Source of the DNA: Draconibacterium aestuarii | Lineage (GTDB): Bacteria > Bacteroidota > Bacteroidia > Bacteroidales > Prolixibacteraceae | Direction of reading: 5' to 3' | DNA: 64,000 nucleotides | Assembly: GCA_026671195.1 (NCBI GenBank) | Contig: JAPOHD010000068.1 | Location: 62,001-126,000, forward strand | Part shown: positions 1 through 64,000 of the stretch, in pieces | Layout of the letters: each line of letters opens with the position of its first letter | Position numbering within the stretch: the first letter of the stretch is position 1 | Program-made: the position numbers and the translations under genes | The notes under the pieces: model-generated | What the model was told of the DNA's origin: nothing | Databases searched by the model: none | The model's input: only the letters and a program-made list of their open reading frames with translations

Positions 1-915
1 GTAATAATTTATTTTGTCCTTTATTTTTCGAACCAGTTTTTTGCTTTTTAAAGTATCGGTGGGAATACGTTTGTACAACTGGTTTAAATCGGCAGCCCAA
101 ATTAAATGCTCGTAATCAAAGCGATTCCCTTCGTCATCAATTACAAATTTTTGTTCAGGATTGTGTTGTTCAATGTTTGTTGAGGTTCGAATTACACCGC
201 CTTTATCTTTTATGTAATCGGCCAGCCCGTAAATAACCGTTGCCGTTCCGCCTTTGGGGTAGTAATAATCGAGATACAAACTAAAATAACTCAAGGCAAA
301 TGAAGCCGGTGTTTTCTGAAAAAAGTGTTGTCCTATTAAATCAATCAGCGCCTGGTTTTTGGTGAAACGCTGCAGGTATTCGTCAACAGGTTCCTTTAAC
401 TTGTTTATTTTTCGGATGGCCATCAAAAATTTAAACAGCCAGGGCAGCAGTTCTTTCCGAACGTATTCCTTATCGTTTTTTAAATCCATAAAAGTTGGAT
501 TATCGATGCCGTACAATACGTCCATGTAATCCATACTTTTTCGCACTTCATTTATAATGTTTTTGATGTCGTTCTCATTTTCAGGGAATTCCTTAATCAG
601 AAAAGCCTGGTACTCCTCAATGCTTTCGTGGTTTTCGAGCACCATTACCGAGTTGCCCACTCCAATTGATGTTTTACTTTGAATAAAGTCGATTTCAATT
701 CCGAGGCTGCGTAACATTGGGAAAAGTGTTCCCGAGTTTTCCATCGATCGCAGGCCTCCATCAAAATACACACCGTTTCGCTCAAAGGTTTGAATCAATC
801 CACCTACCTTGCTTTGCTTTTCGAAAAGCATCACCTTTTGGCCCGCTTTTGCCACAAAGGCAGCCGCTGTTAATCCTGCAATTCCACCTCCAACTACAAT
901 GGTATCATATTTCAT
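1..915 (-). CDS. NAD(P)/FAD-dependent oxidoreductase, phytoene desaturase (CrtI) type, partial
   Basis: The frame is open for 305 codons and runs off the left window edge, so the C-terminus is missing. The start ATG is at 915 and gives MKYDTIVVGGGIAGLTAA, a Rossmann dinucleotide-binding motif (GxGxxG, residues 9-14) followed by the GG..F pattern of COG1233 proteins. Further on, YPKGG (about residue 230) and a GG-x-I-R strand match the second conserved block of CrtI/carotenoid-isomerase-like flavoproteins. The family oxidises or isomerises polyprenyl, carotenoid or retinoid-like substrates with FAD; the substrate here cannot be read from sequence. The start overlaps the stop of the upstream SDR gene by 11 bases, so the two are translationally coupled in one operon. 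Family is fairly certain, role is not. Confidence 0.8.
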   Translation of the reverse strand, partial: MKYDTIVVGGGIAGLTAAAFVAKAGQKVMLFEKQSKVGGLIQTFERNGVYFDGGLRSMENSGTLFPMLRSLGIEIDFIQSKTSIGVGNSVMVLENHESIEEYQAFLIKEFPENENDIKNIINEVRKSMDYMDVLYGIDNPTFMDLKNDKEYVRKELLPWLFKFLMAIRKINKLKEPVDEYLQRFTKNQALIDLIGQHFFQKTPASFALSYFSLYLDYYYPKGGTATVIYGLADYIKDKGGVIRTSTNIEQHNPEQKFVIDDEGNRFDYEHLIWAADLNQLYKRIPTDTLKSKKLVRKIKDKINYY

Positions 916-1852
916 AAATGTCTTCTTTATCAAGTTGTGTTAGTTCTTTACTTATCTGAAATATTTGTTTCCCCAATTCTCTGTCAACTGCATGTTTGGC
1001 CGGAATTTCTTCGTTGGTAAGGTTGTAAAATTTACCACTAACGCCTTCCATTTCGGGTGAAGAGGCATGGTAGTAAATGGCTTCGCCCGATATTTTCGGA
1101 TCTTTTAGTAGCGGCTGAACGATGTATTTCGAATACAAATTGTACAAAAGTCCGTTGTTGGTTCCAATATTTGATTTTACGGCTCCGGGGTGCATGGCAT
1201 TTATAGTAACTCCTTTGCCATCGAGCAAATCATTAAGCTCCCAAACGGTCATTAACTGTGCGGTTTTAGAGGCTCCGTACCCTTTTATGCCTTTGTACCG
1301 GCGCTTTGCCCAGGTAAGGTCGTCTATGTCCAGTCCGTTAAAACGGTGTCCTTCCGAGTTTACCTGAATAATGCGTGAGGGGGCACTTTCAACCAAACGT
1401 TTCAGCAGTAAGCTGGTGATTAAAAATGCTGCCAAATGATTCACACAAAAAGCTACTTCGTGACCGTCGTTTGTAAGTTGGCGTGTGGTCATGTGCACTC
1501 CTGCGTTGTTAATCAATACATCTATTTTGGGGTACTCAGCAAGAATAGCTTCGGTGGCTTGCCGCACCTGTTTTAAATCGGAAAAGTCGGCAATAAAATA
1601 CTGTGCTTCCGTATTGTATTTTTCTTTCAGCTCTTTGCTTAGTTCTTCTGCTTTTTGTTTGTCGCGAACCATTATAGCTAGGGTAGCGCCTGCCCCGACC
1701 AGTGTATTTGCGGCTTCGTACCCCACTCCCGAAGTTGCTCCGGTAAGTACACATACTTTGCCGTTCATGCGCTCCCGCGAATATTTCTGTGGCAATCGCC
1801 CCGCCCGAATAAAATCCAGTTCCTCTGGTAGTTTAAATCGCCCCATGTTCAC
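905..1852 (-). CDS. Short-chain dehydrogenase/reductase (retinol-dehydrogenase-like)
   Basis: A 315-residue classical SDR. It has the cofactor motif TGATSGVG at residues 37-44, the NNAG motif near residue 115 and the catalytic YGASK (YxxxK) near residue 192. The extended N-terminus and overall length resemble the WWOX/retinol dehydrogenase-like branch of SDRs, which reduce or oxidise lipid carbonyls with NAD(P)H. The start is either GTG at 1852, overlapping the upstream stop as GTGA, or ATG at 1846. It lies third in a tightly packed minus-strand operon (DUF2141, NTF2-like, SDR, FAD oxidoreductase). Together with the flavoprotein this suggests modification of a lipid or isoprenoid, which is inference. 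Confidence 0.88.
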   Translation of the reverse strand: MNMGRFKLPEELDFIRAGRLPQKYSRERMNGKVCVLTGATSGVGYEAANTLVGAGATLAIMVRDKQKAEELSKELKEKYNTEAQYFIADFSDLKQVRQATEAILAEYPKIDVLINNAGVHMTTRQLTNDGHEVAFCVNHLAAFLITSLLLKRLVESAPSRIIQVNSEGHRFNGLDIDDLTWAKRRYKGIKGYGASKTAQLMTVWELNDLLDGKGVTINAMHPGAVKSNIGTNNGLLYNLYSKYIVQPLLKDPKISGEAIYYHASSPEMEGVSGKFYNLTNEEIPAKHAVDRELGKQIFQISKELTQLDKEDIYEI

Positions 1853-2325
1853 CCAAATTTTTTAATTATAAATCTACGATACATTTTCCCAAAACGCGGA
1901 ATGTTGTTGAAAATATCGCCCCATAAATCGTAGTAATCGCGTTGCTCCAGAATAAAATTATCGTCGCTAATAAGTAGTTTGGTGCAGCCATAAAGAGGGG
2001 TGCTCGGATATTTTTTAAACATCATGGTCATAATCCATTCAAATAGTATCACATTGTCGTTTTGAACGATGGAAACGATTTCCATGTTAAGCTGTTTTGT
2101 GCGTTTGGTTAGCCGGTTACACATGGCAATAAAGTTTTCAATCCCTTCGATGCGCTGAATGGTATCCTGAAAAATAATGTCTTTGTGGTAGTATTTAAAA
2201 ATGTGCGACCAGTCGGGTTTCCCATCAGTATTGTAGGTAGTAGACCACAATTCTTTTACCGTATCAACATTCAGTTGTTTTTTTGTAGTGTCGTCCATTA
2301 TTCTATCCGGTTCACTTTGCGACAT
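1849..2325 (-). CDS. Nuclear transport factor 2-like (SnoaL-like) protein
   Basis: About 158 residues, using the ATG at 2325 (MSQSEPDR). An in-frame codon at 2367 would overlap the preceding gene by 34 bases, and the ATG at 2325 sits 8 bases after that gene's stop. The pattern VKELWSTTYNTDGKPDW, then D-I-I-F-Q-D and later strands with a W-I-M-T-M core is typical of the cone-shaped NTF2/SnoaL fold, which either binds small ligands or catalyses isomerase-type reactions. No signal peptide is present, so it is probably cytoplasmic. Its stop overlaps the SDR start, so it is co-translated with an oxidoreductase pair. Its ligand is unknown. Confidence 0.75.
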   Translation of the reverse strand: MSQSEPDRIMDDTTKKQLNVDTVKELWSTTYNTDGKPDWSHIFKYYHKDIIFQDTIQRIEGIENFIAMCNRLTKRTKQLNMEIVSIVQNDNVILFEWIMTMMFKKYPSTPLYGCTKLLISDDNFILEQRDYYDLWGDIFNNIPRFGKMYRRFIIKKFG

Positions 2326-2333
2326 ATTGTTCT

Positions 2334-2753
2334 TTATTTTTGTTTTAGAATATAGGTAGGAGTACATTTTATTGTATCGGTGTGAGTGACCTCAAAAATC
2401 ATTTTGTCGAATGTAGGCGGTCCAAACTTACCTTTTGCATTGTTCGAAAAACCATAACCTTCGCGGGGTAGGCCCATAAAATTTGTGTTTATTTTTTCAT
2501 CCATGTTTTCATCGTGAAAATACTTAAACGCGTAATTGCCGGGTTTTAGGTTTTCCACAGTGATAATACATTTATTCTCAGCTATTTTCTCCGAAATACC
2601 TTTAACTACTTCCTCTGTTTCGCTGTTAAATTCAAGCAGTATCTGACCATTATTGTTTCGGATAGTCTCAATTTCAATGAATAAAGTGATTTGAGCAGAA
2701 GAAATAGTCGGAATAAATAACAATACTAACAGCAAGAATAGCAGGTTCTTCAT
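2334..2753 (-). CDS. DUF2141 family secreted protein
   Basis: 139 residues with a clear signal peptide (MKNLLFLLLVLLFIPTISSAQ) followed by a beta-rich domain. The features I recognise as DUF2141 are a first strand I-E-I-E-T-I-R-NNNGQILLEF, a central LKPGNYAFKYFHDEN motif, and the near C-terminal GLPREGYGFSNNAKG-K-GPP block. The family is common in Bacteroidota, periplasmic or secreted, and has no established activity. It is the first gene of the four-gene minus-strand operon and has a 287-base upstream region shared with the divergent lipoprotein gene. Confidence 0.85.
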   Translation of the reverse strand: MKNLLFLLLVLLFIPTISSAQITLFIEIETIRNNNGQILLEFNSETEEVVKGISEKIAENKCIITVENLKPGNYAFKYFHDENMDEKINTNFMGLPREGYGFSNNAKGKFGPPTFDKMIFEVTHTDTIKCTPTYILKQK

Positions 2754-3040
2754 TGTACTATTTTTGAATGATGCTTACTTATAGCCTGAAAAGCTGAAAA
2801 TTAATTATATTTTTATTTTTAACCAGCATGTTTCGTAAAAACCTTAGCCTTATGATTTTAAATCGGAAACATCTTAATCTGATTTTTTTACAGCATATTT
2901 TTATATCCTCTGTTCTTTGTTTAAGAGGAAGGTTTAATGGTTGAACAATAAAGCTTAACTTATTGTTTTAATGTCGAATAAATAATCGATTGTTTTCCTT
3001 TTGAAAAAGTATTCATAACTTGTTATCCAAATTTATTCCT

Positions 3041-4102
3041 ATGAAGAAGATATTTTTAGCATTGGTACTAGTTTCTTTCTTTGCGTGCAGTGATGATGGC
3101 GGTATCGATGGTCCTGCATCGGACAAAGCAGAAATACTTGGTTTTACAGTTGAAGCCAACGCCGGTTTTAACCCGGTATATTCTTATATCGACGAAGAAA
3201 ATGGAGAAGTGCACGTGTTTGCTGCAGTTAATTTTGATGATCTCACTTTCCCAATAAAGCTTATTCCTGTAATAAGCGTTTCCGAAGGAGCAAGCATTGT
3301 TCCTGCTTTGGAAGATGAGGTAACTTTCGACGATCCGGAAGATTTTGTAGAATACACCGTAACCTCGGAAGACGGTTTAAATTCAAAAGATTATATTTTC
3401 ACCATCAGAGACACGCAAATTCCCAATGCCGGTTTCGAAAACTGGTATACTGAAACAGGGATGAATAGCCAACCCTTTCAGGAACCGGGGAAGTACAAAG
3501 AGTCAACAGTTTGGGCAACAGCCAATATGGGAACCAGTATTTACAGTATTTATGGTACATCGCAGTTAAACGATGGAGATAACTCATTCGTAAAGATTGA
3601 AACGGTTACTACGGTGGCTTTGCCATTGGTTGCAGGTGCATTGTATATTGGTAAATTTGATTTAGACGGTGCCATTGAGAATCCCACTGATCCGGTTGCC
3701 GCCGCAAAACTGGGCATTCCGTTTCATGAAAAACCTGTTGCAGTTCAATTTAAATATTCGTATAAATCGGGTGATCAACTAATTCAGGCCATTTTAAAGG
3801 ATCCGGGGAATTTATTTGGTGGCTTCGATGTAATAAATCTTGAGGGTACCGATAAATTTGGCATTGAAATAGCGCTGGAACAAAGGGTAGGTGAAGCTGT
3901 TTCTGTCATTGCAAAAAAAGTGTTTCAAAGTGCCGAGGAAGTGGCCGAACTCACGAATGTAAGACTCGATTTGGACTACATGTCGAATGATGCACCGACT
4001 CACTTATATATATCTTTTTCGCCCAGTTACGATGGCGGTACATTTAAAGGAGCCGTGGGAAGTACATTAATTATCGATGATGTAGAATTGATCTATGAAT
4101 AG
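3041..4102 (+). CDS. PCMD-domain surface lipoprotein
   Basis: 353 residues from the ATG at 3041; a TTG 21 bases upstream is a less likely start. The N-terminus is a lipoprotein signal with lipobox SFFAC followed by SDDGG. Acidic residues right after the cysteine match the Bacteroidota lipoprotein export signal, so surface exposure is likely. Residues about 25-130 look like an immunoglobulin-like DUF5018-type domain. From about residue 135, IPNAGFENW opens a beta-sandwich domain of the PCMD type (putative carbohydrate metabolism domain). Its stop overlaps the start of the next gene by 8 bases. Glycan or surface binding is plausible; no catalytic motif is seen. Confidence 0.78.
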   Translation: MKKIFLALVLVSFFACSDDGGIDGPASDKAEILGFTVEANAGFNPVYSYIDEENGEVHVFAAVNFDDLTFPIKLIPVISVSEGASIVPALEDEVTFDDPEDFVEYTVTSEDGLNSKDYIFTIRDTQIPNAGFENWYTETGMNSQPFQEPGKYKESTVWATANMGTSIYSIYGTSQLNDGDNSFVKIETVTTVALPLVAGALYIGKFDLDGAIENPTDPVAAAKLGIPFHEKPVAVQFKYSYKSGDQLIQAILKDPGNLFGGFDVINLEGTDKFGIEIALEQRVGEAVSVIAKKVFQSAEEVAELTNVRLDLDYMSNDAPTHLYISFSPSYDGGTFKGAVGSTLIIDDVELIYE

Positions 4103-4832
4103 GATATTTCTGCTATTATTCTTTTTTTTAACCTTCACGGAAATATTCGCACAGGATACAAAATGGGAATTTGCTTCATCATTAGGAATTGATATGGGCG
4201 GTGCTATTCCAATACCTTTATCGGAAATGCCCGACGATGCCAAAGCCTCACCAAAATTGAAGCCAAATCTGGGTATTGCTTTTAAAAGAAATATTAACGA
4301 ACGCTGGAGCCTGGGCACAGAACTTAGCTATCATACTTTAGCGGTTGATGCCAAAGTAAATGTTATAAGCCAGGCTTTTTGGGCCGACGATCGATCTTAT
4401 GCAACCTATTTCTCCGGCGAGGCTTATTCATCTACCGAACTTCAGTTTATCGAAATTCCGTTTACTACCTATTATTATTTTAACAAACGATGGTCGCTGG
4501 TTTTTGGAGCCTATTATTCTATTATGCTGAATGGAAGACTGGAAACAGAGGGGAGAAATGGATGGATTTCGGCCGATAAAAATGATACGGATACTGCGCC
4601 GTTGCCAGGTACTCAAAACACCACTTTTGATTTTAATGATGAATTGGATAATTACGATGTTGGAGTGCTGGTTGGCTATCAGTTTAAAGTTGGAGAACGT
4701 GTTGATTTGTGGGGGCGGTTTAATGTGGGCTTCAAAAGTATTTTTGTACCCGATTTTAATAATATCGACTACGAGATGTATCAATTCCGGTTTAGTACAG
4801 GGGTATCATTTATTTTATGGACCCGTACCTAA
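4095..4832 (+). CDS. Outer-membrane beta-barrel protein
   Basis: 245 residues with a signal peptide (cleavage near FAQDTKWEFA) and then alternating aromatic/polar strands typical of a small 8-10 strand barrel (OmpX/porin-like, PF13568-type in this phylum). Strand-like segments such as WSLGTELSYH, YYYFNKRWSLVFGAYYS and VDLWGRFNVGFK are visible, and the last strand is MYQFRFSTGVSFILW. The start ATG lies inside the stop region of the PCMD lipoprotein (ATGAATAG), so the two are translationally coupled and probably made in fixed proportion. That suggests a lipoprotein-barrel pair in the outer membrane, which is inference. Confidence 0.8.
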   Translation: MNRIFLLLFFFLTFTEIFAQDTKWEFASSLGIDMGGAIPIPLSEMPDDAKASPKLKPNLGIAFKRNINERWSLGTELSYHTLAVDAKVNVISQAFWADDRSYATYFSGEAYSSTELQFIEIPFTTYYYFNKRWSLVFGAYYSIMLNGRLETEGRNGWISADKNDTDTAPLPGTQNTTFDFNDELDNYDVGVLVGYQFKVGERVDLWGRFNVGFKSIFVPDFNNIDYEMYQFRFSTGVSFILWTRT

Positions 4833-4893
4833 ACTTTAATCCATTTATCGTTTTGATTCTTATATTTGTTCGTAAATCTTAAATCGTTCAGTT

Positions 4894-5550
4894 ATGCGTC
4901 GTTTGTTTGTGTTGGTAAGTTTGATTTTTTTTACACAACTCAGTTTTGCACAAGTGCGTGCCACTACCGAAACCGGGAATAAAGTAATTTTGTTTGACAA
5001 CGGAACCTGGAAATACGAAGAAAAAACGGTAACACAGGAAACTCCGGCTTTAACTGTTGTTACAATTCCTTCTGTTCCTTCAGTTGCTGTTGATTCTACG
5101 CGTGAGATAGAAACAAAACCTGTGTCCTATTTAAGGTTACCAAGCCCGATTTTGGAGCGCTATTTTGGCGAAGAAAAAGGACGCATACATTGTCGTTTGA
5201 GTTGTTCCAATCATTTAGGAGACATACAGGTGAATTATAGTTGGGAGATGCCGGTGGGAGATGGTCAGCGTTATTTTGGAAGTTTCAAAGCAGGAAGTAA
5301 ATTAACTGTTCACTTACTGGATGGAAAAAAGGTGGAGCTGTTTGCTGGCGAAGACAGTAACGTTGATGCGCGTCCCAAGTATAATTTTACTGCAATTGCG
5401 GGTACTACTCAACCACTTAGCACGGCGCAAATAGATGCTTTAATTGTGCAGCCTTTCCGAAAACTGGAAGTGGAATGGAAGAAGAAAACAGAGGTCTATG
5501 AAATCGAAGCTTCAGACTATTTTATGGAGAATTTGCCACTTGTTTTTTAG
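4894..5550 (+). CDS. Secreted protein of unknown function (DUF3157-like N-terminus)
   Basis: 218 residues with a signal peptide ending near LSFAQ. Immediately after it comes TETGNKVILFDNGTWKYEE, a short motif (T-xx-G-K-V-L-xx-DGTW-Y) found at the N-terminus of many small exported Bacteroidota proteins, sometimes labelled DUF3157. The C-terminal half is mixed alpha/beta with two cysteines close together (CRLSCSN). I recognise no enzyme motif. It follows the barrel gene by 61 bases and may be the third gene of that unit. It converges with the methyltransferase gene, leaving 8 bases between the stops. Confidence 0.6.
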   Translation: MRRLFVLVSLIFFTQLSFAQVRATTETGNKVILFDNGTWKYEEKTVTQETPALTVVTIPSVPSVAVDSTREIETKPVSYLRLPSPILERYFGEEKGRIHCRLSCSNHLGDIQVNYSWEMPVGDGQRYFGSFKAGSKLTVHLLDGKKVELFAGEDSNVDARPKYNFTAIAGTTQPLSTAQIDALIVQPFRKLEVEWKKKTEVYEIEASDYFMENLPLVF

Positions 5551-5558
5551 CCTCTTGT

Positions 5559-6194
5559 TCAGCTTTCAACCGCAAGTCGTCGGAAACTGCAAAAAATAAA
5601 ATTCTGAATACTTTCGAAGGGAGTTTTATGATCGACAGTAATACATTTTACTTTCTCGAAAAATCGTTTTAGACGTTCAGTCATCGATGTTTCAGAATAC
5701 TGTTTAATTTCAATCCCGCTGCATTTTGTAGGTCCGTTTTCTGAAAAGGTGCCGATTACCAACACTCCATCGGGTTTTAAATTTTGCTGAATGGTAGTAA
5801 TGTAACTCTTAATTTCGTTATCATTTGTGAGAAAATGAAAGGCTGCCCGGTCGTGCCAGAAACCATATTTTTCGGTAGGTTGAAATGTTGCTGCATCGGC
5901 TACGATCCAGTTTACTTTCGATGCTTTATCGCCCAGTCGTTGTTTGGCTTTTTTTAGTGCGGCTTCCGAAATATCGAGTACGGTAATGTCGTTGTATCCC
6001 AGTTCGATAAGATGATCGACCAGTAAACTGTCGCCACCTCCAACATCAATAATTTTCTCCGATTTTGGAATTTTAAACTCCTTTACAAACTCCAGCGAAA
6101 CGGTTGGATGAGGCTGGTACCAGCTTACATCATCCGTATTTTTGGTTGCATAAATCTGCTCCCAATGTTTTTTTCTGTCTACTATCTCCTCCAT
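5559..6194 (-). CDS. Class I SAM-dependent methyltransferase
   Basis: 211 residues using the ATG at 6194 (MEEIVDRKKHWEQIY). A longer in-frame version would start inside sbcC and lacks family resemblance there. Motif I is IIDVGGGDSLLVDHL (about residues 50-63), followed by the acidic end of strand 2 (VLDISEAALKKAKQR) and motif IV-like WIVADAATF. The HWEQIYATKNTDDVSWYQ start is characteristic of a widespread methyltransferase_25/TehB-like group in this phylum. The substrate is unknown. It lies 49 bases downstream of sbcC and may be transcribed from it. Confidence 0.85.
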   Translation of the reverse strand: MEEIVDRKKHWEQIYATKNTDDVSWYQPHPTVSLEFVKEFKIPKSEKIIDVGGGDSLLVDHLIELGYNDITVLDISEAALKKAKQRLGDKASKVNWIVADAATFQPTEKYGFWHDRAAFHFLTNDNEIKSYITTIQQNLKPDGVLVIGTFSENGPTKCSGIEIKQYSETSMTERLKRFFEKVKCITVDHKTPFESIQNFIFCSFRRLAVES

Positions 6195-6243
6195 GATTTT
6201 CAAAAATACGAAATCAAACAGAATTATAGGGTTTTCATTGGTA

Positions 6244-9200
6244 CTAATTACTCCAGCTTTGCAGAATTTTACTTCCCGTTTCCTCTGAATTCTCGACGTG
6301 CAGATGAACATCAATTTCCTGTTGCATTTCTTCCACATGCGAAATCACCCCAACAATCCGATCCTCTTTTCGCAAGGCTTTCAGCGTATCGAAAACCACG
6401 CCCAATGCTTCTTTGTCGAGCGAACCGAAACCTTCGTCGAGGAAGAAAAAGTTTTGATTTGATTCGGTTATTTTCTGAATGTTATCGGCCAGTGCCAGTG
6501 CCAGCGAAAGTGCCGCCTGAAATGTTTGTCCGCCCGAAAGCGTTTTTACGCTGCGAATTTTACCGCCGTTCATAAAATCGCGTACCCTGAAATTATTGTC
6601 TTCCGAAATCTCAAGACTTAACTTTTGGCGTGTAAGATGAAAAAAACGTTCGTTTGCTGCGTTGCACAGATTTTGCAAATACACTGATGAAATGTAATTC
6701 ACAAAACCACTGGCTTTAAACAACGATTTTAATGTTTTTAGATTCTCGGCACGTAACTCCAGTTCATCCAGTGATTTTTTAAGTTTTAAGCGACTCTCCA
6801 AATCTTTTTGGAGTTTGCTGAGCAGTGTTTTTATTTCTCCCGATTTCTCCTTCTTACCGGATATTTCAGCATTTATCGTTTTTATTTCTTCCACCAGTGT
6901 TTGGTGTGCTTCAATATCGTAAACCCGGTTACCCATCTCTTTCTGAAGATCGGCCAAACGCGTTTTGGACTGAGTCTGCTTTTGTTTGAATTCCGCAATG
7001 GAAGCTTCCTGTTTTTCAATGTCAATCGAAAAGGCAAGTACCTGTTTTACCTGGTCCAGGTGGTTGTATCCCGATTTTTCCAACTGCTGATTAATTTTTT
7101 CCTGCAGCGTTTTATTGTTTTGTTTTTCCTGCTCCAGTTCTTTTTTGTTGGCGGCCAAACTCCCGCTGAGCGTATCTTTTTGTTTACGCAGTTCAATCAG
7201 TTTTTGGTTTAGCACGGTGAACTGCTTATCTATTTCTGCATATCTAACTAAAAGTGCTTCCTGTTCATTTTTAATTTCGTCTTTTGATTTCTGTTGATAA
7301 TCATCAATGGAAATCATTTTTAGCTGCCCGTAAAGAGTTTTTGTATGTGTGTTCAATACCGTTACATTTGTTTTGATCTTATCAAGTGCCAGTTGGTATT
7401 TCTCTTTGTCTTTTGTTGCCTGGTCAAATTGTCGTGCAATATTTTCGACATCGTCTTCTTTTTTGGAAATTTGTTGCTGAAGAAGGGTGGCAGATTCAAT
7501 GGCCAGATCCACCGTTTTAAAATCTTCGAATTTGGGCCACAAAGTATCATATTTATGCTTTTCGAGCTCGGTGTTGTTCAGCGCTGCTTTTTTCTTCCAA
7601 TCGTTTAAAAATTTAGTATTGGAAGCCACTTGCTGTTCCAGCACTTTAATTTTTGAGATGGTTTCCGCGAGCGTTTCAATCTCTTTTGTATGCACTTTTT
7701 TAGTGTTGAGCAAACGATTCTGTTCTTCGTGAACATCGTCGGCATTATAAATTTCGGGGTGATGTGCAGAGCCGCACAAAGGGCAGGGGCTGCCATCTTT
7801 TAATTCCTTGGCATATTTTTCGAGCTGCGCCTTTACCCGCAAATGATCCTGATCTTTCTCAATTTGTTCGATCTTTAACTTTGTCGACTCAATTTTTTTC
7901 TGCAAAAAATCAACAGCTTCAGCATGTGTTACATCTTTCGTGCTTTCTTCTTCAAGAATGGCGCTGAAGGTTTTCGAAATTTGTAATTGTTCGTTTTCCA
8001 GCTTGACTATTTCTGCATTTATTTCATTTATTTTTTTATCGAGGTTAAGCTTTTCTGTGTACCAGGTTTTTACTTTTGTAAGCCTTGCAAGGTCAGGAAC
8101 CTTTAGTTTGTCGTCTTTAATTTGTTTGGCGAGTACCTCTTTCCCGGCTCTGAGTTTCTCTGCTTTTTCGGTGGTCTGTTTTACTATTTCAGCGCCTTTT
8201 TTTAGTCGGATGTTTTCGTTCTCAATTTCAGTTTCATTCGCTTTAATCAGCGAGAGCTTATCCAGTTCTTCAGCCTGTTGTTTTAGCTTTTCGCGGTTGT
8301 CGTAAACTTTTTGTATTTCGGCAAGTGCTTTTTCCTTCTCCTTAATTTCATCTTCTTCCTTCTTTAGTATGATCGAATCCTGTTCGATTTGAGCGGTTTT
8401 CAGTGCAACTTTCTTTGTACTGATCTCCAGTAAATCCAGACTGTTTTTAAAGTCGAGTACGCACTTTTCGTATTGTTGAACTTTTTTCTCCAAAAGAAGA
8501 AAGTCGGGTTCCTGTTTTTGGAGTACTGCCAATTCGTTTTTGGCCGTTTCTGTTTTTTTCGTCAGATCCAGAATTTGCTGCCACTGAACTTCCTGTTTTT
8601 GGCCGGCGTTTAGTTTTTTACCCAGCTCATCCAACTCTTTGTTTAAGTGAACGAGTTGTTGTTCATAAGCTTTTATGTTTTCAGGATCAATCTCGCCCAA
8701 TTGTGTTAACTGTCCTTCGATGTTTTGTTTTTGCGCATTGTTTTTCGATTCCAGGGAAGTTACCTTGTAAAACAATTCAAACTTTTCCAGGTTAAAAAGC
8801 TCCTTCATCATTTTTGTGCGGTCCTTGTTTCCCAGCTGCAAAAACTCCTGAAACTGTCCCTGAGGAATAATAACCGTTCGTTTAAAATTTTCGTAGCTTA
8901 AACCAATCGCTTCTTCCAGAACGGTTGGTTCAATTGGTATCCAGTTTTCTCCATCGTACCGGTAGGTGCTTCGGTCCAGTGCTTTTACATCGTCAAAACG
9001 TTTGCTGTTGCGTCGTCCTTTTACCGTTGCCCGATACGGTACCTGGTCTTTTCCGGTTTCAAACTCAAAATCGATCAACAGTTCGTTCGATTTGAGGTTC
9101 ATCATGTTGTAATTCCTGTTATCGCCCGAAAGATTGAGGCGGTCAGTTTTGCCGTAAATGGCAAAGGTTATCGCTTCCAGAATCGACGATTTTCCGCTTC

Positions 9201-9312
9201 CCACCGATCCAAAAATACCAAACAGGTTGGCTGCCGTGAGTTTTGTAAAATCGATGTTTTGTTTTTGCTGGTAAGAATATAAACCGGCTATGGTGAGTTT
9301 TACTGGTATCAT
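6244..9312 (-). CDS. sbcC: Exonuclease SbcCD, ATPase/hook subunit C
   Basis: 1022 residues, the normal length for SbcC. An N-terminal ABC half carries Walker A GSVGSGKS (35-42). Long coiled coils flank the zinc hook CPLCGSAHH near residue 507. The C-terminal half has the ABC signature LSGGQ (about 926) and Walker B FFFLDEGFGSLD (about 957). SbcC is the SMC-like ATPase that with SbcD cleaves hairpins, cruciforms and protein-blocked DNA ends. In most genomes sbcD and sbcC are adjacent and often overlap. Here they are 715 bases apart because a GxxExxY gene and repeats lie between them. Confidence 0.97.
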   Translation of the reverse strand: MIPVKLTIAGLYSYQQKQNIDFTKLTAANLFGIFGSVGSGKSSILEAITFAIYGKTDRLNLSGDNRNYNMMNLKSNELLIDFEFETGKDQVPYRATVKGRRNSKRFDDVKALDRSTYRYDGENWIPIEPTVLEEAIGLSYENFKRTVIIPQGQFQEFLQLGNKDRTKMMKELFNLEKFELFYKVTSLESKNNAQKQNIEGQLTQLGEIDPENIKAYEQQLVHLNKELDELGKKLNAGQKQEVQWQQILDLTKKTETAKNELAVLQKQEPDFLLLEKKVQQYEKCVLDFKNSLDLLEISTKKVALKTAQIEQDSIILKKEEDEIKEKEKALAEIQKVYDNREKLKQQAEELDKLSLIKANETEIENENIRLKKGAEIVKQTTEKAEKLRAGKEVLAKQIKDDKLKVPDLARLTKVKTWYTEKLNLDKKINEINAEIVKLENEQLQISKTFSAILEEESTKDVTHAEAVDFLQKKIESTKLKIEQIEKDQDHLRVKAQLEKYAKELKDGSPCPLCGSAHHPEIYNADDVHEEQNRLLNTKKVHTKEIETLAETISKIKVLEQQVASNTKFLNDWKKKAALNNTELEKHKYDTLWPKFEDFKTVDLAIESATLLQQQISKKEDDVENIARQFDQATKDKEKYQLALDKIKTNVTVLNTHTKTLYGQLKMISIDDYQQKSKDEIKNEQEALLVRYAEIDKQFTVLNQKLIELRKQKDTLSGSLAANKKELEQEKQNNKTLQEKINQQLEKSGYNHLDQVKQVLAFSIDIEKQEASIAEFKQKQTQSKTRLADLQKEMGNRVYDIEAHQTLVEEIKTINAEISGKKEKSGEIKTLLSKLQKDLESRLKLKKSLDELELRAENLKTLKSLFKASGFVNYISSVYLQNLCNAANERFFHLTRQKLSLEISEDNNFRVRDFMNGGKIRSVKTLSGGQTFQAALSLALALADNIQKITESNQNFFFLDEGFGSLDKEALGVVFDTLKALRKEDRIVGVISHVEEMQQEIDVHLHVENSEETGSKILQSWSN

Positions 9313-9329
9313 TTTATTGCTGTTATTTT

Positions 9330-9413
9330 ACCACAGATTACACAGTTAGGCACAGATTACTATTGCTTTCTTATTATTAATTTTTCCGTGTTTATCAGAG
9401 CAAAACAGTGGTG
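9330..9413. repeat. Imperfect palindromic element of the ACCACAGATTACACAG type, left of the GxxExxY gene
   Basis: The unit begins ACCACAGATTACACAG, repeats CACAGATTAC internally and ends in GTGGTG, so its two ends are inverted (ACCAC...GTGGT). Two related units lie on the other side of the GxxExxY gene. The related sequence and the inverted ends suggest a mobile or formerly mobile structured repeat. Confidence 0.6.
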
Positions 9414-9426
9414 AAATATTCTTCAT

Positions 9427-9801
9427 TTACATTACTATTCTTTTAATTCTTTTTTTCATATCAGTGACATTGAAATTAAGTAGCAATCCCAATTTTTTAT
9501 CCGACAATCTTAAATAAGTCATTAAGTGTGCTTTGTGGATAGGGGCCAATTCTGTCGCTGCTTTAAGTTCAACAATTATACAATCTTCAACCATTAAATC
9601 AACCCGGTAACCTGCATCTAATTTAATGTTATCGTAATAAACAGGGAGAGGGAGCTGTCGTATTACCTTTAGTCCTTGTTTTTTAAGCTCATGCTCGAGG
9701 CAAACTTCATAGGTAGATTCCAATAATCCCGGGCCAAGTGAAGAATGAACCTGATAGGCAGCACCTATGATGTCGTAACTGATTAAATTTAGGTATTCCA
9801 T
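9427..9801 (-). CDS. GxxExxY family protein (PDDEXK-like)
   Basis: 124 residues. The signature G-LLESTYE (GxxExxY) is at about residues 24-31. The core D-L-M-V-E-D-C-I-I-VELKA (about residues 70-80) has the D...ExK pattern of the PD-(D/E)XK nuclease fold (PF13366-like). I know of no demonstrated activity for the family. The gene lies between sbcC and sbcD, bordered by CACAGATT-rich palindromes on both sides. I recall the same repeat type beside GxxExxY genes in other bacteria, which suggests an inserted unit rather than a third SbcCD subunit. Identity is confident, function open. Confidence 0.88.
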   Translation of the reverse strand: MEYLNLISYDIIGAAYQVHSSLGPGLLESTYEVCLEHELKKQGLKVIRQLPLPVYYDNIKLDAGYRVDLMVEDCIIVELKAATELAPIHKAHLMTYLRLSDKKLGLLLNFNVTDMKKRIKRIVM

Positions 9802-9840
9802 CTCAATTATTTTAATGTGTTATGAGTAATATTTTTTTAA

Positions 9841-10000
9841 ACCACTAATTTTCTCTTCTTTTTTCTCTGTGAAAATCTGAGAGAATCTGTGGTGAGTTAT
9901 TTTAACCACGGATTACACCGATTATCACAGATTTTAGTTTTCCGCTTTCTTTTTTATTTTCAATATTCTTTGTATTAATCTGAGCCTATCTGTGTTGAAT
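9841..10000. repeat. Two further CACAGATT-type palindromic elements, right of the GxxExxY gene
   Basis: Unit one (about 9841-9893) starts ACCACTAATTTTC and ends GAATCTGTGGTG. Unit two (about 9904-10000) starts AACCACGGATTACACCGATT, contains CACAGATTTTAG and ends AATCTGAGCCTATCTGTG. Each has inverted ends and shares the GATTACAC/AATCTGTG vocabulary of the unit at 9330-9413. They lie in the 226-base space between sbcD and the GxxExxY gene, which otherwise holds nothing I can identify. Confidence 0.6.
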
Positions 10001-10027
10001 TATTCTTACTACTGATGTGTACAGATT

Positions 10028-11257
10028 TTAATTATCTTCATCTGTTGCTGATAATATCTCCGCAAAAAGATCTTTTATTTCCTGGTTGGGTTTTTGTCCT
10101 TTTGAATGCTCGAAATAATCGCTAAAAAGTGCTTCCATACTTTTAGTCAGATCAATGGTTTTTGAGGTTGACGCAGCTGCTTCGCTTTTATTGGTAACCT
10201 CCGGGATAATCGTTATTATTCCACTGTGTGCGTTGGCCAGTTGTTTACGTTCCTGAGCAGTTAGAAAGGTTTCGGTAACCATGGTAAGTTCAACCAAACT
10301 ATCCTGATTTTCTGCCAGCCAGGAGATTGCGTCATCCATTCCTTCTGCACGTTTTCGTAGTAATTTCTTACCCTTTGTCAGTTGTATTTCTGTTAGTACT
10401 GCTTCGGAACCAGGTTTAACATCAATTATAAGAACCTGCTTGTTTTGGTTGGCCTCTGCAAAACTGTGCGACAAAGGACTTCCGCTGTAATACACAGGAC
10501 AATGAAGCGAATCAATTTTGTGCATGCGATGTAAATGCCCCAGCGCTGTATATTGTATCTGTGAGGGAATATTTGCGGTATAAACCGCCTGTGCGCCACC
10601 TACATGTAAAATCGGTTTTTCGTCATCGGGTTCATCCGGCAAATCGTCGCCTTGTTTTACCAAAAACAAATGTGTCATTAAAATATTAACGCCCTTTTCA
10701 TTGCAATACTGATCCGCCAAATCCTGCCATTTTTTATGAAGTACATTGCGCAATTCTTCTTCCTCATTTTCAATACCCAGACAGGTTTTTAACCTAAATT
10801 CGTTGGCATAGGGTGTTAGCAATAAACGCAGGTGAGTATCTGTATCGGGAAGTTTAATTTCTACAAATCCCTCGCAGCTTTGAATGATTTGCAATCCGGA
10901 ATCGAGTTCAAAAACAGGAACAAGAGAGTTGGGATATCCGGCAAATATAATCCCGCATTCGCGGGCAAGCGGATCGGGTGCTTCAATACGGTCGGGCGAA
11001 TCGTGGTTGCCTGCAATTGCAATTACAGGGCGCGTACCGTTATTGGTTAACTTTTTCAGCGTTTTATAAAAGAGATCGACTGCTTCGGTTGGCGGATTAA
11101 ACGTGTCGAACAAATCGCCGGCAACCAATACCGCATCAACGTTTTGCTGATCGGCAATTTCACAAATCTCTTGCATTACTGCGTGTTGTTCCTCCATTCT
11201 CGAAAAGTTCTCCAGCCTTTTCCCAAGGTGCCAGTCGGAAGTATGTAGGATCCTCAT
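10028..11257 (-). CDS. sbcD: Exonuclease SbcCD, nuclease subunit D
   Basis: 409 residues, the normal size. Metallophosphoesterase (Mre11-type) ligands are all present: TSDWHLG (D8, H10), VAGDLFD (D48), GNHD (N84, H85), then MTHLF and LGHLH further on. The C-terminal part is the SbcD capping domain that contacts SbcC. It is the nuclease that cuts hairpins and blocked ends when driven by SbcC ATP hydrolysis. It is upstream of the GxxExxY gene and sbcC on the same strand, so co-transcription across the insertion is possible. The 409 bases upstream should hold its promoter. Confidence 0.97.
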   Translation of the reverse strand: MRILHTSDWHLGKRLENFSRMEEQHAVMQEICEIADQQNVDAVLVAGDLFDTFNPPTEAVDLFYKTLKKLTNNGTRPVIAIAGNHDSPDRIEAPDPLARECGIIFAGYPNSLVPVFELDSGLQIIQSCEGFVEIKLPDTDTHLRLLLTPYANEFRLKTCLGIENEEEELRNVLHKKWQDLADQYCNEKGVNILMTHLFLVKQGDDLPDEPDDEKPILHVGGAQAVYTANIPSQIQYTALGHLHRMHKIDSLHCPVYYSGSPLSHSFAEANQNKQVLIIDVKPGSEAVLTEIQLTKGKKLLRKRAEGMDDAISWLAENQDSLVELTMVTETFLTAQERKQLANAHSGIITIIPEVTNKSEAAASTSKTIDLTKSMEALFSDYFEHSKGQKPNQEIKDLFAEILSATDEDN

Positions 11258-11666
11258 TTGTTTATTTTATTCTTTTTACTCTTTCTGAAAAATTAAAGCT
11301 TGTTCAGAAATCTCCGGGTGAAATACAAAGGAACAGAATTTTAGTTTCTGAAAAGTAACGAAGTGGTTTTATTTAACCAAATAATGTATATCTGAAAAAG
11401 TTGTCGAAACAAAAAAATCCGGATCACGATATCTTCCGCCAATTGTTCTAAAGTATCTGAATTAATTGCGTTCTATGGTTTTATTTACTCAAAGATAGAA
11501 CTGGTGAACGGCTTTTAACGACCCGTTCTTATTGCGATAAATTAGGTCATTTCTATAAAAGGAACTCGACTTTTTCAGTTTGAAATCCTCAATTCTCCGG
11601 TGGGTTCGTATAAGGAAGTTGTACTTTATTAATTGGTTTTGATGATTGGTTGAAGGTATTCATTTT
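11258..11666. other. Gene-free stretch upstream of sbcD
   Basis: 409 bases, AT-rich, with no open frame of note, no convincing hairpin followed by a T-tract and no match to the -33/-7 promoter pattern that I could see. It must hold the sbcD promoter and the 3' region of the dienelactone-hydrolase-like gene. Confidence 0.5.
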
Positions 11667-12554
11667 TTAACCCAGTTCTTTCCTGAAAAAATCAATTGTA
11701 CGTTGCCAGGCCAGTTCCGCTGCTTTTTTGTCGAAACGGGGTGTTGTGTCGTTATGAAATCCATGATTTACACCGGGATAGATATAAGCCGTGTATTTTT
11801 TATTGTACTTTTTTAGTGCTTCTTCGTAAGCAGGCCATCCGGCATTTACACGTTGATCGAGTTCGGCATATTGCAGTAACAAAGGTGCATTTATTTTTGC
11901 AACATCAGCTTCTTCGGGCTGGCCTCCGTAAAAGGGTACAGCTGCTTTGAGGTCGGGAATTCGTACGGCCATCATATTCGATATCCAACCGCCAAAACAA
12001 AAACCCACAACGCCAATACTACCATTACAATCCGGGTGATTTTTTAGGGTGTCAAACGCGGCAATAAAATCTTCCAGCATTTTATTGCGGTCGAGCTTCC
12101 GTTGCATTTCTCTACCATCGTCGTCGTTGCCCGGATAACCTCCAAGTGGAGTAAGTGCATCGGGCGATATTGTAACAAATCCGGCAAGAGCAGCTCGTCG
12201 CCCCACATCGGCAATATGTGGATTCAATCCCCGGTTTTCGTGTACCACAACAATTCCCGGAAGCTTACTTTTTGCATCGGCCGGTTTCGATAGTTGTGCC
12301 TTTATTTTGCCACCGCCTTTGGGCGAATCGTATTCGATAAACGTGGTTTTTAGTCGCGGATCGTTTTCTGCCACCTGAATATTATCCTGGTAATTGGGCA
12401 TTATAAAACCCATCAGCGATGAAACGGTTAATCCGCCAACAGCATAGGCTGAAAGTCGCTGTACAAAATCCCGCCGGTCGAGTCGGTTGTGTGCATAATC
12501 GTCGTATAAATCAAAAACTTCCTGACTGATTTGTTCCTTTCTTATTTCTCCCAT
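11667..12554 (-). CDS. Dienelactone hydrolase family protein with Tat-like N-terminus
   Basis: 295 residues. An N-terminal segment [16 protein letters not shown] resembles a twin-arginine export signal (RR-x-F followed by a hydrophobic stretch) but sits about 27 residues in. From residue about 70 comes an alpha/beta hydrolase of the dienelactone hydrolase type: the ENRGLN motif, nucleophile elbow GFCFGG (Cys near 186), acid in AELDQRV and histidine in VNHGFH. The whole Cys-Asp-His triad is therefore intact. The family hydrolyses lactones and esters; the real substrate is unknown. The VOC-family gene 43 bases upstream is probably in the same transcript. Confidence 0.88.
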
Positions 12555-12597
12555 TCTATTTGTAGTTTAAATACATATTGTTTTTTGCATTCATATT

Positions 12598-12981
12598 TTA
12601 TGTCCTCGAATGCAGTGCAATCCGGTTTCCTTCCGTATCCTTGATAACCGCCATAAAACCATGTTCATCCGAAATTTTTGTTTTATGCTGAATAACTTCA
12701 CCACCAGCTAATTCAACTTTTGCCAGTTCGTTATCCAAATCGCCGGTTAAAGCTGTCAGGTACACCACAACTCCATCGGCTGATGGTTTGTAAAATTCTT
12801 TGTGATAAACAAGCGATCCTCCCGAGCCGTAGGCTCCTTCTATATATGGGAACCACGCCATATCAAGCGGTCCCATCTGGTTGCGGTCTAAGGTGATATC
12901 AAGAACCTCTTCGTAAAATGCAATGGCTCGTTCCATATTTGTTACCGGAATTTCGAACCATCCAACGATGTTGTTTTTCAT
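12598..12981 (-). CDS. VOC (glyoxalase/bleomycin-resistance) family protein
   Basis: 127 residues made of the paired beta-alpha-beta-beta-beta modules of the vicinal-oxygen-chelate fold. It opens with VGWFEIPVTNMERAIAFYEE, the usual first helix of the family, and ends with DTEGNRIALHS. The second module contains GGEVIQHKTKISDEHGFMAVIKD. Metal ligands are plausible (E, H) but the substrate class cannot be told, as the family includes lyases, dioxygenases and binding proteins. It is divergent from the GH97 gene and sits just upstream of the dienelactone-hydrolase-like gene. Confidence 0.88.
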   Translation of the reverse strand: MKNNIVGWFEIPVTNMERAIAFYEEVLDITLDRNQMGPLDMAWFPYIEGAYGSGGSLVYHKEFYKPSADGVVVYLTALTGDLDNELAKVELAGGEVIQHKTKISDEHGFMAVIKDTEGNRIALHSRT

Positions 12982-13105
12982 AGTTCAAATTTTTTGGTTT
13001 ATATAGTTGTATAACGAAGTTTTATACAGAACGGTTCAGTTTGGATTGATTTTGTAAATTAGAGCTCGTTTTAAATAACTTGTTTTATAACCAGAAACTT
13101 AAATC

Positions 13106-15001
13106 ATGCATAAAATTATTTTTCTTTTCGTCTTTGTTCTATCGCTTATTTCCTGCTCCAATCAGTCAAAAATAATGCTGCAATCTCCCCACGGAGAAAG
13201 TACTTCGGAACTTGAAATAACCGAACAGGGAATCTCTTTGTCGGTTGTTTTTAAAGGAGATACGCTTGTTCGAAAAACTGAATTAATTCTGTTTGAAGGA
13301 GAATCATCTTTGCTTTCTGATGTTGAAATTATTGAAAAGAACACTTCCAAAATAAATACCACCTGGCAGGCCATTAATGGTAAAAACAAGGAGGTTGTAA
13401 ATGAATATAGTCTTTATGATTTGAGGCTGAGTAATGGAAACGGAAAGACTTTTAGTCTGGAAGTACGAATGTATGATGCCGGTTTTGCCTATCGCTTCCT
13501 TTTTCCTGAAGGATTTACCGATGTAACAGATAGCAGTAGAATTTATTTTTCCGGAGATTTTAATTTTTGGGCCTACAATGGCGAAAACCATAATGTTGGT
13601 CCGGTTAAACTTTCGGAATATGGTAATAATATTGCAGGTAATCCGGTGACGTTTAAAACGGAAAAAGGGATGTATTTTGCCGTACACGAAGCAGCCATCT
13701 TCGATTATGCTCCTTTTGTTTTAACGAATACCGGAAACAATACTTTCCTTTTGGATCAGGAGATGAGCGCGGCAGGGGGCAACCATACATCGTGGCGGGC
13801 ATTTATTTTAGGTGAAACCCCCGGGGATTTAATTGAATCGGATTTGCTGGTAAATTTAAATGAACCCTGTAAAATTGAAGATCCGTCGTGGATAAAGCCC
13901 GGGCGGGCGATGTGGGACTGGCGCGTTTGGGGCTATACTGCAGCTGATGGTTTTCAATACGGATTGAATACGGTATCACACAAACGGTTTATTGATTTTG
14001 CAGCTGAAAACAATGTGCAGTATTTGTTGATTGATGCCGACTGGTATGGTCCCGAGTTTGATGATAATTCCGATCCAACCAGTGCACGCGAAGGAGTGAA
14101 TATTGAAGAATGTATGGCGTATGCAAAGGATAAAGGCGTAGGTGTAATTCTTTATTTGAACGATGTAGGCGCAAATAAATTTGGACTGGAGAGAATTCTG
14201 AAACAGTTTTCAGAGTGGGGAGCAGCCGGAGTGAAATACGGTTTTATGAAAGGTTCGCCAAAAGAAAAAGTACTGAATACCCGACGGATTGTGGAACTGT
14301 GTGCCAAATATAAACTCATGGTAAATTTTCATGATAATCCGATTGCCCCAAGTGGAGACCGTCGAACATGGCCAAATCTGATAACCAAAGAATTTGGGCA
14401 TTCGCAGGCCGATGCCAAACGCTCGTATTGGCCGGAGACCATCGTAACGGCACCTTTTGTAAACATGCTTGCCGGGCCGCTTGATTTGTGCAACGGGTGG
14501 TTTGCATTGAACACTGCATTTACCAGTAACCGACCGAAGGTTTTTGCAGAGATTCCGGGTACTGTGGCTGCCGAAGTGGCAAAATTAATTGTGGTATATG
14601 GTGGTTGTTTTGTATTGCCCGATGCCCCGGAGGAATACCTGAAAAAAGATGATCTGTTCGATTGTATACGAAATATGCCGGCTCATTTTGATAGTTATAA
14701 GGTACTCGACGGAGAAATTGGAGCGTTTATTTCCGTTGCAAGAAGTGCCGGTGATGAGTGGTTTGTCGGATCGCTTACAAACCGAGAAGGCCGGGAGTTA
14801 AAGCTCGCGTTGGACTTTCTGGACGCAGATAAAAAATACCAGGCAACTTTTTATGAAGATGCTGATGAAACACATTTCCAGAAGAATAAGGAAGCCTATC
14901 GTGTACGTGAAAATAATATCGTAGATAAACATTCAATAATAAACGTCAAACTGGCACCGGGTGGTGGAAATTCAATTTGGATTCGACCGGTTGATCAGTA
15001 G
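13106..15001 (+). CDS. Glycoside hydrolase family 97 lipoprotein
   Basis: 631 residues. It has a lipoprotein signal (lipobox SLISC), then the GH97 N-terminal beta-sandwich, a (beta/alpha)8 barrel (LIDADWYG, GVKYGFMKGS, LMVNFHDNP, RRTWPNLITKEFGH, AGPLDLCNGWF) and a C-terminal beta domain. GH97 contains inverting alpha-glucosidases (SusB type) and retaining alpha-galactosidases or related enzymes. Retaining members use an Asp in GVKxDF; here that position is Gly379, so the retaining mechanism is unlikely. The acidic residues used by SusB are not obviously all conserved either. It stands alone on the plus strand, so its link to the SusCD locus 5 kb away is uncertain. Confidence 0.9.
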   Translation: MHKIIFLFVFVLSLISCSNQSKIMLQSPHGESTSELEITEQGISLSVVFKGDTLVRKTELILFEGESSLLSDVEIIEKNTSKINTTWQAINGKNKEVVNEYSLYDLRLSNGNGKTFSLEVRMYDAGFAYRFLFPEGFTDVTDSSRIYFSGDFNFWAYNGENHNVGPVKLSEYGNNIAGNPVTFKTEKGMYFAVHEAAIFDYAPFVLTNTGNNTFLLDQEMSAAGGNHTSWRAFILGETPGDLIESDLLVNLNEPCKIEDPSWIKPGRAMWDWRVWGYTAADGFQYGLNTVSHKRFIDFAAENNVQYLLIDADWYGPEFDDNSDPTSAREGVNIEECMAYAKDKGVGVILYLNDVGANKFGLERILKQFSEWGAAGVKYGFMKGSPKEKVLNTRRIVELCAKYKLMVNFHDNPIAPSGDRRTWPNLITKEFGHSQADAKRSYWPETIVTAPFVNMLAGPLDLCNGWFALNTAFTSNRPKVFAEIPGTVAAEVAKLIVVYGGCFVLPDAPEEYLKKDDLFDCIRNMPAHFDSYKVLDGEIGAFISVARSAGDEWFVGSLTNREGRELKLALDFLDADKKYQATFYEDADETHFQKNKEAYRVRENNIVDKHSIINVKLAPGGGNSIWIRPVDQ

Positions 15002-15087
15002 AAATTGCTTTTATGGGGTAGATCTTTACAAAAATTGTGAATTGGTAATGAATTTGTTTAGCTAATCTTTTATATAAAGTCAGAATT

Positions 15088-15753
15088 ATGGTAAAACAGG
15101 AAATCATAAAGTTTCGTGAATTTCGCATGAAAAGAAAATACGAGATTTTATTGGTGAGTTTTTTAGTGCTTCTTTTTGGCGATGTAGTTGTGGGGCCGAA
15201 TTTTAACTCCACGCCCATCCTTATTTTCCAGAATGTTTTGGCAAGCACTATCATCTTTTACGGAAAGAGAAAGTGGAGGTATCCGTTAATGTTACTTCTT
15301 ATATTTCTCGCCTCTTTATTTTTTGCTACTTTTCTGATCAATATCCCCAAAATCGGATTACTGTTTTTTTCAGTCTACATAATCTATTTTCTTTTTCTTT
15401 CTGTTGAAGTTTATAGGCAAATTTTAAAAACAAAGGATGTTGATATTGGTATGATTGCAGCTGTATTATGTGGTTTTATTATTCTGGGATTGATAGGAGG
15501 GTATGTATTCTCCATCATAGAGATAATGCATCCGAATTCGTTTAATAATCTGACTGAAGGACTTGGAGGAATGTCCGACCTTATTTATTTTAGTTTTATT
15601 ACCATCATATCAATTGGGTATGGAGATATTACGCCGGCCACTGACATTGCGCAAAAGATGAGTTTGTTTTTTGGTTTAATCGGGTATTTCTACGGGGTTG
15701 TAGTGATAGGAATAATAATGGGGAAGTATATTTCACAAAAACATTCGAAATAA
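15088..15753 (+). CDS. Ion channel protein with potassium selectivity filter
   Basis: 221 residues, mostly membrane helices, about six predicted segments. Near the C-terminus the pore helix and filter read ISIGYGD (residues 174-180, GYGD), the potassium-channel signature, followed by a final inner helix ending in KYISQKHSK. Family: Ion_trans_2-type bacterial potassium channels. No cytoplasmic RCK or cyclic-nucleotide domain is attached, so gating is unknown. Starts are possible at 15088 or at the in-frame ATG at 15127 (MKRKYEILL), which would remove a charged leader. It ends at the terminator at 15763-15794. Confidence 0.88.
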   Translation: MVKQEIIKFREFRMKRKYEILLVSFLVLLFGDVVVGPNFNSTPILIFQNVLASTIIFYGKRKWRYPLMLLLIFLASLFFATFLINIPKIGLLFFSVYIIYFLFLSVEVYRQILKTKDVDIGMIAAVLCGFIILGLIGGYVFSIIEIMHPNSFNNLTEGLGGMSDLIYFSFITIISIGYGDITPATDIAQKMSLFFGLIGYFYGVVVIGIIMGKYISQKHSK

Positions 15754-15762
15754 TACAAAAAA

Positions 15763-15794
15763 AAAGCCGTTCAATAGATCTACTGAACGGCTTT
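15763..15794. terminator. Bidirectional terminator between channel and GH92 genes
   Basis: AAAGCCGTTCA (15763-15773) pairs with TGAACGGCTTT (15784-15794) around a 10-base loop that is itself nearly self-complementary. A-rich and T-rich flanks on both sides let it serve the two convergent genes. Confidence 0.85.
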
Positions 15795-15816
15795 GTTATA
15801 ATGATTTTACAGAAGA

Positions 15817-18117
15817 TTAATCTTCGTTTGTCATCGAGTAAGGGAAACTTTCTTTTGATGTACCACGCTTTTTGTTTGGCACAGCACTCATCGAAAAGTT
15901 TAGCTCGCCACCATTCTGAATTGCGTCATGTTTAATATAGTTTTTATCGTATGATGTTCCGTTTAGCTGAATAGCATCTACGTAAAAATTCTCTTTTGAA
16001 TTGTTCTTTGCATTTATCACAAATTCATTTCCGGTCTCCAACTGCAGGGTTATTTTATCAAACAATGGCGATCCAAAAACATATTCGTCGGTACCCGGGC
16101 AAACGGGATAAAATCCCATTGAACTAAATACATACCAGGCCGATGTTTGTCCGTTATCCTCGTCGCCACAATATCCGTCGGGGCGGTAAGAGTATAATTT
16201 TGTTAATACTTCACGCACGTGTGTCTGAGCTTTCCAGGGTTGATTGGAGTAATTATACAAATAAATCATGTGTTGGATGGGCTGGTTGCCGTGTGCATAA
16301 TTACCCATTCCTGCAATCTGCATTTCGCGAATTTCATGAATTACACCTCCGTAATACGATTCATCGAAAACAGGAGGTACTATAAATACTGAATCCAGCA
16401 TGGTCACAAAATTATCGTTACCGCCCATCAGTTGTTTTAAGCCTTCAACATCCTGGAAAACACTCCAGGTATAATGCCAGCTGTTTCCTTCGGTAAACGC
16501 ATCGCCCCATTTGTAAGGGCTGAATGGCGATTGGAAAGTTCCGTCTTCGTTTCTGCCGCGCATTAAGTTACTTTCTTTATCAAAAACATTACGGTAGTTA
16601 CGTGCACGTTTTTTGAAAAGGTCGATTTCTTCCTGTGGTTTGCCCAATTCTTCCGCCAGTTTCCAAATGCAGTAATCGGCATAGGCATATTCCAGCGTAC
16701 GAGCCGTATTCTCGTTGATGCCAACGTTGTAAGGAACATAGCCCAGTTCGTTGTAGTATTCTGCACCAAAACGACCAACCGAATTTATCGTTTCGTGACT
16801 TTCTTTGGTGTTTTTAATCATCGCTTCGTACAAAGTCTCAATGTCGTAACCACGAATTCCTTTTAAATACGAATCGGCAATTAATGAGGCCGAATTTGAT
16901 CCAATCATACAACCTCGGTGGCCCGGGCTTGCCCACTCCGGCAACCAGCCACTTTCTTTGTAAGTATTGGCCAAACCTTCCATAATCTGAGCATTTAACT
17001 CAGGATACAGCATTGTGAAAAACGGGAAAACAGCGCGGAATGTATCCCAGAAACCATTGTCGGTAAACATATAACCGGGCAACACTTCGCCATTGTAAGG
17101 ACTGTAATGTACAATTTTGTTTTCGGCATTTATTTCGTGAAACATGCGAGGGAAAAGCAATGTACGGTACAAACACGAGTAGAATGTTTTTTGTTGCTCC
17201 TCCGTGCCACCTTCAACTTTTATTTTCGAAAGTTCTTTTTCCCAGATTTCTCTTCCTTCTTTCTTAACGGTATCGAAGGTTTTGTTTCCGATTTCACGCT
17301 CCAGGTTTAATTCTGCCTGTTCTAAACTAATAAACGATGAAGCCAGTTTAACATTAATCTCTTCACCTTTTTTGGTTTTAAAACCGACAATACCACCTAC
17401 ATGAAAACTTTCTGCTTCTTTTGAGTTTTGCAATTTTTCATCTTTCCAGGTTTTGGTAACTTCAAAATCTTTATCAAAAACAGCAACAAAGTGGCTTTTG
17501 AAATTGGCAGGAACTCCACCATGGTTGTTCTGACAATAACCGATTATCTTACGTTCTTCGGGAATGATTTTCACCATCGATCCGCCGTAAAATCCATCTA
17601 AAAGAATGTAGGATTCGTCATTTTCAGGAAAGGTAAAACGGAAGCTTACCGCACGTTCCGTTGGTGTAAACTCTGTGGTTACATCGTAATCGGCCAGGTA
17701 CACTTTATAATAGTGTGGTTGTGCAACCTCGGCTTTGTGCGAAAACCACGATGCGCGTTCATCTTCGTTAAATTTTAACTCGCCGGTTAATGGCATTAAT
17801 GAGAAGGCAGCGTAATCATTTATCCAGGGACTTGGCTGGTGAGTTTGTTTAAAACCACGGATTTTGTAATCGTCGTAACCATAACACCATCCGTTGCCCA
17901 TTTTACCGGTCTGGGGGGTCCAGAAATTCATTCCCCAGGGGCGTGCAATGGCCGGATAGGTGTTCCCGTTTGAAAGTTTAAACTCGGAATCGGTTCCCAT
18001 TAATGGACTTACCAGATCAACCGGATTAAAAGCTGTTTCTTTTTTACAACAGTCGGTTGTTTTTGTCTGGCAGCTAAATAAAGCAATGGAAATGCAAAAA
18101 ATTAAAAAGTATCTCAT
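15817..18117 (-). CDS. GH92 alpha-mannosidase-type lipoprotein (first)
   Basis: 766 residues from the ATG at 18117 (MRYFLIFCISIALFSC). A longer frame adds 15 poorly fitting residues. The lipobox is LFSC. The mature part opens with VDLVSPLMGT, the usual GH92 N-terminal beta-sandwich, then the alpha/alpha barrel with the family blocks DTFRAVFP, GDEDNGQTSAWYVFSSMGFYP and PGTDEYVFGSP. GH92 enzymes are calcium-dependent inverting exo-alpha-mannosidases. The ED pair in GDEDNGQ lies in the conserved catalytic-base block. The lipoprotein signal places it in the periplasm or at the surface. It follows the other GH92 gene by 88 bases on the same strand as SusC and SusD. Linkage specificity (1,2, 1,3 or others) cannot be read by eye. 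Confidence 0.93.
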   Translation of the reverse strand: MRYFLIFCISIALFSCQTKTTDCCKKETAFNPVDLVSPLMGTDSEFKLSNGNTYPAIARPWGMNFWTPQTGKMGNGWCYGYDDYKIRGFKQTHQPSPWINDYAAFSLMPLTGELKFNEDERASWFSHKAEVAQPHYYKVYLADYDVTTEFTPTERAVSFRFTFPENDESYILLDGFYGGSMVKIIPEERKIIGYCQNNHGGVPANFKSHFVAVFDKDFEVTKTWKDEKLQNSKEAESFHVGGIVGFKTKKGEEINVKLASSFISLEQAELNLEREIGNKTFDTVKKEGREIWEKELSKIKVEGGTEEQQKTFYSCLYRTLLFPRMFHEINAENKIVHYSPYNGEVLPGYMFTDNGFWDTFRAVFPFFTMLYPELNAQIMEGLANTYKESGWLPEWASPGHRGCMIGSNSASLIADSYLKGIRGYDIETLYEAMIKNTKESHETINSVGRFGAEYYNELGYVPYNVGINENTARTLEYAYADYCIWKLAEELGKPQEEIDLFKKRARNYRNVFDKESNLMRGRNEDGTFQSPFSPYKWGDAFTEGNSWHYTWSVFQDVEGLKQLMGGNDNFVTMLDSVFIVPPVFDESYYGGVIHEIREMQIAGMGNYAHGNQPIQHMIYLYNYSNQPWKAQTHVREVLTKLYSYRPDGYCGDEDNGQTSAWYVFSSMGFYPVCPGTDEYVFGSPLFDKITLQLETGNEFVINAKNNSKENFYVDAIQLNGTSYDKNYIKHDAIQNGGELNFSMSAVPNKKRGTSKESFPYSMTNED

Positions 18118-18205
18118 TTTTTTAATATTAGTAGTTGTCTTTAGGTTGAAAAACACTTTCATTAAACGCGTAGCAAAAATATATTATTTTAACAAACTCC
18201 GGCAA

Positions 18206-20431
18206 CTAATAAGCAGAATTAGGCCGGTTACCCATGTCAGTACCAAAATATTTATTTGGAGTCGATCCCATTGTAATTTCCAAAGTGCCTCCATTTACAA
18301 TATCGGAGTGGTTTATATAACTTTTAAAATACGGAGTTCCGTTAAGTTTAATTTTCTGAATATAAATGTTTATCCGGTTTCGGTTGACGGTTTTTATTTC
18401 AAAAGTTTTATTTCCGGGTAACTGAATGGTGGCATTATCAAATAGCGGGCTACCAAAAACATACATCCCTTTGGCCGGATTTACAGGGTAAAAACCCAAC
18501 GATGAAAATACATACCAGGCCGACATCTGTCCGCAATCCTCGTTCCCGCTTAGTCCGTTGGGAGTATCGAAGTACATATTGTTGAGTATGAAATTTATTT
18601 TCTGGGCGGTTTTCCATTGTTCGCCGGCGTAGGCATATAAATAGGGAATATGGTGTCCGGGTTCGTTGCCCTGGGCATACATTCCAATTAATCCGGAAAT
18701 ATCAACCGAAGCTCCCTCGTTGAGTTTCTGTTCGGTGGAGAACAGGCTGTCTAAACGCGCTGTAAAGGCTTTATCGCCACCAATGAGTTGAATCAGTCCT
18801 TCCACATCGTGGGGTACCAACCAGCTGTACTGCCAGGCATTTCCTTCACAGTAATCGTCGTCGCGGTGTTTCGAGGCCACCGGATCAAAAGGAGTACGCC
18901 AGGTTCCGTCAGCCATTTTGCCTCGCATAAATTGGGCTTTTCTATCGAAGTAGTGTTTATAATATTCTGCTCGTTTCGAGAATAGTTCAAAATCTGCTGT
19001 TTTGTTCAATTTTTTGGCCATTGCCGCAATACACCAGTCATCAATAGCATATTCCAAAGCGATAGCTACCGATTCAATCATCGAATCGGCTGGTATGTAT
19101 TCGCTCGTTTGTAGAAAGTTTAATCCGCGTTCCTGCAGTAAGGCCGACCTTTTCATGGCTTCAAATGCATCTTCAGCATCAAACTCTCTGAATCCTTTTA
19201 AGTAGGCATCAACAATTACCGGGATTGCATGGTTCCCAACCATGGTATTGGTTTCGTTTCCATGTAAATGCCAAACCGGAAGTTTACCTTGCTGATGGTA
19301 AATATCGAGCATCGAATTAACCATGTCATTTACTCTGTCGGGTTGGTAAATGGTGTATAAAGGATGTGCTGCACGGTAGGTATCCCACAGCGAAAATGTA
19401 GTGTAGGTATTGTGGCCTGGATTCTTTTTTATCTCCCTGTCGGTTCCCCTGTAATCAGCATTTGAATCGTTGTACAATGAGGGGACAAACATTGTGTGGT
19501 AGAGCGATGTATAAAATATTTTTTTATCTCTTGGATTTTCTGTTGTTACTTTTATTTTCGAAAGTTCTGTATTCCATTTTGAATTGGCCAGGCCTTTTGT
19601 TGCTTCAAAATCCCAGTGGTTGAGTTCGGTTTGCATGTTGTTTTTAGCCCCCTCGATACTTGTGGGCGAAATAGAAGTTTTGGCTAGTAACTCACCATTT
19701 CCTTCGAACTCAATAAGTACAGTATTTATTCCTGTTTTTTTGTCGGAAGAGAGGATATCAAGTGTTTTAATTTTTTTTGAGAACTCGGTATAGAAAAATA
19801 GTTGTTGGTTTTTAGCCCATCCGGTTGAAAATCGTGATCCGCAGATTGAATTATCTCCGGTTTGTCTGAGTTGAGTCTGAGTAACTGCATCCCATCCTGT
19901 ACCATATTCTAGATCGATAATAAGTTGTGAATTACCGGTAGCTTTATAGTTGTATTTATGGAATCCAACTCGTTCTGTAGCTGTTAATTCAGCTAGAATA
20001 TTGTATCGATTAATTTTTAATGAGTAGTAACCCGGCTTTACAATTTCATCTTCGTGTGTGTATTTTGATATCCAGGGGTAGTTAGTTGCAGAGTCTTTTT
20101 TACTTTGGAAGTTCCCTGAAACAGGCATAAATAAGATGTCGCCTAAATCACCAATTCCCGTTCCGCTGAGGTGGGTGTGAGCAAAACCAATTAACAGTGA
20201 ATCGGAAAAGTGGTAGCCTGAGCACCAATCCCATTCTTCTCTTTCGTTATTTGGACCCAGTTGAACTGCTCCAAAGGGAACATTTGCACCTACAAAAACA
20301 TGCCCATGGCCGTCGCTGCCAATATATGGATTAACAAAAGTAGTATAATCAGCAGGGGAGAGTGGAGAGCTACATTGAATGAATAGCCCTGACAACAGAA
20401 TTGTAAAAAGTTTTAGAATGTGTTTGCACAT
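18206..20431 (-). CDS. GH92 alpha-mannosidase-type lipoprotein (second)
   Basis: 741 residues, lipobox FIQC. It starts with TTFVNPYIGSDGHGHVFVGANVPFGAVQLGPN, a common opening of GH92 proteins. Further family blocks are WDTYRAAHPLY, GNEDCGQMSAWYVFSSLGFYP and GMYVFGSPLFD. Compared with its neighbour it differs in the N-terminal domain and in the substrate-loop segments, so the two probably cleave different alpha-mannosidic linkages or remove mannose in sequence. It lies downstream of susD beyond a hairpin at 20471-20499, so its expression may be reduced relative to susCD or depend on readthrough. Confidence 0.94.
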   Translation of the reverse strand: MCKHILKLFTILLSGLFIQCSSPLSPADYTTFVNPYIGSDGHGHVFVGANVPFGAVQLGPNNEREEWDWCSGYHFSDSLLIGFAHTHLSGTGIGDLGDILFMPVSGNFQSKKDSATNYPWISKYTHEDEIVKPGYYSLKINRYNILAELTATERVGFHKYNYKATGNSQLIIDLEYGTGWDAVTQTQLRQTGDNSICGSRFSTGWAKNQQLFFYTEFSKKIKTLDILSSDKKTGINTVLIEFEGNGELLAKTSISPTSIEGAKNNMQTELNHWDFEATKGLANSKWNTELSKIKVTTENPRDKKIFYTSLYHTMFVPSLYNDSNADYRGTDREIKKNPGHNTYTTFSLWDTYRAAHPLYTIYQPDRVNDMVNSMLDIYHQQGKLPVWHLHGNETNTMVGNHAIPVIVDAYLKGFREFDAEDAFEAMKRSALLQERGLNFLQTSEYIPADSMIESVAIALEYAIDDWCIAAMAKKLNKTADFELFSKRAEYYKHYFDRKAQFMRGKMADGTWRTPFDPVASKHRDDDYCEGNAWQYSWLVPHDVEGLIQLIGGDKAFTARLDSLFSTEQKLNEGASVDISGLIGMYAQGNEPGHHIPYLYAYAGEQWKTAQKINFILNNMYFDTPNGLSGNEDCGQMSAWYVFSSLGFYPVNPAKGMYVFGSPLFDNATIQLPGNKTFEIKTVNRNRINIYIQKIKLNGTPYFKSYINHSDIVNGGTLEITMGSTPNKYFGTDMGNRPNSAY

Positions 20432-20470
20432 GTTTGTTAATATTAATGGTAGTTCCGGATTCTATAAAGA

Positions 20471-20499
20471 AAAGGGCCACCACATTGTGATGGCCCTTT
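20471..20499 (-). terminator. Hairpin between susD and the GH92 genes
   Basis: AAAGGGCCA (20471-20479) pairs with TGGCCCTTT (20491-20499), with an inner CACATTGTG stem. On the minus strand it follows the susD stop by about 30 bases. It could attenuate transcription into the GH92 genes or stabilise the susCD message. Confidence 0.75.
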
Positions 20500-20527
20500 C
20501 AAACTAAACTAAACTATGCGAATATGA

Positions 20528-22099
20528 TTAAAAGTTGGAACCACCAGTGTCCCACCATAGACGTGTGCTAATCAGATCATCACCTTTCATGGTTGCAACA
20601 GCTCCTGCAACTCCATCAGTATTTCCGGTGCGTTCGTCGTTAATAAATGGCATACGTTTAATCCATTCATCATTCGGAATAACGCCCCAGTCGGAGTTAC
20701 TGTCGTTTTTGTAAACCAAAGGTAGTTTTGGATAACCCGTTCTACGGAAATCAGCCCAGGGTTCGTTTGGATTTGTAAATCCTGCAATCCATTTTTGGGT
20801 AATGATTTTTTCCAGTTTTTCTTCGTTTGTTGTTGTTTCGTCCCAGGCAACAGTAACTGTTGAACGGGAAACAAAATCGTTTATATCACCATCATAAACC
20901 GGATCGTTATAATCGATAGGTGTACTGGTTGCATCAGCCAGATAGGCATCAACTCCACCTGCACCCCATTCAGCAAATGAAGCACGAACACCGTCCTGGT
21001 AGTTAGCACCTGCATCGCCGGCACCTTCCCAACCACGTAAGGCAGCTTCTGCCAAATCGAAATAAACTTCAGCACATGATAAATAACTTCTTTCAGAAAT
21101 GCTTTTAAAACTTTCGTTGATCATTGAGCATGAAGTGTGATCTCCTTTTGCAACCAACGATGCGCCGTTGCGAATACCTTTATAAGGTACTTCCGGGTGA
21201 TCTGCATATAGTGATTCGTCGGTTGCAGGTTGGAAGAATTTAGAAATACGATTATCATTCAATCCAACGAGGAAAGATTCCATCCCTGCTGACATGCGTG
21301 TATCGCCCCATTCGAAACAAATAACTGATAAATATAATTTTGATCCGTACAACGATACGTTAAAGTTTTCGTCGTTTGTAAGGATCAAGCCCGCTTCATC
21401 AGCAATTGCTTTTTCACCTTCAGCTTTTGCCAGGGCAGGAGCTACTTTCGAAATACGAATGGCTAAACGCAAACGCATTGAGTTAACCAGTTTCATCCAG
21501 CTGGTTACATCACCACCATAACTGGCATCGAAGTTTTTCATTCCTGTATAATCTTTGTTAGCGGCAAATACAGCCTGAATTGCATCCAACTCGGAAAACC
21601 ATGCATTGTACAACTCCTCTTCGCTATCATAATTAATTGTTGATAAGTTTGAACCATATTCAGAATAAATAAGTGGTCCGTGGTAAGTTGTCAAACGCGA
21701 TAATCCTAAAATCTGGATAAGTTTTGCCCATTTGGTAAATACATCGTATCCTCCCGCTTCAGCAATTTCAATTACTTGTTTTGATGGAGCCATGATAGAA
21801 CCATAAATACGGCCCCAATAGGTATTCCAACGGATGTAATAAGTTGTATTGTTCACACCGTTAACAAATGGTGTTGGTGTGGCCATGTAATCACAGAAGG
21901 ACTCGGCTACCAGATTTTCTTCAATCTGGTGACCAAATATATTTCCCAACATTGAAGAATAATAGGCTCCAACATGGTTGAAATCTTGTTCCAGAGACTC
22001 ATCTGTTATCTGGTACGGATGTGTGTTTGCTTCATCGAAGGTATCCGTACATGCGCCCATAAAAAGAGTCACAGTAAGTAAGAATATTATTTTTTTCAT
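20528..22099 (-). CDS. SusD/RagB-like nutrient-binding lipoprotein (SusD_2 type)
   Basis: 523 residues with a lipobox (LFMGAC) followed by TDTFDE, an acidic stretch consistent with surface export. The body is the tetratricopeptide-rich SusD fold of the SusD-like_2 subgroup: HQIEENLVAESFCDYMATPTPFV near the N-terminus and the C-terminal block NPNEPWADFRRTGYPKLP. These proteins sit on the SusC barrel and close over it to capture oligosaccharides. Only 12 bases separate it from SusC on the same strand, the standard pair order. Confidence 0.93.
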   Translation of the reverse strand: MKKIIFLLTVTLFMGACTDTFDEANTHPYQITDESLEQDFNHVGAYYSSMLGNIFGHQIEENLVAESFCDYMATPTPFVNGVNNTTYYIRWNTYWGRIYGSIMAPSKQVIEIAEAGGYDVFTKWAKLIQILGLSRLTTYHGPLIYSEYGSNLSTINYDSEEELYNAWFSELDAIQAVFAANKDYTGMKNFDASYGGDVTSWMKLVNSMRLRLAIRISKVAPALAKAEGEKAIADEAGLILTNDENFNVSLYGSKLYLSVICFEWGDTRMSAGMESFLVGLNDNRISKFFQPATDESLYADHPEVPYKGIRNGASLVAKGDHTSCSMINESFKSISERSYLSCAEVYFDLAEAALRGWEGAGDAGANYQDGVRASFAEWGAGGVDAYLADATSTPIDYNDPVYDGDINDFVSRSTVTVAWDETTTNEEKLEKIITQKWIAGFTNPNEPWADFRRTGYPKLPLVYKNDSNSDWGVIPNDEWIKRMPFINDERTGNTDGVAGAVATMKGDDLISTRLWWDTGGSNF

Positions 22100-22111
22100 G
22101 ATATTACTTTA

Positions 22112-25100
22112 TTAGAATGTAACTTTAAGGTTGAATCCGTAAGTTCTGGTAGCAGGTACGTTGAAGTTATCAAGCGACTGAGAGTTCAAATCAGTACTCA
22201 TTGTAAGTTCCGGATCGAAAGGAGCATCTTTGTATATAAAGAATAAATTTTGACCAACTAAAGAGAATGAAGCTGCTTTAATCGGCAGACCAAGGTCTTG
22301 CACGTTTAAATCGTAAGAAAGAGCTAATTGGCCCAAACGAATATTGGTACGATCGTAAACATAGGCTTCAGCAATACCATTACGGTCGCCTACGCTAGTA
22401 TAGTATAACTGTGGATCAATTGAAGTAACAGGAGTTGTTCCCTGGATTGCGTTAATGGCAACACCTCCATTGTCACGTGCATCAGCAGAGCGCTGACTTA
22501 CGCCATATCCGTCTAACATTGCTTCTGTTTGACTAAAAACATCGCCACCAATTTTAGCATTGATAAGGAAGCTTAGTGCAAATCGTTTGTAGTCGAAACT
22601 GTTGTTCCATCCAAGACTGAAATCGGGTTCCAAATTACCCAGGTATTCTTTTTCAGCAGTTTTTAGCGGAGCTCCGCTTTCTTCATCCAACATAATTTGT
22701 CCGGCATCGTTACGTTTGAATTTGTAACCATATAAATCGCCAAACGAACCACCTGCAACAATGTAAGTTGTATAACCTTCAGAGCTACCATATGAAATTT
22801 GTTTGTCGGCAAATTCAGGAACCAACTCAACAATTTCGTTGTGATTGTTCGAGAAGTTCACGGTTGTATTCCATGAGAAATCTTTGTTTTGAATGATTGA
22901 TCCGTTTAAAGTAATCTCAATACCTTTATTTACAACTTCACCCGCGTTTATGTAATAGTATGTATATCCCGATCCCGATGGAGCTGGTAATGTAATAAAC
23001 TGATCCTGACTATTAATGTTGTAGTAAGTGAAGTCTAATCCGGCACGTCCGTCAAACAATCTCATATCGGTTCCAATTTCAAAACTTCTGATCATTTCAG
23101 GTTTCAGGTTTTCGAAAGGTTGTTGCGTATTTCGGTCAACACCACCTCCGGAATTGATTGTGTGCATTGGATTTACTACATTAAACGGTACTTCGTTTGC
23201 CACAGTACTGTACGATGTTCTTAGTTTCCAAAAAGTAAGGAAATCTGGTAAATCCATCATTTCAGTTACAATACCCGATAAACCAACCGATGGGTAGAAA
23301 TAAGATTCGTTACCTGTACCGGATAAAGTCGATGACCAGTCGTTACGACCTGATAAATCAAGGAAAAGCATGTCTTTAAAACCCATTTGAACATTGGAAA
23401 ACACACCTTCTTTGATGATTTGTCCCGCATAAATCGACTGAACCTGCACATTGCTTGGTAAGTTCTGGAAGTTGAACTCATTTGGATAAAGCAAATTGTT
23501 TGTTCCGTTGTCAACACTCACACCATTACCAAAAGTACCTTTCTGGTAACTGGCTCCTAATACACCACTCAGGCTAAAATCACCGAATTTGTTTTCGTAG
23601 GTAAAAATACCGTCGGTGTATAATTGCTCGTCGGTAAATTTCTTATAGCTCCAACGACCTGTTGACGAAACGTTTGTTCCATTACCACCTGCATAGAATT
23701 TTTGCTCGTATGATTTGTTTGCATAATCGTAACTACCACGAACTTTAAATTTCAGGTGATCGGTGATGTCATAATCAACAGTCATGCTGGCAATAACACG
23801 TTTGGTTATATCTTCTTTGGGTTGTTTGTTCAGCAACCAGTATGGATTCGACTGATGGTGATCATCTACAAACCAGTTTTGCAGGTACATATTTCTTTCA
23901 TCATCGAAGTACTGGTAATTTTCTTTGTAGTCGCTAAAATCTCTGTCGCGCGGGAAAAAGTACAGTCCGGTTAAAGGATTCAGGTAGTAACCAGCCGTAT
24001 TACGGTTTTTGGCTTTTTCTGAAACCAACATTACATTGGAGCTTACTTTCACTTTGTCGTTAAATAATTTAGTCGACTGTTGAAACGAAACGTTGTTTTT
24101 CGAGTACTCGTTGTTAGGAATAACACCTGCAGCTGAAGTATTCCCAAACGAGAAGTAAGCTGTTGTTTTATCGTTGCCACCGCTAACTGATAACGAATTT
24201 ACCAGATTATATCCTGTCTGGAAGAAGTCGTCAACATAATCACTGTCGTAATTCCCTTTTGTATACGACCAGCTTTCTTTTGTTCCTCCTTCACTTCCGT
24301 ATGTAAACTGAAGATCAGGTGTTTTTGTGATGTTTTCGAAAATGGCACTTGAATTAAAGTTAACAGTAGTCTGTCCTTCTTTTCCTTTTTTGGTATTGAT
24401 GATAACAACACCATTGGCTCCCTGGCTTCCATAAAGAATAGCAGCGTTGGCTCCTTTCAGAATACTGATACTTTCAATGTCATCAGGATTAATCTGCGAT
24501 AGACCATCACCTTCGTCTGTTCCACCCCACATTCCAGACTGATTTCCTTTGCGGTTTACCATCGGAATACCATCGATCACATAAAGCGGATCGCTTGACT
24601 GACTCAATGAATGGTTACCCCTTAACACAGTTTTGGTAGAACCACCTGCACCTGAAACACTTTTCTTAATTTCAAGACCGGCAGTTTTTCCACTTAAACC
24701 ACTCATAAAGTTAATGTCTCTGGCTTTCATCATTTCATCGCCAGTAACCTGTTGTGATGAATAGGTTAGCGTTTTTTTGTCGCGCTGAATACCCAGTGCT
24801 GTTACAACAACTTCATCAAGATTTTTAGTGTCAGTATTTAACACAATGCTAATTTCCGACTGACCGGTAAAAGTCAGCTCCTGTGTAAGCATGCCGATAA
24901 AGCTAAATACTAATACGTCGCCTTCTTTTAAACTCTTAAGTACAAAATCACCGTTTGTATTTGTAACAGTACCATTTGCAGTACCTTTTACCAATACGGT
25001 AACTCCCGGCAGAGAGAAATTGGAATCATCTGTTACTTTCCCTTTTAATTCGCTTTGCTGATCAACACCAGAGGCTAGCCCTGTGTAAACAGATAGGATT

Positions 25101-25183
25101 AAAGTGAAAATAACAGCAAATTTTGTGATAGAGAGCCATCCTTTACTTGTTTGATGACTGATCTTAAAGAAAGATTTTTCCAT
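22112..25183 (-). CDS. SusC/RagA-type TonB-dependent outer-membrane transporter
   Basis: 1023 residues. After an N-terminal signal region (hydrophobic about residues 20-40) there is a carboxypeptidase-D-like regulatory domain (SELKGKVTDDSNFSLPGVTV), a TonB-box-like LDEVVVTALG, the plug domain (VLRGNHSLSQSSDPLYVIDGIP) and a long barrel ending in a phenylalanine (RTYGFNLKVTF). It imports oligosaccharides with SusD. There is no STN domain before the regulatory domain, so it is not the signalling type that talks to an anti-sigma factor. It is divergent from the SARP-like regulator gene with 282 bases between them. Confidence 0.95.
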   Translation of the reverse strand: MEKSFFKISHQTSKGWLSITKFAVIFTLILSVYTGLASGVDQQSELKGKVTDDSNFSLPGVTVLVKGTANGTVTNTNGDFVLKSLKEGDVLVFSFIGMLTQELTFTGQSEISIVLNTDTKNLDEVVVTALGIQRDKKTLTYSSQQVTGDEMMKARDINFMSGLSGKTAGLEIKKSVSGAGGSTKTVLRGNHSLSQSSDPLYVIDGIPMVNRKGNQSGMWGGTDEGDGLSQINPDDIESISILKGANAAILYGSQGANGVVIINTKKGKEGQTTVNFNSSAIFENITKTPDLQFTYGSEGGTKESWSYTKGNYDSDYVDDFFQTGYNLVNSLSVSGGNDKTTAYFSFGNTSAAGVIPNNEYSKNNVSFQQSTKLFNDKVKVSSNVMLVSEKAKNRNTAGYYLNPLTGLYFFPRDRDFSDYKENYQYFDDERNMYLQNWFVDDHHQSNPYWLLNKQPKEDITKRVIASMTVDYDITDHLKFKVRGSYDYANKSYEQKFYAGGNGTNVSSTGRWSYKKFTDEQLYTDGIFTYENKFGDFSLSGVLGASYQKGTFGNGVSVDNGTNNLLYPNEFNFQNLPSNVQVQSIYAGQIIKEGVFSNVQMGFKDMLFLDLSGRNDWSSTLSGTGNESYFYPSVGLSGIVTEMMDLPDFLTFWKLRTSYSTVANEVPFNVVNPMHTINSGGGVDRNTQQPFENLKPEMIRSFEIGTDMRLFDGRAGLDFTYYNINSQDQFITLPAPSGSGYTYYYINAGEVVNKGIEITLNGSIIQNKDFSWNTTVNFSNNHNEIVELVPEFADKQISYGSSEGYTTYIVAGGSFGDLYGYKFKRNDAGQIMLDEESGAPLKTAEKEYLGNLEPDFSLGWNNSFDYKRFALSFLINAKIGGDVFSQTEAMLDGYGVSQRSADARDNGGVAINAIQGTTPVTSIDPQLYYTSVGDRNGIAEAYVYDRTNIRLGQLALSYDLNVQDLGLPIKAASFSLVGQNLFFIYKDAPFDPELTMSTDLNSQSLDNFNVPATRTYGFNLKVTF

Positions 25184-25465
25184 AAAATTTGAGTTAAGTT
25201 AAAATTTCTAAAATTTTGAACGATTATAGATCCAAATGCTTAATGGTGCGGTTAACTCTTGATTAATATGTAAATATTTTTTGTTAATAGCGATTAATTA
25301 TGGATTAATAAGCCTGTATGGCGTTGGTAATGAGTTGGTAAGTGATGTATGTTGAACGTTGATCAAAATGAAACATTTTTTAACATTTCTGGTATTTACT
25401 TCCATTTAATAGCAGGATTTACCTAATTAATCGTTTTTTTGTATCAGTTTTAGTTGAATTATAAT
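25184..25465. promoter_or_regulatory. Shared regulatory region between susC and the SARP-like regulator gene
   Basis: 282 bases between divergent starts, very AT-rich. No perfect -33/-7 pair was found for either gene. Its notable content is a set of phased GATTAAT/TTAAT repeats, listed separately. Both the SusCD locus and the regulator must be controlled from here. Confidence 0.6.
25240..25309. repeat. Helically phased direct heptamer repeats (GATTAAT), candidate operator
   Basis: GATTAAT occurs exactly at 25261-25267, 25292-25298 and 25303-25309, that is 31 and 11 bases apart, about three turns and one turn of DNA. TTAAT alone also occurs at 25240 and 25284, giving steps of 23, 21, 10 and 11 bases. 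SARP-type winged-helix activators are known to bind direct heptamers one turn apart. The cluster lies 78-126 bases before the susC start. Confidence 0.5.
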
Positions 25466-28012
25466 ATGAAGATTCGCGGAATACTTTTACTTACTTTTTT
25501 TAATCTTTTTTCTTTAATCGGTTCGACAAACGATACCAGAGGATTATTATTTAATTCGAAGGAGGTTGGGCCGGAAAACCGTACTGGAATAGATATTACA
25601 AGAAAAGGTGAAATCCAGTACAATGGATCCTTTACCATTTCTTTTGATATTTCGATGCGGTTTTTAGCCGAACGTTATGGTTATATTTTTCAGTTGAAGG
25701 AAACAAAAGGTAAAAACAAACTTGACCTGATTTGCAAAATAGATCAGTTTTTCCCCGATCTGTTTATTCTTCATAACAAAAATGAAACGGATTTGAAAAT
25801 TGGATTGGCACCGATCCACAACGAAATGACCAATAAGTGGTACCCTTTTCAATTAAAGGTGGATGCCAAATCGGGATTAGTAGAAATGAAGTTTGATAAT
25901 ATCGAAGTCAGAGATACAATTAATCTTCCTGAAAATTCCAAACTGGAATGGACTTTTGGAGTGGTTAACCGCTATGGATTCGATAATGATGAGGTTCCGC
26001 CAATGTCGATAAAAAACATTAAGTTTCAGGAAAACAATAGCCTTAAATATTATTGGCCGCTTTATCGCACAAACAGTCAATGGACAAAAGATTCTGTTTC
26101 GGGGAAAAAAGCACAGTTAATACATCCGGCCTGGAATATTAACAAACATCAGCGTTGGCAAAAACTAAAAAATCTTGAATTCTCTGAGTTTCCTCAAATT
26201 GCTTTCAATAAAGAGTCTGAAAGTATTTATTTCTTAATCAGGGGCGAGGGAATTGAAAAATATGAGTTAAACACCGACAACCTGTTTCATTACAACAGCA
26301 TAGAAGGAAAACCGTATTACGAAGATGGACAACAGGTGGCATTTAATAGAGAAAATAAGTTGGTTGCCTATAGTTTTTATAAAGATAGAATATCGGTGTT
26401 TGATGAAAATTTGTTGCGTTGGAATAATAAAGAAGATACAATTCCTCCTTTGCCCAAATATTGGCATCATAATAAAATGCTACACCCCGTTGACAGTGTT
26501 TTAACCATTGTTTGCGGCTACGGTTTTTTCCAGTATTATAATCTGTTTCAGCAGTACGATTATAATAAGAAGGTGTGGAAAAACCTGGAAATGAAAGGTG
26601 ATGAAATTTATCCGAGGTATTTGTCATCGCTTGGCCAGAGCAAAACGGATAAAAACAGATTTTATTTGTTTGGTGGTCTTGGAAACAAACAGGGCAGGCA
26701 AATTTTTGGACGAGAATTTTATTACGATTTATATCAAATTGATTGCGACTCGAACCATGTGACCCGACTATGGGAAAGTAATGACATTCCGGTGCTTGAC
26801 TTTACTCCGGTAAATTCGATGATTGTTGATGATGAGGCAGGATGTTTTTATACACTGTGTTTCCCACACAACAAATTTTCTACTTATCTTCAGGTGTTAA
26901 AAGGAAATTTTAAGAACCCTGACTGGGAGTTTCTGGGTGATACCATTCCTTATAACTTTCACGATATAAAATCCTTTGCCGATCTTTATTATTGGGAAAC
27001 GCATCACGAATTGCTGGCCATCACCTGTAATGAAAAGGAAAATGAAAAAGGGAATTTTGAAGTGGTTTTATATTCGCTGAATTTTCCTCCTGTAGAGCTG
27101 GATTCTGATACTTCCGTCATTTGTTCGGAAAACAAAACAAACCCATTGTTTCGTTTATTGCTAATGTTGCTGGTTATTGTATTTTTTGTTCTGCTTTTGT
27201 ATTTCAGAAGAAAAAGCAGGCAAAAACCAGTTGATAAGAAAGCAGGTATTGTGCCCGCTGCTGAGAATCAAAGGTTAGTGCCATTCTCCGAGAAAGGAAG
27301 AATCCTGATGTTTGGCGGATTCCAGGTTTTTGATAGAAATAGCATAGATATTACTTACCGTTTTAGTCCAACGTTGAAGGAACTTTTTTTACTGTTGATT
27401 TTGCATACAGTGGATGGAAATAAAGGGATAACTTCAAAAAAAATACAGGAATATTTGTGGCCCGATAAATCAGATTTAAACGCAAAAAACAACAGAGGTG
27501 TAAACATTAAAAAGTTACGTCAGATTCTTGAAGATATTGGTGATGTTAAAATTACATACGATGGCAATTATTGGAAAATTAATCATGACGATGAGGTGTT
27601 TTGTGATATTGAATTCATAAAGCAACAGATTTCAAGAGAAATTGATGAATTCGCAATGAGTGGATTTGACAGTATGCTTTCTATATTGAGTCGTGGAAAT
27701 TTACTGGTTAATATGGAATCGGATTGGTTAGATCAGATCAAAGATGATATAACAGGCCGGATTCTGAATCGTTTGGAAGAACTTTGTTCGTTGATTGAAA
27801 TAAAAGGAAACGAAACAATACTACTTAAAATTGCCGATATCATTTTTACTTTCGACCAGGTGAATGAAACTGCTTTGGAGTATAAATGCCGGATTCTGAA
27901 TAAACAGGGTAAACACAGTCTGGCACTTGAAGTGTACAATCATTACACGAAACTCTACTCCAGATTGTACAACGAAGATTTTAGTATGTCATTTAAAGAT
28001 CTGGTGAAATAA
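25466..28012 (+). CDS. Membrane-anchored SARP-type transcriptional regulator with periplasmic LamG/kelch-like sensor
   Basis: 848 residues from the ATG at 25466. In order: signal peptide (1 to about 20); a concanavalin/LamG-like beta-sandwich (about 25-200, e.g. GSFTISFDISMRF); a beta-propeller-like region (about 205-550) with one clear kelch-type blade, FYLFGGLGN; one membrane helix (about 561-580, LLLMLLVIVFFVLLLYF) followed by RRKSRQK; then a cytoplasmic DNA-binding end. That end has a SARP/OmpR-type winged helix (about 611-712: LMFGGFQVF, LKELFLLLILH, IQEYLWPDKS, NIKKLRQIL, YDGNYWKI) and a BTAD-type helical repeat domain (about 715-848, ALEVYNHYTKLYSRLY). No kinase or receiver domain is present. 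The design is a one-component membrane sensor, probably controlling the adjacent GH92/SusCD genes. Domain calls are by eye; the sensor ligand is inferred to be a glycan. Confidence 0.82.
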   Translation: MKIRGILLLTFFNLFSLIGSTNDTRGLLFNSKEVGPENRTGIDITRKGEIQYNGSFTISFDISMRFLAERYGYIFQLKETKGKNKLDLICKIDQFFPDLFILHNKNETDLKIGLAPIHNEMTNKWYPFQLKVDAKSGLVEMKFDNIEVRDTINLPENSKLEWTFGVVNRYGFDNDEVPPMSIKNIKFQENNSLKYYWPLYRTNSQWTKDSVSGKKAQLIHPAWNINKHQRWQKLKNLEFSEFPQIAFNKESESIYFLIRGEGIEKYELNTDNLFHYNSIEGKPYYEDGQQVAFNRENKLVAYSFYKDRISVFDENLLRWNNKEDTIPPLPKYWHHNKMLHPVDSVLTIVCGYGFFQYYNLFQQYDYNKKVWKNLEMKGDEIYPRYLSSLGQSKTDKNRFYLFGGLGNKQGRQIFGREFYYDLYQIDCDSNHVTRLWESNDIPVLDFTPVNSMIVDDEAGCFYTLCFPHNKFSTYLQVLKGNFKNPDWEFLGDTIPYNFHDIKSFADLYYWETHHELLAITCNEKENEKGNFEVVLYSLNFPPVELDSDTSVICSENKTNPLFRLLLMLLVIVFFVLLLYFRRKSRQKPVDKKAGIVPAAENQRLVPFSEKGRILMFGGFQVFDRNSIDITYRFSPTLKELFLLLILHTVDGNKGITSKKIQEYLWPDKSDLNAKNNRGVNIKKLRQILEDIGDVKITYDGNYWKINHDDEVFCDIEFIKQQISREIDEFAMSGFDSMLSILSRGNLLVNMESDWLDQIKDDITGRILNRLEELCSLIEIKGNETILLKIADIIFTFDQVNETALEYKCRILNKQGKHSLALEVYNHYTKLYSRLYNEDFSMSFKDLVK

Positions 28013-28013
28013 A

Positions 28014-28040
28014 AAGTGCCGTAGTTTTACCAGGGCACTT
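28014..28040. terminator. Weak hairpin between convergent regulator and E1 genes
   Basis: AAGTGCC (28014-28020) pairs with GGCACTT (28034-28040) across a 13-base loop, directly after the regulator stop. The T-tract is poor, so termination strength is doubtful. Confidence 0.4.
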
Positions 28041-28047
28041 AGCAATT

Positions 28048-30459
28048 TTACAATTCCGGAAATTTTGTTGGTTCCACTTCGCGCATCATTTCGTACACAT
28101 TTCTGAAGAGACGTTCAACATTAGGTTTCGAAAAATATTCTCCGTCAATTCCGTAGGCTGGCCGGTGTTCTCTTGCAGGTAATGTACGTGGTGCAGTATC
28201 CAGGTAGTTAAATGCTTTTTGTTCTTCCATAACTTTTTGCATCATATATGCGCTTGCACCTCCCGGAACATCTTCATCCATAAAAATTACTTTATTTGTC
28301 TTTTTTACCGACTCCAATATAACATGATTTACATCGAAAGGCATTAAGGTTTGCACATCGATTACTTCAATAGATATTCCTTTAAAATCTTGTAATAATT
28401 TGGCTGCTTTTACTGCGTGGTGTACATTCCATGCGTAGGTAACCACTGTCACATCGGTTCCTTCAATCATAATTTCCGGTACGCCAAGCGGAACTTTATA
28501 CTCGCCATGATTTGCCGGAAGTTTTTCTTTTACGTTGTACCCTTTCAAAGGTTCAATAACTATGGCCGGGTCGTTTCCTTCTAAAAGTATGTTGTAAAAA
28601 CCGGCAGCCTGTGTCAGGTTGCGCGGAACGCACAAATACATTCCGCGTAACGATCCCAGTAACATTTGCATGGGCGAACCGGCATGCCAGATGCCTTGCA
28701 ACTGGTGTCCGCGTGTACGTACAATTAAGGGGGCAGCTTGTTTCCCTTTGGTACGGTATTGCAAGGTCGCCACATCGTCGCTTAACTGCGACTGTGCATA
28801 AATCAGGTAATCCAGATACTGGATCTCGGCAATGGGCCGGAATCCTCTCATAGCCAAACCAATTCCCTGCCCAATAATGGTAGCCTCCCGAATTCCGGTA
28901 TCCGAAACACGGTCGATTCCGAACTTTGCCTGCATGCCTTTCATGCCCTGGTTTACTCCGCCTAATTTACCTGTGTCCTCGCCAAATGTGACCAGGTTCG
29001 GATATTTTTGAAACAGGATATCAAAGTTTTTATTTACTACTTCAGAGCCATTTACATCCACAGAACCGTCATCATACTTAACAGGATTACTTTCAATGTT
29101 TAAAGCTGAATCTTTACCGGTGCGGTACAAATTACTGTTGTAGAATCCTGCAGTTCGCTCTTCAAATTTTTTTATCCAGGTTTGCAACTCTTTACGTTCT
29201 TCCTGCAAGTCGGGGATTAAATGGATTTCAAGATTTAATCGTTTGGCAAAACTTACATGTGACCTTCGTGTGGGGAAAATCTTTTTGGTTACTTTTTCAA
29301 ATCGGCGTAAACTTTGTAACTCTGTTTTTTTATCCAGTCGAACCAATATGTCTTTTAATATTTCTCTTTCTTTTAGAAAACCATCAGTATAATTTTTCCA
29401 GGCTATATTTTTGGCATCTTTAGCGTGTTTTTTTGCCGATTTTTCAATCTCAACCAACATGTCAACATCAGCAATCCCTGTTTCTAAAAGCCATTTGCGC
29501 ATTTGGGGTACGCTATCGTATTCATTTTCCCAGGCAAGTCGTTCCTTGGTTTTGTAGCGTTCGTGCGATCCCGAAGTGGAGTGTCCTTGGGGTTGTGTAA
29601 CTTCGTATATATGAAATACAACAGGCGTGTGGTTTTTTCGGCAAAAGTCGATTCCTTCTTTAAAAGTATTTATCAGTCCGGGGTAATCCCACCCTTTGCA
29701 CTTAAGTATTTTTATTCCGTTGGTTTCTTCTTCTTTCTCAAAGCCTTTTAAGACTTCCGAAATGCTTGATTTTGTGGTTTGCAAATCAATAGGGACACTT
29801 ATTCCAAAACCATCGTCGTAAACGGCCACAGCAAGTGGAACCTGCATAACCCCGGCAGCGTTTATCGTTTCAAAAAATATTCCTTCCGAAGTACTGGCAT
29901 CGCCAATGCTACCAAACGCTACTTCATTTCCTGTAACATTGTTGTTTAAATTATTTTTCAGATCGGGGCGCTGCCGAACAATTTTTGAGGCCTGTGCCAT
30001 TCCCAATAAACGTGGCATTTGTCCCGCAGTCGAAGAAATATCGGAGGCAGAATTGTATTGAAATGCCAGGTTTTTTATTTCACCTTCTTCATTAATATTG
30101 GGTGTGCTAAAGTGGTTGTTAAAATTCCGACCGGCAGTTGACGGATTTATTTCTTCGTCGGTATCGCCATAAATCATCGAAAAAAACTCTTCGGGCTGAA
30201 GTAAGCCAAGCGCCAGCATAAAAGTCTGATCGCGGTAGTAGCCCGATCGCCAGTCGCCTTTTTGAAAAGTTTTGGCATAAGCAATCTGAGCTACTTCTTT
30301 GCCGTCGCCAAATATTCCAAAATGTGCCCGTCCGTTATGAACTTCGCGACGACCCAGTATACTCAATTGGCGGCTTAAATAAGCTATGTAATAATCCTCA
30401 AGTGCTTCTTTCGTAGATATTTTCTTTTTAGTTGTCAATGCAGTCTTCTCAATAATCAT
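28048..30459 (-). CDS. Fused 2-oxoacid dehydrogenase E1 (alpha and beta halves in one chain)
   Basis: 803 residues from the ATG at 30459 (MIIEKTALTT); a longer frame to 30561 is unsupported. The N-terminal half is E1-alpha: GKEVAQIAYAKTF, YYRDQ, and the thiamine-diphosphate motif GDASTSEGIFFETINAAG. The C-terminal half is E1-beta: FGEDTGKLGGVNQGM, GFRPIAEIQYLDYL, RTRGHQLQGIWHAGSPMQ and IDVQTLMPFD. The fusion is common in Bacteroidota and is usually assigned to branched-chain 2-oxoacid (or pyruvate) dehydrogenase. E1 decarboxylates the oxoacid and passes the acyl group to lipoyl-E2. No E2 or E3 gene is nearby, so the complex partners are elsewhere. Confidence 0.93.
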   Translation of the reverse strand: MIIEKTALTTKKKISTKEALEDYYIAYLSRQLSILGRREVHNGRAHFGIFGDGKEVAQIAYAKTFQKGDWRSGYYRDQTFMLALGLLQPEEFFSMIYGDTDEEINPSTAGRNFNNHFSTPNINEEGEIKNLAFQYNSASDISSTAGQMPRLLGMAQASKIVRQRPDLKNNLNNNVTGNEVAFGSIGDASTSEGIFFETINAAGVMQVPLAVAVYDDGFGISVPIDLQTTKSSISEVLKGFEKEEETNGIKILKCKGWDYPGLINTFKEGIDFCRKNHTPVVFHIYEVTQPQGHSTSGSHERYKTKERLAWENEYDSVPQMRKWLLETGIADVDMLVEIEKSAKKHAKDAKNIAWKNYTDGFLKEREILKDILVRLDKKTELQSLRRFEKVTKKIFPTRRSHVSFAKRLNLEIHLIPDLQEERKELQTWIKKFEERTAGFYNSNLYRTGKDSALNIESNPVKYDDGSVDVNGSEVVNKNFDILFQKYPNLVTFGEDTGKLGGVNQGMKGMQAKFGIDRVSDTGIREATIIGQGIGLAMRGFRPIAEIQYLDYLIYAQSQLSDDVATLQYRTKGKQAAPLIVRTRGHQLQGIWHAGSPMQMLLGSLRGMYLCVPRNLTQAAGFYNILLEGNDPAIVIEPLKGYNVKEKLPANHGEYKVPLGVPEIMIEGTDVTVVTYAWNVHHAVKAAKLLQDFKGISIEVIDVQTLMPFDVNHVILESVKKTNKVIFMDEDVPGGASAYMMQKVMEEQKAFNYLDTAPRTLPAREHRPAYGIDGEYFSKPNVERLFRNVYEMMREVEPTKFPEL

Positions 30460-30611
30460 ATAAAATATTTTCCGTCTTAATTTGTCTGTAATCGCAAGAA
30501 TAACGTTTTTACTGGGGTTTTGTTCGAATTGTTTTTTATTCTGAGAGGTTTTAATATCCAATAAAAACAGGTATTTTTAGAATCTAAATCAACGCTAAAA
30601 TTATACCTGAA

Positions 30612-32459
30612 ATGAATCGTTTTATTCCCTTTTTTTTATTTGTAAGTATCGTTCTTTTGATGGTAGCTTGTTCTTCTGCTAAAACTAATTTTTATGTTTC
30701 TCCCAGTGGAGATGATGAAAACTCAGGGAGCAAACTTGATCCGTTTTTAACCATTGAAAAAGCCAAAGAGGCTCTTCAACAGTCCATTGAAAAAGACTGT
30801 GCTGAAGATCGTACTATTTGGTTGGCAGATGGTTATTACGAGATTGAAAAACCAATTGTTTTTGACGCTACTGACTTTGGAACCCGGGTGTGTAAAATAT
30901 CCATCAAAGCTGAAAACGAAGCGAACCCGGTTATTTCGGGTGGCAAGCTGGTAAAATCATGGACTAAAAATGAAGATGGTTTGTGGGTGGCAAATTTAAA
31001 GATTGATAAAGCTCCGCGCGAACTTTTTATTGAAGGTAATAGGGCTATAAGAGCACGGTTCCCAAACGATGATTATTTGAGAGTGAAAAAAGTGGGTGAT
31101 GACCGACGAACTCATTTCTATTTTGACGAAAATGAATTTCCTCTTCCTCAAAAAGTAAAGGATGTGGAACTTGTTTTACTACATGACTGGTCGATTTCGA
31201 GAATTGCAGTAAAGGAAATTGATACGGAGAAAAATAAACTCACGGCTGTTGATTCAATTGGAGCAAAAAAACCGGAATTTTTTAATCTTGATCACTGGGA
31301 ACAAAATCCACGCTATTTTTTAGAAAACGATCTTGCATTTCTGGATGCTGACTACGAATGGTATTTTGATGGTGACAAAGGAAAAGTATTTCTGAAATTA
31401 CCAGAATCTCAAACTCCTGATTTTTTACAAATAGTGGTTCCGGTTTCTGAGGGACTGATACAGATCGCAGGAGCTGAAAATGCCACTTTAAAAAATATCA
31501 GTTTTGAAGGAATAACTTTTCAGCATTGTGCCTGGCAAATTCCGGAAATGGGTTACTGTGGAGTGCAGGCCTGTCATTTCGATTCGCGTCCGGTCAAACA
31601 GGGATGGTCGGTTGTTCCTGCAGCTGTTGGAGTTGAATGGGCAGAAAATATTTCGTTCAATAATTGTGCGTTCGAAAACCTGGGTACATCCGGGCTTTGG
31701 TTTTCCACCGGTTGCAAAAACTGCAGTGTCTCAAATTCCGATTTTATTGATATTGCCGGAAATGGAATTATGATAGGTGAGGGGCGCGATCGTTTGTCCG
31801 ATGGGAAAGTATGGTGGCAGGAAGTGCCGGAACAGGTAGCAACGGGGAATACAATAGAGAATTGCTCGGTGACCGAATGCGGTACCCAATTTTATGGTGC
31901 GGTTGGAATTTGGTGCGGATTAACAGCGGAAACAACCATTCGAAACAATACGATTTTTAAGCTGCCTTACACCGGCATATCAATCGGCTGGATGTGGAGC
32001 CCGGTTCCGACTCCTTGCCGCGATAATAGTATCGATGGCAACCACATTCATCACATTCTGAATACGCTTAGCGATGGCGGTGGAATTTACATGCTGGGAT
32101 TACAACCCGGTAGTAAATTGATAAATAATCATATTCACGATGTAAAAATAAATGCCGGACGCGCCGAGAGTAACGGAATGTTTTTGGATGAAGGAACCAC
32201 TGATGTTGTGGTAGCCAATAACCTCATATACAATATTGCCAAATCACCACTTCGTTTTCATAAGGCAACTACTAATTTGGTTAAAGAGAACTACCTTTTC
32301 TGTACCAACGAAAATCCTCCCATTCGTTATAATCGAACAAATGAAGAAGACATCGAACAGGTGGATAATAAAGTGTTTAACGAAAGCGATTTAAACTACA
32401 GTTCAGAGCTTAAGAGTGCAATAAATAAAATTCTGAATGGTACACTTTTCGACGAATAG
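30612..32459 (+). CDS. Right-handed parallel beta-helix lipoprotein, GH141-like
   Basis: 615 residues with a lipobox (LLMVAC). The mature start NFYVSPSGDDENSGSKLDPFLTIEKA is the common entry motif of pectate-lyase-like beta-helix enzymes. A beta-sandwich insertion follows (about 130-270). Then come successive beta-helix rungs with N-N-C-x-F-E-N-L-G, SGLWFSTGC and NGIMIGEGRD, a pattern I associate with GH141 (fucosidase/xylanase family). It could also be an uncharacterised lyase or epimerase. It is upstream of the large GH2 gene on the same strand with 184 bases between, in a glycan-degradation context. Confidence 0.78.
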   Translation: MNRFIPFFLFVSIVLLMVACSSAKTNFYVSPSGDDENSGSKLDPFLTIEKAKEALQQSIEKDCAEDRTIWLADGYYEIEKPIVFDATDFGTRVCKISIKAENEANPVISGGKLVKSWTKNEDGLWVANLKIDKAPRELFIEGNRAIRARFPNDDYLRVKKVGDDRRTHFYFDENEFPLPQKVKDVELVLLHDWSISRIAVKEIDTEKNKLTAVDSIGAKKPEFFNLDHWEQNPRYFLENDLAFLDADYEWYFDGDKGKVFLKLPESQTPDFLQIVVPVSEGLIQIAGAENATLKNISFEGITFQHCAWQIPEMGYCGVQACHFDSRPVKQGWSVVPAAVGVEWAENISFNNCAFENLGTSGLWFSTGCKNCSVSNSDFIDIAGNGIMIGEGRDRLSDGKVWWQEVPEQVATGNTIENCSVTECGTQFYGAVGIWCGLTAETTIRNNTIFKLPYTGISIGWMWSPVPTPCRDNSIDGNHIHHILNTLSDGGGIYMLGLQPGSKLINNHIHDVKINAGRAESNGMFLDEGTTDVVVANNLIYNIAKSPLRFHKATTNLVKENYLFCTNENPPIRYNRTNEEDIEQVDNKVFNESDLNYSSELKSAINKILNGTLFDE

Positions 32460-32619
32460 TATTTTACAGAAATACATCAAAATCCGGTTTATGTAAGATT
32501 ATCGACATCGAATTACAACGTCGATCTGATTCTTCCATCCAATTTTGAGAATAAACACTTCAAAAATATTGGATCCAATTAGGTTAAACCGGTAATTTTG
32601 GAGTCTTAAAAAAAAGTAA

Positions 32620-36438
<3,819 letters not shown>

Positions 36439-36457
36439 TAAAATAAATTAGTAAAAG

Positions 36458-37258
36458 GTGCAAAAATCAATTCATATTATTGGACTGTTTATCGCAATCT
36501 TATTTTTTGTGATCAACGATGCCCGGGCCCAGAACAATACCTTTGGCGCGTATACAATGGAGGAGTTTGACTTTCAGGGAAGAGCGGCTAAAATTGTATT
36601 TCCTGAAAAAGCAAACGAAGCAAGAAACTGGATATGGCGGGCCCGGTTTTGGGGACACGAACCTCAAGCTGATCAGGCACTGCTCGATAAAGGATATCAT
36701 GTTGTTTATGTTGATGTGGCCGGACTTTTCGGAAATCCGGAGGCAGTTACGATATGGAATAATTTTTATGATTTTGTACGCGAAAAATATGATCTAAATC
36801 CAAAAACCGTTCTGGAAGGAATGAGCCGGGGTGGTTTAATAATTTACAATTGGGCCGCACAAAATACAGACAAAGTGAGTTGTATTTATGCCGATGCCCC
36901 GGTTTGCGACATTAAAAGCTGGCCGGGTGGTTTATACAAAGGAAAGGGGAGTCGGGTCGATTGGGAGTCCTGTCTGAAAGCTTATGATTTAGATGAAAAA
37001 TCGGTGAAGCGATTTAGGGGAATTCCAATTTATACTTCGAGAAAAGTGGCAAAGGCGAATATTCCTGTAATGCATATTTGCGGCGATGCCGACGATGTGG
37101 TTCCACTTGAGGAAAACACAAAAAAACTGGAAAAACAATTTAAAAAGACAGGTGGAGAGATGGAGTTGATAGTTAAGAAAGGTATAGGTCATCATCCTCA
37201 CTCTTTAAAAGATCCAAAACCAATAGTTGATTTTATTGTAAAGAATTCAGCCGATTAA
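36458..37258 (+). CDS. Secreted alpha/beta hydrolase
   Basis: 266 residues starting at GTG 36458, 19 bases after the GH2 stop. A signal peptide ends near NDARAQNN. The fold shows the nucleophile elbow EGMSRGGL (GxSxGG), an acid in CGDADDVVP and the histidine in GIGHHPHSL, so the Ser-Asp-His triad is complete. The motif WIWRARFWGHEPQ near residue 48 is typical of a prolyl-oligopeptidase-like esterase group seen in polysaccharide loci. Because it follows a GH2 gene closely it probably removes an ester (acetyl or other) from the same substrate, which is inference. Confidence 0.82.
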   Translation: MQKSIHIIGLFIAILFFVINDARAQNNTFGAYTMEEFDFQGRAAKIVFPEKANEARNWIWRARFWGHEPQADQALLDKGYHVVYVDVAGLFGNPEAVTIWNNFYDFVREKYDLNPKTVLEGMSRGGLIIYNWAAQNTDKVSCIYADAPVCDIKSWPGGLYKGKGSRVDWESCLKAYDLDEKSVKRFRGIPIYTSRKVAKANIPVMHICGDADDVVPLEENTKKLEKQFKKTGGEMELIVKKGIGHHPHSLKDPKPIVDFIVKNSAD

Positions 37259-37269
37259 AATTTCAAATA

Positions 37270-37310
37270 ATAGTTGTAGTTTGGGTAGAAGCCCGACTAT
37301 AACTATTTTG
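37270..37310 (+). terminator. Terminator after the alpha/beta hydrolase gene
   Basis: ATAGTTGTAGT (37270-37280) pairs with ACTATAACTAT (37296-37306), with an inner GGG/CCC pairing, then TTTT. It ends the beta-helix/GH2/esterase group. It also argues that the RNase H-like gene starts at 37326, because an earlier in-frame codon at 37281 lies inside this hairpin. Confidence 0.65.
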
Positions 37311-37325
37311 CGGAGTAATTCGAAA

Positions 37326-37814
37326 ATGAAAAAGCTATACTTATTTACCGATGGAAGTGTGCATGTTCAGTCAAAAATTGGATATGGTGCCTGCTTGCTT
37401 GTGTCAGAGGATGAACTTGCGGCCGGAAATCTAAAACACCGTGTTCAAACCAAACGATTTGAGAATACTTCATCGACAAAACTGGAATTACAAATGCTGC
37501 TGTGGGCTTTGTCGGAAATAAAAACGGCAGCAAAAAAAATAATTGTTTATACCGATTCGCAAACTATTGCCAGGCTGCCGGAACGCCGTAATCGATTGGA
37601 AAAAAGCAACTTCCGTTCGAAAAAAGGAGAGCTTTTAAAAAACGTTGATCTTTATCAGGAATTTTACAAGATTATTGATGGTATTGAATACGAGATAGTG
37701 CAAGTGCAGGGGCATCAACCATCGCGGCAAAAGAATTCCGTTGAGCGGATTTTTACATTTGTAGATAAGGCTTCGCGAAAGGCTTTGCGTAAGGAGATGG
37801 AAGACTTAAAGTAA
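37326..37814 (+). CDS. RNase H-like protein
   Basis: 162 residues from the ATG at 37326 (MKKLYLFTDGS). All four acidic residues of the RNase H active site can be placed: Asp9 (FTDGS), Glu54 (TKLELQML), Asp77 (YTDSQ) and Asp147 (FVDKAS), in the family's DEDD order. The family removes RNA from RNA-DNA hybrids. It lacks the N-terminal hybrid-binding domain of the usual Bacteroidota RNase HI, and it carries a basic helix (ERRNRLEKSNFRSKK) after the third acidic residue. It may act in an unusual context or be a second, minor RNase H. It follows the terminator of the preceding group. Confidence 0.8.
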   Translation: MKKLYLFTDGSVHVQSKIGYGACLLVSEDELAAGNLKHRVQTKRFENTSSTKLELQMLLWALSEIKTAAKKIIVYTDSQTIARLPERRNRLEKSNFRSKKGELLKNVDLYQEFYKIIDGIEYEIVQVQGHQPSRQKNSVERIFTFVDKASRKALRKEMEDLK

Positions 37815-37828
37815 CTCTGCAGTCGCTT

Positions 37829-38033
37829 TACAAAAATGCATTTACCATTGTAAAGTTAATCCCGTGTTTTACATACACCGTTTGTACGCCCAATCGGCCT
37901 ACTTCTTCAATGTTTCGGTATTCATCGTCGAAAAATACAGTATCGGAATAGGGAATATTAAAGTGCTATTGAATAGCTTTAAAATGTTTGATTTTCCTTC
38001 GCTCAGTAAATTATGTTGAGAGTTCGATTAAAA
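37829..38033 (-). pseudogene. Decayed 3' remnant of a magnesium-dependent phosphatase-1 (HAD family) gene
   Basis: On the minus strand the sequence reads as the C-terminal third of an MDP-1-like HAD phosphatase: K-I-K-H-F-K-A-I-Q, then an in-frame TAG (37966-37968), then HFNIPYSDTVFFDDEYRN, IEEVGRLGVQTVYVKHGI and a stop at 37829-37831. FFDDEYRNI is the diagnostic motif-III segment of that family. Nothing recognisable lies upstream, because the V/A-ATPase terminator begins at 38038. The gene has therefore lost its start and catalytic DxD region and has gained a stop. Confidence 0.8.
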
Positions 38034-38037
38034 TATC

Positions 38038-38065
38038 AAGGGCACGAAACTGAATTCGCGCCCTT
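38038..38065 (-). terminator. Terminator of the V/A-ATPase operon
   Basis: On the minus strand AAGGGCGCGAA pairs with TTCGTGCCCTT (11 base pairs, one G-T) around a six-base loop, then GATATTTTAA. It is 58 bases after the K-subunit stop. Confidence 0.75.
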
Positions 38066-38122
38066 GTTTATTATGTGTTTTTGCTTCTGTTCCAATTTGG
38101 ATTTTAGGCATTTAACAGCATA

Positions 38123-38590
38123 CTAACCTGGGATTCCACCCATTCCGAATACCATGGCCAACAGTGCAACGGTTTCGATGATACCCATTGCAGCAATGTA
38201 CATACCTGCACCTTGTTTGTCGTCAACAGCCAGGTTTGAACAAGCTGCTGCACCTGCTTTACCCTGCATAATTGCTGACGCTGCAATGGCAATACCAACA
38301 AAAAATGCCCAAATCATTTGGTTGGGGTAGCTGTCAGGACTAAGGTTTGCACCGCTCATCGCATTCATAAAAATCATACCGTAAATTACCTGGCTCAATG
38401 GCATACCCACCATTGCCAATGCCAGCGACGGAAGTTTTTTCTTGTCTTTGATTGATTGTTTCCAAAGCCCCATAGCGCCCATGGCGGCAATTCCGGTTCC
38501 GATTGCTGAACCTACACCTGCTATCCCTAATGCAATGGCGTGTCCGCCAAAGCCTGTTACTGTTGTCGATAAAATTGTTGTTAAAGTCAT
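38123..38590 (-). CDS. ntpK: V/A-type ATPase subunit K (membrane rotor ring)
   Basis: 155 residues forming two helical hairpins (four membrane helices), the 16-kDa duplicated rotor subunit. Aligned by eye with the sodium-binding Enterococcus hirae ring: P64-L65-S66-Q67 (E. hirae P62-G63-T64-Q65), Q109 in IMQGKAGAAA (E. hirae Q110 in IAQGKVAAAG) and E139-T140 (E. hirae E139-T140). The ion-carrying glutamate and both glutamines are thus present, with Ser replacing Thr64. This favours sodium coupling over protons. It is the last gene of the operon, 6 bases after subunit I. Confidence 0.93.
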   Translation of the reverse strand: MTLTTILSTTVTGFGGHAIALGIAGVGSAIGTGIAAMGAMGLWKQSIKDKKKLPSLALAMVGMPLSQVIYGMIFMNAMSGANLSPDSYPNQMIWAFFVGIAIAASAIMQGKAGAAACSNLAVDDKQGAGMYIAAMGIIETVALLAMVFGMGGIPG

Positions 38591-38596
38591 ATTATT

Positions 38597-40435
38597 CTAC
38601 TTTTTAAGATTTTGTTTTTTTATTTTAAAAGGATTGTATTTATTGCCCGAGAACTCTACATCAGCATGTCCGGCATATTCAAGCATATTTAGTCGTACAC
38701 CATGCACAATTACGGCCATAGCAGCTAAAATCATGTTCAGTCCGTGTCCGAGTACCAGAATAATAACGGCTCCAATTCCCGAAGCAAGGGTTGTTACCCC
38801 ATCACCAATGGCCATTTGGTTAAAGCTTGAAGCCATCAATACTGTTGATAATCCCACGGCATATAGTCTGATGTATGAAATAATATCGGAAAATCCGTTA
38901 ATGATACTCAATGGTAAATCTCCGAGTGAAGACAGAAGGCCTTTGAAAAAACTTGTTCCGGGTTTTGAGAAAAAAGCCACAAGTACAGCACCTCCAATAA
39001 ATAACCACATCATTATTGCGGGGGCCGGAATCGAAAGTACCATCTGACTAACTACAAAATATAGTCCCCAGATGATGGATACCCATCCCAGTTGTGCAAT
39101 GGCTTTTACGCTGTAATGAAATTTCCAGGCGGTTTGCAAATGACCAATGGTAAGATGAATGGCACCTATTAAGAACATAAGTTTTTGAATAAATACCGTG
39201 TCGCCACCAAAACTTGCCAGCTGTGTTACTTTAAGTTCTCTTAAAACCGGTATATCGGCAATTGCTTCGGCACCAAAATAGGTTCCGGTCAATATTCCCC
39301 AAATCATTATCGAAGATGAAAGGGTATACATTAATGCAAAATCCACTTTTTTAATGAATTTCTGTTTGCGGTGTACCAACAAAGTAACGAGTAAGAATAC
39401 CAACCCATAGCCAGCGTCACCAACCAGAATGCCTGTAAAAAAGGTAAAGAATATCATAAATACCCTTGATACATCCATTTCCCGGTAACCAGGAACCAGC
39501 CCCATGAAATTCATCACCGGCGTTATTCGTTCGGCCCATTTCGAGGTACGGACAAGTGTCGGAACTTCGTCCATTTCTTCTTCCAGGGGTTCTTCAATTA
39601 CGTACCCCCAATGATGTTCTTCTGCAGTTTCTACAAACTGATCAACCGCATCAACAGGCAAAAATCCTTTCCAAAAGCGCACCTGGTTATCGATTGATAT
39701 TCCACCAAACTGAACATTACGTACATCAAACCGGCGGATTCGTTCCTGAAGTGCATCTTCCAACAGATTTTTCTGTGTATTCAGCGCAGCCATCAACCCT
39801 TCGATATGATCGAGTTCTTCATCTGTAATGGCAATCAGATCAGTTAATTCATCGTACTGTTCCACCGGAATTTCAACTTCCAGGAAAGGTAACTTTTCAT
39901 TTTCATCCGACGAAACCAAAGCAATACGGTAAGTGGTTTCATCTTTACCTACCAGTTGTATGTCTTCGCGTTTGCTAACTAATTTATATTCTTTTTCATC
40001 GAGTTTATACAGTCGGATTGAAACTCCTTTTTCGCGCAGTTCATCAACGTCGGCTAAAGAAATCGTTCCCCAGGTATTGTACCATTGAACGGCACGAATA
40101 TGTTCCTGTTTTTTGTCTTCAAAATAAATACGACTGTGTTCTGAATCCAGAACCTTTTCCATCATTTCAATTGCTCCGCGCTCGTTTTCGATGTAAACCG
40201 AATAATCAATCGGAACCGGATCCGGAACAGGTGTTTTATCGTATCTGCTCAAAATTGAAATGGCTTCCTGCAATTGTTTTATGCGGGCATCTACTCGTTC
40301 AATTGACTCGTGTTTTGCCGGCTGAAAAGGTGCCACATGCACAACGCCAAGTTGTCCCAGAAGTGTTAAATCGGCATCAACATCTTCTTCTGCATCAGGC
40401 AAAAAAAGAATCAGCTTTTTCATTTTGGTAATCAT
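38597..40435 (-). CDS. ntpI: V/A-type ATPase subunit I (stator membrane subunit)
   Basis: 612 residues. The N-terminal cytoplasmic half (about 1-310) is helical and contacts the peripheral stalks. The C-terminal half has about seven to eight membrane helices, including FFTGILVGDAGYGLVFLLV and the SYIRLYAVGLSTVLMASSFN block, whose arginine faces the rotor glutamate during ion transfer. The start is ATG 40435, overlapping the subunit D stop as ATGA; an alternative ATG is at 40423. It forms the ion half-channels with subunit K. Confidence 0.95.
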   Translation of the reverse strand: MITKMKKLILFLPDAEEDVDADLTLLGQLGVVHVAPFQPAKHESIERVDARIKQLQEAISILSRYDKTPVPDPVPIDYSVYIENERGAIEMMEKVLDSEHSRIYFEDKKQEHIRAVQWYNTWGTISLADVDELREKGVSIRLYKLDEKEYKLVSKREDIQLVGKDETTYRIALVSSDENEKLPFLEVEIPVEQYDELTDLIAITDEELDHIEGLMAALNTQKNLLEDALQERIRRFDVRNVQFGGISIDNQVRFWKGFLPVDAVDQFVETAEEHHWGYVIEEPLEEEMDEVPTLVRTSKWAERITPVMNFMGLVPGYREMDVSRVFMIFFTFFTGILVGDAGYGLVFLLVTLLVHRKQKFIKKVDFALMYTLSSSIMIWGILTGTYFGAEAIADIPVLRELKVTQLASFGGDTVFIQKLMFLIGAIHLTIGHLQTAWKFHYSVKAIAQLGWVSIIWGLYFVVSQMVLSIPAPAIMMWLFIGGAVLVAFFSKPGTSFFKGLLSSLGDLPLSIINGFSDIISYIRLYAVGLSTVLMASSFNQMAIGDGVTTLASGIGAVIILVLGHGLNMILAAMAVIVHGVRLNMLEYAGHADVEFSGNKYNPFKIKKQNLKK

Positions 40436-41040
40436 GATGCTGCCTCCTCTCTTTTTTTAGTTTTTACAACCTTGGCCGTTGCGATTGTCAAACGCTCGTC
40501 GTCCTGTAATTTTTGCCCGATTTTACGAATCGCCATTTGAGCATTCGGAATTCGTCGGTTTTCGAATAGTTTTACCCTTGCGCGAACCTCTAATAATTCT
40601 TCTTCTAAAAGTTCTATCTGATCTTGTAAACACTTGATCTCAGCCATAAGCTGAAGTTGCTCCTGCATAAGTAACACGGCGTCATCCACCCACAAAGGTG
40701 TTTCTTCGCCGGTTGGCATTACGTTAAAATCAACTCTTTCGAATTGCTGAACGCGTACTCCGGCCACATCAACAGGTTGTGTAATTATTTCGTGTACCGA
40801 AATAAACGAATTTATATCCACCCACGAGTCGCTCATTACTGCAACCCAGGGTGTGGCTTTCTTTTCGTTCTTTTCAATGGCTTCGCGAATGCGTTCAATG
40901 TTTTCAGCAATGGAATTTATGGTTGCAATCAACGATTTTTCCATGGCTTCAAACAAGGGCAGCATGCGCAACGAAACCTTGAGGATTTTCTTCTGCCGGG
41001 CACGTTCTGTTTTCGTATATTTTATCTTTACTCCTGCCAT
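40432..41040 (-). CDS. ntpD: V/A-type ATPase subunit D (central shaft)
   Basis: 202 residues, mostly two long helices as expected for the rotary shaft: ARQKKILKVSLRMLPLFEAME at the start and NRRIPNAQMAIRKIGQKLQDDE near the C-terminus. It is the counterpart of F-type gamma and turns inside the A3B3 head. It overlaps the DUF2764 gene by 13 bases at its start and subunit I by 4 bases at its end. Confidence 0.9.
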   Translation of the reverse strand: MAGVKIKYTKTERARQKKILKVSLRMLPLFEAMEKSLIATINSIAENIERIREAIEKNEKKATPWVAVMSDSWVDINSFISVHEIITQPVDVAGVRVQQFERVDFNVMPTGEETPLWVDDAVLLMQEQLQLMAEIKCLQDQIELLEEELLEVRARVKLFENRRIPNAQMAIRKIGQKLQDDERLTIATAKVVKTKKREEAAS

Positions 41041-41543
41041 TGCTCCTCCTTCTTTTTCGCTGGATTAACTACCGATGCCAATATTTTGGAACCTTTTTCA
41101 GTGTTAAAGGAATCTAACCTGGTAAGAATCTGCAGTTTTAATTTATACACCAAAACTTCGGTTAAGGTGAATGTTTTTCCTGCTTCAATTGAATCAAGTT
41201 CTTCCCACTGCCATTTTAAAATATCCATTTCGCGTTCGAACGGATTTTTTGCCAGAATCGTTTTGGGGAGTGCTGAAATTCTCGGACTTCGTCGTTGGGT
41301 TTTTGCATGCCTTATTTCAGAAATATCTTCTTTTAAGCCGGTAAACATTGCGCTGAACTTTTTTAATTCCGCTTTTGTCGAATTCAACGACATGTTTTGA
41401 ATGTCAATCGCTTCCAGCTTTGCAAAACTTTTCCGATTTAACTGGCTTTTTGCATCGCTTGTAAACTCCTCCATCGAAATTGGCGGAGATTGCCCAAAAC
41501 TAAGCGACGGCAAACTGCACATTAAATAAACGAGGTTCGACAT
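41028..41543 (-). CDS. DUF2764 protein of the V/A-ATPase operon
   Basis: 171 residues with no membrane helix and no signal peptide. It opens NLVYLMCSLPSLSFGQSPPISMEEF and has the helical middle MDILKWQWEELDSIEAG. DUF2764 proteins occur inside V/A-ATPase operons of Bacteroidota and some other phyla. The opening LPxLxFGxxPPIS and helical build resemble the start of subunit C/d, so I suspect it takes the place of subunit C as the socket between shaft and ring. That role is inference. It is 2 bases after subunit E and overlaps subunit D by 13. Confidence 0.85.
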   Translation of the reverse strand: MSNLVYLMCSLPSLSFGQSPPISMEEFTSDAKSQLNRKSFAKLEAIDIQNMSLNSTKAELKKFSAMFTGLKEDISEIRHAKTQRRSPRISALPKTILAKNPFEREMDILKWQWEELDSIEAGKTFTLTEVLVYKLKLQILTRLDSFNTEKGSKILASVVNPAKKKEEQWQE

Positions 41544-41545
41544 AT

Positions 41546-42151
41546 TTATTCCTCCGAATTTTGAGTGATTCGTTTTACGAGGTCTTTATTTAACAGCGAA
41601 AATAATCCGTCTTCCACATCTTTTGCGCTTAAAACAAACTGTACACCCTCTTTTTCAGAAGAGCTCACTACAATTTTTGCTTCGTTTTCTTCCAGAATTT
41701 TTAATTCAACTTTATCGGCAAGGGCTTGTTTTTGCAAAAATGCTTCCATGTCTTTTACTGTATCGGCTTTAATCGATAAGGTTTTCTTCCCGTCAATCGA
41801 TTCAACAACAGCTTTTACGATTTCCTGTAAATATTGCTTTTCAGAAAACAAGGTTTCGGTTTGCTTTCCAAACACTGATTTTAAATGTTTGAGAATGGTT
41901 ATTTTAGTTGCCTCAACCATATCGCGCGATGCCTGAACAATGGCTGCCTGTGCATTTTTTTCAATCTGTGCCGCACTGCTTTCTGCGTCCTTAATTATTG
42001 TTTCGCTTTCCGCTTTGGCTTTTTTTACAATGTCGGCAGCTTGTTTTTTGGCTTCTGATATAATGCGTTGTTTCTCTTCTTCACCGGCATTAATTCCCTG
42101 TGACTTTAATTTGGAAACAATTCCCTGTAGATTCTCTTTATTTTCTTTCAT
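41546..42151 (-). CDS. ntpE: V/A-type ATPase subunit E (peripheral stalk)
   Basis: 201 residues. The first half is a charged coiled coil (GEEEKQRIISEAKKQAADIVKK, SETIIKDAESSAAQIEKNAQ), and the second half is the globular domain that grips the top of the A3B3 head. It normally pairs with subunit G/H; no separate G gene is visible here. It lies 66 bases after subunit B, the widest gap inside the operon. Confidence 0.85.
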   Translation of the reverse strand: MKENKENLQGIVSKLKSQGINAGEEEKQRIISEAKKQAADIVKKAKAESETIIKDAESSAAQIEKNAQAAIVQASRDMVEATKITILKHLKSVFGKQTETLFSEKQYLQEIVKAVVESIDGKKTLSIKADTVKDMEAFLQKQALADKVELKILEENEAKIVVSSSEKEGVQFVLSAKDVEDGLFSLLNKDLVKRITQNSEE

Positions 42152-42217
42152 TCGTTCTTTTTTTTTTGGATTGTTAATTTTTGGACTATGCTGAATTAAT
42201 ACTACTCCAGACGAAGT

Positions 42218-43528
42218 TTAATTTTTCTCCCAATACTGGTCAATCAATTTTTTACTTAGTCCTGTCTCGGTAGGATTAAAGTGTCGGCGTAAAACATCCC
42301 AGCACATATCAATCGCATCTTCCAGTTGAATTGGCTCTCCAAAAGGTTCTTCAATGTTGTTGATAAAGTCGGTTCTGTATCGAAGCAGTTTTTGAGAGAA
42401 TGGGTCGTTAGCCGCTCCAACTTCAGCAGCCTCGTAGGCCTTTTCGGCATCGGCAAGCAACGAAGCCATAGCCGTCATAATTGAACGGTGGTCGTTTCGG
42501 GTGTTGCCGTTAACCTGTTGTTTCAAACGCGAAAGCGAACGTGCCAGTTTTAATTTTCCATTTTCCAAAAAGAATTGTCCCTCGGTAATATAACCGGTGT
42601 TATCCGGAACCGGATCTTCGAGCGATTCAAGTGTTGTTGCCCCGATAATTGTAATCGAACCGGCGCCTTCTATATCGGCTGCTACCTCGTAACGTTTTGC
42701 CAATTCAGAATATAGCGAGCCCGGGTAACCTTGTAACGAAGGAATCATATCCTGGTAGTTGGCCACATTTCTTAATATGTTCGACCAGTTGGTCATGTCG
42801 GTAAGAAGTACCAATACATCTTTCCCCTGGTCTGAAAATTCGCGTGCAACACTTAACGCAACATCAGGTAACATTAATCCTTTAATTTGCGAGTCGCCAG
42901 CCAAGTGAGTAAACATTATTGTTTTATCCATATTTCCCGATTTCGAAAGCTCGTCTTTGAAATAATGATACTCATCGAATTTTAACCCGATACCGGCAAA
43001 AATAATTACATCGGCCTGTGCTCCTTTTGCAATCTGTGAAAGCAAACGGTTATATGGTTCTGTTGGTCCGGCAAAAATTGGAATTTTCTGCGATTTTACG
43101 AGTGTATTAAATACATCGATCATTGGGATACCTGTCCATAAAGGTTGTTTCGGTACCAAACGAACGGTTGGATTTAAAGTATCTAAACGTGTAGATAATT
43201 GTTTTTCGAAGATTACCTCGGGTCCTCCGTCAGATACGTTTCCAACCCCATCGAAACTTCGGCCCAGCATGTTGTACGAAAAACCGGCTGTTAACGGAAC
43301 TTCGTGCATGCGTATTTTCGTTTTTGTATTTAAGCCCTGTGTCCCGTTAAATACCTGGAAACGGGTACTGTCTTCGGTTATATTAATGGCTTTGGCAAAT
43401 GAAAGACTCTGGTTGTTTTGAGCGTTCAGAAGCTCTACCACGTGATTTAATGCAACACCCGGATTTCCTTCTACTGAAATCAATGCTTTACCAACTTCGC
43501 TAATTCTATTTATTTCTTTTCGTATCAT
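42218..43528 (-). CDS. ntpB: V/A-type ATPase subunit B (non-catalytic)
   Basis: 436 residues, close to the usual 430-460. It has the beta-barrel N-terminus, FAGPTEPYNRLLSQIA where the catalytic subunit has its P-loop, the VLLTDMTNWSNILR block and GAGSITIIGATTLE. As expected for B it lacks a functional Walker A. The start ATG overlaps the subunit A stop (ATGA). Confidence 0.95.
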   Translation of the reverse strand: MIRKEINRISEVGKALISVEGNPGVALNHVVELLNAQNNQSLSFAKAINITEDSTRFQVFNGTQGLNTKTKIRMHEVPLTAGFSYNMLGRSFDGVGNVSDGGPEVIFEKQLSTRLDTLNPTVRLVPKQPLWTGIPMIDVFNTLVKSQKIPIFAGPTEPYNRLLSQIAKGAQADVIIFAGIGLKFDEYHYFKDELSKSGNMDKTIMFTHLAGDSQIKGLMLPDVALSVAREFSDQGKDVLVLLTDMTNWSNILRNVANYQDMIPSLQGYPGSLYSELAKRYEVAADIEGAGSITIIGATTLESLEDPVPDNTGYITEGQFFLENGKLKLARSLSRLKQQVNGNTRNDHRSIMTAMASLLADAEKAYEAAEVGAANDPFSQKLLRYRTDFINNIEEPFGEPIQLEDAIDMCWDVLRRHFNPTETGLSKKLIDQYWEKN

Positions 43529-45300
43529 AGTGCATATTCTTCTTGTAAAACAAATTCTTCAATTTTCGCAGGCAGAGCAGCCAGCTGCTCTTCGTTTTTG
43601 GCAGTACTGTTCCAGTCTTTCCACCACTGACGAAGCTCATCGAATTTAGTTTTAATCATTTCTTTTAGTTGTTCATCATCCTTGCCTTCTGCATTAAAAT
43701 TAATTGGAGTGTCGATAAGATTCTGAACCGCTGTATTGATTATTTTTAGGCGCTCGGGACGTGTACAGGCATCCAGATCGTGAAATGCATTTTGTTGCAA
43801 CACACAGAAATCGATGGTTAATCCTTTTTGAAATACCACGTATTTATCTGTTGGTACTTTTTTAAGTCCAATTGTACTGATTGTTTGATCGATAGCATTT
43901 GATTCGTGGAGTGTTTGTAACATTTTTTCACGGTCGGCATACGAAATAAAGCTGTCATAAACCGATGTAGTGTAGGATAATGGGTCGATGGCCGGGTATT
44001 TTTTTGCATCGGCACGGTCTTGGGACAACCCCCAGAAACCACCTGTTGAATCCATTGTGGCTTGTGTTACCGGTTCTTGGAAATTACCACCCGCTGGCGA
44101 AACAGTTCCAATAAATGTTAACGAACCACCTGACCCTGAATCGGCCCCGGCACGCTGATACATCCCTTTAATCTGATCCGGAATATCCATTGGGAAAGCC
44201 TCCGGTCCCGGAATATCTCCCTGGCGTCCACTGCGCTCGCGAAGTGCTTGTGCCCAGCGCGAAGTCGAATCTGCCAGAAGAATAACATTGAATCCCAGGT
44301 AGCGATAATATTCACCAACTGTTAAAGCAATAAATACACTGGCCTCTCGTGCAGCAACGGGCATCGAACTGGTATTCCCAAAAATACACATTCGGTTCAT
44401 TAACGATTCTCCTGTTGAAGGATCATCCAGTTCTGCAAAATCTTTAAATACCTCAACTGCTTCACCGGCACGTTCGCCGCAGGCTGCCATTATAATAATA
44501 TCGGCAAGCGCATATTTACATAAGGCGTGCTGCAGAACGGTTTTTCCGGCACCAAAAGGACCCGGATTACCAACAGTACCCCCATAACTAACCGGAGCAA
44601 GTAAATCGATTACCCGAACACCTGTCGAAATGGTTTTCTTTGGTATCGCACGTTCTTTAAAAGGAATAGGCGTTTTTACCGCCTGACGAAAAACAAGTTT
44701 TAAATCATGACTCTTTTGGTGTTCGTCGATTACCGTAGCAACAATCTGGGTAATATTTACCGAACTTTTTTCGATTATTTGTTTTACCTGGCATTTGCCA
44801 AAGTTAAAGGGTACCAATATTTTGTGCTCAAATCTTCCTTCCGGAACTGAACCTATTGCATCTCCTCCCACAACTTTATCGCCTGGTTTTACAAAGGGAG
44901 TAAAATCCCAAAGCTGTTCTTCATCAAGAGCCGGGGCTTTCATCCCCGGTTTCAAATAAGGATCTTGCTTTCCGAGGGGGTAGAGGGCATTTTGTAAACC
45001 ATCCCATATACTTGTTAAAAGTCCTGGGCCTAAAAGCACTGAAAGGGGTGTTCCTGAAAACTCGACGGCATCACCGATTTGTGCACCGGTTAAATCCTCA
45101 AACACTTGCATTTCAACAATACCTGCATCTGCATTTTTAGGATCTGCCGATATTTGCAGTACTTCTGCCTGAAGCAATTTTCCATCAACCGCAATCTCAG
45201 CTGTTTCTCCCATAATAACATCGTCGTAAAAGCGTGCCTTAACGAGCGAATCTTGTATGGAAATTAGTTTTCCTATTCGTTTTGTTTTCGTATCGTTCAT
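43525..45300 (-). CDS. ntpA: V/A-type ATPase subunit A (catalytic)
   Basis: 591 residues, full length. The non-homologous insertion specific to A subunits is present (about 110-200, FTPFVKPGDKVVGGDAIGSV), and the P-loop GPFGAGKT is at about 243-250 followed by CGERAGEAVEV. Later blocks ADSTSRWAQALRERSGRQGDIPG and SLTFIGTVSPAGG are standard. It hydrolyses or makes ATP in the A3B3 head. It is the first gene of the operon; in the Bacteroidota gene orders I know, E and DUF2764 come before A. Its promoter must lie in 45301-45700. Confidence 0.97.
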   Translation of the reverse strand: MNDTKTKRIGKLISIQDSLVKARFYDDVIMGETAEIAVDGKLLQAEVLQISADPKNADAGIVEMQVFEDLTGAQIGDAVEFSGTPLSVLLGPGLLTSIWDGLQNALYPLGKQDPYLKPGMKAPALDEEQLWDFTPFVKPGDKVVGGDAIGSVPEGRFEHKILVPFNFGKCQVKQIIEKSSVNITQIVATVIDEHQKSHDLKLVFRQAVKTPIPFKERAIPKKTISTGVRVIDLLAPVSYGGTVGNPGPFGAGKTVLQHALCKYALADIIIMAACGERAGEAVEVFKDFAELDDPSTGESLMNRMCIFGNTSSMPVAAREASVFIALTVGEYYRYLGFNVILLADSTSRWAQALRERSGRQGDIPGPEAFPMDIPDQIKGMYQRAGADSGSGGSLTFIGTVSPAGGNFQEPVTQATMDSTGGFWGLSQDRADAKKYPAIDPLSYTTSVYDSFISYADREKMLQTLHESNAIDQTISTIGLKKVPTDKYVVFQKGLTIDFCVLQQNAFHDLDACTRPERLKIINTAVQNLIDTPINFNAEGKDDEQLKEMIKTKFDELRQWWKDWNSTAKNEEQLAALPAKIEEFVLQEEYAL

Positions 45301-45811
45301 ATTTAAGTACTTTTTTTAATGATTTGCAATAAATTCAAATTTTTGTCAGAAGATACAAATAGCAGTTTATCTTTAACATTTATTATAAATCTTCGTTATT
45401 TATATTCTAAATTATAACCTTTTTTTAACAAATAATTTGTCAATCAGTTCATTACGATTTTTTCTGTACCATAGTTCAAGCTTTCTTTAATCTTTGCTAT
45501 TCCGATAAATATAGAATGTTCGTAATGGCCTGGTAATTTGGTGCTTGTGTTAATGTAATCTGATTAATAAAATAGCTGATTATTGCTGTAATCGAATTAT
45601 TTAAAATAGTTGGTGCACAAATTATTTGAGCTGGATAGTTTACCGCAATTTTTATACCATTACGAGAAAAATGAAACTGTTTATGGAATGAGCATTTTGA
45701 AAACTCTTTAAAAAAAAGTGGCATCCTGGTTAAGGATGCCACTTTTTTTATTCTTTCATTTCCTTTCGTGGCAGGAAAATGTATGTTTAATCCAGTATGA
45801 TTTTAATGCAG
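45301..45811. other. Intergenic region upstream of the V/A-ATPase operon
   Basis: 511 bases, strongly AT-rich. It should hold the promoter of the ATPase operon, although I found no TAnnTTTG box with a matching -33 element. An open frame at 45497-45742 runs through the terminator stem and is rejected. The only firm feature is the terminator at 45711-45749. Confidence 0.5.
45711..45749 (-). terminator. Strong terminator downstream of the GH20 gene
   Basis: GTGGCATCC (45718-45726) pairs with GGATGCCAC (45734-45742) around a seven-base loop, flanked by seven A and seven T. It is symmetrical, but its position 60 bases after the GH20 stop on the minus strand gives its role. Confidence 0.9.
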
Positions 45812-48121
45812 TTATTCAATTGCAATTTCGTCAACAAATAACCATGCAGGTTTTCCTTCGCCGGCATGACCTTTTGGACAAAGACCAAAGTTCTTAATAG
45901 TTACTTTTACATACTGCGCTTTTGCTTTCTTTTTTACTGCAAGGTCCTGAATTTGACGTTCACCATTATTCGGGCTCACATTGTTTTTTACTGATCCGAT
46001 CCTTTTAAATGTTTTTCCATCGGTTGAAACCTCAACAAGCATTTCGCTGGGATAAAATATCCAGCCTCCAACATTTTGCAGCACGCCAACTTTTATCGAT
46101 GAAAACGATTTTGTTTCGCCCAAATCAACTGTAGCAACCAGATCGTCGCCGTTAAATCCTTTCCAGTTTCCGTCGCCATGGTCTTTCGATCCTTTAATTC
46201 CATCAACCAATGCGAATTCTCCGGTTGATTCGTAGCTTTTACTGTTGGGATATTCCATTTCAACGGGGCAGGCAATGGCTTTATGAATGAAGAAATCGGT
46301 GGTTAACGCTTTCGACATTTTTTCCCCTCCATCAACTACAACAGCTTTTACGCTGGTAGTTTTATTTATTTCGAATGGAATGGTGTACAGCGTTGAGTTT
46401 GTTCCTGGTTCAGTCCCGTTGGTGGTATACCGAATTTCGGGCTGCCATGCTTCGGTTGACAGTGAAACACGTATTGATTTGTTTTTGGCATTTAGCTCTG
46501 GTTTTGCTGCAACCTGAAATGCACTTGTTGCATAGTTGATTCCCAGGTTTTCGAAACGTTGGTATTGAGCTTGCATTCGTTTCGAGAAATTTCCCCAGTC
46601 TTTTGCTTCTTTTGGCGACCATAATACTTCAGACAAAGCAGTCATCCTTGGCATAATCATGTATTCCACATGTTCCCCATCGGGCATGTGTTCTGTCCAT
46701 ATATTTGCCTGGGCTCCGATAATATGTTTGGCTTCTTCAGCCGAAAGTTCTTCAGGCACCGGTTCGTAACTATATACCTTTTTTAGTGTAATACTTCCTC
46801 CAAAAGCAGTTGGCTCCAGCGTTGGATTACCCTGGTAGTAATCGAAATAGCAGTGCGAAGTTGGCGACATTACAACATTGTGACCAAGTTTAGCAGCATC
46901 GATACCCGGTTTAGAGCCGCGCCACGACATAATTGTAGCTGAGGGATTAAGTCCTCCTTCAAGAATCTCGTCCCAGCCAATTAAATGGCGTCCTTTTTTA
47001 TTAAGGAATTTCTCAATACGTTTTATAAAATAAGCTTGTAATTCGTGTTCATCTTTCAAATTTTCTTTTTTCATACGGTTCTGGCAAAGCCCGCATTCTT
47101 CCCATTCTGTTTTTGTGGCTTCATCGCCACCAATATGTATGTATGTTGATGGAAAGAGTTCCATTACCTCGCTTAATACGTCTTCCAGAAAATTGAAAGT
47201 TTCGTCTTTCCCGGCGCAGAAAATATGAGTAATTGGCCAAATTCCGCCTGATGGAACGGGTATATATTCACCGGTGCATGAGTATTCGGGATAAGCAGCC
47301 AATGCCGACATAACATGCGCTGGCATTTCAATTTCAGGAATTACGGTAACATGTTTCTTTTGCGCGTAGGCTACAATAGCTTTTACCTCGTCCTGCGTGT
47401 AAAAACCTCCGTATTGTGGTTCACTTGCTTTTACCGGAGCTTTTCTCGAATCCCAGGCCAGATCCTCGCGATCGGCACGAAATGCTCCGACCTCAGTAAG
47501 CTTTGGATATTTTTTAATTTCGATACGCCACCCCTGGTCATCAACCAAATGCCAGTGAAACACATTCATTTTGTGCATGGCAATGTAATCGATGTATTTA
47601 TATATGAATTCGGTTGGCATAAAATGACGCGATACATCGAGATGTAAACCACGCCAGCCAAACCTTGGATAATCGGTAATTTCCAAACAATGCAAAGTGC
47701 TTTCGTCTTCGGCTGTTAATAATTGCCAAAGCGTTTGAATACCATAAAACAAACCTGCCGTTGTGTTGGCATTCAGAAATACCCTGTCGCTTTCAATATT
47801 TAATTTGTAACCTTCAGTTCCTATTTCGGCATCAAAAGGATTGTTAATCTGTACCAAAATATTTCCTTTTATTTCACTTGAACTGTTTGCTTGCGAAAGA
47901 GACAAACCACTTCCTTCACTCAGGATTTCAATTGCAAGTTCAGCAAAATCTTTTTCTGCTTCATTGGTAGCCTGAAATAAGAGTTGGGTCTGGCTGTTGA
48001 AATTGAATGTTCCTTCCTTTTTTGTACTCTTCACAGGTTGCGGAATAATATTTGTTTCCTGTGCAAAACCTACTGTGCCAAGCAACGACAATAGGAGTAC
48101 TAATAATTGTTTCTTAATCAT
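45812..48121 (-). CDS. GH20 beta-N-acetylhexosaminidase
   Basis: 769 residues from the ATG at 48121 (MIKKQLLVLLLSLL); a longer frame adds 16 residues before the signal peptide. Signal cleavage is near VGFAQE. The order is GH20b N-terminal domain (NIIPQPVKSTKKEG), GH20 barrel with WRGLHLDVSRHFMP, FHWHLVDDQGWRIEIK and the catalytic pair Asp333-Glu334 in GGDEAT, then a chitobiase-C-like domain (IRYTTNGTEPG) and a C-terminal F5/8C-like domain (STDGKTFKRIGSV). It removes terminal beta-GlcNAc or GalNAc by substrate-assisted catalysis. It follows the GH2 gene by 75 bases, probably in one transcript. Confidence 0.94.
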   Translation of the reverse strand: MIKKQLLVLLLSLLGTVGFAQETNIIPQPVKSTKKEGTFNFNSQTQLLFQATNEAEKDFAELAIEILSEGSGLSLSQANSSSEIKGNILVQINNPFDAEIGTEGYKLNIESDRVFLNANTTAGLFYGIQTLWQLLTAEDESTLHCLEITDYPRFGWRGLHLDVSRHFMPTEFIYKYIDYIAMHKMNVFHWHLVDDQGWRIEIKKYPKLTEVGAFRADREDLAWDSRKAPVKASEPQYGGFYTQDEVKAIVAYAQKKHVTVIPEIEMPAHVMSALAAYPEYSCTGEYIPVPSGGIWPITHIFCAGKDETFNFLEDVLSEVMELFPSTYIHIGGDEATKTEWEECGLCQNRMKKENLKDEHELQAYFIKRIEKFLNKKGRHLIGWDEILEGGLNPSATIMSWRGSKPGIDAAKLGHNVVMSPTSHCYFDYYQGNPTLEPTAFGGSITLKKVYSYEPVPEELSAEEAKHIIGAQANIWTEHMPDGEHVEYMIMPRMTALSEVLWSPKEAKDWGNFSKRMQAQYQRFENLGINYATSAFQVAAKPELNAKNKSIRVSLSTEAWQPEIRYTTNGTEPGTNSTLYTIPFEINKTTSVKAVVVDGGEKMSKALTTDFFIHKAIACPVEMEYPNSKSYESTGEFALVDGIKGSKDHGDGNWKGFNGDDLVATVDLGETKSFSSIKVGVLQNVGGWIFYPSEMLVEVSTDGKTFKRIGSVKNNVSPNNGERQIQDLAVKKKAKAQYVKVTIKNFGLCPKGHAGEGKPAWLFVDEIAIE

Positions 48122-48196
48122 CTGTTTCTGTTGAATTGTTATTTCTGTTGTTGCAATTGAAAGAGTCACTCGAGACTATATTTTCAATATTTAATA

Positions 48197-51367
<3,171 letters not shown>

Positions 51368-51412
51368 TTATAAAAATATTTAAAAGTATTTCATTTAGAT
51401 AATATAATTTTA

Positions 51413-51420
51413 CAAAGATA
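51413..51420 (-). promoter_or_regulatory. -7 promoter box for the GH2-GH20 operon
   Basis: Minus-strand TATCTTTG matches the Bacteroidota TAnnTTTG box exactly, about 50 bases before the GH2 start. No good TTTG -33 element lies at the usual 19-21 base spacing, so this is tentative. Confidence 0.4.
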
Positions 51421-51886
51421 AAATTTCTCAGTTACGAACTTCGCTTACAAATTAGAATTCGTTAGGATTGCAACTAATTTGGCCGGCACGTGATCAGATG
51501 AAAATTGATTTTGCTTTAGCCTTTTCACAGCTGTTTTTAGACTTTTACTTTAAAGACTACTAGCCAGAAGAGTGAGGATGTTGTGATTCATCAACCGGGG
51601 AAATGCACAGAATCAACAGATAATAATTCAAAAAATTATCAAAAAGCTGCTGGTTTTGGTAAAGGATATTTGATTTCGACAGGGAGCGATTAGTATTTCA
51701 GAAGACCTGAAAACAATGATGCTTTGCTCCCGGATACTGTTTGTGTTAAATCAACTTTAATTTAGATTGAGGGTCAAGAATTGTTAAAAACAGGATAATA
51801 TTTGATGAACCAAATGATTAGCTGCAGGCAGTTATTCGAATTTCTGCTATATAAGTATTGACATTGATACAGAACAGGTCTTTTTA

Positions 51887-51918
51887 TTTGTGAGATTTAA
51901 AATATATATCTACTTTCG
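51887..51918 (+). promoter_or_regulatory. Promoter of the hexuronate gene group
   Basis: TTTG (51887-51890), a 20-base spacer, then TACTTTCG (51911-51918), one mismatch from TAnnTTTG. Spacing fits the Bacteroidota sigma-ABfr type. The start codon of uxaE is 58 bases further on. Confidence 0.55.
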
Positions 51919-51930
51919 TGCACGTACACG
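51917..51930. promoter_or_regulatory. Near-palindrome over the predicted uxaE transcription start
   Basis: CGTGCACGTACACG is a 14-base inverted repeat centred on CG with one mismatched pair. It begins at the end of the -7 box, where a bound repressor would block transcription. LacI-type operators have this CG-centred form. Confidence 0.4.
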
Positions 51931-51975
51931 GAAATTCAGATTTCTACATTAATTAATCAATTGAAACAATCAAAA

Positions 51976-53223
51976 ATGGATTTAGAAAAATACAGTTTTG
52001 GGGTAGGAGACCGATTTAATCATGAAGGTCAGGCACAACTAAAAGCATTGATAAAAGCGAATAAAAAAGGAATTAGAGTTGCACCGGTTTGGAACAAATC
52101 GAATCGGGAGCATCAAATCGTGCATTCTGAGCCTGCAGGAACAAGAATTGAAGCAGATAATGCTGTAAAAGCGCTGGACTATAGCGGTGGCTATTCTGTG
52201 GATGCCGATCATATTAATCTTAGCAATGTTGATCGTTTTCTTGAACATTGTGATTTCTTTACTTTGGATGTGGCAACGTATATTGGTAATCCATCGGAAG
52301 AAGAGGATGTTGAGGCCTTTAAAAAATCATGTCTGTCATTGGGTGATACTGTAAACATACCTGGTATTGCCGATCCGATTCTGATTTCTGATAAACTCTT
52401 AAACGAAGTTGCAGGAAAATATTTGGCGGCAGTAAAAGAAGCTGCAAAAATTTACCATCACATTGAAGCAGCAAAAGGGAAAGGTAATTTTGTTACCGAA
52501 GTTTCGATGGATGAAGTGGATGCGCCGCAAACTCCGGTTGACATGTTTTTTATTTTAAAAATGATTGCCAACGAAAATATTCCGGCACAAACCATAGCGC
52601 CAAAATTTACAGGTCGTTTTAACAAAGGAGTCGATTATGTGGGCGATGTGGAGCAGTTTGCAAAAGAGTTTGAGCAGGATGTTTTGGTAATTGATTATAC
52701 GGTGAAAGAATTTGGACTTCCGAAAGATCTCAAGCTTAGTGTTCATTCAGGATCGGATAAATTTACCATTTACCCGATAATGGCCCGGATAATTAAGAAA
52801 TACGACAAAGGAATTCATGTTAAAACAGCTGGTACAACCTGGTTGGAAGAAGTAATTGGTCTTGCTATTTCAGGCGATGAAGGTTTGGTGGTTGCCAAAG
52901 AAATATACACCAAAGCATTAGCCAGAAAAGAAGAACTGTGTGGACCTTATGCCGATGTTATTGATATCGACGATGCACAGTTACCTTCTGCTGATGATGT
53001 TGCTGAATGGACGGGCGAAAAATTTGGAAATACACTGCGTCATAATCCCGGGCACCCTGATTACAATATGAATTTCCGCCAGTTGATTCATGTAGGCTAC
53101 AAAGTAGCTTCAGAAATGGGCGACACTTACACAAATTTGCTGAAAAAATATGCTGATGTTGTTGGTGGCTGCGTGGAAGAGAACATTTACGAGCGTCATT
53201 TAAAAAGATTGTTTGATTTATAA
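51976..53223 (+). CDS. uxaE: Tagaturonate epimerase (UxaE family)
   Basis: 415 residues from the ATG at 51976 (MDLEKYSFGVGDRF); a TTG 15 bases upstream is less likely. Recognised from the family pattern: FGVGDRFNHEGQAQL at the start, GGYSVDADHINL, then KLSVHSGSDKFTIYP and HVKTAGTTWLEE, a barrel enzyme with His/Asp metal-ligand candidates. UxaE interconverts D-tagaturonate and D-fructuronate, which lets galacturonate join the glucuronate route without the altronate branch. It is the first gene of the plus-strand hexuronate group and is followed by uxaC, whose product makes both of its substrates. Confidence 0.88.
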   Translation: MDLEKYSFGVGDRFNHEGQAQLKALIKANKKGIRVAPVWNKSNREHQIVHSEPAGTRIEADNAVKALDYSGGYSVDADHINLSNVDRFLEHCDFFTLDVATYIGNPSEEEDVEAFKKSCLSLGDTVNIPGIADPILISDKLLNEVAGKYLAAVKEAAKIYHHIEAAKGKGNFVTEVSMDEVDAPQTPVDMFFILKMIANENIPAQTIAPKFTGRFNKGVDYVGDVEQFAKEFEQDVLVIDYTVKEFGLPKDLKLSVHSGSDKFTIYPIMARIIKKYDKGIHVKTAGTTWLEEVIGLAISGDEGLVVAKEIYTKALARKEELCGPYADVIDIDDAQLPSADDVAEWTGEKFGNTLRHNPGHPDYNMNFRQLIHVGYKVASEMGDTYTNLLKKYADVVGGCVEENIYERHLKRLFDL

Positions 53224-53308
53224 CCATTAATATTAAAGAAGGAAGTATTGGGCGAGAGTGCTTTTTCTTCAGCTCTCCAACTTCGGTCTTCTGATTTATA
53301 CTTCAATT

Positions 53309-54709
53309 ATGAAAAAATTTATGGACAAAGACTTTCTTTTGCAAACCGATATTGCGAAAGAACTATACCACAATCATGCGGCTAAAATGCCCATCTTTGA
53401 TTACCACTGTCATATTAATCCACAGGAAATAGCAGAGGATAAACGTTTCGAAAATATCACCCAAATTTGGCTGGCCGGCGACCATTATAAATGGCGCGCC
53501 ATGCGTACAAATGGTGTAGATGAAAAATATTGTACCGGCGATGCTTCCGACTGGGAAAAATTTGAAAAGTGGGCAGAAACAGTACCTTATACTTTACGAA
53601 ATCCATTGTTTCACTGGACACACCTGGAGTTAAAAAAGTTTTTCGGAATTGACAAGGTTTTAAGTCCGGCAACTGCAAAAGAAATTTGGGACGAATGTAA
53701 TGCTAAATTGCAAACTCCGGAATATTCATGCCGTGGAATTATTAAAATGGCGAATGTTCATACCATTTGTACCACTGACGATCCGATTGATACGCTCGAA
53801 CATCACAGGGCTATAAAAGCTGATGGTTTCGAAACCGCAGTTCTACCGGCATGGAGGCCTGACAAAGCAATGGCGGTTGAGAATTCAGTTGTTTACAATG
53901 AATACATTGATAAGCTGGAAGAAGCAGCCGAAATGAACATCTCCACATTTTCAGATTTAATGGATGCTCTGGATAATAGGCATGAATTTTTTCATCAAAA
54001 TGGGTGCCGTTTAAGTGATCACGGTCTGGAAACTGCAATTGCTGAAGATTATACGCAAAATGAAATAGAAAAAATATTTACAAAAGTAAGGGGAGTAGCA
54101 GAATTAAGCGAAACCGAAGTTTTAAAATTTAAATCAGCTATGCTTTACGAATTTGGAATTATGGATCATTCTCGGGGATGGACCCAACAATTTCATATTG
54201 GGGCATTACGGAATAACAGTAGTCGTTTGTTTAAAAAATTGGGAGCAGATGTTGGTTTAGATTCAATTGGCGATTTTGAAGTGGCAAAACCATTGTCGAA
54301 ATTGTTGGATCGGTTGGATTACGAAAATAAATTGAGCAAAACAATTCTTTATAACCTGAATCCGCGCGACAATGAATTAATTGGCACCATGATTGGAAAC
54401 TTCCAGGACGGTTCTGTTCCCGGCAAAATGCAATTTGGATCCGGTTGGTGGTTCCTTGATCAAAAAGATGGAATGGAGAAACAAATGAATGCACTTTCAA
54501 ATCTTGGTTTATTAAGCCGTTTTGTTGGAATGCTAACTGATTCAAGAAGTTTCTTGTCTTACACCCGTCATGAATATTTCCGTCGTACAATGTGTAATTT
54601 GTTGGGTACCGATGTGGAAAACGGTGAAATTCCGTATGACATTGATTTGCTTGGGACGATGGTTGAAAATATTTGTTTTAACAATGCAAAAGAGTATTTT
54701 AATTTTTAG
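53309..54709 (+). CDS. uxaC: Glucuronate (uronate) isomerase
   Basis: 466 residues from the ATG at 53309 ([14 protein letters not shown]); E. coli UxaC has 470. A frame extending to 53258 adds residues unlike the family. Markers are [15 protein letters not shown] (metal HxH), [35 protein letters not shown] and [13 protein letters not shown], all standard for this amidohydrolase-fold isomerase. It turns D-glucuronate into D-fructuronate and D-galacturonate into D-tagaturonate. It is 85 bases after uxaE and probably co-transcribed. Confidence 0.96.
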
Positions 54710-54761
54710 TAAAGAAGCGATTGATAATATGAGGAGAAGCTATTTTTTTAGGATGAAATAA

Positions 54762-54781
54762 TATCTTTGCAATCGATTGCA
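54762..54781 (+). promoter_or_regulatory. -7 box and perfect LacI-type palindrome upstream of the KDG kinase gene
   Basis: TATCTTTG (54762-54769) is an exact TAnnTTTG box. Overlapping it, TGCAATCGATTGCA (54768-54781) is a perfect 14-base palindrome centred on CG, the classic form of LacI/GalR-family operators. It would cover the transcription start. The kinase ATG is 19 bases further on. The -33 element is weak. Confidence 0.6.
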
Positions 54782-54800
54782 TAAAATTAAAAACTATATC

Positions 54801-55901
54801 ATGGCAAAAATGAATATAAAACCAAGTTCAGAATGCATGTACGATTGTATTTCTCTTGGTGAAGTAATGTTAAGACTGGATCCCGGTGAAGGCAGAATAA
54901 GAACCACACGTCAGTTCAGAGCCTGGGAAGGCGGTGGCGAATATAACGTTTCCCGAGGTCTGAGAAGGTGTTTTGGCAAGAAAACGGCTATTATAACAGC
55001 ACTGGCAGACAATGAGGTGGGGGCTTTAATTGAAGACTTTATGCTTCAGGGAGGATTAGATACCCAATTCGTTAAATGGGTAGATTACGATGGTTGTGGT
55101 CGTACGGTTCGAAATGGATTGAATTTCACCGAAAGAGGGTTTGGCATTCGGGGGGCAAAAGGTGTTTCCGACCGTGGAAATACAGCAGCGTCTCAACTAA
55201 AACCCGGTGATATTGACTGGGAATATATTTTCGGAACTTTAGGAGTTCGCTGGATGCATACCGGTGGTATTTTTGCTGCGCTCTCTGAATCTGCTGCAGA
55301 TACGGTTATTGAGGCAGTAAAAATTGCCAAAAAATACGGAACGATTGTTTCATATGACTTAAACTACCGTCCATCACTTTGGAAAGCCATTGGTGGAGAG
55401 GCAAAAGCACAGGAAGTAAACCGCGAAATTGCCAAATATGTGGATGTAATGATCGGTAATGAAGAAGATTTTACAGCTTGTTTAGGTTTGGAAGTTGAAG
55501 GTAACGATGAAAATTTGAAAGAATTGGATTTGTCGGGTTACAAAAGCATGATCGAGAGCGCAATAAAAGAATTTCCTAACTTCCAGGTTATTGCAACAAC
55601 ATTGCGTACGGTTAAAACAGCTACTGTAAATTCCTGGGGGGCAATTTGTTATTCCGATGGTGTAATACACGAAGCGCAGCACCGCGAAGATCTTGAAATA
55701 ATGGATCGTGTGGGTGGTGGTGACAGCTTTGCATCTGGTTTGATTTATGGTTTCCTTGAATTTAATGATGGAGCAAAAGCAGTAGAATACGGTGCAGCAC
55801 ATGGTGCATTAGCCATGACTACTCCTGGTGATACGACGATGGCGACTTTATCAGAGGTGGAAAAAATAATAGGTGGCGGAAGCGCACGTGTTGATCGTTA
55901 A
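54801..55901 (+). CDS. kdgK: 2-keto-3-deoxygluconate kinase (PfkB family)
   Basis: 366 residues from the ATG at 54801 (MAKMNIKPSS); an in-frame TTG at 54777 lies in the operator palindrome and is rejected. PfkB features are a sugar-binding GGGEYNVSRGLRRCFG near residue 45, SYDLNYRPSLWK near 195, and the catalytic DRVGGGDSFASGL near 310. The region IIGNEEDFTACLGLE-like (VMIGNEEDF) is also standard. Its place between uxaC and the KDPG aldolase gene makes KDG the likely substrate (KDG to KDPG). The order and the operator upstream suggest its own promoter. Confidence 0.88.
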   Translation: MAKMNIKPSSECMYDCISLGEVMLRLDPGEGRIRTTRQFRAWEGGGEYNVSRGLRRCFGKKTAIITALADNEVGALIEDFMLQGGLDTQFVKWVDYDGCGRTVRNGLNFTERGFGIRGAKGVSDRGNTAASQLKPGDIDWEYIFGTLGVRWMHTGGIFAALSESAADTVIEAVKIAKKYGTIVSYDLNYRPSLWKAIGGEAKAQEVNREIAKYVDVMIGNEEDFTACLGLEVEGNDENLKELDLSGYKSMIESAIKEFPNFQVIATTLRTVKTATVNSWGAICYSDGVIHEAQHREDLEIMDRVGGGDSFASGLIYGFLEFNDGAKAVEYGAAHGALAMTTPGDTTMATLSEVEKIIGGGSARVDR

Positions 55902-56240
55902 TTCGGGCGCGGCGAATTTCGATTCGCATCAACCGGTTAAATGAACAGAAGAATCCTGAAAGGATTCAATCTGAATAACCCCGGGCTGAAGCCCGGGGAC
56001 AATGAGCAATAAAGAAAATCGGCGCATTTAGAATAGTAGATTGAAAAGGGATAGTACCATGCGCCGTAACGCTAAACTGTTGTTTGAAAAAAGTTCAAAA
56101 TAAATGGGGTAGTTGAAAGATGAATATTCCCTGATTTTTAGATAAACTAAAAATCTTGTCCCCCTTTCATGGGGGGGCAAATGGAGCCTGGAACGGGCAA
56201 TTTAAAAGATAGGTGAAACTGAATTAAGAAATAAGAGGAA
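55902..56240. other. Repeat-rich gap between kdgK and the aldolase gene
   Basis: 339 bases without a gene. It holds several hairpins: GCGAAT-TTCG-ATTCGC (55912-55927), the two-hairpin element at 55951-55998, and CCCCC-TTTCAT-GGGGG (56160-56175). The last is followed by a purine-rich stretch leading to the aldolase RBS (AAGAGGAA). No promoter was recognised. Confidence 0.55.
55951..55998. repeat. Two-hairpin REP-like element
   Basis: GAATCCT-GAA-AGGATTC (55951-55967) is followed 11 bases later by CCCCGGGC-TGAA-GCCCGGGG (55979-55998). The GC-rich second stem stands out in this AT-rich genome. I recall paired hairpins of this wording dispersed in many Bacteroidota genomes. No second copy is obvious in this window. 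Confidence 0.6.
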
Positions 56241-56912
56241 ATGGCAAGATTTTCAAGAATAGAAGTAGCATTAACAATGAAAGAAACCGGTATGGTTCCG
56301 GTATTCTATCATAAAGATATTGAGGTTTGTAAAGCAGTTGTAAAAGCCTGTTACGAAGGTGGTGTTCGTTTATTCGAATTTACCAATCGGGGTGATTTTG
56401 CAACATTGGTTTTTGCTGAACTAAACAAATGGGTTAGCGAAGAGTGTCCCGAAATGATAATGGGTGTTGGTTCGATTGTGGATGACGCAACGGCTGCCAT
56501 GTATATTGCTTTGGGAACCAACTTTGTTGTAGCGCCGTTAATCGACGAAGCCACTGCAAAAGTATGTAACAAACGCAAAATTGCCTGGAGTCCGGGTTGT
56601 GGATCGGTAACCGAAATTGGTCGTGCACATGAGTTGGGTGCCGAGGTAGTAAAAATATTCCCCGGATCGCAAGTTGGAGGACCAAGTTTTGTTGCTGCCG
56701 TAAAAGGACCTATGCCATGGGCCAGCATTATGCCAACCGGAGGTGTTGCTCCAACCCAGGATAACCTGAAACAATGGTTCGATGCCGGAGTTACCTGTGT
56801 TGGGATGGGATCGCAATTATTTCCAAAAGAAGTTTTGGCTGAAGGGAACTATTCGTACATTACCGAAAAATGTGCTGAAGCACTCGAAATTATAAAACAA
56901 TTAACATCATAA
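56241..56912 (+). CDS. kdgA: KDPG/KHG aldolase
   Basis: 223 residues. The class I aldolase markers are Glu46 in LFEFTNRG and the Schiff-base Lys138 in VVKIFPGS, with IMPTGGV near residue 168 in the phosphate-binding position. It splits 2-keto-3-deoxy-6-phosphogluconate into pyruvate and glyceraldehyde-3-phosphate, the last step of hexuronate breakdown, and takes the product of the kinase encoded upstream. It is 339 bases after kdgK and 44 bases before the TRAP genes, so it may head a second transcript with them. Confidence 0.95.
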   Translation: MARFSRIEVALTMKETGMVPVFYHKDIEVCKAVVKACYEGGVRLFEFTNRGDFATLVFAELNKWVSEECPEMIMGVGSIVDDATAAMYIALGTNFVVAPLIDEATAKVCNKRKIAWSPGCGSVTEIGRAHELGAEVVKIFPGSQVGGPSFVAAVKGPMPWASIMPTGGVAPTQDNLKQWFDAGVTCVGMGSQLFPKEVLAEGNYSYITEKCAEALEIIKQLTS

Positions 56913-56956
56913 TTTCAGTCAATAAATTTTGACAAACAATCAACTAAAATATACCA

Positions 56957-57940
56957 ATGAAACAAAATCTTTTTAAAGTACTTTCAATTTCTCTGCTGGT
57001 TGTGCTTTTTTGGGGATGTGCACAAAAAGCCGAACATAAGGTACTAAAACTCGCGCATGGTCTCGATCCATCGCATCCTGTACATAAGGGAATGGTGGTA
57101 ATGGCCGAGCGTCTGGCCGAGAAATCAAGAGGGCGGCTAACTATGGATATTTATCCGAGTGAGCAGTTGGGATCGGAACAACAATGTGTTGAGTTATTGC
57201 AAATAGGTAGCCTGGCCATTACAAAAGTATCTGCAGCTGTATTAGAGAGTTTTACTCCAAAATTCAAAGCACTTGGTTTGCCCTACGTGTTTCGTTCAAA
57301 AGAACATTCGTTTAACGTTTTCGATGGTGAAATTGGCGAAGAAATGTTGCTGGGAACACAAGAATTCTGGATACGGGGTTTGTGTTTCTACGATGCCGGT
57401 TTCAGAAGTTTCTATACGATAAACAATCCAATCGAATCGCCTGACGATTTAGCGGGATTAAAATTGCGTGTGATGAAAAGTCAGACCGCGATGGAAATGG
57501 TTCGGGCTTTGGGTGGTTCACCAACTCCAATTTCCTGGGGTGAGTTGTACACTGCTTTGCAGAGTGGTGTTGTTGACGGTGCCGAAAACAATCCTCCAAG
57601 TTTGTATACTTCGCGTCATTACGAAGTTTGTAAACATTATTCGTTGGATGAGCATACTTGTGTTCCTGATGTTTTAATTATCAGTACAAAAGTTTGGAAT
57701 ACTTTGAGCGAGCAGGAACAAAAATGGTTGCAGGAAGCTGCCGATGAATCGGTTCCGATTCAGAGAAAATATTGGGAAGAATCGGTGGAAGAATCGCTTC
57801 GTGTGGTTCAGGAAGCCGGTGTTACTATTCACCATCCCGATAAAACGCAATTTGCCGCAAAAGTACAACCTTTACTGGATAAGTATAAGGAAGATGATGT
57901 TTTGGGTGATTTAATCCGACGCATTCAGGCAGTAGAATAA
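56957..57940 (+). CDS. dctP: TRAP transporter substrate-binding lipoprotein (DctP)
   Basis: 327 residues. The signal ends in a lipobox-like VLFWGC, so it is anchored rather than free in the periplasm. DctP-type blocks are KLAHGLDPSHPVHKGM, FYDAGFRSFYTINNPIESPDDLAGLKLRVM, GELYTALQSGVVDGAENNP and YSLDEHTCVPDVLIIS. The arginine in KLRVM is the residue that pairs with the substrate carboxylate in this family, which suits a uronate. It starts the three-gene TRAP set right after the KDPG aldolase gene, so hexuronate is the likely cargo. Confidence 0.93.
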   Translation: MKQNLFKVLSISLLVVLFWGCAQKAEHKVLKLAHGLDPSHPVHKGMVVMAERLAEKSRGRLTMDIYPSEQLGSEQQCVELLQIGSLAITKVSAAVLESFTPKFKALGLPYVFRSKEHSFNVFDGEIGEEMLLGTQEFWIRGLCFYDAGFRSFYTINNPIESPDDLAGLKLRVMKSQTAMEMVRALGGSPTPISWGELYTALQSGVVDGAENNPPSLYTSRHYEVCKHYSLDEHTCVPDVLIISTKVWNTLSEQEQKWLQEAADESVPIQRKYWEESVEESLRVVQEAGVTIHHPDKTQFAAKVQPLLDKYKEDDVLGDLIRRIQAVE

Positions 57941-57963
57941 CCAAAACTTTAAATTGAAATTAT

Positions 57964-58425
57964 ATGACTATTCGACAAAAAATAGATAAATCTCTTGAGA
58001 TTGTTTTGGTGGCTATAATGAGTATTCTGGTAATTGATGTGCTTTGGCAGGTATTCAGCCGGTATGTATTGTCGGCACCAAGTTCGTTTACCGACGAGTT
58101 GGCCGGATTTCTTCTGATTTGGGTTGGATTGCTTGGAGCTGCATACGTAGCCGGGAAAAACGAGCATCTTGCTATCGATCTTATGTTACAAAAGTTAGAA
58201 GGGGCCAAAAAACGCCGTCTTCAAACTATTATTAATGCAATTGTAGGTTTATTTGCATTTTTTGTAATGCTTATTGGGGGAAGCTGGCTTGTTTATACCA
58301 GATTTTACCTTGGAGTTAAATCCGCCGCCCTGGTTTTGCCTTTGGGGTATGTATACCTTGTGGTTCCTATCAGCGGAATTCTTATAATATATTATGCAAT
58401 CGATAATTCACTAAACCAAAAATAG
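57964..58425 (+). CDS. dctQ: TRAP transporter small permease (DctQ)
   Basis: 153 residues with four membrane helices. Typical DctQ features are VDVLWQVFSRYV-like (IDVLWQVFSRY) in helix one, APSSFTDELAGFLLIWVGLLGAAY and KNEHLAIDL. It forms a complex with the large permease. It lies 23 bases after dctP and 9 before dctM. Confidence 0.92.
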   Translation: MTIRQKIDKSLEIVLVAIMSILVIDVLWQVFSRYVLSAPSSFTDELAGFLLIWVGLLGAAYVAGKNEHLAIDLMLQKLEGAKKRRLQTIINAIVGLFAFFVMLIGGSWLVYTRFYLGVKSAALVLPLGYVYLVVPISGILIIYYAIDNSLNQK

Positions 58426-58434
58426 TAAATCGTA

Positions 58435-59898
58435 ATGGAATTTTTAGGAGTAATTGTATTAGTAGTTAGCTTTATCATTTTATTGGTAATAGGAGTTCCC
58501 ATTGCATTTAGTATTGGAATTTCAGGAATCTTAACCATGTTGGTTACCATTATGCCCATACCGGCAGCAACAACATTTGCACAACGTATGGCAACCGGAT
58601 TAGATAGTTTTGCATTACTGGCCATACCTTTCTTTATACTGGCCGGGAACATTATGAATAAGGGCGGAATAGCCATGCGGCTAATTGATTTTGCCCGTCT
58701 TTTGGTTGGACGTTTACCCGCAGGTTTGGCTTTTGTTAATGTTTTCGCAAACATGCTTTTTGGTGCTATTTCCGGATCGGCAGCAGCTTCTGCTTCGGCA
58801 ATTGGAAGTATTATGATGCCGGAAATGAACAAAGAAGGGTATGACAGAAACTTTAGTGCCGCTGTAAATATTACTTCGGCAACAACCGGTTTGTCTATTC
58901 CTCCAAGTAATATTCTTATTGTATATTCGCTGGCCAGCGGTGGTGTATCAATTACCGCGCTTTTCCTTGCCGGTTATGCACCGGGTATTTTAACCGGATT
59001 GGCAATTATGGCAATGGCAATGGGAATGTTTACGTACAAAAAATTTGGTTTTAGCGGAATGGTCCGTAATCTGGGTGGCTTTTTTGCAGTGCTTGCTTCT
59101 CTGGCACTTGTGGTTATTGGCATCATGAAAATAAAAACTTTTTTCTCGCCCGGAATAGCTACAGCAATTTATGGTGGTTTGGGAGCTTTGTTTGTCGCAT
59201 GGTTTGCATATTATGCCAGCAAACATAAAGTGGGTTTTAAAAATGCACTAAACAAGTTCTTGCGTGCTTTTCCGAGTTTAATGATGCTGGTTATTGTTAT
59301 TGGTGGAATTGTGGCCGGATTTTTTACTGCAACAGAAGCTTCGGCGGTGGCCGTTTTATACGCCTTAATTCTCGCTTTTATTTATCGCGAACTCGGCTGG
59401 AAAGATTTACCCGATGTAATATTACGCTCGGTAAAAACTACAGCTTTTGTATTATTGCTTGTAGCTACCTGTATCGGACTTTCGTGGATAATGGCATACG
59501 AAAATATTCCGCAAAACGTTAGTAATGCACTGCTTGCATTAAGCGATAACAAATTTGTAATCTTATTGATTATAAATCTAATCCTGCTTTTTGTGGGTGT
59601 TTTTATGGACATGACTCCAGCCGTTTTAATATTTACACCAATCTTTTTACCCATCGTTACCAATCTTGGATTAGATCCGGTTCATTTCGGAATCATTATG
59701 GTATTGAACTTGAGTGTTGGTTTAGGAACTCCACCGGTAGGATCGTTATTATTTATTGGTTGTAGTGTTAGCCAGGTAAAAATTGAAACGGTAATAAAAC
59801 CACTATTGCCCATGTTTGTGGCAATGATTGTTTGCTTACTGCTGGTAACCTATATACCTGAAATTTCAATGTGGTTACCCACTGCACTTGGTTTCTAA
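58435..59898 (+). CDS. dctM: TRAP transporter large permease (DctM), with an extra internal segment
   Basis: 487 residues; the family is usually about 425-435. Family blocks are present: GVPIAFSIGISGI, AIPFFILAGNIMNKGG, FGAISGSAAASASAIGSIMMPEM, SATTGLSIPPSNILIVYS, AGFFTATEASAVAVLYAL and LNLSVGLGTPPVGSLLF. Between residues about 214 and 262 there is an added stretch with two hydrophobic helices (FFAVLASLALVVIGIM and IATAIYGGLGALFVAWFAYY) that the standard protein lacks. It couples substrate uptake to the sodium gradient. It is the last gene of the group, before the terminator at 59921. Confidence 0.93.
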   Translation: MEFLGVIVLVVSFIILLVIGVPIAFSIGISGILTMLVTIMPIPAATTFAQRMATGLDSFALLAIPFFILAGNIMNKGGIAMRLIDFARLLVGRLPAGLAFVNVFANMLFGAISGSAAASASAIGSIMMPEMNKEGYDRNFSAAVNITSATTGLSIPPSNILIVYSLASGGVSITALFLAGYAPGILTGLAIMAMAMGMFTYKKFGFSGMVRNLGGFFAVLASLALVVIGIMKIKTFFSPGIATAIYGGLGALFVAWFAYYASKHKVGFKNALNKFLRAFPSLMMLVIVIGGIVAGFFTATEASAVAVLYALILAFIYRELGWKDLPDVILRSVKTTAFVLLLVATCIGLSWIMAYENIPQNVSNALLALSDNKFVILLIINLILLFVGVFMDMTPAVLIFTPIFLPIVTNLGLDPVHFGIIMVLNLSVGLGTPPVGSLLFIGCSVSQVKIETVIKPLLPMFVAMIVCLLLVTYIPEISMWLPTALGF

Positions 59899-59920
59899 AT
59901 AGAAAGAATTAAAAGAAAAA

Positions 59921-59960
59921 AAAAAGGGCTTTTCAAGTAATGTTGGAAAGCCCTTTTTTT
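59921..59960 (+). terminator. Terminator of the TRAP operon
   Basis: GGGCTTTTC (59926-59934) pairs with GGAAAGCCC (59945-59953), preceded by A-rich sequence and followed by seven T. It lies 28 bases after the dctM stop. Confidence 0.9.
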
Positions 59961-60031
59961 ATTAGTACTAGTTTCAGAAACGGATACCCGTCCGATCAAG
60001 TGCGTCTTTGATACGCGTTGTTTATACTTTG

Positions 60032-60865
60032 CTAGTTCTTGTCTAAAATCATTAATACGTTGGCCACTTTTCTTTCTTCTTTTCCGCTTGGGTGATTCAC
60101 AACTTCTCGGTTTCGTATCCACATGGTTGTTGAACCTCCTCCATCTAAATTAATGGCGTCAATACATCCTATCTCCTTTAAAAACTTCTGAAGTTCATAG
60201 AGACTCATGCCTTCGGCTTCTTTTGTCCTTCCATCGATAGTAATACATACCAGGGCCTCCTCTGTTTTGCACAGGCAGGTTCGGGGATGGCGGTTTTTTA
60301 CAAATTTCATATCTGGAAATATTGTTTCCTTCGAATTTTTTAAGAGGACAGGACCTGTTAACAAAACAGCTAATTCTTTTTTTGAAGATTCATAAAATTG
60401 TTCTGACCTGCAAGGTTCTATGATGATGTGATTGTCATATGTTAAAACAATCGCACCATTTATTATGCTGTCGGTAATTCCCCATTTCAACTCAGGATCT
60501 CTTGATTTATTGATTACCGTATCGTTTATTTCAAAATAGGTCACGCTTCCTCCATCGTCCATATTAAAGAAGCCACCATTTACAGCTGCCAGGGCATTGT
60601 TACTTTTTGCAAACGAACTTGTTGTACTTAGCTCAGTTTGGCTATAACCAAATTCTATATTGAAACGATTTAACGCTTTATTCGGTACAATAAGCAGGCT
60701 TATTATTTGTCTACTATCGAAAATTGTATCGGTAATTATTTGAGTATAATATATAGAATCGCCAGCCAATTCCGTTTGTTCATTGATGTAGTTTTTGTTT
60801 TGTGCATTTGCAACAGAAATTGTAAGTAGAATGAGAAAAAAGAGCGGAATGTTTTTCTTTAACAT
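60032..60865 (-). CDS. Phosphodiester glycosidase family protein (NAGPA domain)
   Basis: 277 residues with a signal peptide ending near SVANAQNK. It has the NAGPA/DUF2233 pattern: ALAAVNGGFFNMDDGGSVTY near residue 90, RHPRTCLCKTEEALVCITIDG, and DAINLDGGGSTTMWIRN near 250. The family includes the human uncovering enzyme that removes GlcNAc from GlcNAc-1-phospho-mannose, and bacterial proteins linked to exopolysaccharide. A role in cleaving sugar phosphodiesters is plausible. It stands alone, convergent with dctM and downstream of the carbonic anhydrase gene in the opposite sense. Confidence 0.88.
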   Translation of the reverse strand: MLKKNIPLFFLILLTISVANAQNKNYINEQTELAGDSIYYTQIITDTIFDSRQIISLLIVPNKALNRFNIEFGYSQTELSTTSSFAKSNNALAAVNGGFFNMDDGGSVTYFEINDTVINKSRDPELKWGITDSIINGAIVLTYDNHIIIEPCRSEQFYESSKKELAVLLTGPVLLKNSKETIFPDMKFVKNRHPRTCLCKTEEALVCITIDGRTKEAEGMSLYELQKFLKEIGCIDAINLDGGGSTTMWIRNREVVNHPSGKEERKVANVLMILDKN

Positions 60866-60942
60866 ATTTGTAGAATTTAGTGATTAAAAGTATACATCAT
60901 ATATTTGAAAAGCAACATTAGATTTTGAGGAGAGCAGAATTC

Positions 60943-60976
60943 AAAAAAAAGACCAACTCTTTGAATGGAGTTGGCC
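60943..60976 (-). terminator. Terminator of the SulP-carbonic anhydrase operon
   Basis: On the minus strand CCAACTC pairs with GAGTTGG around an eight-base loop (stems at 60968-60974 and 60953-60959), then eight T (60943-60950). It is 26 bases after the carbonic anhydrase stop. Confidence 0.85.
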
Positions 60977-61001
60977 CTTTGCTGTACCTTAATACGGATT
61001 A

Positions 61002-61601
61002 TTAGTCATCCGGATTTATTTCTTTTAAAACCTTTAATTCGCCCGATGCAATATCAAAAATCCAACCGTGTAAGAATATACGTTGGCCATGTTCTCTTGC
61101 ATGTTTAATAATGGCGTTTGTGTCGAGCTTATTAATCTGATGTAGTACATTCAATTCGGCAAGTCGATGTAATTTCTCTTCTTCGTTGTCCAACTTGTTT
61201 AACTCATCAATTGATGCTTTATGCGTATGTTTTACATCCGAAATCCAACTGCCAATATATTCTTCGTTCATATCATCGTAAGCGGCTTTAACACCGCCAC
61301 AATAATAGTGTCCGCACACTACAATGTGTTTTACTTTTAAATAATCTATGGCGTATTTCAGTACACTCATCAGGTTGGTGTCGTTATCAATCACCAGATT
61401 GGCAATATTTCGGTGCACAAACAACTCGCCCGGTTCGCTATTGGTAATTTCGTGTTCCGGTATGCGGCTGTCGGAACAACCAATCCATAGATATTTTGGA
61501 GCCTGACCTAATGAAAGATTTTTGAAGTAATCAGGATCGATATTCTTTTTTTCCTGTGCCCAGTGTTTATTGGCTAATATTATTTGATCAAATGATTTCA
61601 T
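61002..61601 (-). CDS. can: Beta-class carbonic anhydrase
   Basis: 199 residues. The zinc and catalytic set is complete: Cys42, Asp44 and Arg46 in GCSDSR, then His98 and Cys101 in VCGHYYCGG. It interconverts carbon dioxide and bicarbonate in the cytoplasm. It lies 18 bases after the SulP gene on the same strand, so the imported ion is probably bicarbonate. Confidence 0.96.
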   Translation of the reverse strand: MKSFDQIILANKHWAQEKKNIDPDYFKNLSLGQAPKYLWIGCSDSRIPEHEITNSEPGELFVHRNIANLVIDNDTNLMSVLKYAIDYLKVKHIVVCGHYYCGGVKAAYDDMNEEYIGSWISDVKHTHKASIDELNKLDNEEEKLHRLAELNVLHQINKLDTNAIIKHAREHGQRIFLHGWIFDIASGELKVLKEINPDD

Positions 61602-61619
61602 ACGTTTCTATTTTTCCGT

Positions 61620-63167
61620 TTAATTTGTTTTTCTAAACATTTCCATTGGTGCGGTAGATGACATTTTCAACTCTACATGAATTGCTCTGTTAGCAGCATT
61701 CTCAACAAAGTCGTTTATCGATTGCTGAATATCGTAATCCATAAATTCAACTTTAGTACCATCGATCAATACTTCCGATTCGCGTGGGATATGTTGTAAA
61801 ATGCGGCGCAGCTGAGCCTTGTTGAAGAAATATAAATTTCGGTTTATTGTAATCAGATGATTTTTTCCGGATTTAACCATGCTCACTCCTGAACGGAAGT
61901 TGGTTTTAAGTGTGAATACCAAACCAACCAATACACCCACTGAAATTCCTTTTAATAAGTCGGTAAACATGATCACCAACAGTGTAATAAAAAATGGAAT
62001 GTACTGATCGCTTCCAGATTTAATGGTTTTCTTGTATATACTTATTTTATTCAGTTTTAAACCAACCTGAATCAGAATTGCAGCTAAAGCAGCCAAAGGG
62101 ATCAGGTTTAAGAACGAAGCCAAAAACAACACACTTATAACAATAAGTACACCGTGTGCAATGGACGATAATTTACCTTTACCTCCTGCGTTGATATTGG
62201 CCGAAGTTCGCACTACAACAGCAGTCATTGGCAATCCTCCAATTAAACCTGCCAGAATGTTACCCCAGCCCTGAGCCTTTAATTCCTGGTTAGGAGACGA
62301 GATACGTTTTGCCGGATCCAGTTTGTCTGCAGCATCAAGACTTAACAGCGACTCTAAACTTCCTACAATTGCAATGGTTGCGGCAACCATATAAACCTCA
62401 GGGTTACCTAGTGATGAGAAATTGGGGAACCTCAATTCGCCAACCAATGCCTGAAAGCTATTGATATTTGGCAGGGATACCAACTCGTTACCAACAGCAG
62501 CTATTTCGGGTGCAATGTTATTAAACAAGGTATTTAAACCAATACCTACAAAAACAACGACTAGTGGTGCAGGAATGAGCTTTAAAATATTGTTTTGTTT
62601 TATAAATTTTGAGTCCCAGCTATACAGAATTATCAACGAAACTATACTGATAATTACAGGCCCAAGTTTAATAAAACTTAGCATGTAATAAAGTTCTGAT
62701 AGTGTATTGTGGCCATATGAATCTTGAAATGAGGCCAGGTCAATGTCGTTCAGGTCGTAGCCAAAAGCATGAGGAATCTGCTTTAAGAATATGTTTAAAC
62801 CGATGGCCGTAAGCATACCATTGACCACCGAAACAGGGGAAAAGTGCCCGATAACGCCGGCTTTTACATATCCTAAAACTAACTGTATAATTCCTGAAAT
62901 TACTACTGCAAGTAAGAAGGCTTCAAACGATCCCAGGGTTGCGATAGCAGAAAAAACAATAACAGTTAGTCCGGCAGCCGGACCACTAACACTTAATTTT
63001 GAGTCACTAAGAAAACCAACAACTATACCTCCTATAATACCTGTAATTAATCCGGAAAAGAGAGGAGCTCCTGAAGCTAATGCAATGCCTAAACATAATG
63101 GCAGTGCCACCAGAAATACAACTAAACTAGCTGGCAAGTCATTTTTGTATGTTTTAAATAAGTTCAT
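61620..63167 (-). CDS. SulP family anion (probable bicarbonate) transporter
   Basis: 515 residues. About 10-14 membrane segments cover residues 10-400, with SulP motifs PASLVVFLVALPLCLGIALASGA at the start, SDSKLSVSGPAAG, and AADKLDPAKRISSPNQELKAQGWGN. A short STAS-like tail follows (about 430-510, SEVLIDGTKVEFMDYD). SulP proteins carry sulfate, bicarbonate or other anions. Linkage to a beta-carbonic anhydrase gene 18 bases downstream points to bicarbonate, a pairing known from many Bacteroidota and proteobacteria. Sodium symport is possible. Confidence 0.93.
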   Translation of the reverse strand: MNLFKTYKNDLPASLVVFLVALPLCLGIALASGAPLFSGLITGIIGGIVVGFLSDSKLSVSGPAAGLTVIVFSAIATLGSFEAFLLAVVISGIIQLVLGYVKAGVIGHFSPVSVVNGMLTAIGLNIFLKQIPHAFGYDLNDIDLASFQDSYGHNTLSELYYMLSFIKLGPVIISIVSLIILYSWDSKFIKQNNILKLIPAPLVVVFVGIGLNTLFNNIAPEIAAVGNELVSLPNINSFQALVGELRFPNFSSLGNPEVYMVAATIAIVGSLESLLSLDAADKLDPAKRISSPNQELKAQGWGNILAGLIGGLPMTAVVVRTSANINAGGKGKLSSIAHGVLIVISVLFLASFLNLIPLAALAAILIQVGLKLNKISIYKKTIKSGSDQYIPFFITLLVIMFTDLLKGISVGVLVGLVFTLKTNFRSGVSMVKSGKNHLITINRNLYFFNKAQLRRILQHIPRESEVLIDGTKVEFMDYDIQQSINDFVENAANRAIHVELKMSSTAPMEMFRKTN

Positions 63168-63716
63168 TTCTTCTAATCTTTAATTTTTATTTAAATTATG
63201 TTGTCGATTCAATTTCGGGCATAAATAAAAAAATAAAATGTGATAAGAGATGTCTCCAAATGACCAGATTGTACCTAATTTAGAATTTTTGACATAGTTT
63301 GCATTGAATCTTAAAACTTGTTAAATAGTTGTGTATTAGAAAAATGTGTTGAGATGTTATGAGGTTTTAACATAAGTATAACTCATGTTGTTGACGTTTT
63401 CAGAAAATGATGGAATGAAAAAACAATGATGTAAAATTTTATAAAATGAACAAAAGAATTATATTGGCATTAGTATTTTTTATTTTATTTGCATTTTATA
63501 GGCAAAGTTGATGTGTTAGTATCGGCAAAAGTGAATCCGAAATTCAGAGGTTTACACTTAATAATCAGTTTTTCTTCTTCGTTTGTTTTCCTCTTCTCGT
63601 TTATATTTGCACCATTCAATACAAAGTTTTAACAAGGGTAAGCTTGGGTGAGAGATTAAGATATTTCATAAAGTTAGATTAGATTAAGTTGCGAGAAATC
63701 GGAGGAGAGGACAAAG

Positions 63717-63750
63717 AATCCCGGAGTGGACGCCGGGATTTATTTTGTTT
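63717..63750 (+). terminator. Hairpin terminator with no assigned gene
   Basis: AATCCCGG (63717-63724) pairs with CCGGGATT (63733-63740), followed by TATTTTGTTT. It is oriented for a plus-strand transcript, yet no plus-strand gene of normal size lies before it. Confidence 0.7.
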
Positions 63751-63790
63751 CCAACATTTTAAAAACTGGGAAAGTATAATACGGCATATA

Positions 63791-63821
63791 AAAAGGAGTA
63801 GTTATTTGGCTACTCCTTTTT
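63791..63821 (-). terminator. Terminator of the partial gene at the right edge
   Basis: AAAAGGAGTAG (63791-63801) pairs with CTACTCCTTTT (63810-63820), an 11-base-pair stem. On the minus strand it follows the stop at 63839 and is itself followed by TTTTTATA. Confidence 0.85.
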
Positions 63822-63838
63822 TAATTAGTAACCAATAT

Positions 63839-64000
63839 CTATAATTTTACAGAAGCAACTGCATTTTTTGCTTTTTGCGAAAAATAATGAAAAGAAACAT
63901 TTCCTTTTCCTTCAATAATAAATTCATATTCAACCATACTGTGGCCCGGCATGGCAAAGAATTGCACTTCCGGTTTTGTTTGCTTGTAATTTACTTTGTT
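63839..64000 (-). CDS. 3' end of an unidentified gene
   Basis: The last 53 codons and TAG stop (63839-63841) of a gene that enters from the right edge. The translated end contains VQFFAMPGHSMVEYEFIIEG and finishes AVASVKL. It looks like a C-terminal beta-sandwich strand pattern rather than a membrane helix. The fragment is too short for a family call. A terminator follows it, which supports a real gene end. Confidence 0.6.
   Translation of the reverse strand, partial: NKVNYKQTKPEVQFFAMPGHSMVEYEFIIEGKGNVSFHYFSQKAKNAVASVKL

Follow-up and report, generated by a model that had tools for sequence, protein, structure and literature searches.

SARP activators, such as the SARP domain of AfsR, PimR and EmbR, are built from a winged helix followed by a BTAD domain and recognise heptamer direct repeats; in EmbR the SARP part is N-terminal and no membrane helix is known. 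As set out in the binding-site sections of PMC10936776, the repeats of SARP sites are spaced by 11 or 22 bp; AfsR occupies them as a dimer, its protomers side by side with one on each repeat. For PimR, PMC5930380 describes one site of three heptamers set 4 nt apart and another in which the spacer is 3 nt, giving units of 10 bp. Where these two sources treat domain layout, the SARP part of AfsR and PimR is N-terminal and no membrane helix is described (PMC10936776, PMC5930380).

Control of glycan loci in Bacteroidota is usually ascribed to hybrid two-component systems, to sigma/anti-sigma pairs or to SusR-like proteins. The hybrid systems join a periplasmic sensor and a DNA-binding part in one chain that has kinase, receiver and AraC domains, and they often lie beside susCD. 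Membrane one-component regulators of the ToxR/CadC kind have an N-terminal winged helix and are not known to have a BTAD domain. SusR-like regulators are single polypeptides with periplasmic sensing, C-terminal DNA binding and direct-repeat motifs, and three of the five in B. thetaiotaomicron lie beside susCD. According to the parts of PMC3878776 that deal with SusR, it binds maltose in the periplasm and activates the sus operons, its motif repeats are 67 or 77 bp apart, and its C-terminal domain is described as unlike any other DNA-binding domain known.

Here we analyse a 64,000-nucleotide stretch of Draconibacterium aestuarii DNA (contig JAPOHD010000068.1, positions 62,001 to 126,000; hereafter the window). 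An earlier note on this DNA had drawn attention to a protein at 25466–28012 (+) that would carry a sensor in the periplasm, cross the membrane once and end in a SARP module, and our analysis confirms that observation. We consider it likely that this protein, which we call the kelch-TM-SARP regulator, is a membrane-bound one-component regulator that controls a divergent susCD locus through 11-bp repeats.

Results

A predicted outside sensor and a membrane helix precede a SARP-fold module

The regulator gene (25466..28012, +), identified by its intact translation and by family search, encodes 848 aa. A signal peptide is recognisable by inspection at residues 1 to ~20 (25466..25525, +), followed by an all-beta sandwich at residues 19–224 (25520..26137, +; AlphaFold DSSP) whose fold family is putative, and by a kelch beta-propeller at residues ~226–544 (26141..27097, +). 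By hydropathy there is a single strong membrane segment, a transmembrane helix at residues 557–584 (27134..27217, +); the 20 residues preceding it contain one K/R and the 20 following it five, and an AlphaFold model of the N-terminal part places a membrane helix at model positions 542–565. The earlier note had read the same order of signal peptide, sandwich, propeller, single helix and basic stretch, which stands, and had called the sandwich LamG-like, an identity that finds no Pfam support. Among the fold matches to the N-terminal part, which mainly cover the propeller, the majority are eukaryotic binding scaffolds.

The C-terminus could be identified as a SARP only by a structural route, because sequence searches found no SARP: neither single-sequence searches of Pfam, NCBIfam and PDB sequences with the window protein nor a search of PDB sequences with a C-terminal profile gave a SARP match. 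An AlphaFold model of this region (pLDDT 94) and its structure matches define an OmpR-type winged helix at residues 612–707 (27299..27586, +) followed directly by a BTAD-like helical repeat domain at residues 714–847 (27605..28006, +), which in the model is the SARP domain order. Foldseek returned only SARPs, AfsR and EmbR, at E ≤ 0.001, with 12–17% identity. Among 64 aligned C-termini of the family, weak Pfam matches to Trans_reg_C occur in 12 and to BTAD in nine, the window protein having none. The winged helix plus BTAD assignment, one of the points on which the earlier note had offered itself for refutation, held, residues 603–848 matching SARPs in structure. Histidine kinase, receiver and AraC domains, which hybrid two-component systems have, gave no Pfam match in the window protein, and the models account otherwise for both of its halves. 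The regulator differs from AfsR, PimR and EmbR in that its SARP part follows a membrane helix and a sensor on the outside, and in that it belongs to Bacteroidota; it differs from ToxR and CadC in that its winged helix is C-terminal and accompanied by a BTAD domain.

The family search found 265 proteins at E ≤ 1e-3, including the window's, of which 120 were listed and 60 aligned; named sources include Draconibacterium, Maribellus, Labilibaculum, Marinifilum, Chitinophaga and Mucilaginibacter. Exactly one strong membrane segment at residues 480–640 is present in 101 of 116 proteins of at least 800 aa (from P0001–P0120, the window's included), and 91 of those 101 have more K/R after the segment than before it. 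One relative, P0134, has 480 aa with ~200 aa before its membrane helix; since this region is too short for a sandwich and a propeller, sensors vary among relatives.

The family is linked to susCD and GH92 or GH99-like genes

Divergent from the regulator, across a gap of 282 bp, lies its predicted target susC (22112..25183, −; TIGR04056, E 8.7e-199), followed by susD (20528..22099, −; PF12741) and two GH92 genes (18206..20431 and 15817..18162, both −; PF07971). No other regulator was found among the scanned window ORFs. On the other side, the regulator adjoins a fused pyruvate-dehydrogenase E1 alpha/beta-like gene (28048–30561), and the same protein cluster adjoins the regulator in six loci, the window included (Pfam checked in two). 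V-type ATP synthase genes occupy 38597–45300.

We surveyed the neighbours of the best 80 of 364 regulator loci, 60 of which have full flanks (~10 kb on both sides), calling susC/susD, GH92 and GH99-like genes with local profiles whose seeds came from the window and locus L051; the L051 seed of the GH99-like profile has a GH99 match below Pfam's cut-off. SusC is the immediate neighbour in 37 of these 80 loci (divergent in 27, downstream in 10). Among the 60 full-flank loci drawn from these best 80 of 364, susC/susD is present in 52 and absent from eight, GH92 is present in 37, and a GH99-like protein of 430 aa in 34; one or other of the two enzymes is found in 51 and neither in nine. At least one of susC/susD, GH92 and GH99-like genes lies within 10 kb in all 60, an outcome in line with the neighbour test that the earlier note had proposed for homologues. 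As a background, taken from the own genome only, GH92 lies within 10 kb of three of 56 SusC genes, the window's included. Since the GH92 family comprises alpha-mannosidases and the substrates of GH99 are alpha-mannans, this linkage leads us to infer an alpha-mannoside ligand.

L042:2474–3802, for which there is no Pfam family, belongs to the 430-aa cluster that recurs among the neighbours, alongside GH99-like and, by linkage, GH92 proteins. Two Maribellus susCD loci with the same operator as the window, L007 and L005, have no GH92 or GH99-like gene; they contain genes for proteins of 920 and 605 aa (L007:2102–4861 and L005:259–2073) with no convincing Pfam family.

Of 37 genomes of the genus, 32 have at least one match confined to the regulator's C-terminus. 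Across the phylum a SARP profile reaches E ≤ 1e-10 in five of 198 genomes, the own genome among them, so the SARP-tailed class is not universal in the phylum. The own genome encodes two more SARP-tailed proteins, both with LamG domains, at L113:9170–11626 (C57) and L114:8592–11114 (C22), the former with a BTAD match (E 0.0082) below the cut-off. L113 adjoins GFO/IDH/MocA and 3-keto-disaccharide hydrolase genes, and TTAA occurs at 11793, 11804 and 11814 before the gene downstream of it, a pattern spotted after the fact; L114 has no clear TTAA array.

A candidate repeat operator accompanies close orthologues in the genus

In the gap between regulator and susC, direct repeats of a heptamer are spaced by one helical turn. 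The candidate main operator, TTGTTAAT-N3-GATTAAT-N4-GATTAAT (25281..25309, +), picked out by its repeat spacing and by a genus-wide pattern search, has one 10-bp and one 11-bp step, and a second repeat pair, GTTAAC-N5-ATTAAT (25251..25267, +), has an 11-bp step. Such heptamers with 4-nt and 3-nt spacers are like those of SARP activators, whereas the 10–11 bp found here, in a scan of spacings from 5 to 30, contrasts with the 67 or 77 bp between the motif repeats of SusR as that source gives them (PMC3878776).

An operator pattern with 22 fixed bases was written from six gaps (the window and five named loci) and searched in 37 genomes of the genus with up to two mismatches. It occurs with no mismatch, exactly once per genome, in all 12 congeneric genomes that have a close orthologue (at least 47% identity), 157–341 bp from the matched stretch of the regulator gene; six of these 12 genomes had not been used in writing the pattern. 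The exact operator is in none of the other 25 genus genomes, among which there is one two-mismatch match (G026), and the reversed control pattern gave one match in the 37 genomes (G001). None of the 22 fixed bases varies among the 12, while the invariant columns in the flanks number five of 60 on one side and one of 60 on the other, and the second repeat pair is present in nine of the 12 species, starting 30 bp upstream of the operator. Because the co-occurrence of operator and orthologue is partly due to physical linkage, this footprint and the uniqueness of the operator are the stronger points. The operator does not track the whole family, since six of the 25 operator-less genomes hold distant full-length relatives (27–33% identity).

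GATTAAT-N4-GATTAAT has a single exact match in the own genome of 6.37 Mb, at the operator, and occurs with one mismatch at 11 further places, 11 of these 12 places being on one strand; RTTAAY-N4-GATTAAT is exact at two further places, one of them within a susC match.

TTAA-core repeats spaced by 11 bp recur beyond the genus

The spacing of TTAA, the palindromic core of the repeats, was examined from 5 to 30 bp in 28 divergent susC–regulator gaps (27 loci and the window), many of them closely related (ten Labilibaculum/Marinifilum gaps share one block and five Larkinella gaps another), such that, by reading and not from a tree, they amount to about eight or nine independent clades. TTAA pairs 11 bp apart are present in 26 of the 28; pairs two turns apart, at 21 and 22 bp, are present in 20 and 19, and other spacings in at most 11. 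Of the 28 gaps, 17 contain triplets at 11 bp; in 300 runs with first-order Markov sequences the mean was 0.08 and no run exceeded 1.

Over the best 80 of 364 loci (1.608 Mb) there are 58 TTAA triplets at 11 bp, compared with 1, 1, 5 and 0 at 9, 10, 12 and 13 bp, and none of the 58 was flagged inside an ORF of at least 100 aa. In 36 loci triplets precede susC or the regulator, 38 of the 58 in all, the rest being upstream of GH92, GH99-like or further genes, or unassigned. Eleven whole genomes (~73 Mb from rounded sizes) contain 151 triplets at 11 bp and 133 at 12 bp (reversed patterns, 90 and 117), a background of ~2 per Mb at both spacings. From this, 3.3 and 2.9 triplets would be expected in the 80 loci; 11-bp triplets are ~17-fold over background, and 12-bp triplets are not enriched. 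An 11-bp triplet or the genus operator is present in 46 of the best 80 of 364 loci and in 41 of the 60 full-flank loci, a strict array being absent from the other 34 and 19. In Chitinophaga, L046 and L064 have TTAA triplets upstream of the regulator that are 12 bp apart, not 11, and L067 also has one.

Discussion

The regulator works like SusR in outline, with a SARP output: like SusR and SusR-like proteins it is one polypeptide with a periplasmic sensor, a C-terminal DNA-binding part and direct-repeat motifs. SusR, a periplasmic sensor and DNA binder in one chain (PMC3878776), is a precedent for the phosphorelay-free arrangement that the earlier note proposed. The note's reading of the protein as a membrane regulator of this kind is supported, and the 11-bp direct repeats at the divergent promoter add evidence from the DNA. 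What sets the protein apart from SusR is the SARP fold in place of a domain that, in the same account, resembles no other (PMC3878776). Such repeats at the predicted target promoters are a SARP-like feature, to judge from sequence, with 34 of the 80 loci having no strict array.

The regulator is probably an alpha-mannoside sensor that activates susCD. A glycan fragment, most likely an alpha-mannoside, would be imported by the SusCD pair, trimmed by the GH92 or GH99-like enzymes and bound by the periplasmic propeller or sandwich. Binding would alter the arrangement or pairing of regulator subunits across the membrane, with no histidine kinase or receiver in the signal path. The SARP domains would then sit next to one another on the repeats and bring RNA polymerase to the weak promoter of susC, switching the locus on, and there is probably feedback on the regulator's own gene.

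The regulator might instead repress the locus until the glycan comes, with the repeats blocking RNA polymerase, an alternative that we regard as unlikely. It bears on the promoter box of Bacteroidota, TAnnTTTG in the promoter passages of PMC7366714. An exact box overlaps the last repeat in nine of ten Labilibaculum/Marinifilum gaps, where it points to susC. An overlap is also present in L004–L007, there toward the regulator, and in five of the 12 congeneric operators, three of these being L005–L007 again and one L004; in Maribellus and some Draconibacterium the box points to the regulator. In SARP sites the last repeat lies ~8 bp from the −10 element. In the loci studied here, a box that adjoins the array runs into its last repeat. 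This overlap could also be compatible with repression, but the characterised SARPs that were matched, AfsR and EmbR, act as activators, and by analogy the two upstream repeats may occupy the positions of AfsR's repeats. At the window no exact box abuts the operator on either strand, and sigma-70 promoter and terminator scans of the gap gave results at chance level. Because no exact box is present there and its direction differs among relatives, the direction of control at the window is predicted from linkage, not from the promoter.

We likewise doubt that proteolysis passes the signal, with ligand binding or its absence leading to cleavage near the membrane and release of a soluble SARP domain. 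In its favour, a low-confidence segment lies ahead of the membrane helix (model 531–539) and a basic linker after it, and the isolated SARP domain of AfsR activates transcription in vitro in the experiments reported in PMC10936776.

It is improbable that the repeats serve another DNA-binding protein, or are merely promoter architecture, and that the SARP-like protein does something else. The 34 of the best 80 of 364 loci that lack arrays and the genomic background of ~2 triplets per Mb would fit this, but the exact operator is limited to the 12 genus genomes with a close orthologue, TTAA triplets are enriched around family members, and the scanned window ORFs include no other regulator. That the protein is a kelch enzyme (galactose oxidase or a NanM-like epimerase), as database labels would have it, is very improbable, given that relatives keep the membrane helix and SARP C-terminus and that the N-terminal structure matches are mostly eukaryotic binding scaffolds.

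Our searches of the open-licence PMC literature found no description of membrane-bound SARP regulators of glycan loci among the papers looked at. Loci of this kind can look unregulated because their sources label the protein galactose oxidase, hypothetical or SARP family activator. With some reserve, we lean towards a previously undescribed Bacteroidota class of membrane-anchored SARP switches that control glycan or sugar loci, whose sensors on the outside can be exchanged (a kelch domain, LamG or a short N-terminal part) and whose targets are readable from 11-bp TTAA-core repeats. Through the operator, both regulon and ligand become open to direct tests, with alpha-mannosides indicated by the GH92/GH99-like linkage. 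A membrane-tethered SARP would bring an activation mechanism of actinobacterial antibiotic control into the sensing of outside sugars, and suggests that SARP-style repeats function in a phylum with a different promoter consensus. If this is true, whole regulons could be mapped from sequence alone through these repeats.
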